From Bacteriovoracaceae bacterium (GTDB lineage: Bacteria; Bdellovibrionota; Bacteriovoracia; Bacteriovoracales; Bacteriovoracaceae): 40,127 bases of DNA. The notes beneath the pieces were generated by a model, which was given only the letters and a program-made list of their open reading frames with translations, ran no database searches and had not been told where the DNA came from. Location of the stretch: the NCBI GenBank assembly GCA_028378565.1, contig JAONMX010000011.1:1-40127 (forward strand), given 5' to 3'. Position numbers and translations under genes: made by a program. Below, one piece after another: positions 1 through 40,127 of this stretch (within the stretch, counting starts at the first letter, position 1; every line of letters starts with the position of its first letter).

Positions 1-956
1 TTGAAAGTGGTACTGGAATTTCTGCTGAAGCAAGGTCTAAAACAATTGAAGTCATGGTTGATGACAAAGCAACGCCACAAGATCTAGTAAGGCCAGGACA
101 TATTTTTCCATTAATTGCAAAAAATGGTGGAGTCTTACAGAGAGCCGGACACACTGAAGCAGCTGTAGATTTAGCTAGATTAAGTGGTCATAAACCTATC
201 GGAGTTATTTGTGAAATAATTGATGATGATGGTGAGATGGCCAGAAGAGATAGATTATTTGTTCTTGCAAAAGAATGGAATATGAAAATAATTACCATTA
301 AAGACCTAATCGAATACAGAAGAGAAAATGATAATAAGCCGCTTGGTTTTGACGAATCATTAGTTAAGAAAACATCAGAAATAGATTTTCCTAATAAGCA
401 TGGTTTATTTAAGCTTCATATGTTTGAAAGTAGAGTTCATTCTTCTGAACATCATATTGCTCTCGTTAAAGGTGAAATCAACCCAGAAGAACCCGTGCTC
501 GTAAGAGTTCATAGTGAATGTTTAACAGGTGATATCTTTGGAAGTTTAAGATGTGAATGTGGTTCACAACTTGATAAGGCCATGGAAATAATAGAGCAAA
601 ATGGAAATGGAATTCTTGTATATCTAAGACAAGAAGGTAGAGGAATTGGTCTACCATCAAAAATTAAGGCCTATGAACTACAAGATGAAGGTTATGATAC
701 AGTTGAGGCCAATAAAAAATTAGGTTTTAAAGACGACCTTAGAGAATACGGAGTTGGTGCTCAAATACTAAAAATACTTGGTGTAAAAAAAATGAACCTA
801 TTAACTAATAATCCTAGAAAGATTGTAGGACTTAAAGGGTTTGATTTGAAAATTGTTGAAAGAACGCCACTTGTAATTGAACCGAATGAAACAAATTATA
901 AATATTTAAAAGCTAAGAAAGATAAACTGGGGCACTTGTTCCCTAATATAAAATAG
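1..956 (+). CDS. ribBA: RibBA, bifunctional riboflavin synthesis enzyme (5' end outside window)
   Basis: Two activities for riboflavin synthesis: 3,4-dihydroxy-2-butanone-4-phosphate synthase (N-terminal, from ribulose 5-phosphate) and GTP cyclohydrolase II (C-terminal). The frame is open from base 3, where residues GTGISAEARSKTIE of the DHBP synthase domain are read, so the ATG at 54 is internal and the gene starts upstream of the window. The DHBP part continues with RPGHIFPL, GGVLQRAGHTEAAVDL and GVICEI. The cyclohydrolase part shows the zinc cysteines in HSECLTGDIFGSLRCECG, then LRQEGRGIGL and LLTNNPRK. The gene ends 9 bases before ribH, so the two are co-transcribed. Identification is firm; only the missing start is uncertain. 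Confidence 0.95.
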   Translation, partial: ESGTGISAEARSKTIEVMVDDKATPQDLVRPGHIFPLIAKNGGVLQRAGHTEAAVDLARLSGHKPIGVICEIIDDDGEMARRDRLFVLAKEWNMKIITIKDLIEYRRENDNKPLGFDESLVKKTSEIDFPNKHGLFKLHMFESRVHSSEHHIALVKGEINPEEPVLVRVHSECLTGDIFGSLRCECGSQLDKAMEIIEQNGNGILVYLRQEGRGIGLPSKIKAYELQDEGYDTVEANKKLGFKDDLREYGVGAQILKILGVKKMNLLTNNPRKIVGLKGFDLKIVERTPLVIEPNETNYKYLKAKKDKLGHLFPNIK

Positions 957-965
957 GAGTTTTCT

Positions 966-1433
966 ATGGCAAATACTATAGAAGGTATGCTTAACGCAAA
1001 TGGAATGAAGTTTGGAATAGTTGTTGGTAGATTTAATGAATTTATTTCTAACAAATTACTAGGTGGAGCAATCGATTGTATTTACCGTCATGACGGTAAT
1101 GAAGATAATGTTGATGTTGCATGGGTTCCTGGTGCTTATGAAATTCCACTTGTAGCAAAGAAGATGGCCAAGTCAGGAAAGTATGATGCTGTTATATGTC
1201 TAGGTGCAGTTATTAGAGGTAGTACTCCGCATTTTGACTATGTTTCATCTGAAGTTTCAAAAGGTGTTTCTAAGGTTTCATTAGATACTGAAATTCCAAC
1301 AATATTTGGTGTTATTACAACTGACTCAATTGAACAAGCGATCGAAAGAGCAGGCACAAAAGTTGGCAATAAAGGTTGGGAAGCTGCTCTTGCTGGAATT
1401 GAAATGATTAGCTTACTTAAAAAGTTTAATTAA
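966..1433 (+). CDS. ribH: 6,7-dimethyl-8-ribityllumazine synthase
   Basis: Condenses the pyrimidine made from GTP with the butanone phosphate made by RibBA to give lumazine, the penultimate step of riboflavin synthesis. The 155-residue length is normal. Family motifs: [12 protein letters not shown] near the N-terminus, the WVPGAYEIP loop, [16 protein letters not shown] with the catalytic His, and [17 protein letters not shown]. The start has an AGGAG ribosome binding site. The last 8 bases overlap the end of uvrA on the other strand, so there is no room for a terminator of its own between the convergent genes. Confidence 0.96.
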
Positions 1434-4236
1434 GAACTTTCTTTAAGTAATGACCAGTATGAGACTTTTTGTTCTTTGATATTTTTTCTGGGGTACCAAA
1501 ATCAACAATGGTGCCCCCTTTATCTCCCCCATCGGGACCAAGATCTACAATATAATCTGAAGACTTTATAACATCTAAATTATGTTCAATCACAACTACG
1601 GTGTTCCCTTGCTCAACAAGGTGATCAATTGCTTTTAATAATATTTGAACATCCTTAAAGTGAAGACCTGTTGTTGGCTCGTCTAAAACATATAGACAGT
1701 GACCTTTTGTTTTCTTGGCCAATTCACGAGAAAGCTTAAGTCTTTGGGCCTCTCCACCAGAAAGGGTGGTTGCTGGCTGACCTAATTTCATATAGCCAAG
1801 ACCAACATCGTTCAATGTTTTTAAGATACGACCTATTTTCCCGTGATGTTTGAAAAACTCATAAGCATCAGAAATTTCCAGTTCTAAAACTTCAGCAATG
1901 TTTTTACCTTTATAGAGGACACTTAGCGTCTCATTGTTATAACGACGACCATTACACTCAGTACACTTTATATAAACGTCAGGAAGAAAATGCATTTCAA
2001 TTTTCTTAACACCATTACCTTCACATTCTTCGCAACGTCCCCCTTTTACATTAAAAGAAAAGCGTCCCACTTTATAACCTCTAATTTGAGATTCTGTTGT
2101 TAAACTAAATAATTTTCTTATTTCATCAAAGACACCTGAGTAAGTAGCAGGGTTGGAATTAGGAGTCCTGCCGATAGGGCTTTGATCTAGCTCAATAATC
2201 GACTTGATAGGATCTAGTCCACTAATAGATTTATAATTATCTCTGTAATAGAGATTTTTATCAGTTCTTGTTAAATGATACTTACAAGCTGGAACTAGAA
2301 CTTCATGGATGAGGGTCGATTTACCACTTCCACTAACACCAGTAATACAACTTAAAATTCCAAGAGGGATTTCAATATCTACTTTTTTAAGATTATTATG
2401 TGAAGCTCCCTTCAAGGAAATTACTTCATCATTTGTTCTTCTAAATTCCGGTACAGGAATAGATTCTTTCTTTTTAAGATAATCAGCTGTGATACTCTTC
2501 TTAGAGTTTAAAAACTTTTTAGTTACATCAGAAGCAACTACTTCACCACCAAAGTGCCCTGCTCCCGGGCCCATATCAATTATATAATCACTTTCAAGCA
2601 TGGTTTCTTCGTCATGTTCAACCACAATAATAGTATTTCCAATATCCCTAAGAGATTTCATGGTTTTAATAAGTTTAGTATTATCTTTTTGATGTAATCC
2701 AATTGAAGGTTCATCTAAAACATAGAGAACACCAGATAGAGCACTACCTATTTGAGTTGCTAGTCTTATTCTTTGAGATTCTCCACCTGATAGAGTGGCA
2801 GCACTTCTGTTGAGCGTAAGGTATGTTAATCCAACATCTACAAGAAAATTTAATCGATTGTATATTTCCTTAAGTAATTTTTCACCGATTACTAAATCTT
2901 GGCCTTTAAGTAACTTCTTTGAAAAAACTTTATGAGCATCTTCAATTGATAACTCACAAAGATCGATAATATTATACTTACCTATTTTAGTGGCCAGAGC
3001 ATAACGATTTAAACGTTTTCCCTCACACAAAGAACAGCGTTCAATCTTCATAAAATCTTCTAAACTTTTTCTAACTCTTTCACTCGTAGTTTCAGAGTAT
3101 TTTTTATCAAGCCACTTAAGAATACCAGGAAAGGGTTTTGAAAACTGAAAATGACTATTTTCACTTTTAAAGACATAATCATACTTTTTAGGAGAGCCAT
3201 TTAAGAGAATATCCTTTATTTTCTTTGGTAGATCCTCAAAAGAAGTCTTCTTACTAACGCCTTCCTCTTCCAAAATACATTCAACCATTTTAAAAAGAAA
3301 ATTATTCTTCTTTGTTAATGGCAAAATTGCACCTTTTAAAACAGGAAGTGATTGGTCACCGATAACTTCAACAAGGCTAAAATTTTTACTTTGTCCAATA
3401 CCATTACATTTTCCACATGCCCCAAGAGGACTATTAAAACTAAAAAGTCTTGGTTCTAAATCAGGAAAAACTTCGTTCGTATTTGGATTTATAAAATGTT
3501 CGCTAAATTTTAACAATTTATCATTGGCCAAAATATGTACGTGACCATCAGATAATTTTAGAGCATGCTCAACACTGTCAGACATTCTTTTATTAATATC
3601 TTTTCTGATCGCGAGTCTATCAATAACTACGGCCATTTCGTATTCTTGACCCTTCTTAAACTTAATATCTTCATCTAGGTTATGGACAACTCCATCAATT
3701 GCAATTCTTGTATAACCTTGGCTTAAATATTTAGTAATGATTTTCTTATAGTTATCAACATCTTTTATAGGACTAAGGACATGTATCTTTGTTTTTTCAG
3801 GGAGAGATAAAATTTCTTTAACAATCTGAGTAGGAGTATGTTTGGAGATTACTTCGTTAGTTTCGGGGTCATGTAATTTCCCTACTCTTGCAAAGAGAAC
3901 TCTTAGATAGTCATAAATTTCAGTTATTGTTCCTACTGTTGAACGAGGGTTCTTGGATGTACTTTTTTGATCGATTGCTATGGATGGACTTAAACCAGTG
4001 ATTGATTCAACATCTGGTGGTTGATGTTGACCTAGGAATTGTCTGGCGTAACTACTTAAAGATTCTATATATCTTCTTTGCCCTTCAACATAAATAGTAT
4101 CAAAGGCCAGTGATGATTTACCACTTCCACTTGGACCAGTTATAACAGTAAGTGAATTCTTTGGAATAGTTACAGACACACTTTTTAAGTTATGGACTCG
4201 TGCTTTATTTACATGAATATATTTATTTTCTTTCAT
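1426..4236 (-). CDS. uvrA: Excinuclease ABC subunit A
   Basis: DNA damage-sensing ATPase of nucleotide excision repair; as a dimer it loads UvrB on lesions. At 936 residues it is full length. There are two ABC ATPase modules: Walker [10 protein letters not shown] at residues 34-42 and GVSGSGKST near 630, signature motifs [12 protein letters not shown] and [12 protein letters not shown], and Walker B-type LDEPSIGLH and LDEPTTGLH. Zinc-binding cysteine pairs are visible as CGKCNG, CSLCEG, CEECEG and CTECNG. It is the last gene of the mfd-ppiC-surA-pdxA-uvrA run, starting 2 bases after the pdxA stop. Its 3' end overlaps ribH convergently by 8 bases. Confidence 0.98.
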
Positions 4237-4238
4237 TA

Positions 4239-5099
4239 TTAACCTAGTGTTAAGGCCTTCTTTAAAACATAGTAGATACCCATTGGATTTGCTTTATTCT
4301 TTCCGTATAAATCAAAAGCAGTTCCATGGTCCACGCTAAATCTTAAGAAAGGTAATCCACAAGTTATATTTATACCCTTTAATAGATTCTTTTGTTTAAA
4401 TAATGTTAGACCTTGGTCGTGATAACTAAAAATTCTCAACTGATTTGGCCGATACATATTAAAAATAGTGTCAGCTGGATAGGGTCCAAATATTGGTAAC
4501 TTACTATTAGTACTCTTAATATATTCTTTAAGAACTTCTTCATCAGTCCCAAGAAGTCCGTTTTCACCTGCATGAGGATTAATACCTGAAAAGAGTAGCT
4601 CGTTGACACTAAAGCCAACTCTTTTTGCAGTAGTTAAAGCAAGGTCAATTTTAGTGTTGATTACATCTAGTGACAGGTTGTCTGTAACTTGTGAAAGAGG
4701 AATATGGTCTGTCAGTAATACGTTTAAAGAATCATCATCTAAGAAACACATGGTAAGTTCTTTATTAAATCTTTTCCTAAAGTATTCCGTATATCCTTTT
4801 GTATTAGTTCCTTTCCATGACAAGGTATCTTTACTTGTTGGAAGAGTTACAAGAATGTCATCATCGTTCATTGTTTCAATAGCAAGCTCTAAAGAGTCAC
4901 AAGCTAGATTTTGTGTTTCTAGAAATACGGTTTTAACAAGGCAATGCTTTAATCCTAGTAAGGCTAAATTTTCTTCAAGGACTTTTTTAGATGTATATAG
5001 TGTAATGTTTGAAAGTTCTTCTTTAGTTAAAAGAAACATTGATTTAAGGAAAATTTCGAGGCCAATCCCTTTGGGATGACCAGATGAAACATGAATCAT
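4239..5099 (-). CDS. pdxA: 4-hydroxythreonine-4-phosphate dehydrogenase
   Basis: Oxidises 4-phosphohydroxy-L-threonine in the DXP-dependent pathway to pyridoxal 5'-phosphate. Motifs include the N-terminal SSGHPKGIGLEI, the metal-site histidines in TDHIPLSQV, SYHDQGL and DHGTAFD, and INPHAGENGLLGTDE. At 286 residues it is shorter than the roughly 330 usual in enterobacteria, mainly through a compact N-terminal half. Its ATG overlaps the stop of the surA-like gene by one base and uvrA follows after 2 bases, so translation is probably coupled. A surA-pdxA neighbourhood is also known in E. coli. Confidence 0.9.
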   Translation of the reverse strand: MIHVSSGHPKGIGLEIFLKSMFLLTKEELSNITLYTSKKVLEENLALLGLKHCLVKTVFLETQNLACDSLELAIETMNDDDILVTLPTSKDTLSWKGTNTKGYTEYFRKRFNKELTMCFLDDDSLNVLLTDHIPLSQVTDNLSLDVINTKIDLALTTAKRVGFSVNELLFSGINPHAGENGLLGTDEEVLKEYIKSTNSKLPIFGPYPADTIFNMYRPNQLRIFSYHDQGLTLFKQKNLLKGINITCGLPFLRFSVDHGTAFDLYGKNKANPMGIYYVLKKALTLG

Positions 5100-5995
5100 T
5101 AGAATATTTTAATGTAGTGTTTTGTAGATTCCGAATCTAGCCAAACTTTTTTGATATTACCTACATTTTTTGAAAAGATTTTATTATAAAGTCTATCTCT
5201 CGCCTGCAAGAAAGCTTCACTATCAGTTACAGTTTTTTCTCTTACGTAAAAGACATGATAGTAGTTTCCAATTAAAAGAGGTTTACTGAACTCACCCTTT
5301 TGTGTGGTTCTTAATACTCTCTGTAGGTTCTTTGTTAAACCGTCTTGTTTTAATTCACCTAAGTCATCAACTGAAATTTTTAACTTACTTTGATTAGTTT
5401 CTTTGAACTTTTTAACAATGCTCTTGAGGTTTCTTCTCGTTTTTCGTGAAACACTTTTCTTAGGAACGGTATAATCCGTTAAGGCATACTTGAATGTGTT
5501 TGATCGAGACTTTTTATTTTTCTTATAGAACTCATTTTTTAGTTCTTGATCAGTGATACTTACTAGCGGTTGAATGATTCTTGATAGAAATAAATTATAC
5601 TCAATAGTTTCTCTAATCAATTCGAAGTACTCATCAAATGTAAAATTATTACTTTTTAGAAAGCTTAATAAAGCTTTACGATTTAATCTTAAGCGACTTT
5701 CTGTAGCTTTAATTTGTGATTCAACTTGATCATCTGAAACAATATAACCAATCTCCGCTAGCTTTTCTCTGATAACAACTCTTTCAACTTTTAATTTAAC
5801 AAGTTCATTATTTGAAAATTTTGATTTATTAAAAATTTGAGGACTGATTTTACGTCTTGCCGGTAAACTTTTTTTAAGCCTTTTAATTTGGCTTAATGTG
5901 ATAATTTTTTCATTAACCACGGCCATGGTTTTATCTAAAACTTTAGAATGAATAGTAAGACTAAATAGTAATGAGAAAATAAGTAATAGTTTCAT
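5099..5995 (-). CDS. SurA-like periplasmic chaperone
   Basis: Probable periplasmic folding factor for outer-membrane or secreted proteins. Residues 1-17 form a signal peptide (MKLLLIFSLLFSLTIHSK). Next comes the SurA N-terminal signature (VVNEKIITLSQIKRL, then a helical domain with EKLAEIGYIVSDDQVE). Residues of roughly 200-250 (DDLGELKQDG, TQKGEFSKPL, GNYYHVFYVREK) look like a degenerate parvulin domain: the GDxG, G-E/S-P and GYHI segments are recognisable, but the leading A-x-HIL strand is missing, so isomerase activity is doubtful. It is co-directional with a second parvulin gene upstream and pdxA downstream. The family call is good; the exact role is inferred. Confidence 0.75.
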   Translation of the reverse strand: MKLLLIFSLLFSLTIHSKVLDKTMAVVNEKIITLSQIKRLKKSLPARRKISPQIFNKSKFSNNELVKLKVERVVIREKLAEIGYIVSDDQVESQIKATESRLRLNRKALLSFLKSNNFTFDEYFELIRETIEYNLFLSRIIQPLVSITDQELKNEFYKKNKKSRSNTFKYALTDYTVPKKSVSRKTRRNLKSIVKKFKETNQSKLKISVDDLGELKQDGLTKNLQRVLRTTQKGEFSKPLLIGNYYHVFYVREKTVTDSEAFLQARDRLYNKIFSKNVGNIKKVWLDSESTKHYIKIF

Positions 5996-6001
5996 AATTA
6001 A

Positions 6002-6024
6002 CCTCTAACAATGTGAGTTAGAGG
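6002..6024 (-). promoter_or_regulatory. Hairpin covering the surA-like ribosome binding site
   Basis: On the minus strand the message reads CCTCTAAC, a 7-base loop, then GTTAGAGG, followed by TTAATT and the ATG of the surA-like gene. The 8 base pairs are perfect, and the purine-rich Shine-Dalgarno sequence AGAGG lies inside the 3' arm. If the stem forms, the ribosome binding site is hidden. This suggests translational control or simple damping of expression relative to the upstream ppiC-like gene. The structure is seen directly; the control function is inferred. Confidence 0.5.
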
Positions 6025-6064
6025 ATAGTTTATGAAATGGCTTCTAACAAGTCGCGAATAGTAA

Positions 6065-6886
6065 TTATTTAAGAAGTTTTTTGTTAATTGAAACCTTTTG
6101 TCCTTTTCTTAACTCTTTGAAATAGTTAGAAAGTACAGTGTCTCTTTTGCGATCGTAGACAATTTTTTTATACATTGGTGTATTAATACTTTTATAGTCT
6201 TTTTTCGCTATGACCTTAATGATGTGATAACCAAACTGCGTTCTGACAGGAGGTGTAATAAAGTCATTTGGCTTACCATTAATAGCTCTAAAGTATTCAG
6301 GCGCCATCCTTACAGCTGGTACAAATCCCATATCTCCACCACTTGGTGCAGTAGAAGATTGTGAGTATTTATTTGCTAATTCAGCAAATTTTGAAGGGTC
6401 TTTTTTGAGTTGCTCATATACTTTAAGCGCCTGTGTTATGGCCGCCTTTGTTTCTTCTTTTTCTGGAGTTGCTCTTACTCTAAAAAGGATGTGAGCCGTT
6501 CTATATTCAGGATGATTATTATAATAACTTTTAACATCATCATCTGTTACAACAATCTTCTTAAGTCTTTGCTCATTATCTTTTGAAATTTGAGCATGAT
6601 ATAAAATGTCGTTAAGCTTTTCTTTAACTATTGGGTTATCGTCAAGGTTTGCCTTAAGGGCCCTGTGGACGCCAAGCTCTTTGTTGATCAAATCATTTAG
6701 AACTTTTTCTTTCGTTACAATCTTATCCGAAACAAATAATAAATTTTGATTATAGGCTTTTTCTAAAGCACTTAATGTAATTTTTCTACCATTTACCGTT
6801 GCAACTACTGGATCTTTTGGAGCACTATAAGCGTTCATAGAAAGTAAGAAAGTAGTTGTTAAAACTGATAATGTTTTTAGCATCAT
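6065..6886 (-). CDS. Parvulin-type peptidyl-prolyl isomerase, periplasmic
   Basis: Cis-trans prolyl isomerase of the PpiC/PrsA/SurA class acting outside the inner membrane. A signal peptide (residues 1 to about 21, ending near NAYSA) precedes a helical SurA-N-like domain (VATVNGRKITLSALEKAYNQ) and one complete parvulin domain at about residues 130-235: YRTAHILFRVRA, FAELANKYSQSSTAPSGGDMGFV, ITPPVRTQFGYHIIKV. Unlike its downstream neighbour, all core parvulin motifs are intact. It starts 63 bases after mfd and is followed by the hairpin-controlled surA-like gene. Confidence 0.88.
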   Translation of the reverse strand: MMLKTLSVLTTTFLLSMNAYSAPKDPVVATVNGRKITLSALEKAYNQNLLFVSDKIVTKEKVLNDLINKELGVHRALKANLDDNPIVKEKLNDILYHAQISKDNEQRLKKIVVTDDDVKSYYNNHPEYRTAHILFRVRATPEKEETKAAITQALKVYEQLKKDPSKFAELANKYSQSSTAPSGGDMGFVPAVRMAPEYFRAINGKPNDFITPPVRTQFGYHIIKVIAKKDYKSINTPMYKKIVYDRKRDTVLSNYFKELRKGQKVSINKKLLK

Positions 6887-6949
6887 ATAATCCTTGAGCG
6901 TTGTTTCATTTTATTATAGCAAATTTTCACCCAATTCTAAGTAAAAACG

Positions 6950-9900
6950 CTAACATGGAACAATTTGCTCAGCAATATGTTTACTAAAGTTGAGTAAATA
7001 GCTTGGAGATACTGCTTCTTTGTTATGACAAAGGACTTTGAAATCTGGACTAAACTTGTAGATCTTTGGTCTACTCATGAAAAGCTGAACAACATTGGAT
7101 TGTAGATCATTATTCTCGCTTAAAGTGTCCTTGTTGAACTTTAAGCTAATATTAGAACCGTTGATCTGAATGTGGCTGATACCTGTTTTACTTAAAATAA
7201 TTCGACAATTAAGAACATGAAATAGGTTATCTAACTCAACTGGAATAGCACCAAAGATATCAATTAAATCTTCTCTTTGATTATCTAAACTTTCAAAAGT
7301 TTCTGCGTTAGATAATTTTTTATAATGACGAAGTCGCTCTTTTGAATCATGTATATAAGTTTGAGGGATGAAGGCTGGCCATGGCGTGGAAATTTCAATA
7401 TTTCTGTTAACTCTATTCTTCTCACCTTTTAGGTTTCTAATAGAGTCTTGAAGTAATTCTGTATAAAGTTCCAGACCTACTGACTCTAAGTGACCAGACT
7501 GATTAGCACCAAGAATATCTCCCGCTCCTCTAATTTCTAAATCACAATTTGCAATATTAAAACCAGAGCCCATATCAGCATAGGTCTGTAGTGCTTTAAG
7601 TCTCTTTTCTGCTACATTTGATAAATTACGATCATTTGGTATGACAAAATAGCAATAAGCTTTCTTGTCAGAGCGTCCAATTCGACCTCTTAACTGATGA
7701 AGTTGAGCTAGACCAAAAGTATCGGCCCTCTCAATGATCATAGTATTTGCAGATGGAATATCAATACCACTTTCAATAATGGTTGTTGCAATTAAAATTT
7801 GATACTCACCTTGATAGAATGCCTTCATTCTCTTTTCAAGTTCTCTTTCAGGTAATTGACCATGACCAATGACAATCTTTGCATTGGGTACCAACTTTCT
7901 AACCTTTGAAGAAAATTGTTCTATATCGCTTACTTTGTTATGAACAATAAATACTTGCCCACCTCTTGATAGCTCTTTTTTGATAGCTGTTTGAAGCGTT
8001 AGATCATCTTGTTTAATAATATAGCTTTTTATGGATTGTCTTTTTGGTGGCGGAGTTTTTATTAAACTTAAATCTCTTAACCCTAGAAATGCTAATTGCA
8101 TTGTTCTAGGAATTGGAGTTGCTGTTAGTGTTAAAAAATCTACAGAACTCTTCATAGCTTTAAGCTTTTCTTTATGGCCAACACCAAAACGCTGCTCTTC
8201 ATCAACAATAACCAATCCAAGGTCATTGTATTTAATTTTGTCACTGAGAAGCTTATGAGTTCCAATTAGAATATCAATTTCCCCTTTTTCAGCTTTATCT
8301 AAAATCTGTGAAGTTTCTTTAGGGGTTTTAAATCTAGAAATGAAGTTTATATTTACAGGAAAGTTTCTAAACCTTTTTACGAAAGAGTTATAATGTTGAA
8401 GTGCAAGAATTGTAGTAGGAACTAGTACGGCAACTTGCTTATGATCAAGCACAGCTTTAAAGGCTGCCCTCATTGCAACTTCTGTTTTACCAAAGCCAAC
8501 ATCGCCACAGACAAGGTAGTCCATTGGTTTAGGCTTTTGCATAACATCCACTACGTCATGTATTGCTTGCATTTGATCTTTAGTTTCCTGAAAAGGAAAA
8601 GACAATTCAAAGTCTCGGTACATATCATCGGGTGGGCTAAAAGCATATGCAGAAGAAGTTTCTCTTTGTGCTTGTAATTCTAATAAATCAAAAGCGAGCT
8701 TTTTGGCAGACTCTCTGGCCCTCTTTTTTACATTAGCAAACTTATTTGTTCTTAATGAGTCAGGCTTGAGTGCTGCTAAGCTGTCAGCATGTTTTTGAAT
8801 AAGGTTTATTTTATAAACAGGAACATATACCTTATCGCCGCTTTGATAATCTAAAATGATAAAATCACTTTCTTGTCCGCCAAAAGTCATTGTCTCTAAG
8901 CCTTGGAAGACTCCGAGACCATGTTCACTATGGATGACAAAATCACCTTTCTTTAGGGTAGATAATTGCTCGGCAAATAAGTCATAATCTTGCTTTTGGT
9001 GGGTCTTTGCTTTTTTCTTTTTACTAGAAAAAATATCACCATCTGTAAGAACAACTAGGTTTTCATTTTTATAATAAAAACCATTTGAAAGTTCATACTT
9101 TACATAACTAATAGAATTTTCAATCTTAGAATCGATTACTTCAAGAAGATGTTTGAACTCATTAAGAGAGTTATCATTTGAGTAAACAAATAAAACTTTT
9201 CCACCAAAGCGTATTGAATCTTGGGCCAACTTAGTAAAGTTTTTCAGAATAATTTCTTTATTAGATTTACCCTCAACTTTTTCATCTATCAAAGGAAGAA
9301 GAGGTTGAAGTGATAATGAAGTAAATTTACTAGAATTATTAAAGTCAGCACCGATTTCTACATGATTTGTGCAATAAGTGCTTTTAGATATCAGGTCTAA
9401 AATAGAAGTATCTAAATTATAAATTTGTTGAGGCTTAGGAAGAGGATCACTATTTATAACGTCACTATGATAAAAATCATAACTCTCGAGTACAGAATCA
9501 ATTAACTCGTTCAGGTTTTGTTCAACGGAATTAGACTCAAATATATAAACATTTAGATCTTTAAATTCTTTTTCTAAAACTTCTAAAAATGAAGTGGCAT
9601 TTTTAAAAAATAGTGGAAGATAGATTGGATAGTTTTCGAATAACTCTTGTTGAGATAACTTTTGAAAGAATGATTTTCTTTTTTCAACTCTATCTTTAAA
9701 TTTTAATGATGGGTTTGGTAAATTTTCTCTAAGAGTCAGTGAGAAACCGTCTTGGCAGAATATTCCAGGACAAGGTGCAATGCTTAGTTGCTCTAAAGGT
9801 TTATCTTTAATAGTCCTATTAGTGTCAGCATCTATTGAAAATATTTCTTCAATCATATCGTCAAAATAATGAATTCTTATAGGATCAGATGAAATAGGAA

Positions 9901-10456
9901 AAATATCAAATATTTCACCCTTTGAACTAAATGTTCCAGCTTCTTCAACTGTTGTTGCACTGGTGTATCCAATATCGATTAACTTTGCTGCAAGATCATA
10001 GGGAGACAATATGTCAGAAACTGAAATAAGAAATGAGTTTTCTCTAAAAAAATCCATGTCTGGAGTTTTTAATAAAACGCCTTCGATTGTGGTTATTATC
10101 TCAAAATTTTGGGATTTTCCATTCGCTAATTTTGATAAACAATAAAACCGTTCATATAAATTACGCTCCGAGGCAATAAATCCACTAAACGGATTTACTT
10201 CAAGGCCGGGGTAAAAAAGGTAATCAATTTTACTGTCTAGTTTTTTAACTTTTTCAAAATAATACTCTGCTTCCTCAACAGTTGAAAATATTTTTAAAGA
10301 AATAATGTTTGAGTCGGTTGCGTCAGAACCTTTTGATTCACTCCATAAATGATTGATAAGTCCAATCTGGGAGGGATCAACACCACCAATCATGCATGGA
10401 TTGGTATTATTACTAATTGAGTCATTAATTTTTTTGTAAATTGATTCGAAAAACAT
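6950..10456 (-). CDS. mfd: Transcription-repair coupling factor
   Basis: DNA translocase that removes RNA polymerase stalled at lesions and recruits UvrA. At 1168 residues it has the usual length and order: a UvrB-like N-terminal half (LFYPGLEVNPFSG, GEIFDIFP), the RNA-polymerase interaction region around 490-560 (GDFVIHSEHGLGVFQGL), a RecG-like helicase core with Walker A GDVGFGKTE near residue 652 and VDEEQRFGVGHKEKLK near 750, then TATPIPRT, TTIIESGIDIP and QLHQLRGRIGRS, and a C-terminal TRCF domain. The ATG is preceded by GGATAGG. It heads the minus-strand operon that ends with uvrA, so both repair partners share a transcription unit. It is divergent from nuoA. Confidence 0.98.
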   Translation of the reverse strand: MFFESIYKKINDSISNNTNPCMIGGVDPSQIGLINHLWSESKGSDATDSNIISLKIFSTVEEAEYYFEKVKKLDSKIDYLFYPGLEVNPFSGFIASERNLYERFYCLSKLANGKSQNFEIITTIEGVLLKTPDMDFFRENSFLISVSDILSPYDLAAKLIDIGYTSATTVEEAGTFSSKGEIFDIFPISSDPIRIHYFDDMIEEIFSIDADTNRTIKDKPLEQLSIAPCPGIFCQDGFSLTLRENLPNPSLKFKDRVEKRKSFFQKLSQQELFENYPIYLPLFFKNATSFLEVLEKEFKDLNVYIFESNSVEQNLNELIDSVLESYDFYHSDVINSDPLPKPQQIYNLDTSILDLISKSTYCTNHVEIGADFNNSSKFTSLSLQPLLPLIDEKVEGKSNKEIILKNFTKLAQDSIRFGGKVLFVYSNDNSLNEFKHLLEVIDSKIENSISYVKYELSNGFYYKNENLVVLTDGDIFSSKKKKAKTHQKQDYDLFAEQLSTLKKGDFVIHSEHGLGVFQGLETMTFGGQESDFIILDYQSGDKVYVPVYKINLIQKHADSLAALKPDSLRTNKFANVKKRARESAKKLAFDLLELQAQRETSSAYAFSPPDDMYRDFELSFPFQETKDQMQAIHDVVDVMQKPKPMDYLVCGDVGFGKTEVAMRAAFKAVLDHKQVAVLVPTTILALQHYNSFVKRFRNFPVNINFISRFKTPKETSQILDKAEKGEIDILIGTHKLLSDKIKYNDLGLVIVDEEQRFGVGHKEKLKAMKSSVDFLTLTATPIPRTMQLAFLGLRDLSLIKTPPPKRQSIKSYIIKQDDLTLQTAIKKELSRGGQVFIVHNKVSDIEQFSSKVRKLVPNAKIVIGHGQLPERELEKRMKAFYQGEYQILIATTIIESGIDIPSANTMIIERADTFGLAQLHQLRGRIGRSDKKAYCYFVIPNDRNLSNVAEKRLKALQTYADMGSGFNIANCDLEIRGAGDILGANQSGHLESVGLELYTELLQDSIRNLKGEKNRVNRNIEISTPWPAFIPQTYIHDSKERLRHYKKLSNAETFESLDNQREDLIDIFGAIPVELDNLFHVLNCRIILSKTGISHIQINGSNISLKFNKDTLSENNDLQSNVVQLFMSRPKIYKFSPDFKVLCHNKEAVSPSYLLNFSKHIAEQIVPC

Positions 10457-10584
10457 ACCTATCCAAATTTTAGTAAAATTTTTTATAAACTATTTATTAA
10501 TGAATGGGAAAAAAATGATCAATATTTAGAGATAGACACAGTGTGTAGTGTACAAAAAAAAACTAATTTCAAAATGTTTCCAAT

Positions 10585-10613
10585 ATGTTAACATTCATGT
10601 AAATTTTAAAAGC
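10585..10613 (+). promoter_or_regulatory. Weak candidate promoter for the nuo operon
   Basis: In the 187-base gap between the divergent mfd and nuoA starts, a TTTCCA-like -35 near 10577 to 10582, about 17 bases and a TAAATT-like -10 near 10600 to 10605 is the best pair seen for the plus strand, each about 4 of 6 to consensus. The gap also holds poly-A tracts and an ACAC-GTGT repeat near 10537. Nothing stronger is visible, so the assignment is tentative. Confidence 0.2.
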
Positions 10614-10643
10614 TCTAAACTATATTCTCATAGGAGAACATCC

Positions 10644-11084
10644 ATGTCGTCACCGAATTTAGACGTGTATATGCCGATTGTTATTTTAATGGCCTTTGGT
10701 GTGGTAGCCGTAGTTGGCGCCTTATTATTTGGAAGGTTATTAAGACCTAGTAACCCTAATACTCTCAAAGAATCACCATATGAATGTGGTGAAGAACCTA
10801 TTGGTTCGGCTTGGTCTAATTTTAACGTAAGATTTTATGTTGTTTCTCTTATCTTTATAATCTTTGATGTTGAGGGAGCTTTAATGTTTCCTGTTGCAGC
10901 AGTTTTCAAAAAGTTTAATGAGATTGGTGAAGGGGCTGTACTGCTTGGATCTTTATTGCTTTTTATTCTCGTTCTAGTCTTAGGTATTATCTATTGCTGG
11001 AGAAAGGGAGACCTTGATTGGGTTAAAAGTTTTAAACTTACAGACGAACAAATTAAACAACTTAACGGTATTGAGGAAAGCTAA
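10644..11084 (+). CDS. nuoA: NADH-quinone oxidoreductase subunit A
   Basis: Small membrane subunit of respiratory complex I at the joint between membrane and peripheral arms. I use the ATG at 10644 because AGGAG sits 7 bases upstream and the protein then begins just before the first membrane helix (MSSPNLDVYMPIVILM); the frame is open back to 10548 but that extension is not hydrophobic or conserved. Of 146 residues, three helices are visible. The conserved loop ESPYECGEEP has its Cys at 48, and the acidic pair of the second helix is present (FDVE, D75 and E77). The stop overlaps the nuoH ATG by one base, so nuoB-G are not inserted here as they are in many genomes. Confidence 0.95.
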   Translation: MSSPNLDVYMPIVILMAFGVVAVVGALLFGRLLRPSNPNTLKESPYECGEEPIGSAWSNFNVRFYVVSLIFIIFDVEGALMFPVAAVFKKFNEIGEGAVLLGSLLLFILVLVLGIIYCWRKGDLDWVKSFKLTDEQIKQLNGIEES

Positions 11085-12280
11085 TGAATTCAACAATTGT
11101 TTCTTACCTTTCTCAGTTTGAAGGGCATAAAAAGTTTATAAGCATTCTCTCTGAGGCCTTAGGTTTTGATGCTACTTATCTAGTAGCTTTTTTAGTTTTC
11201 TTTTTAGCATCCTTTATTGTTGTTAATGTAATGGCACTTGTTGGTGGCCTTGGTACATATGCAGAAAGAAAAATTTCAGCTGATATTCAGATGAGACAAG
11301 GTCCAAATAGAGTTGGTCCTTACGGTTTACTTCAATTTCTTGCTGATGGTGTGAAAATGATTACGAAGGAAGATATTATTCCTCGTAATGCTGATAAACT
11401 GTTATTCACGATTGCACCTTTGATGGCCCTTGTTGGTGTCTTTGGATCACTTGCAGTTGTTCCATTTTCAAGTGGTTTTATACTGACTGATTTAAATGTA
11501 GGTGTCTTTTATCTTATTGGTGTTTCTTCATTAGTAGGTGTAGCAATTTTCCTAGGTGGATACTCTTCTAACTCAAAATGGTCAATGCTTGGTGGTATGA
11601 GAGGAGCTTCACAGATTATTTCTTACGAAGTGCCAGTAACACTTTCAATTTTAGCAATTGTTATTTTAGCCGGTGGATTATCATTTAGTACTCTTGTTGA
11701 AGCACAGGGTGGGATGCCTCATCAGTGGTATATATTACATAACCCATTCACCTTTATAGGCTTCTTTGTTTTCTTTATTGGTGCCCTGGCAGAAACAAAC
11801 AGAGCACCTTTCGATTTACCTGAAGCGGAGTCTGAACTTGTTTCAGGTTATCATACGGAATATACAGGTATGAGATTCGGGTTTTTTGCGCTCGCAGAAT
11901 ATATTGAAGTTTTTGTAGTGTGTGGAGTAGCTGCTGCTGCCTTCTTAGGAGGATATAAAGTTCCTTTTGATTTAGGTACTGGAGATCTTCTTGTTAACAC
12001 TCTACATTTACCACCTATCATTGGTAGAAATATCGGACAGATACTTCAAGTTGGTTCTTTTGTTACTAAAACATTAGTACTTTATTATATTGTCATTTGG
12101 ATTCGTTGGACTTTCCCAAGACTGAGAGTTGATCATCTTATGACGTTGTGTTGGAAATACTTAACTCCGATTGCACTTTTCAATCTAGTGGGTTGTGCTG
12201 TTTGGTTATATGCATTTGATGGACAATCTGTATGGGAGCTATTATCTCATCTCGGTGGTGCTTCATCTGGTGGACATTAA
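11084..12280 (+). CDS. nuoH: NADH-quinone oxidoreductase subunit H
   Basis: Membrane subunit that forms the quinone chamber with NuoB and NuoD and starts the proton path. Diagnostic motifs: AERKISADIQMRQGPNRVGP from residue 60, LQFLADGVKMITKEDI, RGASQIISYEV, and AETNRAPFDLPEAESELVSGYHTEYTG from residue 235 with the acidic cluster intact. At 398 residues it is slightly longer than the E. coli protein (325), mainly at the N-terminus and an insertion near 295-315. About eight to nine membrane helices are expected. The start is translationally coupled to nuoA. Confidence 0.97.
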   Translation: MNSTIVSYLSQFEGHKKFISILSEALGFDATYLVAFLVFFLASFIVVNVMALVGGLGTYAERKISADIQMRQGPNRVGPYGLLQFLADGVKMITKEDIIPRNADKLLFTIAPLMALVGVFGSLAVVPFSSGFILTDLNVGVFYLIGVSSLVGVAIFLGGYSSNSKWSMLGGMRGASQIISYEVPVTLSILAIVILAGGLSFSTLVEAQGGMPHQWYILHNPFTFIGFFVFFIGALAETNRAPFDLPEAESELVSGYHTEYTGMRFGFFALAEYIEVFVVCGVAAAAFLGGYKVPFDLGTGDLLVNTLHLPPIIGRNIGQILQVGSFVTKTLVLYYIVIWIRWTFPRLRVDHLMTLCWKYLTPIALFNLVGCAVWLYAFDGQSVWELLSHLGGASSGGH

Positions 12281-12299
12281 AAAGGACTAGAGGTTAATA

Positions 12300-12833
12300 A
12301 TGTTTGATAATATCTTATTTATTCTATCAGCTTCACTTACAGTCGTAGGTGCTTTTTCAGTTGTTCTTACAAAAAACTTAATGCACTCATGTGTTTATCT
12401 TCTTGCTGCTCTTTTTGGTACGGCAGGATTATATGCAACATTAGGAGCTGACTTTTTAGCTGCAACTCAGTTGGTTGTTTATGTTGGTGGTGTTGTTATT
12501 CTTATGCTTTTCGCTGTGATGTTAACAGGTGGAGATCAAGACAAAGAAAATAAATTTGGAATTACGAAAGTACCATCAATGGGTAACTTTAAAACTTTTC
12601 TTGCAGGTGGAGTATCAGCTTTAGTAATAGCTTTAGTTGTCTTAAGACTTATAGCGAATGTTGCTAAACAAAACCCACAGGGTGAGTTGCCGGAGTTTAC
12701 GAGTTCTGTCGTAGCGATTGGAACAAAACTTGTGACTGATCATGTACTAGCGTTTGAGATTAGTTCTGTTTTACTACTTGGTGCACTTGTTGGTGCAGCT
12801 GTTATCGCTAGACCAGCAAAAAGAGGAGAATAA
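12300..12833 (+). CDS. nuoJ: NADH-quinone oxidoreductase subunit J
   Basis: Five-helix membrane subunit of complex I next to NuoA, H and K. Family features are KNLMHSCVYLLAALFGTAGLY and the segment ADFLAATQLVVYVGGVVILMLFAVML, including the glycine-rich stretch that forms the pi-bulge in helix 3. At 177 residues the length is typical. An AGAGG site precedes the ATG, 19 bases after nuoH; nuoK begins at the base after its stop. Confidence 0.96.
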   Translation: MFDNILFILSASLTVVGAFSVVLTKNLMHSCVYLLAALFGTAGLYATLGADFLAATQLVVYVGGVVILMLFAVMLTGGDQDKENKFGITKVPSMGNFKTFLAGGVSALVIALVVLRLIANVAKQNPQGELPEFTSSVVAIGTKLVTDHVLAFEISSVLLLGALVGAAVIARPAKRGE

Positions 12834-13139
12834 ATGATTACGCTATCTTCTTATTTAATGATTTCATTGGCACTTTTCCTATCTGGATTAGTTGTAATGA
12901 TTTCTAGAAAAAATATTATTGCAATACTGCTTGGTATTGAATTGATACTAAATGCTGCAGCTTTAAACTTTGTAGCATATACAAGATTTGTTAATGACAA
13001 TATTGAAGGACATATAATGAGTCTTTTTATTATTGTTATCGCAGCGGCGGAAGCAGCTGTTGGACTTGGGATTGTTATTAGATTTTTCCAAATGAGAGAA
13101 AGTATACATATTGACGATGCAGCTCAGCTGCAAAGCTAA
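12834..13139 (+). CDS. nuoK: NADH-quinone oxidoreductase subunit K
   Basis: Three-helix MrpC-like subunit that contributes to the first proton pathway. Its 101 residues carry both membrane glutamates used in this family: E36 in LLGIELILNAAALNFVAY and E73 in IAAAEAAVGLGIVI. It starts directly at the nuoJ stop with an AGGAG site inside the nuoJ end. nuoL follows after 16 bases. Confidence 0.97.
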   Translation: MITLSSYLMISLALFLSGLVVMISRKNIIAILLGIELILNAAALNFVAYTRFVNDNIEGHIMSLFIIVIAAAEAAVGLGIVIRFFQMRESIHIDDAAQLQS

Positions 13140-13155
13140 ATAAGGAATTAAACAT

Positions 13156-15321
13156 ATGGATTACACAATCTGGGCCATAGCTCCTATTGTTCTACTCCCA
13201 TTCTTCGCTTTTGTGATTAATGCATTTATTGTAAAGAAATTCACAAAGCTTGCAGTGACTATAAGTTGTGCTGCAATTTTAGGATCGTTTGGGTTTGCTT
13301 CAAAGGTTTTCAGTGATTTTGTTTTCGGTAAATATGCTGAAGATTATCATATTCATAAAGTATTTAATTGGTTTGATCTCAGTTATGGATCTCAAATCTT
13401 TAAATTAGATATGGGTATCTATATAGATAATATGACAGCTGTAATGCTTTTTATGGTTACAGGTGTTGCATCATTAATTCATATCTTTTCAACATACTAC
13501 ATGGCCGAAGATAAAAGGTTTGGAAGATTCTTTGTTTATATGAGTCTTTTTACATCTGCTATGCTCGGACTCGTTCTTTCAGATAATTTACTTTCAGTAT
13601 TTATCTTTTGGGAACTAATGGGCTTTTGTTCTTATAGTCTTATTGGTTTCTATTATGAGAAAGAGGGTGCAGGTAATGCATCAATGAAAGCTTTTATGAC
13701 AACGAGAATTGGAGACGTTTTCTTCCTCTTAGGGATACTCGCCATTTGGTCTGTTGTTGGGAATGTAACTTTCGTTGATATTTACAGAGCAATTTCTGAT
13801 GGATCATTTAATGGTGCTTTTGCTCTTGGTATTCCACTAGCTACGTTTGCAGGGTTTTCTATCTTTATGGGAACTATTGGGAAATCAGCTCAGTTTCCAC
13901 TTCAAGTTTGGCTACCAGATGCCATGTTTGGGCCGACTCCATGTTCGGCACTAATTCACGCAGCGACCATGGTTGCTGCTGGTGTTTATCTTTCATTAAG
14001 AATGTATCCATTAATGGATGCAGGTAACCTAACAACTTTAATTGCTTATATTGGTGGGATAACCGCCTTTGGTGCCGCAACGATTGCCCTTGTTCAGACA
14101 GATATTAAAGCAGTGCTGGCTTATTCAACAATTTCACAACTGGGATATATGGTTTTAGGGGTTGGTGTCGGTTCATATAATGCAGCTTTTATGCACTTAA
14201 TTACTCACGCTGTTTTTAAAGCATGTCTATTCCTAAGTGCAGGTTCAGTTATTCATTCACTTCATGATCATCATACTCATGAGCATGTTCAAGACATGCC
14301 GAGAATGGGTGGCCTGAGAAAGAAAATGCCTTATACATTCTGGGCCATGATGTTCTGTACACTCGCAATTGCTGGTGTGCCATTCTTCTCAGGTTTTGTT
14401 TCAAAAGATAGAATACTTGGTGATGCCCTTATAATGGGAATTGCCAGCAAAAGCTACATCATTCCAGCACTTCTAGGTTTTGCAGGTGCACTATTAACAG
14501 CATTCTATATGTTTAGAATGATGTTCTTAACATTCTTTGGTGAGCCTAGAGATAAAGATCTATACGACCATACTAAAAAAGAAACTTTTAGTTTAAACAG
14601 AAACTTTCCACTTCTACTTTTATCAGTTTTCACTCTAGGTGTTTTCTTTAGTGGTTCTTTAACAGGGCAAGGTTTTGTTAAAGTAGCTGGAGAAAGATAT
14701 GAGTGGTTTAAGGTTCTAATTACAAAACCAAAAGTAGAAAAATTTGCTTCATACGAAAGACAGCCATGGGGTAATACAGATATCAAATCTAACTTTCAGT
14801 TATCAAAAGCTGAATATGATCCAACATATGGTCTTCCGGCAAAAGAAGCACATCATGTCCATCACTGGCATTTAGTTGGAGCTTTAATAAGTATCTTTAT
14901 AGCATTCACTGGAATCTTTATTGCTTACATGATGTACATAAAGAAAGCTTGGAATCCAGGTCGCTGGGTATCTATGTTCACAAGATGGTATAGAGCTCTA
15001 CAGAATAAGTATTATTTTGATGACTTTTATATTGGCGGAATAATCAAAAAAGGATTACTTCCGCTCAATAACCTTTTGGCCTACATCGATATGGGTCTTT
15101 ATGACAGGTATGCAGTTGATGGTTGGGAAAAAGTAAACAGAGCATTTTTCACTGTGGCCAAGTGGTTCGACAATATCGTAGTTGATACAGTCGCCGTTGA
15201 TGGTACTGGTGCAAGTGTTCGTTTGTTTAACGTAGTATTAAGAATGGTTCAGTCTGGGAAGATACAATTATACTTTATGATCATTGTATTTACTCTAGTT
15301 GGATTTATTTGGACTTTATAA
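13156..15321 (+). CDS. nuoL: NADH-quinone oxidoreductase subunit L
   Basis: Distal antiporter-like proton-pumping subunit, which also carries the long lateral helix. At 721 residues it is longer than the E. coli protein (613), with extra sequence before the last helices. Key features: the first half-channel glutamate E153 in FWELMGFCSYSLIG, the helix-7 lysine K243 in IGKSAQFPLQVWLPDAM, LVQTDIKAVLAYSTISQLGYM, the lysine in HAVFKACLFLSAGSVIH, and VPFFSGFVSKD. The C-terminal lateral helix runs from the segment YYFDDFYIGGI to a final membrane anchor at about 700-720. An AAGGA site precedes the ATG. Confidence 0.97.
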   Translation: MDYTIWAIAPIVLLPFFAFVINAFIVKKFTKLAVTISCAAILGSFGFASKVFSDFVFGKYAEDYHIHKVFNWFDLSYGSQIFKLDMGIYIDNMTAVMLFMVTGVASLIHIFSTYYMAEDKRFGRFFVYMSLFTSAMLGLVLSDNLLSVFIFWELMGFCSYSLIGFYYEKEGAGNASMKAFMTTRIGDVFFLLGILAIWSVVGNVTFVDIYRAISDGSFNGAFALGIPLATFAGFSIFMGTIGKSAQFPLQVWLPDAMFGPTPCSALIHAATMVAAGVYLSLRMYPLMDAGNLTTLIAYIGGITAFGAATIALVQTDIKAVLAYSTISQLGYMVLGVGVGSYNAAFMHLITHAVFKACLFLSAGSVIHSLHDHHTHEHVQDMPRMGGLRKKMPYTFWAMMFCTLAIAGVPFFSGFVSKDRILGDALIMGIASKSYIIPALLGFAGALLTAFYMFRMMFLTFFGEPRDKDLYDHTKKETFSLNRNFPLLLLSVFTLGVFFSGSLTGQGFVKVAGERYEWFKVLITKPKVEKFASYERQPWGNTDIKSNFQLSKAEYDPTYGLPAKEAHHVHHWHLVGALISIFIAFTGIFIAYMMYIKKAWNPGRWVSMFTRWYRALQNKYYFDDFYIGGIIKKGLLPLNNLLAYIDMGLYDRYAVDGWEKVNRAFFTVAKWFDNIVVDTVAVDGTGASVRLFNVVLRMVQSGKIQLYFMIIVFTLVGFIWTL

Positions 15322-15365
15322 TTTATTAAAAACTTTAAAAGAGAAACATAGAAAGGAGTTACCCT

Positions 15366-16898
15366 GTGCACGGCTCATCTCACTTATTAAATTGGATTTT
15401 ATGGATGCCATTTATTGGCGTTCTAGGAAACTTAATCATCCCTAGTAAAAAAGCAAATGCTATAAGATGGTGGAGTTTAATTAACACTGCGATTACTTTT
15501 ATCTTAACTTTAGTATTGTACAAGCAGTTCGATACTTCTGTTGCCGGAATGCAGGAAGCTTTTAACTTCTCCATACCTTGGATAAAGCAATTTAATATTT
15601 TCTATACTGTAGGAGTTGATGGCATCTCGCTACCAATGATCTTATTAACAGGATTACTTTTCTTTATTTGTATTCTTAGTAGTTGGACAGTAGAAAAATC
15701 AGTAAAGGGTTACTTTGCACTATTTTTATTCTTGCAAGGTTCAGTTATGGGAGTCTTCTTAAGTTTAGACTTTTTCCTTTTCTATGTTTTCTGGGAAGTA
15801 ATGCTTATTCCAATGTTTTTTCTTATCGGTATTTGGGGTGGAGAAAACAGAGAATATGCAGCAGTTAAGTTCTTTCTCTATACATTCTTCGGCTCAATTT
15901 TAATGCTTGTAGGTATGGTTGCTCTTTATTATGCAAAAGGAAAAGGGGTTGATGCTTTCAACATTCTTGCTCTTTCAGGCGGACATTTTACAGATTTAAA
16001 ATTAAGTATGTTTGGTACAGAGTTTAGTTTCTCAAAACTCTTCTTCGTCTTTATGTTTATTGGTTTTGCAATTAAAGTTCCTGTGTTTCCATTTCATACA
16101 TGGTTACCACATGCTCACGTACAAGCACCTACTGCAGTATCTGTAATACTTGCAGGTGTTTTACTTAAAATGGGGACATATGGATTTTTAAGAATTGCCT
16201 ACCCTATTTTCCCGGCCGCAAGTGTTCACTTTGCTGATTGTATTGCATGGCTAGGACTTATAAATGTTATCTACGGAGCGTTCTGTGCCATGGCACAAAC
16301 AGATGTGAAAAAACTTGTAGCTTACTCATCTGTATCTCACATGGGCTTTGTTATGTTAGGCCTTGCTGCAATGACAATTCAGGGTATGAATGGTGCTGTT
16401 CTTCAAATGTTTAATCACGGAACTTCAACAGCAATGATGTTCTTACTGATTGGTATTCTTTATGAAAGATCACATCACAGATGGATTGTAAGACCAGACG
16501 GAAGTAAAGGTTTTGGTGGACTTTATACACAATTACCAAAGTTCTCAATTGTCTTTATTATCGCAATGTTTGCCTCAATGGGCCTTCCAGGATTATCAGG
16601 CTTCATATCAGAAGCACTTATCTTTTTAGGTATTTATGAAAAATATACAACAATAACAGTTCTAGCATTACTTGGACTTTTACTAGGTGCTGCTTATCTT
16701 CTTTGGATGTTCAAAAGAATGTTCTTTGGTGATGTTATTGAAGAATGTAAATCATATACAGATATGAATAAAAGAGAAATTGCTTACATGCTTCCACTTT
16801 GTGTTGCAGTGATTGTTTTTGGAATTTATCCATCTCCAATTCTTAACATTATGAAAGCATCAGTTGGTAAATTGGTTACTTTATTAGGAACTTACTAG
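15366..16898 (+). CDS. nuoM: NADH-quinone oxidoreductase subunit M
   Basis: Middle antiporter-like proton-pumping subunit. It uses a GTG start, with AAGGAG 8 to 13 bases upstream in the 44-base gap after nuoL. Of 510 residues, the catalytic set is present: E144 in FYVFWEVMLIPMFFLIG, K237 in FAIKVPVFPFHTWLPHAH, and QTDVKKLVAYSSVSHMGFV. The motif GLPGLSGFISEALI marks the discontinuous helix near residue 410. About fourteen helices are expected. nuoN follows after 9 bases. Confidence 0.97.
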   Translation: MHGSSHLLNWILWMPFIGVLGNLIIPSKKANAIRWWSLINTAITFILTLVLYKQFDTSVAGMQEAFNFSIPWIKQFNIFYTVGVDGISLPMILLTGLLFFICILSSWTVEKSVKGYFALFLFLQGSVMGVFLSLDFFLFYVFWEVMLIPMFFLIGIWGGENREYAAVKFFLYTFFGSILMLVGMVALYYAKGKGVDAFNILALSGGHFTDLKLSMFGTEFSFSKLFFVFMFIGFAIKVPVFPFHTWLPHAHVQAPTAVSVILAGVLLKMGTYGFLRIAYPIFPAASVHFADCIAWLGLINVIYGAFCAMAQTDVKKLVAYSSVSHMGFVMLGLAAMTIQGMNGAVLQMFNHGTSTAMMFLLIGILYERSHHRWIVRPDGSKGFGGLYTQLPKFSIVFIIAMFASMGLPGLSGFISEALIFLGIYEKYTTITVLALLGLLLGAAYLLWMFKRMFFGDVIEECKSYTDMNKREIAYMLPLCVAVIVFGIYPSPILNIMKASVGKLVTLLGTY

Positions 16899-16907
16899 GA
16901 ATTAAAA

Positions 16908-18374
16908 ATGGGTCTTAATTATTTAGTTAGTCTTGGTCATTATGTTCCAGAACTAATTGTTTGTATTACAATGTTTTCCTTAATTCTTATTGAGGCAGCA
17001 CATGATAAAGATGCAACTTCAAAACCTCTTATTGGTTTGACTTCTTTTATTGGCTTGATTTCAGCATTTGTTATACTAGTTTTAAATTTATCTAAGCCAG
17101 GCTTATCGATTTTTACAAACTCAATCGTAATTGATTCTTTTGGTACTTTTGCAAAAATTATCATGGTACTTGGTACGCTGGGTGCGATATATATTGCAGA
17201 ACAGTCTAGTGATATTTATCAAAAACTAAAGTCTGAATTTTCAATAATGGCGATGGGTGTACTTGTGGGAGGTATGTTACTTACCTCAGCAAATAACATG
17301 CTTCTTCTTTATATTGGTTTAGAAACACTTTCAATTTTAAGTTATGTCATGGCCACCCTTAAAAAGAATAATGAAAGATCTGGTGAAGCAGGACTTAAAT
17401 ACTCCCTATATGGCGGAATCAGTGCAGGTATAATGCTATTTGGGATGAGTCATGTTTTTGGTGTTCTTGGAACAATTAATTTTTCAGAAATGGCCACAAT
17501 GATACCAAACTTAACTTCTGATCAAATGTTAATATTGATTCCAAGTTTTCTACTTTTCTTTGTAGGTCTTGGTTATAAAATCGCTTGTGTTCCATTTCAT
17601 ATGTGGTCACCAGATGTTTACGAAGGAAGTCCTATTCCTGTGACAGCTTTTTTTGCTATTGTTCCTAAGATTGCAGGTATGGCTGTTATCGCAAGACTAA
17701 CGATGCTTTTATTTAATAATGATTCATTACTCTCTGTTAGTTGGATTGGTGCTCTTAGTGTCATGGCTGCCTTAACAATGACTGTCGGAAATATCTCGGC
17801 TATCGGCCAAAGAAGTGTAAAGAGAATGCTCGCATACTCTTCTATCGGGCATGCTGGAGTAATGCTTCTAGGTATTGTTGTTGTAAGTGAGATTGGCTTA
17901 AGAAGCTTACTTTTTTATGCCTTCACTTACCTCTTTATGACTTTAGTTGCTTTCTATATTGTTTCATTTGTAAACGATACCTATGGAAACGATCATTTTG
18001 ATCGATTTAGCGGACTTATATATAAACATCCAATAATGACAATCTCAATGATAATTGTGATGTTCAGCTTAGCTGGAATTCCACCACTAAGCGGCTTTGT
18101 CGCAAAATTTAATATATTCTCAGCAGTTGTTGCTAAGAAGTATTATGTATTAGCAATAATTGCAGGGATAAACTCTGTCATTTCACTTTATTATTATATG
18201 AAAATTATAAGACTAATGGTCTTTAAAACTTCCGAGTCAGAGAATATGATTTTAGGTTTAACTCTTAGGAACCAACTAATAATTGGGGCTTTAACAGTAC
18301 CTGTTGTAACACTCGGAGTATTTTGGGAGAAAATCATTGGCGTAGCAGAACAAGCAACACTTTTGATTCAGTAA
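16908..18374 (+). CDS. nuoN: NADH-quinone oxidoreductase subunit N
   Basis: Proximal antiporter-like proton-pumping subunit. Its 488 residues carry E139 in LLYIGLETLSILSYVM, K224 in GLGYKIACVPFHMWSPDVYEGSP, GQRSVKRMLAYSSIGHAGVM, and GIPPLSGFVAKF with the C-terminal lysine of the channel. An AGGA site precedes the ATG. This is the last recognisable nuo gene, but transcription clearly continues: the next membrane-protein gene begins 3 bases after the stop. Confidence 0.97.
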   Translation: MGLNYLVSLGHYVPELIVCITMFSLILIEAAHDKDATSKPLIGLTSFIGLISAFVILVLNLSKPGLSIFTNSIVIDSFGTFAKIIMVLGTLGAIYIAEQSSDIYQKLKSEFSIMAMGVLVGGMLLTSANNMLLLYIGLETLSILSYVMATLKKNNERSGEAGLKYSLYGGISAGIMLFGMSHVFGVLGTINFSEMATMIPNLTSDQMLILIPSFLLFFVGLGYKIACVPFHMWSPDVYEGSPIPVTAFFAIVPKIAGMAVIARLTMLLFNNDSLLSVSWIGALSVMAALTMTVGNISAIGQRSVKRMLAYSSIGHAGVMLLGIVVVSEIGLRSLLFYAFTYLFMTLVAFYIVSFVNDTYGNDHFDRFSGLIYKHPIMTISMIIVMFSLAGIPPLSGFVAKFNIFSAVVAKKYYVLAIIAGINSVISLYYYMKIIRLMVFKTSESENMILGLTLRNQLIIGALTVPVVTLGVFWEKIIGVAEQATLLIQ

Positions 18375-18377
18375 CGA

Positions 18378-18659
18378 ATGATATTAGAAGAAATTATAGG
18401 TTTAATTTTAGCGGCAGGAATTATAATTCTGCCGTTTTTGTTTTTGGGTAAGAAGTTAGATACTAGAGTTAAGAGGACTGTTGGTAAAATAGATAAGAAC
18501 CCTATTAGCGATACAACAATTTTAACTCTTATGATGATCATTATTGTTCTGGTCAATCACTCTATTTTTAAAAAGGTTGGACTAGCATTCTCTGTATACG
18601 AATTGATAATCGTAGTATTGGCAGTATTAGTCGCAAAAGGAATTAAAGAGAAAAGATAA
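18378..18659 (+). CDS. Small membrane protein, probable highly diverged NuoA paralogue
   Basis: Ninety-three residues with helices at about 4-24, 46-62 and 68-86. Not recognisable by motif, but laid beside the NuoA of this operon it fits throughout: first helix ending in FLFLGKKL (NuoA ALLFGRLL), a polar loop ending KNPISD (NuoA EEPIGS), a second helix ILTLMMIIIVLVNHSIFKK (NuoA YVVSLIFIIFDVEGALMFP), and a last helix ending in GIKEKR (NuoA CWRKGD). The loop has no YEC cysteine, and the helix-2 acidic pair D/E becomes V/H. It sits 3 bases behind nuoN with no clear ribosome binding site, so it depends on coupling. Homology is by eye only. Confidence 0.6.
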   Translation: MILEEIIGLILAAGIIILPFLFLGKKLDTRVKRTVGKIDKNPISDTTILTLMMIIIVLVNHSIFKKVGLAFSVYELIIVVLAVLVAKGIKEKR

Positions 18660-18660
18660 T

Positions 18661-19491
18661 ATGAGTATATTACTATACACAACATATTTTTTGGTAACCT
18701 TTACCCTCTTTGGTATCATTCTGTATATAGAAAGCTTTTGTTGTGATTATGCTGGATCTATAAATGAATCTAAAAAGCTTTCATTGAACCATTTTAAAAA
18801 AGTGGCCGTAAGAAGCTTTTTTAAATATGTAGATTATATTAGAGAAGTAAAAAGAAACATTATTTTCCTAATGATTACACTTTTTATGTTTATATCATTT
18901 GGATTAGGTGGATATTTTACAGAAGCTAATTTTATAACAGCAAAGATAAATCAAATATGGATTTTACTTTTCTTAAGCACCTTTATCGTATTAAGCATTC
19001 ATAAAAATTATAATAAAACGAATATACTATTAATGGTGATTGTTCTTATTAATATTGTAATTGTTAACGGTAATATGGATATTGATTTAATTGTAGCGAA
19101 TCAAATTGAAGTAAATCTACTAGGTATACCCAAGTATGGTATTTTGGGCATGCCAGGAACCTTTTTGTTATTGATTTATATAATAGCAAATAGAAAGAAC
19201 TCAACGGACTTTGAAATAAATGTAAGAACAATGATGTTAATATGCTTTGGGCTTGTTGTCTTTATGGGTAGAGATGAATTATTACAGTATGAAAGTCTAA
19301 GTGAAATAAATAACAATGCTATACACTTATTGAAAATTTCAGTATTTATATTAAAGTATTTCATATTATCTTTAGTAATAAATTTACTTGTTGTATTTTC
19401 TAAAAATAAAATTATTAACCAATCCCCTACACACTTTAACCTAATAGTAGCTTTTTTAATATTTGTTGATTTTATGTTGAGGTTAAGATGA
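18661..19491 (+). CDS. Membrane protein, probable highly diverged NuoH paralogue
   Basis: A 276-residue multi-pass protein with about seven helices. By-eye alignment to NuoH: helix 1 then a charged loop (IESFCCDYAGSINESKK) where NuoH has AERKISADIQ; an amphipathic stretch RSFFKYVDYIREVKRN matching YGLLQFLADGVKMITKED; KYGILGMPGTFLLLIYIIA matching QWYILHNPFTFIGFFVFFIGALA; and an end, LKYFILSLVINLLVVFSKNK, matching TKTLVLYYIVIWIRWTFPRL. The quinone-chamber segment ETNRAPFDLPEAESE is replaced by a short NRKNSTDFE. It overlaps the next gene by 4 bases (ATGA). An unrelated membrane protein cannot be excluded without profile searches. Confidence 0.6.
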   Translation: MSILLYTTYFLVTFTLFGIILYIESFCCDYAGSINESKKLSLNHFKKVAVRSFFKYVDYIREVKRNIIFLMITLFMFISFGLGGYFTEANFITAKINQIWILLFLSTFIVLSIHKNYNKTNILLMVIVLINIVIVNGNMDIDLIVANQIEVNLLGIPKYGILGMPGTFLLLIYIIANRKNSTDFEINVRTMMLICFGLVVFMGRDELLQYESLSEINNNAIHLLKISVFILKYFILSLVINLLVVFSKNKIINQSPTHFNLIVAFLIFVDFMLRLR

Positions 19492-19880
19492 TAGAGGCCT
19501 TTGCAATATTATCACTATTACTTCTCTCAATAACCAATGGTAAAATTGAAAAAATTTTAATGTTTTTGATGGCAACTGTAACGGCCTATATTCTTTATTC
19601 TAGTATTGAAGAAATAGCTCTTCTAATATGTTTATTACCTATTCCACATATCTATAAAAGTAATAAGAATATAATTAAAAGACGAAATAGAACGAGCATA
19701 TTTTGGAGAAGATGCTATCTCATTTTAACGGTAGTGCTCTTCACATCCCTTATTGAGAAAGGTTTTGTTCTACAAAACAAGGTACTATTCACATCTATGC
19801 TACAAGTAGAGTATTACCTTCTTCCACTTGTTATAATTTTTATTACTTTTTATATAATAAGACTGGGGAGGAAATCATGA
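19488..19880 (+). CDS. Membrane protein, probable highly diverged NuoJ paralogue
   Basis: Its 130 residues form about four to five helices. Aligned by eye to NuoJ: LSITNGKIEKILMFLMATVT corresponds to SVVLTKNLMHSCVYLLAALF, and IEEIALLICLLPIPHIYKS to ADFLAATQLVVYVGGVVIL. The last helix LQVEYYLLPLVIIFITFYII ends in RLGRKS, as NuoJ ends in RPAKRGE. The glycine-rich pi-bulge segment is missing and there is a basic patch (KRRNR, residues 64-68). GAGG precedes the ATG, which overlaps the previous stop by 4 bases. Confidence 0.55.
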   Translation: MIEAFAILSLLLLSITNGKIEKILMFLMATVTAYILYSSIEEIALLICLLPIPHIYKSNKNIIKRRNRTSIFWRRCYLILTVVLFTSLIEKGFVLQNKVLFTSMLQVEYYLLPLVIIFITFYIIRLGRKS

Positions 19881-20104
19881 CTTATTTTGTGATTGTGTTT
19901 GCTTCTTTTGTTCTTGCATTAAACCTTATCAAAAGAAAAAAGAAGGTCTTAGACTTTCAGGCAATTCTAATAATGCAGCTTTTAACAATGATAATCTTAA
20001 AAGTAACATTGGTAGAAGTACCGAAAGAAATATTTTATGTACTGGTGATTGTGTTTTTAACGATTAATATAACTAATGAGTTGGATGGTGATCAGCATGA
20101 GTGA
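19877..20104 (+). CDS. Small membrane protein, probable highly diverged NuoK paralogue
   Basis: Only 75 residues, predicted as three helices, like NuoK. YFVIVFASFVLALNLIKRKK fits NuoK YLMISLALFLSGLVVMISRK, FQAILIMQLLTMI fits IAILLGIELILNA, and FYVLVIVFLTINI fits FIIVIAAAEAAVG. Both functional glutamates of NuoK would be lost (E36 to Gln, E73 to Leu in this alignment). A strong GGGGAGG site precedes the ATG, and the start overlaps the previous stop by 4 bases. Confidence 0.55.
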   Translation: MTYFVIVFASFVLALNLIKRKKKVLDFQAILIMQLLTMIILKVTLVEVPKEIFYVLVIVFLTINITNELDGDQHE

Positions 20105-21506
20105 AGCCGTATTTTTAATCATTCCAATGGTTTTACTCTTGTTAAAGTCTTTTATAACAGACAAGATAGGAAAACTTAATTATGATGTGATTATTGTCTT
20201 CACAGCTCTTATTATGTTTATTCTATCGATTTTTACTTCTGGTACATATTTAATAGAGAACAGCCTTCTTAAAATCATATCTTTGTCATATGAATTAAGT
20301 TATACGACCACTCTTAGTGGTCTTGTAGGCTTCCTCGTTTTAAGTCAGTTGAAGTACATAAATTCTATAACTTCTGCACTTGTCTTGCTAATGAACTATG
20401 TAATAGGGATAAATTCAATATTATTTTTGTTGATTGCATACTTTATTATAAAAATATATGAAGAAAAAACTTTGAAAAATATAGCATCTCTTGTTGTATT
20501 AAATATAGCCATTACACTTTATTTCTCACATACAGACTTAGCAGTAAGTATTATAGGAATACTAGTCCTTTTTCGGCTTGTTTTTGAAAAAAGCGTAGGT
20601 GAAACAATTTTTCTAACATTAATGACAATTGGCCTGCTGGAAGTTCAAAGTATGCCGAGTCTGTATATGTTATATTTTTTAGCGTTTCTATCATGCGGAT
20701 ATAAGATAAATAATATCTCTAAAGCTAAAAGCCTTAAAGATATGAGAAGAATAATGTTCTTTATTTTTATATCAATTGGTTTAGTTATGTCTGTCATGAT
20801 CGATATAAACTTTTTAACTATGTTAATGTTCTTATTAATAATAACGCTTATAGATGACTCCTATGAGATTTTGAAATATGGCAAAGATATACGAATCTCA
20901 CTTGCCGTGAATCATATCGTAGTCATTTTGTTGCTTGGTGCTGTTGTTAAAAACCTTTCTTATGTCATTGAAAAGGATTCGGGTAATTTGGGTTTATGGC
21001 TAATTTCTATTTTGTTTGTATTATTAATAAACCTTTTGCTGTCTCGAAAGTATCTTGACCCCCGGAAAATATATTGTGGAGTTACTGCATCACAGGTTTT
21101 TTTACTATGCATATCGTGCATGATTTATAGCAGTAGTTATTATGGAAATATTGAAAAATCTACAGTGTTAAGCTATAACGTTCCGTTTTTAATATCTGTT
21201 ACTTCTTTAATTATTTCATCTTATTTTCTATTTTTCATTCTTGTTAAGGATAGTAAAAAAATACAATATATTGAAATGATCGTAAGTAAGTTAAATATTA
21301 AAACATCTAGCAGTAATTCTCGTTTGATTTATATTAAAAAAAATATGAATCAAACAAATCAAAACTTTAATAATTTTATAAAAAGCCCATCGCAGCTGCT
21401 TGAGCTTATTGGGATCTATAAAAACGATTCTTTAATCTTTTTCATTATATCTTTAATGATGATATTTTTTGCATTAGTTAGAATTCAGTCAATAGGTGAA
21501 CTATGA
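20097..21506 (+). CDS. Multi-pass membrane protein, probable highly diverged NuoL paralogue
   Basis: I prefer the ATG at 20097 (469 residues) over 20076, because GGATGG lies before it and nothing precedes the earlier ATG. Twelve or more helices are likely. Segments parallel NuoL in order: NYVIGINSILFLLIAYFII (NuoL SDNLLSVFIFWELMGF, Glu lost); SLKDMRRIMFFIFISIGLVM (NuoL DIKAVLAYSTISQLGYM); KYGKDIRISLAVNHIVVILL (NuoL GLRKKMPYTFWAMMFCTLAI); and a C-terminal polar helix plus anchor, LIFFIISLMMIFFALVRI, like the NuoL lateral helix and anchor. The WLPDAM region and the helix lysines are not recognisable. It is about 250 residues shorter than the NuoL upstream. Confidence 0.6.
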   Translation: MSEAVFLIIPMVLLLLKSFITDKIGKLNYDVIIVFTALIMFILSIFTSGTYLIENSLLKIISLSYELSYTTTLSGLVGFLVLSQLKYINSITSALVLLMNYVIGINSILFLLIAYFIIKIYEEKTLKNIASLVVLNIAITLYFSHTDLAVSIIGILVLFRLVFEKSVGETIFLTLMTIGLLEVQSMPSLYMLYFLAFLSCGYKINNISKAKSLKDMRRIMFFIFISIGLVMSVMIDINFLTMLMFLLIITLIDDSYEILKYGKDIRISLAVNHIVVILLLGAVVKNLSYVIEKDSGNLGLWLISILFVLLINLLLSRKYLDPRKIYCGVTASQVFLLCISCMIYSSSYYGNIEKSTVLSYNVPFLISVTSLIISSYFLFFILVKDSKKIQYIEMIVSKLNIKTSSSNSRLIYIKKNMNQTNQNFNNFIKSPSQLLELIGIYKNDSLIFFIISLMMIFFALVRIQSIGEL

Positions 21507-22381
21507 TTGATAATTTGTATAAAAATATATCTTATATATTACTTGCTGTTTGCATGGTCCTTCTTGGGGTAAATTTTGATGCTTATGGATTAGGTGTCTA
21601 TAAGCTTTTTTACATCTATGTATTATTCGGACTTTATGCTTTGTATGAAAAAAGGACTTTTGATATTGTCCATATTTTTATTTTAGGAGTTGCCTCTTTT
21701 TATGATCTTCATGTATTGATTCCTATTTATGTTCTATTTCTTTCTTTAAAAATGCTTCAAGAAGTAAATCTTGAAAGCCTTAAAAGTGCAACGATGCTTA
21801 TCATAACTGCGATTTATTTAGTTCTTATGATGTTGCATATATATGAAGATGAAGGTGCACATTTAGATAAGATTATAGGTTTTAAGTATTATATTGATAA
21901 AATGCCAATGCTGATAAACTCTGCCTTTGTAGTTGCTATAATTGCAGGCATCAAAAAGAGCAAACGCTTAGAAAAAAATATACTAATTATATTTCAATCT
22001 TGTTTTTTATATTATCTTTTAAAGGAAAGTGAGCAATATGTTTTCTATTTTACGCTCATCTCTTTATCCCTGTTTATCTTCTCATTCTTACAAGACTTGA
22101 AGCTTTCCCTGAAAGACTTTTTAATAAAGACTCTCATACTGGCCACCGTGTTTTTATCAAATGATATGATTGAGCTTATATCATTTTTATCATTAATAAT
22201 TATATTTAAAAATTTGAAATTAGATAATAACTTAAGAAACTTATTTATATGTATTCCTACATTTATAATTGTTCTTAATGCCTCACACGAGCTTAATAAT
22301 GTAAACCTTCTGCTATTAGTAATGTTAGTAGTGTTTATAGCTTATGTTTATATTGAAGAGAGGTTTAAGTATGTTGAATAA
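21503..22381 (+). CDS. Multi-pass membrane protein, probable reduced NuoM paralogue
   Basis: 292 residues with about nine to ten helices, against 510 in NuoM. The weakest match of the set by sequence, but its position is right and two stretches fit: LGVASFYDLHVLIPIYVLFL against GVFLSLDFFLFYVFWEVMLI (Glu lost), and a helix, then LQDLKLSLKDFLIKTLILAT, against MAQTDVKKLVAYSSVSHMGF. The half containing K237 and the C-terminal helices of NuoM appear to be gone. Starts with ATGA overlap to the previous gene and an AGGTG site. If it is not NuoM-derived, it is simply an unknown membrane protein of this operon. Confidence 0.5.
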   Translation: MIDNLYKNISYILLAVCMVLLGVNFDAYGLGVYKLFYIYVLFGLYALYEKRTFDIVHIFILGVASFYDLHVLIPIYVLFLSLKMLQEVNLESLKSATMLIITAIYLVLMMLHIYEDEGAHLDKIIGFKYYIDKMPMLINSAFVVAIIAGIKKSKRLEKNILIIFQSCFLYYLLKESEQYVFYFTLISLSLFIFSFLQDLKLSLKDFLIKTLILATVFLSNDMIELISFLSLIIIFKNLKLDNNLRNLFICIPTFIIVLNASHELNNVNLLLLVMLVVFIAYVYIEERFKYVE

Positions 22382-23609
22382 TGAAAACCTTTTAATGTAT
22401 ATTTGTGTATATGTTGCCTTCACCTTCTGTTCGATTGTGGCCTTCAATTACTTAAAGCTTAAAGAAAACTTCCTGAAGATATCTCTGATCATAATCGTTT
22501 TTCTATGGTCGGCTTTACTCTACGACAGTGCACCGACTGTACTTTTTATGAACTTCAGTTGGGGTCAGGAGGATTTGTTAAACTATAACCTTTCCATTTC
22601 GTTGATATCAGTTTTTTTGATGTTTAATTTTAAGAATCGATCGATAACAATTAAAGAACTAACGATCTATTACTTTACCGTGATGTTGATGTTTCTCCTC
22701 GCCGGAACAACAAGTCTTATTTGGCTCTATGTTTTTTCAATAATTATATTTTTATTAAATAGAAGCTTGTTTGAAAAAAAATCTAAGTCATTGTTTAACT
22801 TAAGGTTCCTAATCTTAACTTTATATTTATTATTTGGAGTTATTGCATCGGGGGATGGTAGTTTTGTTGCTAACGATAACAACATCTTGTACTTGACTGT
22901 TTCTGGTGGACTATCTATTTTTGTTCTTGTTTGTGTACTGCTTCCTTATAACGTATTTAATAAAGAGAAATCTTCTGATATTGCAATACTACATAGCTTC
23001 TTTACAATACCTCTCATATATTCAAAGTGGTTAGTTCACATACAAGATCTATATTTGGAACTTCAAACAGAAACTTTAGAAAACTCTTTTTACTTATGCG
23101 CTGTTCTTGTAACAATATTCTCATTGTTAATTTTAATAAAAGGGTTTCAAAAAAATAAAATTGAGGCTTATTACGCTATATTTACCCAGTTAATGTTAAT
23201 TCTTTTACCGGTTGTTTTTCATACATCAATTTCTAATACGGACTTAATGGATATTAATAAATATTCAGTTATGTTGGCCATAGTTCTGCTGCTTTCCTAT
23301 ATGTGTATAAATCGCCATGATAAAAGTCGATTAGATTCTATTCTATCAATAAATCTATTATTGTTTTCATCCTTCTTGTTACTAATTATGTCTGTTTTTG
23401 GAAATGTTAATCTCATATTGCCTCTATGGAGTATCTCGAAAAACTTGACCATGATACTTGTCTCTATTAGTTTAGTATTGGTTATTATTAGTGTTAGATT
23501 ACTTAAAATTAACTATAAAGCTGACCAATTTCATTCAAATATAAGTTATAATTCTATAGGTACAGTAATTGTATTATTAATATATTATGGAATTATAGTT
23601 TATAAATAA
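22371..23609 (+). CDS. Multi-pass membrane protein, probable highly diverged NuoN paralogue
   Basis: The ATG at 22371 has GAGAGG 7 bases upstream and overlaps the previous gene by 11 bases; the open frame reaches back to 22344 without a ribosome site. 412 residues, about thirteen helices. The middle fits NuoN well by eye: VCVLLPYNVFNKEKSSDIAI against IACVPFHMWSPDVYEGSPIP, HSFFTIPLIYSKWLVHI against AFFAIVPKIAGMAVIAR, and KGFQKNKIEAYYAIFTQLML against SAIGQRSVKRMLAYSSIGHA. The helix-5 glutamate and helix-7 lysine are not visible at the matching places. Last of the seven; the GYF/TPR gene starts within its stop codon. Confidence 0.58.
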   Translation: MLNNENLLMYICVYVAFTFCSIVAFNYLKLKENFLKISLIIIVFLWSALLYDSAPTVLFMNFSWGQEDLLNYNLSISLISVFLMFNFKNRSITIKELTIYYFTVMLMFLLAGTTSLIWLYVFSIIIFLLNRSLFEKKSKSLFNLRFLILTLYLLFGVIASGDGSFVANDNNILYLTVSGGLSIFVLVCVLLPYNVFNKEKSSDIAILHSFFTIPLIYSKWLVHIQDLYLELQTETLENSFYLCAVLVTIFSLLILIKGFQKNKIEAYYAIFTQLMLILLPVVFHTSISNTDLMDINKYSVMLAIVLLLSYMCINRHDKSRLDSILSINLLLFSSFLLLIMSVFGNVNLILPLWSISKNLTMILVSISLVLVIISVRLLKINYKADQFHSNISYNSIGTVIVLLIYYGIIVYK

Positions 23610-26600
23610 TGGTTAAATATCGAATAAAATTAAAAGACAACCGAGTTATTGGACCCTTTACAAATAATCAAGTTGGGGAGCTTTTTATTAATAATAAGCT
23701 TACCGGTGAAGAGTCTTATCAAGAATTTCCGGCCGGCGATTGGGTTGACTTAGAAAACCATCCAAACCTTGATAAATTATTTCAAAGAATTCTTGCAGGC
23801 TCATTAACGATGAGTGATCTATCTGAACCAGATGATAATACACGTGCAAAAATAAAGCACGCAAAACTTGCTCGAGTAAATAAAGATGGTGAGAGAAGAG
23901 AAGAACTCCAGCAAAAAAAGAATAAGGTAATTGAAATAGAGAAAAAGGCAAAACTTGAAGAGTTTCAGGAATTCAAGTTTGATAAAAATACAAATATAAA
24001 AATAGATTACGAAAAGCTTCAAGAGAAACAAGATAAAAAAGCTAAAGAAGAAGAACCTCCGGGTATTGAAAAAACAAAAATAATCTCAAAAAATATACTC
24101 GAAGATTTAGATAAAACGGTAGTTTTAGCTAAAAACCAAATACCTGAAAAAAATGAAGATAAAGAAGATAGTGACTCTCAAGAAAGTGTTGTACAAGAGG
24201 ACGATGAAATAGAAGAGGGTCTATCTAATGAAGAGGAAGTAGAAGATACAAGCATAAATCAAGATGAAGCTACACAGATGGTAAACCTAAATGATCTACT
24301 GCCAACAGCAAAGAATGAAGCTGAAGAAGTAGAGCAGGAAATGAAAGTGGCCAGAGCGGAAATTGATAATGACGAAATCGTTGATAAAAAAAGCAAGTCT
24401 AAGAAAATAAAAAAAGATGACAAAAAAGATAAGAAGAAAATGAAGCCAATAGTGGCATTTTCTATCCTTGTCATAATATTCATGTTGTTAAACCCAAGTG
24501 AAGAAGAAACGAAGAAGTCGATTGATCCAGTTAAATATAAGTTTCGTGCTCTGGTAACTAAGCCAGTTGAAAATGGTGTTAAAGCGAATAAATTATATGA
24601 AGAAGGTATGAAGTATTATTATAAGAGTAATTATAAGAATAAAATTTTTGCTGCTGAAAGTTTTAAAAAATCTCTTGAAGAAAAATTTGCAGAAAATAAG
24701 TCTTTAGGGATGCTTATACTAACCTATGGTGAATTGTTTAAAAATGCATATAATAAAACAGTAGCTGCAAAGCAAATGTTTAACCTTGTTAAAATAACAC
24801 GATCAAAAATTTATAAAGATATAAATATTGCTATAGGTACAGCTTTATTTTATGCAAATGCCGGAAAGAATGAGACTGCAATAAATATATTAGAAAATTA
24901 TATTAGGCTAAATAAACCCTCGGTAAAACTATTTTCACATTATATGGATATCGTAATTGATGTTGGAGATATTGTTAAGGCTAAAAAGATATTTGAAAAA
25001 CTTGAGCAGGCACCTACTAAGAAGCCTGAAACATATTTAAGTTATTCAAAGTATTACTCTTTGGATGAGAAGTTTGAAGAAGGAAAGAAATCAGTAATTG
25101 AGGGATTAAAGAAGTACCCCAAAAGTGTTCCCTTAATGCTTGAATACTGTAAATACTTGCTTCGTGATCAAGAGATTAAGGCCCTGGCTCAAGTTCTAAA
25201 AAATATTGAGTCCTACAGAGCAGAAGATAATCCAAAATATTTCGCTAAATACTTAGAGTATATGGGTATGCTTAGTGCAATAACAGGTGATAATAAGCAA
25301 GCGGTAATATTGTTTAAGCAATCTCTTGCAATATTTGAGAGTGATTCACTTAGAAGCAAGCTAGCATCACTTGATATAGGTGGAAGTAGTGCTGTTGAAA
25401 ACTTAATTATTGAATCAAAAGCAATTGATCTTATCCAGCAATCTCAAAAGTATGCAGCAGAAAGAAACTGGAGTGATGCATATAAGGCGGCTATTGGGGC
25501 AGTTGATTTATATGAGACCTACATTCCAGCAAAGCTTAATCTTGCTGATTTACAGGTTAAGCGTGGATACTTTGAATCGGCCCTGCAAACTTTAAATGAG
25601 CTAAAAAGTGACTTCACTATTAATCCAAAAATTTATTTAGCGTTAATAAAAGCAAATATCGAAGCAAGAAAGTTTACAGATGCGAAAATGGAAATGAATG
25701 CCATGTCGACAAGTCCGAAGCTTGTTGAATCGTATGAGTTTGCAGCTCTTTGGGGAGATTTTTATAAACTTTCAAAGAATATAAAAATGGCTTTAAGTTG
25801 GTATGCAAAAGCTATATCTAGGAACCCACTTGCAAATACTGAACATTTCAAAATTGGCAAAATATATTTTGAAAACGGTTACTTTAAAAAAGCGAAACAC
25901 TATTTTCAAAATGCAATTACATTAGATCCAATTAATCTTAAGTACCAAACTTCATATTCAGATGTTTTATACGAGCTCGAGGGGGCGGTCACAGCGATTA
26001 GTTATGTTAGAGATCTCTTAAAAGACAGAGTTGATAATCCACTTCTAATGGGTAAGATTGCAATTTATTATCATCGTAATGGAGAAATTAAATCTTATGA
26101 AAGAATGAAGCAAGATATTGAAAAACTTTCACAACAAGATCCGGCTCTTTATAGATTTTTAATTCAAGTAGGTGAAATTGAAGGTGACATGGAAAAAGTT
26201 ATTTTCAATATGGAAAAGTTATTAGAGTTAACACCTTCTGATGTGAAGATGTGGATGAATCTCGCTCAAGCATATTTTAATGTGAATAAGTACAATGATG
26301 CCTTGTACGCTACAGAGCAAATAACAAATAGGCTTCAAAGTTATCCACGAGCACATTACTTTAGGGCTAAAGTTAAAATAAAAATGGCCAAGCTAGATGA
26401 AGCACTTAAAGACGCACAGTTAGAAATAAAATATAACCCAGACATTTACGAGGGTTATTATGTTCAGGGTGAAATCTATAGACTACAAAATAAGATGCCA
26501 AAGGCTTTAAAGTCTTTAGAAAAAGCAATTACCAAAGATCCAAAAAGCGTAGAAACCTTAATTGCTATGGGATGGATTAAAATGGCTCAAAGATACTTTG

Positions 26601-26800
26601 AGCAGGCACGCGACCTTTATATGAGAGCTAAGGCCAGGGAGCCAGATAACCCAGAAATTAGGAAATCACTTGGTATTATTTATCAAAAGATAGGCCAGTC
26701 CCAGCTTGCTCTTGAAGAGTTTGAGATATACCTGAAACTAAACCCTGGTGCGTCAGACCGACGAGCAATTGAGTCTAACATTAGGGCCATTTCACGCTAA
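23609..26800 (+). CDS. GYF-domain, single-membrane-span TPR protein
   Basis: 1063 residues in three parts. Residues 1-60 match a GYF_2-type domain (YRIKLKDNRVIGPFTNNQVGELF, then DWVDLENHP), a probable peptide-binding module. Residues 60-275 are highly charged, with acidic runs and a lysine-rich end. A membrane helix at about 279-294 (PIVAFSILVIIFMLL) should leave the GYF part in the cytoplasm and the rest in the periplasm. From 320 to the end there are many TPR-like repeats, clearest near 800-1050 (for example ALKSLEKAITKDPKSVETLIAMG). The ATG overlaps the stop of the NuoN-like gene by one base, with no ribosome site, so it is coupled to the membrane block. I infer a scaffold or assembly role; no enzyme motif is seen. 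Confidence 0.8.
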   Translation: MVKYRIKLKDNRVIGPFTNNQVGELFINNKLTGEESYQEFPAGDWVDLENHPNLDKLFQRILAGSLTMSDLSEPDDNTRAKIKHAKLARVNKDGERREELQQKKNKVIEIEKKAKLEEFQEFKFDKNTNIKIDYEKLQEKQDKKAKEEEPPGIEKTKIISKNILEDLDKTVVLAKNQIPEKNEDKEDSDSQESVVQEDDEIEEGLSNEEEVEDTSINQDEATQMVNLNDLLPTAKNEAEEVEQEMKVARAEIDNDEIVDKKSKSKKIKKDDKKDKKKMKPIVAFSILVIIFMLLNPSEEETKKSIDPVKYKFRALVTKPVENGVKANKLYEEGMKYYYKSNYKNKIFAAESFKKSLEEKFAENKSLGMLILTYGELFKNAYNKTVAAKQMFNLVKITRSKIYKDINIAIGTALFYANAGKNETAINILENYIRLNKPSVKLFSHYMDIVIDVGDIVKAKKIFEKLEQAPTKKPETYLSYSKYYSLDEKFEEGKKSVIEGLKKYPKSVPLMLEYCKYLLRDQEIKALAQVLKNIESYRAEDNPKYFAKYLEYMGMLSAITGDNKQAVILFKQSLAIFESDSLRSKLASLDIGGSSAVENLIIESKAIDLIQQSQKYAAERNWSDAYKAAIGAVDLYETYIPAKLNLADLQVKRGYFESALQTLNELKSDFTINPKIYLALIKANIEARKFTDAKMEMNAMSTSPKLVESYEFAALWGDFYKLSKNIKMALSWYAKAISRNPLANTEHFKIGKIYFENGYFKKAKHYFQNAITLDPINLKYQTSYSDVLYELEGAVTAISYVRDLLKDRVDNPLLMGKIAIYYHRNGEIKSYERMKQDIEKLSQQDPALYRFLIQVGEIEGDMEKVIFNMEKLLELTPSDVKMWMNLAQAYFNVNKYNDALYATEQITNRLQSYPRAHYFRAKVKIKMAKLDEALKDAQLEIKYNPDIYEGYYVQGEIYRLQNKMPKALKSLEKAITKDPKSVETLIAMGWIKMAQRYFEQARDLYMRAKAREPDNPEIRKSLGIIYQKIGQSQLALEEFEIYLKLNPGASDRRAIESNIRAISR

Positions 26801-26823
26801 TGCATAACGTCTATAATATTTAA

Positions 26824-26852
26824 TTGTCAAAATAACTACAAATGATTATATT
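26824..26852 (+). promoter_or_regulatory. Promoter of the tRNA-Ser pair
   Basis: TTGTCA at 26824-26829, a 17-base spacer and TATATT at 26847-26852 form a good sigma-70 promoter. The predicted start falls about 7 bases before the first tRNA. It lies in the 66-base gap behind the TPR gene, in which no terminator is evident. Confidence 0.7.
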
Positions 26853-26866
26853 ACTTACCTTGCAAC

Positions 26867-26952
26867 GGAGGATTGGCTGAGCGGTCGAAAGCGGCGGTTT
26901 TGAAAACCGTTGGGTGCAAGCCCCGCAGGTTCGAATCCTGTGTCCTCCGCCA
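26867..26952 (+). tRNA. tRNA-Ser (anticodon UGA)
   Basis: The acceptor stem GGAGGAT pairs with GTCCTCC. The anticodon loop TTTGAAA gives anticodon TGA, which reads UCA codons. A long variable arm (serine type) and T-arm GCAGG-TTCGAAT-CCTGT follow. The discriminator G is followed by an encoded CCA. It is separated from the second tRNA-Ser by 10 bases, mostly T. Confidence 0.95.
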
Positions 26953-26962
26953 TTTTTTCTTC

Positions 26963-27053
26963 GGAGATGTGCCCGAGTGGTCGAAGGGAGCACCTTGCTA
27001 AGGTGTCGAACCGTCTGACGGTTCCGTGAGTTCGAATCTCACCATCTCCGCCA
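26963..27053 (+). tRNA. tRNA-Ser (anticodon GCU)
   Basis: The acceptor stem GGAGATG pairs with CATCTCC. The anticodon loop TTGCTAA gives anticodon GCT, which reads AGC/AGU codons. It has a long variable arm, T-arm GTGAG-TTCGAAT-CTCAC and an encoded CCA. Its 3' end is repeated at 39035-39043 and appears to be the attachment site of the integrative element that follows. Confidence 0.95.
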
Positions 27054-27146
27054 CTTTTGAACTTTTTTTGAGCGACAAATACTTGAGATTACTCGGTCTT
27101 TGATCGCTCTTTTTAGTTTTGGGTGTTGAAGAAGTTCAAAAGTTCG
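27045..27146 (+). repeat. Left attachment region (attL) of the integrative element
   Basis: One copy of an imperfect direct repeat. It begins with TCTCCGCCA (the last bases of tRNA-Ser GCU) and TTGAACTTTTT, and ends with AAGTTCAAAAGTTCG at 27132-27146. The same words recur with almost the same spacing at 39035-39137. Inside this copy CTTTTGAACTT (27054-27064) is an 11-base inverted repeat of AAGTTCAAAAG (27132-27142), as expected for recombinase-binding arms. The attachment role is inferred from the tRNA location and nearby recombinases. Confidence 0.6.
27070..27114 (+). terminator. Rho-independent terminator after the tRNA pair
   Basis: GAGCGA plus CAAA pairs with TTTG, a bulged A, and TCGCTC, followed by TTTTT. 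The stem is about 10 base pairs. It lies just downstream of tRNA-Ser(GCU) and inside the left attachment region, so the integrated element supplies the terminator for the tRNA transcript. Confidence 0.65.
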
Positions 27147-27149
27147 GTG

Positions 27150-27932
27150 CTATTTTGTTAACTGATTTGAGACTAGCTCGCCAAGCAGAACATCTTTGTA
27201 GTTTTTATTAATCATCATGTCCGTAGTTTTCACTACGACTCGATAATCACACACATGATTGGTCTTAATTGAGAATTTATATTCCTCACTTGGTTTGATT
27301 TTAATTTTCTTTGGTTTCATCTTTTTAGGATTATACTCTTTAAGTTCATGGAGAACCTTCTTTTTTCCACGAATATCTAAGCATGATATTGAATATGAGA
27401 CGCCAAGTGGGTCAACAGTATTTACAGTTTCTTTGCCAACATTCTTATATGCACATTTGATTTGTGCTTTGTTTTGAGAACAATTTAGTGAAATCGCTTT
27501 AATAGGATTTTTATATGCTTGTTTGGCCAGCTTTAAAAACTCTGACCTTATAGTCTTAATTGCATCCGACTGATCTCTTGATGTCCAAAATGTCTTGTCA
27601 TTACCAATATGAAGTTCTTCGACTATTGAACCACTTGGAGGTTGATGCTGGTGGGGAGTTTTTATATTTTTTCTACTTGCTGAAATGATTTGTTCCAATT
27701 TTTGGAGCTCTAAATGTGTTATCTTAGACTCAAATTGTCCAATAGTATTAGAATACTTTGCGAATGTTGGAGAAATTGTTGATAGAGTAACCTTGGCTGA
27801 AGAGTTTATTATTATTTTATCATTCATATAGGACTGGATAGCCCCTCCATGTATATAAAAAGTCATTGGGTTTAACTTACTAGAGTTGGCCGACATAGGA
27901 AAACTTATAAGAAATGCTAATATATATTTCAT
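27150..27932 (-). CDS. Secreted protein of unknown function
   Basis: 260 residues from the ATG at 27932, chosen over a GTG at 27944 because GGAG lies 6 bases before the ATG. A signal peptide (MKYILAFLISFPMSANSS) indicates export. The middle holds EQIISASRKNIKTPHQHQPP and SIVEELHIGNDKTFWTS; the C-terminal half has four cysteines (LNCSQ, IKCAY, ISCLD, HVCDY) that may form disulfides, and a lysine-rich stretch (KKMKPKKIKIKPSE). I recognise no family. It directly follows the protease gene (1-base gap), so it may be its partner, substrate or inhibitor; that is inference. Confidence 0.7.
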   Translation of the reverse strand: MKYILAFLISFPMSANSSKLNPMTFYIHGGAIQSYMNDKIIINSSAKVTLSTISPTFAKYSNTIGQFESKITHLELQKLEQIISASRKNIKTPHQHQPPSGSIVEELHIGNDKTFWTSRDQSDAIKTIRSEFLKLAKQAYKNPIKAISLNCSQNKAQIKCAYKNVGKETVNTVDPLGVSYSISCLDIRGKKKVLHELKEYNPKKMKPKKIKIKPSEEYKFSIKTNHVCDYRVVVKTTDMMINKNYKDVLLGELVSNQLTK

Positions 27933-27933
27933 T

Positions 27934-29025
27934 TTATTCTCCACATAATGGCCTAATCAGTTTTGAAATAGTTTCACCGTCTATATTGCTTTCATTTACA
28001 TCTGCTCCAGATCCTGTTGAGTACATCATATCATAGCGTGATTTGATTGGTTCGCGATCTGGGCAATCAGGATCAGGGTATGAATCCGGCAATCCAAGTC
28101 TATGTCCTAGCTCGTGTAAAAAATGTCTACAAACTCTAGCATCACTGAGATAAGTTGTTGTTGTCCAATTTGCCGAGTTGGGATTCATTTTTTCATCCCA
28201 AATATTTATTGAATGATCGCATGACCACCAATCATGCAGACCAGAGTCTTCTTTCACTGTTAAATTCAAGCGTATACCGTGCTTGGCGTAGAAGCTTTTC
28301 ATGCACTTCATTGCCTTTCTTAGTCTTTTAAAAGAACGCTCTCTGTTTTTTTCATCGCCCTTATAGTCAAAATATATCGAAGTATCGATATTTATTAATC
28401 CATTTTTTTTGTGAACTTTATATTTTACTGGTTCCCCTCTTTTGGAATCAAGCCACCAGCCTACTTTTTTACATAGATGAGCTGAAGTGTAATCTTTCTT
28501 GCCTGAGTCACCATTTTTTTTATCGTTCAAGCAATTATTTATATGCCCGTCCTTCTGAGCGTAATAAGCCACTTTTTGATCTAAATCACCATTTTGAGCG
28601 TTCCAAGCTTCAAAAGCTTTATCACTCGTAAATAATTGTTGGCCCTGAGCTGAACATGTATTATTTGAAGAAACACTGCCTAAGACTCTACTAACTTGTT
28701 CAAGCGTACCAAGTCTATAGTCCCATGCTTTAACTTCTAGTGATTGTTCAAGCTTTTTCATTTCTTTAACTTTTGGTTCCATTTCTTTGAGTATTCTATC
28801 TTGATCTTTGTGAAGTCGATCGAGAATTTTCTTAGTTGATGATGGTGACCAGAAATGATTTGAAGTAGTGTTGTGTTCTGAAATAAGACCTTGATTATCT
28901 CTAAATTCAGCACGTAATTTTGCAACTTCTGATTCTAAAGCATAATAGTTATCGAGTTCACCTTGAGCGTAAGTAAGGCCTGATAATAATATCGATATAA
29001 ATGTGATTAATTTCAATAAGTTCAT
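27934..29025 (-). CDS. Secreted zinc metalloprotease, metzincin-like
   Basis: 363 residues with a signal peptide (MNLLKLITFISILLSGLTYAQ). Residues about 25-90 are charged and helical, possibly a coiled coil. The catalytic region near the C-terminus reads FLHELGHRLGLPDSYPD: the HExxHxxGxxD form of the zinc motif, where Asp replaces the usual third His, as in snapalysin-type enzymes. YDMMYSTG downstream fits the Met-turn. Cysteines throughout suggest disulfides. It is the first gene of a two-gene minus-strand unit. For a predatory or surface-attached bacterium it could be an exported degradative enzyme, but the substrate is unknown. Confidence 0.8.
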   Translation of the reverse strand: MNLLKLITFISILLSGLTYAQGELDNYYALESEVAKLRAEFRDNQGLISEHNTTSNHFWSPSSTKKILDRLHKDQDRILKEMEPKVKEMKKLEQSLEVKAWDYRLGTLEQVSRVLGSVSSNNTCSAQGQQLFTSDKAFEAWNAQNGDLDQKVAYYAQKDGHINNCLNDKKNGDSGKKDYTSAHLCKKVGWWLDSKRGEPVKYKVHKKNGLINIDTSIYFDYKGDEKNRERSFKRLRKAMKCMKSFYAKHGIRLNLTVKEDSGLHDWWSCDHSINIWDEKMNPNSANWTTTTYLSDARVCRHFLHELGHRLGLPDSYPDPDCPDREPIKSRYDMMYSTGSGADVNESNIDGETISKLIRPLCGE

Positions 29026-29342
29026 CTCTGTTACCGTATCGAATTAATTGGAGTTTTTATAAGAGAATTGAAAAGATTCGCACAGTTGGGAAAATATTTC
29101 TGGCTCAATGATAGAGGAGTGAATGAGTTTGTTATTTAGGACAAATCTCCCTTCAGTTAACGCTATCCCATATCATCGACACTCAACAATATATACACAC
29201 TGATATAAAATAGTATAAGATCCAAAGAAAACCGACGCCCTATTTATGATTTCTGTTACTAACCTCACTTGCTCTCTTTTATCTCTCTGCTAACGTCAAT
29301 TTCGTAAAACTATATAGTTAGCGAAGTAATATTGGAGAGCCT
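29026..29342. other. Intergenic region with a palindrome before the first recombinase
   Basis: A 317-base divergent gap between the protease and the recombinase. Its main feature is the palindrome AACTATATAGTT at 29308-29319, flanked by TTCG on the left and CGAA on the right (29301-29325), ending 17 bases before the recombinase ATG. It could be an operator or the recombinase's own core site. GGAGAG at 29333-29338 is the ribosome binding site. I see no small gene or convincing promoter in the remainder. Confidence 0.5.
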
Positions 29343-30077
29343 ATGAAGAATGAGCTAGATAATATCGAAAAACTGCAGGATTTCGTTGATCAGAAATCGA
29401 ATGCGAAATCTCCAAATCAAAAATGTATTAAGTTCCTTACTAAAGAGGCCAATAGAAATAAACTAGATTATGGCCAGCTCAGATATATTTTTAGAGTGGT
29501 GAGAGAAAATTGTGACATTGAAATATCCAAGAACAAAAAATCCTTATATCAGTTACCAACATCTGATGAGCTTGCCCAATTTTATTCAGTTATTAATAAT
29601 CCTATTCACAAATTAATATTTCAATTTCTCCAATCTACTGGTTTAAGAGTGTCAGAGCTCTGTAATCTTGAAGTAGGCCAAATTGATTTTCAGGAAAACA
29701 TGATTTTTATTAAGGAAGGAAAAGGAAAAAAAGATAGAGTCGTGCCATTTGGTAATAAGCTGAAAGAGAAGCTTGGCCTTTATCTTGAGACTCGCAATAA
29801 CCGCTATCTATTTGAGTCTAACCGTAACTCCAAGTATTCAACGAGAAGGATTGAACAAATTTGTGAGAAATATTTAGCCGACTGTGAATTACCCATAAAA
29901 ATAACGCCTCATACTTTCCGTCATATTTACTTTTCATTCCTAGCCCGAAATAAAGTTTCAAAAGAGCATCGAATGTTGATAGCTGGCCACTCCAGTGGAA
30001 AAACTCAAGATATTTATACACATCTAAGTATTGGTGGTATTAAAGATGAGATTATCGATATTCTGGATAGAGATTAA
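29343..30077 (+). CDS. Tyrosine recombinase, XerC/D-like
   Basis: A site-specific recombinase of 244 residues. The catalytic domain shows the usual set: Arg in STGLRVSELCNL, Lys in EGKGKKDRVVPF, the H-x-x-R box HTFRH, His in AGHSSGKTQ, and the Tyr nucleophile in DIYTHLS. The N-terminal domain is short (about 75 residues), less than the roughly 100 usual for Xer proteins. GGAGAG precedes the ATG and a palindrome lies just upstream. It ends tail-to-tail with polB, overlapping 4 bases. It may resolve or excise the element, alongside the phage-type integrase further right. Confidence 0.88.
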   Translation: MKNELDNIEKLQDFVDQKSNAKSPNQKCIKFLTKEANRNKLDYGQLRYIFRVVRENCDIEISKNKKSLYQLPTSDELAQFYSVINNPIHKLIFQFLQSTGLRVSELCNLEVGQIDFQENMIFIKEGKGKKDRVVPFGNKLKEKLGLYLETRNNRYLFESNRNSKYSTRRIEQICEKYLADCELPIKITPHTFRHIYFSFLARNKVSKEHRMLIAGHSSGKTQDIYTHLSIGGIKDEIIDILDRD

Positions 30078-33000
30078 ACAAAGTTGGTGTGGTCAAAATT
30101 ATTTGGAACTCCAGTTTCCTCGTCATCTAGATCAAACTCAATACCAGTAACTTTTTGAAATTCTTTGTGGAAATCTTGAAGGAGCTTAGACCAGTCTTCT
30201 CGAGGATATTTTTGGACAATATGATTGTGTTTTTTATTAAGTTCTAACTCTATTTCAAGCTGTTCGTCTTGTCCCTCATTTCTTAATGTGACACCAAAAG
30301 TCGCAATTGTAACATTGCCCTTGTTTTCACTTTCTGAAACGATGGAGTGATATACGTAATCGACCCAAATTTCATAATCATAAGTCTCAAGGTAAGAGTC
30401 TAATGTAGAGGATAAATAATGTAATAAATCGTTTTCTAATTGGATAGTGTCATTATTTTTCATTGAATAAAGTTGTGAAGTTTCGAGATCTTCTAATAGA
30501 GAGTTAACTTCATGCTCGATTTGATCTATGATAAAGATAAAATTTTTCTCTTTTTTAAAATAATCCTTTTGGGGTGTGTAGTTATTCTTTGTTTTAGCCT
30601 CAATTGAGAGTTCATAAATATCGTCTCTATATTCATCAATAATTTCTAAATTAATTAGCACAATATTCTGCTTGTCACTATTGTTATCTTTTTCAGAAGG
30701 CTTCATCATTTTGATATCTAGATCAAATTTCATATTACCGATACGATAGTTACTTTTTAAAAAGGTCTCAGTCTTTTCAATTAAATCAATTTCATCAAAA
30801 CCATCTAGTGCACTAGGCAAAATATATTCTATGTTATCAGCATCTTTGGAGTACCAAGCACTAAATTTATCTATTGAAATGGTATTGTCTGTAAAAATAT
30901 TGCGATATGTTTTAGAGTCGAATAAATACTTGAAACGTGCCGTTTTCTTTTTGAAATCGGTTAAGTAATAATCAATATCATAGTCAAAGCTGTAAAGTTC
31001 TTTTGTGATTGGCTCTTTAGTACCGTTATTGTTTCGATAATAAAATGAGATCGTTTCGCCACTTTTGAAAGTGGTATTGCCTGCATTCACAAGAGATTCA
31101 TAAATGGGAGTATTTGGACTCTTTCTCGTCATCCCTTTATAATCAGTATAATTATGCCTAGTTGTTTTAACTCGGCAGATTTCATCACCTGTTAACTTTG
31201 AATCACGCACTCTTGTGTAGGTTTCTCTGATTAATGAAACTAATTCTTGAACTTTACCATCCAAGGCAAAGATTAAACATTGATCGACATAGTTTAAAAG
31301 ATAGGGAGGCATATCTTTTGATTTAAAGTTATTACCTGTTTTCTTTAGCTTTCCGTGATTATTTATAAATGCGTAATTTTTTGTAGACTGTACATAAACC
31401 TTACTCCAAGCGTATTTTTCATCAAGTTCAACATCAATACCTGGGAATTTTGAATTTATATCTGCCTGAACAAGTGACTCAATTTCTTCTTCTGTAATTG
31501 TAGCTGGAATGCTGCATATGACACCATCTGTATCAGTTTCAACTAAAGTGCCACCATGACTTTCTATTGAGGATTCAATGGCCTTGATTATTTTTTTACC
31601 CTGTTTTGTGACTTGCTCGGCACCTTTGACATTATTGAACAATGAGTGTTCTGCTCCTAAATATCCATAGGTTGCATTGATAACTATTTTTAGAGCTTTT
31701 TGTATAGGGCCATATTTTACCTTGCCCTCATCGCTCTCTTTAGAAAGGGCCTTATATTTTAGTCTTACGTCTTTAAGAAGTTTGAGTCTAGGTAAAAATA
31801 GGTTGAGTGGCTCATTAACAGGTTTAATTTCTTCTTCGATTATTATATTTGGATACATTGAGGCCACATCAAGCTTTATGCATCTTTCAATAATTCCTCT
31901 CTTATAATCCTTAGCATGGGCCCCTTCATACTTTTCCTTGGGTGTTGGTGCAGGAATTGAGTGACCTTGCCTTAAATATTCCATGACGAAGGGATATTCA
32001 ACCATTTTGACGTTTCCAGTTGTCATTAACTTTTCATATGTCATGGGTATGTATTGCGCCAATCTAAATCTGTCTTGATTGAGAATCTTTGATATTTCAT
32101 CGACTTCACGAACATCATCTAGGCCATATTTACAAACTCTTTGAGGGTCCTTTTTGTAAGTTTCATAAATTTTAGCCCCATCAATATAAACTCTGTCTGG
32201 AGCAGCCACACCAAAGTATTTTGCCACATATTTAAGCTTGCAGTTCTCAAGATCAGTATCTGTTTTTTTATATCTTTGAGAGGAATGGAGGGTGTCGACT
32301 ATTTCTCTTCCGGTAAAAGTATATCTAACAAATTCTGGGTTTCGTGAATTGGAAACATTTCTGGTCTCATAGGTAAAGGCATCTCGATTACCATGCCTGC
32401 CTAAGTCTAACTTTAAACCATGGACGTTACATCGTTTATGTAAAAAATCTAGGTCAAATCTGTATATATTGTGGTTTTCGATAACATCTGGATTCATTAC
32501 CTCGACGTATTTCATAGTGTTTAATAAAAGCTCTTTCTCATCTTCTCCATGAAATATTTTTTCATCAATAACATCATTACCTTGAACAACTCGAATTTGA
32601 GTCATGAAGACCCTGTCGCCAGCATCTGCATTTAATCCAGTTGTTTCAATGTCAATTTGCATTCGTATTAAATCAGAGAACTCAAGACCTTTAAAGTATG
32701 TGTTACCAGTATCAATCAAAAACTGTTCAGCACAATTAGGGACATAGAAATAGGGATTATTATGCAGATCCTTGCTATCACTTTTTAGTTCAGGTAAATA
32801 TTTATCAATTAATGCTTTTGCGGAACTTTTATACTCTCGGTTGTTTGTAATATTTAATCGATATTTGAAATCGAGATCACCACCAAGGCGAATAATGTCC
32901 ACTCCCTTTAGGTTGTCCACAATTTCTTTATGTCTGCACAAATTAAAAGGGTTAAACTTAAGCTCTATGGGCTCATCTAATGTCTTACCATTTTCTTTTA

Positions 33001-33085
33001 CCCAGACGAGTGCCTTTCCACTAGATGTAGCGTAGACACTGACAATTCCCATTAAATTTCCATGCCCATATAATAAATTACTCAT
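30074..33085 (-). CDS. Family B DNA polymerase with 3'-5' exonuclease domain
   Basis: 1003 residues. Exonuclease motifs: IDIETTG (D145, E147), NHNIYRFDLDFL (about 204-215) and YGLDDVREV (Y320, D324). Polymerase motifs: A, LDVASMYPNII with D406; B, KALKIVINATYGYLG with K464; C, VETDTDGVI with D518 and D520. The A-to-B and B-to-C distances (about 58 and 45 residues) leave no room for the TPR1/TPR2 insertions of protein-primed and self-priming PolB, so it should need a primer. About 400 acidic C-terminal residues follow the palm; only part can be the thumb, the rest is unassigned. It overlaps the upstream zinc-ribbon gene by 4 bases. It likely replicates the element. Confidence 0.9.
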   Translation of the reverse strand: MSNLLYGHGNLMGIVSVYATSSGKALVWVKENGKTLDEPIELKFNPFNLCRHKEIVDNLKGVDIIRLGGDLDFKYRLNITNNREYKSSAKALIDKYLPELKSDSKDLHNNPYFYVPNCAEQFLIDTGNTYFKGLEFSDLIRMQIDIETTGLNADAGDRVFMTQIRVVQGNDVIDEKIFHGEDEKELLLNTMKYVEVMNPDVIENHNIYRFDLDFLHKRCNVHGLKLDLGRHGNRDAFTYETRNVSNSRNPEFVRYTFTGREIVDTLHSSQRYKKTDTDLENCKLKYVAKYFGVAAPDRVYIDGAKIYETYKKDPQRVCKYGLDDVREVDEISKILNQDRFRLAQYIPMTYEKLMTTGNVKMVEYPFVMEYLRQGHSIPAPTPKEKYEGAHAKDYKRGIIERCIKLDVASMYPNIIIEEEIKPVNEPLNLFLPRLKLLKDVRLKYKALSKESDEGKVKYGPIQKALKIVINATYGYLGAEHSLFNNVKGAEQVTKQGKKIIKAIESSIESHGGTLVETDTDGVICSIPATITEEEIESLVQADINSKFPGIDVELDEKYAWSKVYVQSTKNYAFINNHGKLKKTGNNFKSKDMPPYLLNYVDQCLIFALDGKVQELVSLIRETYTRVRDSKLTGDEICRVKTTRHNYTDYKGMTRKSPNTPIYESLVNAGNTTFKSGETISFYYRNNNGTKEPITKELYSFDYDIDYYLTDFKKKTARFKYLFDSKTYRNIFTDNTISIDKFSAWYSKDADNIEYILPSALDGFDEIDLIEKTETFLKSNYRIGNMKFDLDIKMMKPSEKDNNSDKQNIVLINLEIIDEYRDDIYELSIEAKTKNNYTPQKDYFKKEKNFIFIIDQIEHEVNSLLEDLETSQLYSMKNNDTIQLENDLLHYLSSTLDSYLETYDYEIWVDYVYHSIVSESENKGNVTIATFGVTLRNEGQDEQLEIELELNKKHNHIVQKYPREDWSKLLQDFHKEFQKVTGIEFDLDDEETGVPNNFDHTNFV

Positions 33086-33489
33086 TTTTTGCTCAGATCC
33101 ATTAATTCTTTTATGACTGTAATTGTCTTCTTGTTGTGTGACTTTTTATCCTCTTTGGATTGATTACAAAAATAAATAAGATTACCTTTTTTCCAGTAAA
33201 TTCTAAGAACACCAAGTCTTCGATCTATCCACCCTTTTTTTTCACATAGAGGACAGTCATAACTAATATCTCCATGTTGTTTAAATGCAACACCAGTGTC
33301 CCAATGTTCATTTATTAACCATAAATAGAGATCTTCTCTTTCCTTGCTTAAATCACGTTTCTTTGTTGCGGCCTTAGTAGATTTAGCTTTTTTCTCAAAT
33401 TTCTTTTTAGATTTGGCCAATAGTTCTTTTATTCCCTCTTCCAAGGGAGCATCAACGCATATAATATTAGAAGGGTCTAATTCACTCAT
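33082..33489 (-). CDS. Small zinc-ribbon protein coupled to PolB
   Basis: 135 residues. A lysine-rich helical N-terminal half (about 25-50) precedes a likely zinc site: YDCPLCEKKG, then after about 20 residues IYFCNQSKEDKKSH, giving C-x2-C and C/H ligands. The arrangement recalls the zinc-binding ribbons of primases (CHC2 type) but the match is loose. Its stop overlaps the polB ATG by 4 bases (ATGA), so it is made together with the polymerase and may help it bind DNA or meet the primase. Function is inferred from context. Confidence 0.65.
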   Translation of the reverse strand: MSELDPSNIICVDAPLEEGIKELLAKSKKKFEKKAKSTKAATKKRDLSKEREDLYLWLINEHWDTGVAFKQHGDISYDCPLCEKKGWIDRRLGVLRIYWKKGNLIYFCNQSKEDKKSHNKKTITVIKELMDLSKK

Positions 33490-33617
33490 ATTATTTCCAA
33501 AACTAAACGATTTAATTGTAAAATTATACTAGATTTTTTTCGTTAGCGGAGTTGGGTATTTTATTCTGTTTCGTTAATAGGATAGTATCTTGAGCAAAAC
33601 GATAGGGTTAGTTTGAA
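33490..33617. promoter_or_regulatory. Divergent control region between polB unit and primase-like gene
   Basis: A 128-base AT-rich gap between two divergent replication genes. TTTCGTTA occurs twice in direct orientation (33538-33545 and 33569-33576), 31 bases apart, about three helical turns, and a related ACGATAGGG lies at 33599. Similar words occur before the two recombinase genes (GTTAGCGAA at 29317, CTAACGAA at 36829). This is where an origin or shared operator might lie, but two copies are too few to call iterons. Confidence 0.35.
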
Positions 33618-34787
33618 ATGACTAAAAAGAGACCATTTTTTTTCTTAGAGCAAAAAGGTGTTAAGTATCCAAGAGGAAAGATCGTTACATTACACTCAAT
33701 TAAGAAGGTTGCTGAATTTATAATTAAATCAAGCTATACGTCTGGATATGTGAACCCGAATTATCGTTGCCTGGAAAATTGGAAAAAGACTAATTTGTTA
33801 GTATTAGATATCGATGACCCTCAACAAGTTTCAATGAAGCAAGTTCACAATAGATTAAAGAAGGCCAGTCATATCATTGCTCCTACAAAGTCCCATATGA
33901 TAAAAAAGGGTAACGGCCAACCTTGTGAACGCTATCGATTATTGATTGAGTTAACCGATTATATTTATTCCGCTGATGTCTATAAAAAGCTTGTTAGGGC
34001 AATGGCCAAAAAACTTAAATTGAAAATTGATATTAAAGCCATCGATGCTGCTCATTTTTTCTATTCTTCTGTAACAGTTGTCTACATTTCAGAAACTCCT
34101 CAAGGCATTGATCCTCATATTTTAATTAAGAAGGTAGACTTAGAAGAAGCAGCGACTGACATTGAATCAAATTCTAATGCACAATTTGAGTATCAATTGT
34201 CCTCAATGGACATACCTAAAAAGTTGGCCAGTTTAATTGAAATTAAGTCGACTAGACCAATCAAAAATAAGTATGAGAAGTTTATCCGTCTTTTGATGGC
34301 GCAACATAATTTAGTTCGAACAGATCCTTCAAACAAACAATGGATAGGGCTAGGTCGAAATGTCTTACCGCAGGTTTATATCGCTGATTACTTGAATGTT
34401 GATGTTAGAACGCTTAGAAAGTGGATATATGAGCTGGTTGATGAAAAACAATTACAATGCACTGGTGATACTTACGGAAAAGGCTATAAAGCCAAAGAAT
34501 ATAGAGCATTAGGAGTACTAAAAAAAGTTATTATTGACTCTTACTATTCTTATACTTCAAATCTGACCCATGTTAGAAAATTACCAACTCATATTGAGGA
34601 TGGACAATGGGAATATGAAGTGATCAGGGCCGCTTGGCATTTCGTAAATGATAGAACTCCAGATCGTATCTATAGTTGGGCAGAATCACTACCCACTTAT
34701 AAGGATAAGATTGATAGAAAGAAAAAAGTTCTCAGAGCTTGGGAATCTGTTAAGAAATACAAATTGAGACTAGAAGAAGTTGAGTAG
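33618..34787 (+). CDS. Probable primase of the archaeo-eukaryotic type
   Basis: 389 residues. Residues 57-67 hold a hydrophobic strand ending LDIDD (D64, D66), then SHIIAPTKSHMIKKG (84-98), ERYRLLIEL (104-112) and AIDAAHFFYSS (141-151). This order (acidic pair, T-x-SH, RYRL-I-L, then a D with YS) is typical of AEP-type primases on phages and plasmids. Residues about 240-300 look like a winged helix (IADYLNVDVRTLRKWIYELVDE). There is no helicase domain. It is divergent from polB and the zinc-ribbon gene, which makes a primer-providing role plausible. The ribosome site is weak (AGGG). Confidence in the family is moderate. Confidence 0.6.
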   Translation: MTKKRPFFFLEQKGVKYPRGKIVTLHSIKKVAEFIIKSSYTSGYVNPNYRCLENWKKTNLLVLDIDDPQQVSMKQVHNRLKKASHIIAPTKSHMIKKGNGQPCERYRLLIELTDYIYSADVYKKLVRAMAKKLKLKIDIKAIDAAHFFYSSVTVVYISETPQGIDPHILIKKVDLEEAATDIESNSNAQFEYQLSSMDIPKKLASLIEIKSTRPIKNKYEKFIRLLMAQHNLVRTDPSNKQWIGLGRNVLPQVYIADYLNVDVRTLRKWIYELVDEKQLQCTGDTYGKGYKAKEYRALGVLKKVIIDSYYSYTSNLTHVRKLPTHIEDGQWEYEVIRAAWHFVNDRTPDRIYSWAESLPTYKDKIDRKKKVLRAWESVKKYKLRLEEVE

Positions 34788-34915
34788 ATAGCTGATATTA
34801 CAGTAGATGCCTACATATATAATCCATAATAATATATAAGTAAGATATTTATAAACCTACTCATTAAAAACAAAAAAAATCAACAAATAACCAAACACAA
34901 AAACTAAAAATAATA

Positions 34916-35929
34916 TCAAAAACCAATACTAATCCCAACACTAACTCCAACATTGCTATTACCAGATTTAATATATTTTCTTGGCTCAATTTCTATAAAA
35001 TAATTTTCACCATACCGAACACCAATCCCAAAATAGTTATCATTAAAACTTCTGGGCACAGTATGAGCGTTTTGAGCCACTCCATAATTATTATATGACT
35101 TTGTCGTAGACTTATATTTAACACTCGTATGGCCAAATTTAGGCGCTATAGACACACTATTTATATGCACTGGCAAAGAGAAATTAACATCAATACCCTT
35201 GTGAGAATGATGGTCTTCTTTAGAAGTTGAATTGGGTAAATCTCGTTCACTAACGTCATCCTTGTTTTTCAACCCTGTCATATATGAAACATTAAACTTA
35301 AGACCAATAATATCTCGAAATATTAAATATTCATATTCAGGACCCAATTCAATTAATTTTTCATATCCATAGGCAAAAGGAACTTTGATGGAATCAATTT
35401 TAAAACCAGCATATCCATTTTTAATGTTAGATTGAATGATTTCATTATTAGCAGATTTATTTTTTAACTTATTAACGTCTTTACTCAGCTTATCTAAATA
35501 CTGGAGGTCATTGATTTGGTCTTGAAGTTTATTAATTTGCTTTTCTTTATTACTGATTTCTCTTTTGACTAAGTGACCATCAATTTCAGATTTTACTTTG
35601 CTGGTTATTGAGTATTGCAGGCCTCTATAGCATGAATATAGATCACCTACTTTATCACAGTCTGTTCTCATCGGAGTAATGATATAGGCTTTGTCTTTGC
35701 AATTAGAAGACTCATTACAAAAACTATTAAATTCGGTCTTTGCATTAAGCAGTGATTGCTCTCTTGCCTTGTTGAGGGTTACCGCATTTGCATGTCCACA
35801 AGCATAAAAGATATTACCTTGAGCTTGAGAAGCTGATTCTCTACACAACCATGAAGCATTTGCATGAGTTGAGAGACATAAAGTAGTAAATATTAGAAAT
35901 ACTTTAATAAAAAACATATTGACCCGCAT
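34916..35929 (-). CDS. Envelope protein, coiled coil plus probable beta-barrel
   Basis: About 337 residues if started at the ATG at 35929; the frame is open to 36016 and another ATG is at 35917. Either of the later starts gives a clean signal peptide ending CLSTHANA. The N-terminal domain has six cysteines or more (WLCRES, YACGHA, SFCNESSNCKD, DCDKVG, YSCYRG), then a coiled coil (EKQINKLQDQINDLQYLDKL). The C-terminal 170 residues show alternating strands and end in VSVGISIGF; a terminal Phe is typical of outer-membrane barrels. No family is recognised. It could be a surface cargo gene of the element. Confidence 0.65.
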   Translation of the reverse strand: MRVNMFFIKVFLIFTTLCLSTHANASWLCRESASQAQGNIFYACGHANAVTLNKAREQSLLNAKTEFNSFCNESSNCKDKAYIITPMRTDCDKVGDLYSCYRGLQYSITSKVKSEIDGHLVKREISNKEKQINKLQDQINDLQYLDKLSKDVNKLKNKSANNEIIQSNIKNGYAGFKIDSIKVPFAYGYEKLIELGPEYEYLIFRDIIGLKFNVSYMTGLKNKDDVSERDLPNSTSKEDHHSHKGIDVNFSLPVHINSVSIAPKFGHTSVKYKSTTKSYNNYGVAQNAHTVPRSFNDNYFGIGVRYGENYFIEIEPRKYIKSGNSNVGVSVGISIGF

Positions 35930-36060
35930 AACATTGGACCAAATCTCTCTCAAAATAGCTATTATCAAAACCCTAAAACAAAATATCCAATAGATTAAAT
36001 TATTTATTGCGCTCATATTTTAAGAAGTAATTAAAGAGACGATTCAGATACTGGAAACTA

Positions 36061-36158
36061 CGAACTAGTTCGCTATATTTGGAATTTCACAAATCTCATA
36101 TAGGCCATTGAAATTATGGAGGAGTACCTCTTGCTTGACACATAATAGCTCTGTGTCA
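36061..36158. promoter_or_regulatory. Palindromes between envelope protein and small gene
   Basis: The divergent gap contains CGAACTAGTTCG, a perfect 12-base palindrome (36061-36072), and TGACAC-11 bases-GTGTCA (36136-36141 and 36153-36158). The second overlaps a perfect TTGACA hexamer at 36135-36140, so it could be an operator over a -35 box, although no good -10 lies at the normal distance. Both look like binding sites for dimeric regulators. No regulator is identified. Confidence 0.4.
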
Positions 36159-36186
36159 GCGTGCGAGAATAATAATGGAGGTATTT

Positions 36187-36471
36187 ATGAGTTTGTTTAA
36201 AGTAAAAGAAAAGACGCTTGAAGAGCAATTGAAAGAAGTGGCTAAAAAACATGGTATTACCTTAGCAGAACTTAAGCAATTATCAGAAGGGAAAATGTGT
36301 CCTAAATATGGAACTAAAGAGCAACTTCATGTTCGCAAAGTTAAGGGTGGTAAATTGATGGTCTTTAATATTTCAGAGAAATATAGAGGTGAGAAAATTT
36401 CAATAGGTCGCAAAAATATTAAACATCAAAAAAACAAGTCATCGGACTCAGTTGAAACCAAAAAGTCATAA
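36187..36471 (+). CDS. Small hypothetical protein
   Basis: 94 residues from the ATG at 36187; the ATG at 36175 is part of the GGAGG ribosome site and is rejected. The N-terminal part is helical and charged (EEQLKEVAKKHGITLAELKQLSEG), similar in style to short helix-turn-helix or H-NS-like proteins; a GKMCPKYG segment and basic C-terminus (RKNIKHQKNKSS) follow. A small DNA-binding or excisionase-like role is possible given its place near the integrase, but I do not recognise a family. It overlaps the convergent next gene by 46 bases. Confidence 0.6.
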   Translation: MSLFKVKEKTLEEQLKEVAKKHGITLAELKQLSEGKMCPKYGTKEQLHVRKVKGGKLMVFNISEKYRGEKISIGRKNIKHQKNKSSDSVETKKS

Positions 36472-36740
36472 TAAGCTTCAGGTAGCGAACTGGATGGTAT
36501 TTCATACTGTCCAGTTGCCTTAATGATATTAGGAACCAATTGATTCTTTTCATCAAGACTTAATCGATCAAAAAAAATATTTATAAGACTCAATGCTTGT
36601 TCAATATATTCTTTTTCCATCAGTCCAGTAATAAAATTGACGAGACCTATTTCATAGTTATCTCCAGGAAGGCTTTTCTGAACCTTTGGAATTACGACAA
36701 TAGTTTTATCTTTTTTCTTTTTCACAATTACTTTTTTCAT
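36426..36740 (-). CDS. Small hypothetical protein
   Basis: 104 residues, starting with a lysine-rich stretch (MKKVIVKKKKDKTIVVIPKV) and then helical sequence (LVNFITGLMEKEYIEQALSLINIFFDRL). GGAG lies 7 bases before the ATG, which supports it as a real gene despite the 46-base convergent overlap with its neighbour. No family recognised and no membrane segment. Confidence 0.55.
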   Translation of the reverse strand: MKKVIVKKKKDKTIVVIPKVQKSLPGDNYEIGLVNFITGLMEKEYIEQALSLINIFFDRLSLDEKNQLVPNIIKATGQYEIPSSSLPEAYYDFLVSTESDDLFF

Positions 36741-36759
36741 TTTAATTTCTCCATACTCA

Positions 36760-36819
36760 CCATCCTACAATTTTAACTAAAAGAATTAATCAGAAGAATT
36801 GACCAGACTTGTAGGATGG
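36760..36819. repeat. 11-base perfect inverted repeat before the integrase gene
   Basis: CCATCCTACAA at 36760-36770 is matched by TTGTAGGATGG at 36809-36819, with 38 bases between. It lies centrally in the 120-base divergent gap between the small minus-strand gene and the integrase start at 36861. It could be an operator bridging both promoters or a recombinase/excisionase site. GTAGGA repeats again at 36821. Confidence 0.55.
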
Positions 36820-36860
36820 GGTAGGAGACTAACGAACTTATTGAAATGCATGGAGGGTCA

Positions 36861-38201
36861 ATGGCCTACACTAAGAAGAGAGATAAGAAAGGAAATACTT
36901 ATTATTCATTCATGGTTTACGATTCAAAGACAAGTAAGAATGTAAGATTAAAGAAATCAGAAATTCAAAATAGATTTGGACGTGACATTACTACTGAAAA
37001 AGAGGCAATGGATGTGGAGAAATCACTTAAGGGCGAATATGATTCAGCCAGGGAGCGATTTAAGCGTCAATTAGAATGGCAGGAAAAATATTATAACTTC
37101 AAAGATCTTCTTGATAAGTACACTGAAATGCAAAAGAGAAAATCTCCATACGGTTACAAGAACAGTGTTCACTATCTGAGATATTATGTGCTTCCTTATT
37201 TTCTTAATATCGCTCAAAACAATAATATTAATAATTGGCACTTGAGTTATAGAAAATTTAAAATATGGCTTGAAGATGATGCTAAACTTATTAGAAATCC
37301 AAAGAAAAATATTTCATACAGCTCTAAGAATCATGCAGTAAAATCACTGAATACATTCATGCGGCACTTGAAAGCTGAGGGTATCGTTAATGAGCTTCAT
37401 ATTTGCGTAGCATTTGATGAGTCTAAGTTAAATGAGAAGTCGATTGATGATGTTATTAGTGAGGACGAAAGTTGGATCGTCTATAAAAAATTAAGAGAGC
37501 TTAAATATGATAATGAAGCTGAATATTTTCTCATGCTCTATTGGACAGGCATGAGATTTAATGAAGGGCTTGGTATTTCATTGGCAGATATTTATAAAGG
37601 TGAGATTAGTAGAGATTCACTTAAGAACTTACTCAGGCGTAATTTAATATTTCATAAGGATGACAAGAATATACCAAGTGAATACTTTCATCGTTACTAC
37701 GGCTTCTTTACGCTCTCATCTCAGCCAGATAATGGTGGATCGAAATCGATTGTTAGAGATAAATGTGACCAAGTCTTAAGAAAGCCACTCAAAATGAAAA
37801 AGGCTATTAATGAACGTAACACACGAATAATTCCAGTAGTCTGTGAAGAGCTTTGGAAAATACTATGTAGACGAGCAAAGGCACAATATAAGTTGTGGAA
37901 AAAGAATCATCATTTATCACGAAATCAATCTGACTATTTATTATTTGATGGGATAGTGCAAACGACTTCAATGTTTAGATTAAAAGAGGCATTTGAGAAA
38001 TCTAATCTTAAGTATAGATCATGGCATTGTTGTAGACATAGTAGAGGAACGTTTCTTCACGGCAAAACTGGCGATAAAGAATTATCTATGCAGTGGCTAG
38101 GCCATGCTAGTGAAAAAGTACATAATAAATATATTCATACGTATGAAGGATTGATGAGAGAGATTCAAGCTAAAGAAATGGACTGGAGCGATGACGATTG
38201 A
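36861..38201 (+). CDS. Phage-type tyrosine recombinase (integrase)
   Basis: 446 residues from the ATG at 36861, which has GGAGGG just upstream; the ATG at 36846 is too early. An N-terminal arm-binding-like domain (KKRDKKGNTYYSFMVYD), a SAM-like core-binding region at about 75-190, then the catalytic domain: Arg in WTGMRFNEG, H-x-x-R in WHCCRHSRG, His in WLGHASE, and the Tyr in NKYIHTYEG. Its C-terminal third closely resembles the partial recombinase at the end of the window. It is the likely integrase of the element; attR lies about 830 bases downstream, beyond the toxin-antitoxin pair. Confidence 0.9.
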   Translation: MAYTKKRDKKGNTYYSFMVYDSKTSKNVRLKKSEIQNRFGRDITTEKEAMDVEKSLKGEYDSARERFKRQLEWQEKYYNFKDLLDKYTEMQKRKSPYGYKNSVHYLRYYVLPYFLNIAQNNNINNWHLSYRKFKIWLEDDAKLIRNPKKNISYSSKNHAVKSLNTFMRHLKAEGIVNELHICVAFDESKLNEKSIDDVISEDESWIVYKKLRELKYDNEAEYFLMLYWTGMRFNEGLGISLADIYKGEISRDSLKNLLRRNLIFHKDDKNIPSEYFHRYYGFFTLSSQPDNGGSKSIVRDKCDQVLRKPLKMKKAINERNTRIIPVVCEELWKILCRRAKAQYKLWKKNHHLSRNQSDYLLFDGIVQTTSMFRLKEAFEKSNLKYRSWHCCRHSRGTFLHGKTGDKELSMQWLGHASEKVHNKYIHTYEGLMREIQAKEMDWSDDD

Positions 38202-38204
38202 TCG

Positions 38205-38495
38205 CTATGCGGCCTTTTTAAAAGAAACACTAATTTTAATATTTAAAATGCTAAGAATTTGCACAAGTTTATCAATAGTCATCCCACCAACCTGGTCATT
38301 AAATATTTTAGAAATACGGTCTTGCGTAAGACCAGGTACTTTCTTCGCTAGAGAGCGTTGTGAAATCTTGTTTTTTTCACAATGATTTTTAATACTGGCT
38401 ATGAGTTTTTGTTTAATTTTTAAAACTTGATAGTTGATACCAAGATCATCGGCAAAATCTTTAATTTTCATGGTTTCTAATTTTTCTTTTTTCAT
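38205..38495 (-). CDS. Antitoxin, XRE-family DNA-binding protein (HigA-like)
   Basis: 96 residues. The helix-turn-helix lies at about 45-90: ISQRSLAKKVPGLTQDRISKIFN then GGMTIDKLVQILSILNI, the pattern of the HTH_37/HigA-type antitoxins paired with Gp49-like toxins. The ATG overlaps the toxin stop by 4 bases. The gene order (toxin first) is that of higBA systems. It should neutralise the toxin and repress the promoter through the ACTATC/GATAGT sites upstream. Confidence 0.8.
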   Translation of the reverse strand: MKKEKLETMKIKDFADDLGINYQVLKIKQKLIASIKNHCEKNKISQRSLAKKVPGLTQDRISKIFNDQVGGMTIDKLVQILSILNIKISVSFKKAA

Positions 38496-38815
38496 AACTC
38501 TATCCTTTTAATACGCTTTCTGATGGTGTCCTTATCTTTTTCAAGCAGGGCCTGTGATTTTTTATGAAAAGCGTAAACAAATACTAAAATATCTTTTTGG
38601 ACGATACAGGAGATGGCCCTCCAATTTCCTGTATGATCTTTAACTTTAAATTCTTGAATCTTCGTTTCTTTGTCGATTTTGAACGTCTTAAATTGGGAGG
38701 TCGTTAATCTCCCGCCATTCATGTACTTTTCAACAAGAACGAAGATGTCTTCCCTTATTTCTAAGGGGAACTTTTTAATCTCTTTCTTAAATGCTTCCAA
38801 TTGCGCTAATTTCAA
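38492..38815 (-). CDS. Toxin of the RelE/HigB (Gp49-like) family
   Basis: I place the start at a TTG (38815), giving 107 residues, because GGAG lies 5 bases before it; the upstream GTG at 38848 would sit before the predicted -10 box. Family features: an N-terminal helix pair (LEAFKKEIKKFPLEIREDIF), IQEFKVKDHTGNWRAISCI as the beta-sheet core, and LVFVYAFHKKSQALLEKDKDTIRKRI, matching the conserved F-x-KK of Gp49-type toxins. Such toxins are usually ribosome-dependent mRNA nucleases. The pair probably stabilises the element. Confidence 0.78.
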   Translation of the reverse strand: MKLAQLEAFKKEIKKFPLEIREDIFVLVEKYMNGGRLTTSQFKTFKIDKETKIQEFKVKDHTGNWRAISCIVQKDILVFVYAFHKKSQALLEKDKDTIRKRIKRIEL

Positions 38816-38838
38816 GCCAGCTCCATGTGACAGTAAAT

Positions 38839-38892
38839 ATACTATCACTGTCTTTAGTTTGAATCAATATAAATGATAGTTTTTATACTATC
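38839..38892 (-). promoter_or_regulatory. Promoter and operator of the toxin-antitoxin operon
   Basis: On the minus strand TTGATT (38867-38862), 17 bases and TAGTAT (38844-38839) form a plausible promoter. ACTATC occurs at 38841-38846 (over the -10) and 38887-38892, and GATAGT at 38875-38880; the last two make an inverted repeat with a 6-base spacer. GACAGT/ACTGTC forms another inverted pair around the -10. This is the usual layout of an autoregulated toxin-antitoxin promoter. Confidence 0.55.
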
Positions 38893-39034
38893 GAAAGAAG
38901 AGTGTAACTTCTTGTATGATGGTGGATATAGGAGATAAAAGCATAAGTCTATGCGATTTCAGATATTTATCTAGATATTTCAAATATGAATATTAAAGCG
39001 TATAAATAGGAATGAAGAGGTTCAGGTGGAGCCG

Positions 39035-39137
39035 TCTCCGCCATTTTCTTGAACTTTTTGGGGCATTAACCCATTGAAATCATTGACGTTTTTTTAGAAA
39101 AGCTCTTTTTTGGGGTTCAAAAAAGTTCAAAAGTTCG
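39035..39137 (+). repeat. Right attachment region (attR) or junction with a second element
   Basis: Second copy of the imperfect repeat: TCTCCGCCA at 39035, TTGAACTTTTT at 39049-39059 and AAGTTCAAAAGTTCG at 39123-39137. Just before it GTTC stands at the same distance from CCA as in the T-arm of tRNA-Ser(GCU), so it looks like a decayed tRNA 3' end. TTGAACTTTTT pairs with AAAAAGTTCAA at 39120-39130. The rest of the 365-base gap from the toxin start to 39181 holds the toxin promoter and no visible gene. Confidence 0.55.
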
Positions 39138-39180
39138 TGGGGTGGAAACGCATGAACTTTTGAGGTAAAAGGAAGCGAGC

Positions 39181-39603
39181 ATGAAGAAACTAATTATCGA
39201 TTTAAACAATTATGAATCAGCTGAGGAAATCAAGAGGGTTGCCCTGTGGTGGAATGAAGAAATGGAAGCTGACATCAAAATTAATCGCTTTAATAAAATG
39301 AGGCTTCTTCCTTGCCAGTTTAAGCATGTGGCCAATGAGATAGAGCTTGATGGATTTGAAAAGCTCCGTTTACTCAAAGATGGGCTGAACCAAATATTAA
39401 AATTAATAGAAATAGATAACCAAAACTCTTTGTATTATACAAAGAATATAGAATGCATCTTAGAGCTTGAGTTGCGTGATACTAAGCTCTATGACAAATA
39501 TCTCAATCAAATACCTGCAAAAAATTTTTGGGAGAGAAAGAAGCTCGATCACGCTCTGAGAGAAATGAGAGCCGATTGGAAACCATTTTTAAGATTGGTG
39601 TAA
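39181..39603 (+). CDS. Hypothetical protein
   Basis: 140 residues, mostly helical, with no signal peptide or membrane segment. Notable segments: MKKLIIDLNNYESAEEIKRVALWWNEEME, CQFKHVANEIELDGFEKLRLL, and a basic, aromatic C-terminus (WERKKLDHALREMRADWKPFLRLV). A GGAAG site precedes the ATG. I recognise no family. It lies just outside the right repeat, between it and another recombinase, so it may belong to a neighbouring element. Confidence 0.6.
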   Translation: MKKLIIDLNNYESAEEIKRVALWWNEEMEADIKINRFNKMRLLPCQFKHVANEIELDGFEKLRLLKDGLNQILKLIEIDNQNSLYYTKNIECILELELRDTKLYDKYLNQIPAKNFWERKKLDHALREMRADWKPFLRLV

Positions 39604-39615
39604 TAGACAGTTTAT

Positions 39616-40127
39616 CTAAAAATCAAAATCATCATTTTCCCAATCAGTATTTTTAGAATTTATAGCTCTCAGTAGTGCTTCATGGGTATGAACGTATTTT
39701 TGGTAGACTCTATCAGAAGTGTGGCCAAGCCATCTTTTTCCGAGAGCAGAATCCTCTCTAATGCTATGAAGAAAAGTTCCTCTGCTGTGTCTACAACAAT
39801 GCCAAGACCTGTATTTTAAGTTAGCCTTGGCAAATGCTTGTTTAAGACGGTTAGTTGAAGTTGTTTTCGTTATGCCTGGAAATAATAAATAGTCAGCCTT
39901 GTTAGGTGATAAGTTGCTTCTATTTTTACACGCAGCTGAAGCTCTTTTAGCCCTTCCAATCAAAACCTTCCATAATTCTCTATTGATTACAGGAATAACT
40001 CTAGCGTTCTTTTCTGAGATTGCTTTTTTCATTTTAAGAGGTTTTCTTTTGATAACTCCATTTTCATCTCTCACAATGTTTTTACTTCCGTTATCAGGTT
40101 GAGACATGAGAGTAAAATATCCATAAT
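39616..40127 (-). CDS. Tyrosine recombinase, C-terminal part (continues past the window)
   Basis: The frame stays open to the window edge (YGYFTL is read before the ATG at 40107), matching the sequence before the same point in the integrase at 36861, so this is the end of a longer gene, not a truncated one. At least 163 residues are visible. Catalytic remains: H-x-x-R in WHCCRHSRGTFLH (identical to the first integrase), His in WLGHTSD, Tyr in QKYVHTHEA. The catalytic Arg would be upstream, outside the window. The two proteins are clearly paralogous, e.g. SQPDNG, RKPLKMKKAI, LKYRSWHCCRHSRG. It may be the integrase of a second, related element. Confidence 0.88.
   Translation of the reverse strand, partial: YGYFTLMSQPDNGSKNIVRDENGVIKRKPLKMKKAISEKNARVIPVINRELWKVLIGRAKRASAACKNRSNLSPNKADYLLFPGITKTTSTNRLKQAFAKANLKYRSWHCCRHSRGTFLHSIREDSALGKRWLGHTSDRVYQKYVHTHEALLRAINSKNTDWENDDFDF

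Follow-up and report, generated by a model that had tools for sequence, protein, structure and literature searches.

A degenerate second complex I membrane arm beside the nuo operon of a Bacteriovoracaceae bacterium and its possible role as a non-catalytic scaffold

Directly behind the respiratory complex I operon of a member of the Bacteriovoracaceae, itself a relative of predatory bacteria, lie seven genes for membrane proteins, which raises the question of what these proteins are and what keeps their frames open. The window analysed here is a stretch of 40,127 nucleotides (contig JAONMX010000011.1 of assembly GCA_028378565.1, positions 1 to 40,127), in which the organism's own complex I operon is normal.

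The seven-gene run and its relatives

The seven genes, named A' to N' after the subunits to which they correspond in position, begin 4 nt past nuoN and run into the gene of a TPR protein (Table 1). All seven ORFs are open, all are on the plus strand and most overlap, and none of the window proteins scored above cut-off in Pfam or NCBIfam. The ORF reading thus agrees with an earlier sequence-only reading, which had described seven intact, mostly overlapping and unrecognised frames directly after nuoA-H-J-K-L-M-N. The lengths given there hold for A', H', J', K' and M', while L' has 476 and not 469 residues and N' 421 and not 412, later starts having been taken.

Table 1. Complex I-related features of the window and the basis of their assignment.
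Feature	Position	Strand	Description	Basis or remark
nuoA-H-J-K-L-M-N	10548..18374	+	canonical operon; 178 (from GTG), 398, 177, 101, 721, 510 and 488 aa	intact; key residues present
A'	18378..18659	+	NuoA-position subunit; 93 aa, 3 TM	position and order; no direct sequence match for window copy
H'	18661..19491	+	degenerate NuoH; 276 aa, 7 TM	profile, hhalign, fold
J'	19488..19880	+	NuoJ-position subunit; 130 aa	synteny and g15 orthologue
K'	19877..20104	+	NuoK-position subunit; 75 aa, 3 TM	synteny and g15 orthologue
L'	20076..21506	+	NuoL-position subunit, shortened; 476 aa, ~11 TM	synteny and g15 orthologue
M'	21503..22381	+	NuoM-position subunit, ~half length; 292 aa, ~6 TM	synteny and g15 orthologue
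N'	22344..23609	+	NuoN-position subunit; 421 aa, ~11 TM	synteny, hhalign, g15 orthologue
TPR protein	23609..26800	+	1063 aa; one TM near residue 285, then TPR array	directly 3' of N'

The same seven genes, in the same order and flanked by nuoN (or mfd) on one side and by the same TPR gene on the other, are found in 52 family genomes in which all seven were read, and the length order K'<A'<J'<H' is true in 49 of these; such a recurrence between the same neighbours is not due to chance. In genus g15 the seven positional orthologues have almost their full length, and each is recognised as the corresponding Nuo subunit (hhalign 98.6-100); in intermediate relatives all seven still match theirs (87-99.9). 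The g15 orthologues score 47-57 bits for A' (hhalign 98.9 full-length, 87.3 intermediate), 46-58 for J' (99.1 and 92.8), 51-60 for K' (98.6 and 94.6), 276-298 for L' (100 and 99.2), 294-314 for M' (100 and 99.5) and 97-118 for N'. The short N' matches the intermediate N' with an hhalign value of 69.8 and any other class with less than 3. The genomes form a natural series: the set is intact in g15, half-decayed in G020 and unrecognisable in the window.

In the window itself H' is a degenerate NuoH by sequence and fold: it is matched by a held-out profile (E = 8e-9), its hhalign values are 85.4 to canonical NuoH and 97.8 to intermediate H', and all 50 listed Foldseek matches of its AF2 model (pLDDT 78.8) are complex I NuoH/ND1 chains. 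Iterative HMM recruitment reached H' alone among the window proteins, and when the profiles of window-type A', J', K', L', M' and N' were set directly against Nuo, there was no useful signal and no reliable alignment. The identity of these six as Nuo subunits is deduced from position, order and the ladder of relatives. The AF2 model of N', built from 19 divergent sequences, was too poor (pLDDT 55.5) and its Foldseek matches were meaningless. The proposed origin from a complex I membrane arm in the order A-H-J-K-L-M-N is consequently borne out by synteny and by the ladder, with the genome survey and HMM-HMM comparison in its favour for the relatives, and directly in the window for H'; structure prediction supported it for H', the N' model being unusable.

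A separate complex I lineage with a second peripheral arm

In NuoH, L, M and N trees the full-length orthologues of the set group with the degenerate members, which have long branches, and apart from the clade of canonical Nuo (support for the prime clade 100, 97, 74 and 100, respectively; for the canonical clade 99-100). A recent tandem duplicate of the adjacent operon is ruled out by these separate clades, and the view of the run as a diverged second copy of its neighbour had to be abandoned, since the trees put it in a different complex I lineage.

The description as a membrane arm alone did not hold either, because most related genomes also encode elsewhere a degenerate peripheral arm, X-B'-CD'-I', whose decay is parallel to that of A'-N'. 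A second B/CD was present in nearly all of the A'-N' genomes first examined; in the window's own assembly, which is 56% complete and in 166 contigs, no second B'/CD' or X was found. The ancestor-like form (g15, with the peripheral operon also in G031) comprises a lipoprotein, X, followed by B, fused CD, E, F, G and I, plus A-H-J-K-L-M-N. In nearly all genomes the second operon has either no NADH module E/F/G or a degenerate one, with remnants in G006 (E'/F'/G') and G066 (F'/G'). The equivalents of E. coli NuoCD H220 and H224 at the quinone site are both kept solely in G015, G104 and G031, and it is these genomes whose operon still has E, F and G that can be recognised. Many lineages have lost Fe-S ligands of B' and I' in a mosaic fashion; the subunit set and lipoprotein X, which is specific to the family, are retained, as is the fold signature of CD'. 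All four N2 cysteines of B' are kept in about half of the lineages, which counts against a pure scaffold, as this would not need them.

The catalytic residues checked are all present in g15, pump residues included. The proton-path residues kept there (NuoK E36/E72, the Glu and Lys of NuoL/M/N, the NuoH acidic loop and NuoA D79/E81) are lost stepwise in alignable degenerate relatives, key residues being progressively gone in G020, G033, G087, G062, G064, G035, G022, G017, G059, G029 and G019, and one or both membrane glutamates of K' are missing in alignable intermediates. Outside the ancestor-like form, the proton-path Glu, Lys and His have been lost or degraded in most lineages, together with many L, M and N helices, in differing patterns and degrees. 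Residue-by-residue reading is possible solely in the longer relatives still alignable to Nuo. The window copy is more degenerate and alignable for H' only, so that the loss of pump and quinone residues claimed earlier stands for those relatives and in the window's A', J', K', L', M' and N' is presumed from them.

Lipoprotein X is present in 96 of 115 family genomes and, among 291 phylum genomes, was found outside the family once, weakly. It has about eight near-invariant cysteines and gave no match in Pfam, NCBIfam and PDB searches. X and A'-N' occur together in 51 genomes, A'-N' only in 4, X only in 9 and neither in 6 (Fisher p 0.005, the genomes not being independent). X survives in G018 without B'CD'I' or A'-N', and X-B'-CD'-I' survives in the g24/G069 clade without A'-N' beside nuoN; in some cases, then, the membrane arm is dispensable. 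Genome G036 (88% complete) keeps A'-N' with no X or CD' detected and counts against a scaffold for X.

Retention, candidate function and alternatives

Under a neutral model with 0.25 substitutions/site, H', L', M' and N' stayed open in 0 of 200 runs, against an NG86 dS of about 1 to 2 for a same-genus pair. Where dS was finite, the membrane subunits had an NG86 omega of about 0.1-0.6, against about 0.01-0.14 for the canonical genes of these pairs; the values are rough, dS being close to saturation. The sequence of A'-N' changes several to more than 10 times faster than canonical nuo, and the whole set was lost more than once. Judged by these comparisons, selection on A'-N' is purifying and much relaxed; the suggestion that selection keeps the frames open was sound, as neutral frames would close and omega is below 1.

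The second complex I probably no longer serves as an energy converter but as something else. We give an even chance to the explanation that A'-N' are the membrane arm of a decommissioned complex I of the other lineage, maintained to serve lipoprotein X as a non-catalytic scaffold in the membrane. A g15-like ancestor would have had full peripheral and membrane arms with catalytic residues present. The remaining proteins would still assemble into a complex-I-shaped, catalytically silent structure spanning cytoplasm and inner membrane, which would hold X, and perhaps also the TPR protein, at the envelope. What selection would then preserve is assembly and anchoring and no longer chemistry; this would account at once for the fast sequence change, the shrinkage and the open frames. 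The apparent order of decay runs from the NADH module and quinone site to the pump residues, the antiporter helices and, in some lineages, the whole membrane arm; X would go last, which suggests that it is X that counts, its link to A'-N' being operon order and co-occurrence. Slightly more tentative is the wider proposal that both arms were converted repeatedly, across the family including Halobacteriovorax, into an envelope assembly that neither carries out redox chemistry nor pumps and that serves this family-specific lipoprotein.

It is unlikely that the second complex still does new chemistry, the Fe-S clusters of B' and I' sensing redox state or conducting electrons over a short path with no NADH oxidation, quinone reduction or pumping. 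The cysteines of X would suit such a role, as would all four B' N2 cysteines and both I' cluster motifs, which many degenerate lineages retain (among them G003, G108, G071, G101, G008, G067 and G100, G101 being of the genus of Halobacteriovorax marinus). However, the B' ligands are gone in fifteen genomes (G011, G033, G005, G024, G112, G120, G035, G010, G065, G106, G077, G060, G078, G021 and G087), and G001, the nearest relative of the window, is without one B' ligand and most of I'; the retained function therefore cannot need N2 in general.

A little less probable again is slow decay of a set with no function of its own, whose frames stay open because closure would stop translation of the TPR protein or because misfolded fragments are toxic. 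The overlap of the genes and their running into the TPR gene speak for this, as do the rapid change and the repeated losses. The unlinked X-B'-CD'-I' operon, however, is not upstream of the TPR gene and is equally retained while decaying in parallel, the TPR gene follows in some genomes after a gap of 30-100 nt, where coupling is unneeded, and omega values below 1 and the persistence of all seven genes in 52 genomes are also against it.

The location of A'-N' directly 3' of nuoN, in one apparent operon, had suggested that the set is a partner or dimer half in the structure of the adjacent complex I, or a factor in its assembly, which we now regard as very improbable. Four genomes that are 90-99% complete (G010, G065, G081 and G106) have no detectable NuoH and the degenerate CD' as their sole NuoD-family protein, yet keep A'-N', and the persistence of the set without a working complex I contradicts a partnership; conversely, g32, G002 and G004 keep canonical nuo without A'-N'. 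That the seven are unrelated membrane proteins resembling Nuo by length and hydrophobicity alone, as six of seven window proteins without a significant profile match might suggest, is scarcely credible given the unmistakable one-for-one g15 orthologues, the NuoH identity of H' and the recurring size order.

Respiratory complex I (NDH-1) of the E. coli type, with fused NuoCD, has homologous B, CD, I, A, H, J, K, L, M and N in the second set, and the g15 orthologues are full length and look functional. Most second-set lineages differ from it in having no NADH module, quinone-site histidines or proton-path Glu/Lys, in the loss of many helices and, in about half, of Fe-S ligands, and in the extra lipoprotein X. 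Cyanobacterial and chloroplast NDH-1 and Fpo are also without E/F/G, the Q-module and membrane arm remaining, but they keep quinone site and pump residues and move protons, while the second set has lost both the site and the residues. Mrp antiporters, group 4 hydrogenases and the DAB system reuse NuoL/M/N-type subunits outside complex I and are ion- or redox-active; the second set has lost the active residues of its antiporter-like subunits and kept the full complex I subunit set. A keyword search of the open-access literature found no published description of such a set, and if the scaffold explanation is true it would be, to our knowledge, the first complex I used purely as architecture. Complex I is among the most conserved energy-converting machines, and parallel catalytic losses with the subunit set kept, even where no working complex I is left, would set the requirements of its shape and assembly apart from those of its catalysis. 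The series from g15 through G020 to the window may serve as a test case for how multi-subunit pseudoenzymes arise, and it points to a function, probably an envelope-related one, in a group with predatory members.

The TPR gene is present in family genomes both with and without A'-N'. A Lys-rich stretch preceding the TM of its product suggests an N-in topology, which would place the TPR array in the periplasm.

The seven genes in the window and the family

The second complex I, whose membrane arm is encoded by seven genes (A', H', J', K', L', M' and N', here A'-N') 3' of canonical nuoA-H-J-K-L-M-N, has retained its subunits with parallel loss of their catalytic residues. We see about an even chance that its proteins still assemble and that the resulting complex anchors lipoprotein X, perhaps along with a TPR protein, at the envelope. 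None of the seven window proteins matches a curated family above cut-off, and they were rightly described as unrecognised in the sequence-only reading. B, C, D and I are missing from the canonical set of the window and are found at another place in the 56% complete assembly (G000:C24). Named relatives of its NuoN place the host in the Bacteriovoracaceae/Halobacteriovoraceae group.

Positions of the features discussed
Feature	Sequence	Position	Remarks
Canonical nuoA-H-J-K-L-M-N	window	10548-18374	intact
A'-N', seven open frames	window	from 4 nt after the canonical set to 23609	
TPR protein, 1063 aa	window	23609-26800	directly after the seven frames; one TM, long acidic/Lys-rich N-terminal part
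Two integrase-family genes either side of a region with unrecognised ORFs and a family B DNA polymerase	window	29343-30077, 30074-33085, 36846-38201	perhaps a mobile element
DesA-like fatty-acid desaturase	L189	10329-11411	directly 3' of I'
DesA-like fatty-acid desaturase	L188	10231-11313	directly 3' of I'

The region 3' of nuoN was inspected in about 60 family genomes; in 42 the interval from nuoN to the TPR gene holds precisely seven membrane ORFs. Once genomes without canonical nuo are included all seven were read in 52, with the length order K'<A'<J'<H' in 49 (same-genus genomes are not independent in these counts), and the set is a family-wide feature. The window species shares 85-95% identity with G001, of the same genus, in canonical Nuo and only 23-38% in the seven.

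Identity and origin of the subunits

In the genus g15, which carries an ancestor-like, near full-length second set (G015, G104, G111, G115, G119, G122, G124, G132), each of the seven matches its own Nuo subunit in order (BLAST bits A 47-57, H 211-221, J 46-58, K 51-60, L 276-298, M 294-314, N 97-118). Diagonal probabilities in a 7x7 hhalign matrix were 98.6-100 in g15 and 87.3-99.9 in intermediates (G020, G033, G087, G062, G064, G035), strong off-diagonal signal being confined to L, M and N, which are homologous to one another. In the 28 shortest sets, that of the window among them, a match to canonical Nuo remained for H' (85.4) and, at 7.7, a faint one for N', but for no other subunit; against the intermediates the probabilities were 97.8 for H' and 69.8 for N'. 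Built without the window and G001, the final H' profile still recovered window H' (E = 8e-9), while none of the other window proteins came under E = 0.2. The AF2 model of N' was too poor for use, while that of window H' (pLDDT 78.8, pTM 0.77) matched complex I NuoH/ND1 chains in 50 of the 50 PDB matches listed, at modest individual E-values (0.04-0.39), in agreement with the complex I origin proposed earlier. The one-by-one fit to Nuo subunits holds for all seven in g15 and the intermediates and for H' in the window; the six other window proteins show no clear direct match and are assigned by their position, by gene order and through the ladder of relatives.

IQ-TREE trees for NuoH, L, M and N unite the g15 with the degenerate sequences in one clade (support 100, 97, 74 and 100), the degenerate members on very long branches whose internal order means little. 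Canonical family copies form a separate clade (99-100), which joins the outgroup L147/L148, one Planctomycetota and one other bacterium, in NuoH, M and N (96-100) and in NuoL with only 51. The second set thus belongs to a different complex I lineage that sits next to the first, in keeping with its fused CD subunit, and is not the copy of the adjacent nuo operon that "second copy" had suggested.

Peripheral arm and lipoprotein X

The supposed membrane arm does comprise seven membrane subunits, but it is not alone. Leaving aside the incomplete window assembly, a second NuoB/NuoD pair occurs in nearly every genome first tested with A'-N' beside nuoN, and lies in an operon of lipoprotein X (about 485-554 aa), B', CD' and I'. 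These four genes were not found in the window's own assembly; their presence in the species is inferred from G001. E, F and G also stand between CD' and I' in G015, G104 and G031; in G006 E', F' and G' are all present in degenerate form, and remnants of F'/G' persist in G066 and G107. X is found in 96 of 115 family genomes, with otherwise only one weak match among 291 phylum genomes and none in Pfam, NCBIfam or PDB.

Both histidines of the quinone site of NuoCD, H220 and H224 (E. coli numbering), survive together only in G015, G104 and G031, and the C-terminal xDR and an HRGxEK-like motif of CD' persist widely; judged from these motifs, the arm appears to keep its fold signatures and to have lost its chemistry. 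X is rich in nearly invariant cysteines, and roughly half of the lineages retain the four N2 cysteines of B'; that the second complex is an Fe-S sensor is nevertheless unlikely.

The desaturase gene 3' of I' in several genomes is a possible further envelope link. G106 (assembly contamination 9%) has two X-B'-CD'-I' operons (L201, L202), both degenerate. In G112, G120 and G083 of genus g24 (L186, L187, L188) a full-length H-I-J-K-L-M-N set, additional to the canonical set elsewhere, lies directly upstream of a degenerate X-B'-CD'-I'.

Residue loss, selection and independence from canonical complex I

Key residues, whose roles in complex I are general knowledge, were read at E. coli reference positions. 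The loss of pump residues suggested earlier for the window proceeds stepwise among relatives: g15 copies keep essentially all, G020 has lost NuoA D79/E81 (to Q), NuoK E72 (H), NuoL K229 (N) and K399 (W) and NuoM E407 (T), and many or most are gone in G033, G087, G062, G064, G035, G022, G017, G059, G029 and G019. By one crude hydropathy counter applied to all alike, short-form L' has on average 9.5 predicted helices vs 13.9 in canonical NuoL, and M' 7.3 vs 11.5 in NuoM.

In g15 the two sets are conserved to a similar degree (79-91% identity among the pairs compared). The degenerate lineages show dN several to >10 times that of canonical nuo, but omega stays at about 0.1-0.6 where dS is finite, rough NG86 values with dS near saturation. 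Slow decay with frames still held open is slightly less probable again than a sensor. Simulated neutral substitution left H', L', M' and N' closed in every run or almost every run already at 0.1-0.25 substitutions per site, as the argument that decay would not keep them open had anticipated.

NuoH was undetectable anywhere in G010, G065, G081 and G106 (90-99% complete) and in the less complete G012, G016, G036, G060 and G077, whose NuoD-family matches are CD' wherever the locus was read. Eight of these, all except G060, nevertheless carry A'-N' or most of the set, with mfd on one side and the TPR gene on the other. The degenerate set is thus not in the service of canonical complex I but independent of it, and these genomes contradict the suggested role as its structural partner.

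For the anchor reading, X is what remains where other components have been lost. Scored at the nuoN/mfd-TPR site, which could miss a set relocated elsewhere, and in genomes that are mostly metagenome assemblies, so that absences hinge on completeness, A'-N' are missing together with X in g32, G002 and G004; X-B'-CD'-I', or at a minimum X, survives in the g24/G069 clade with no A'-N' beside nuoN, G005 has a partial set and G018 X only. Genomes that lack A'-N' still have the TPR protein beside nuoN or mfd.

Two observations concern canonical complex I. No NuoF (PF01512) occurs anywhere in G001, G003, G008, G011 and G020 despite an intact canonical nuo, and their canonical complex I seems to have no NADH module and to need a different electron donor. 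Among the family members searched, the PF00346 match to canonical NuoD is split in two (profile 1-171 and 193-271), which suggests a lineage-specific change near profile positions 172-192.
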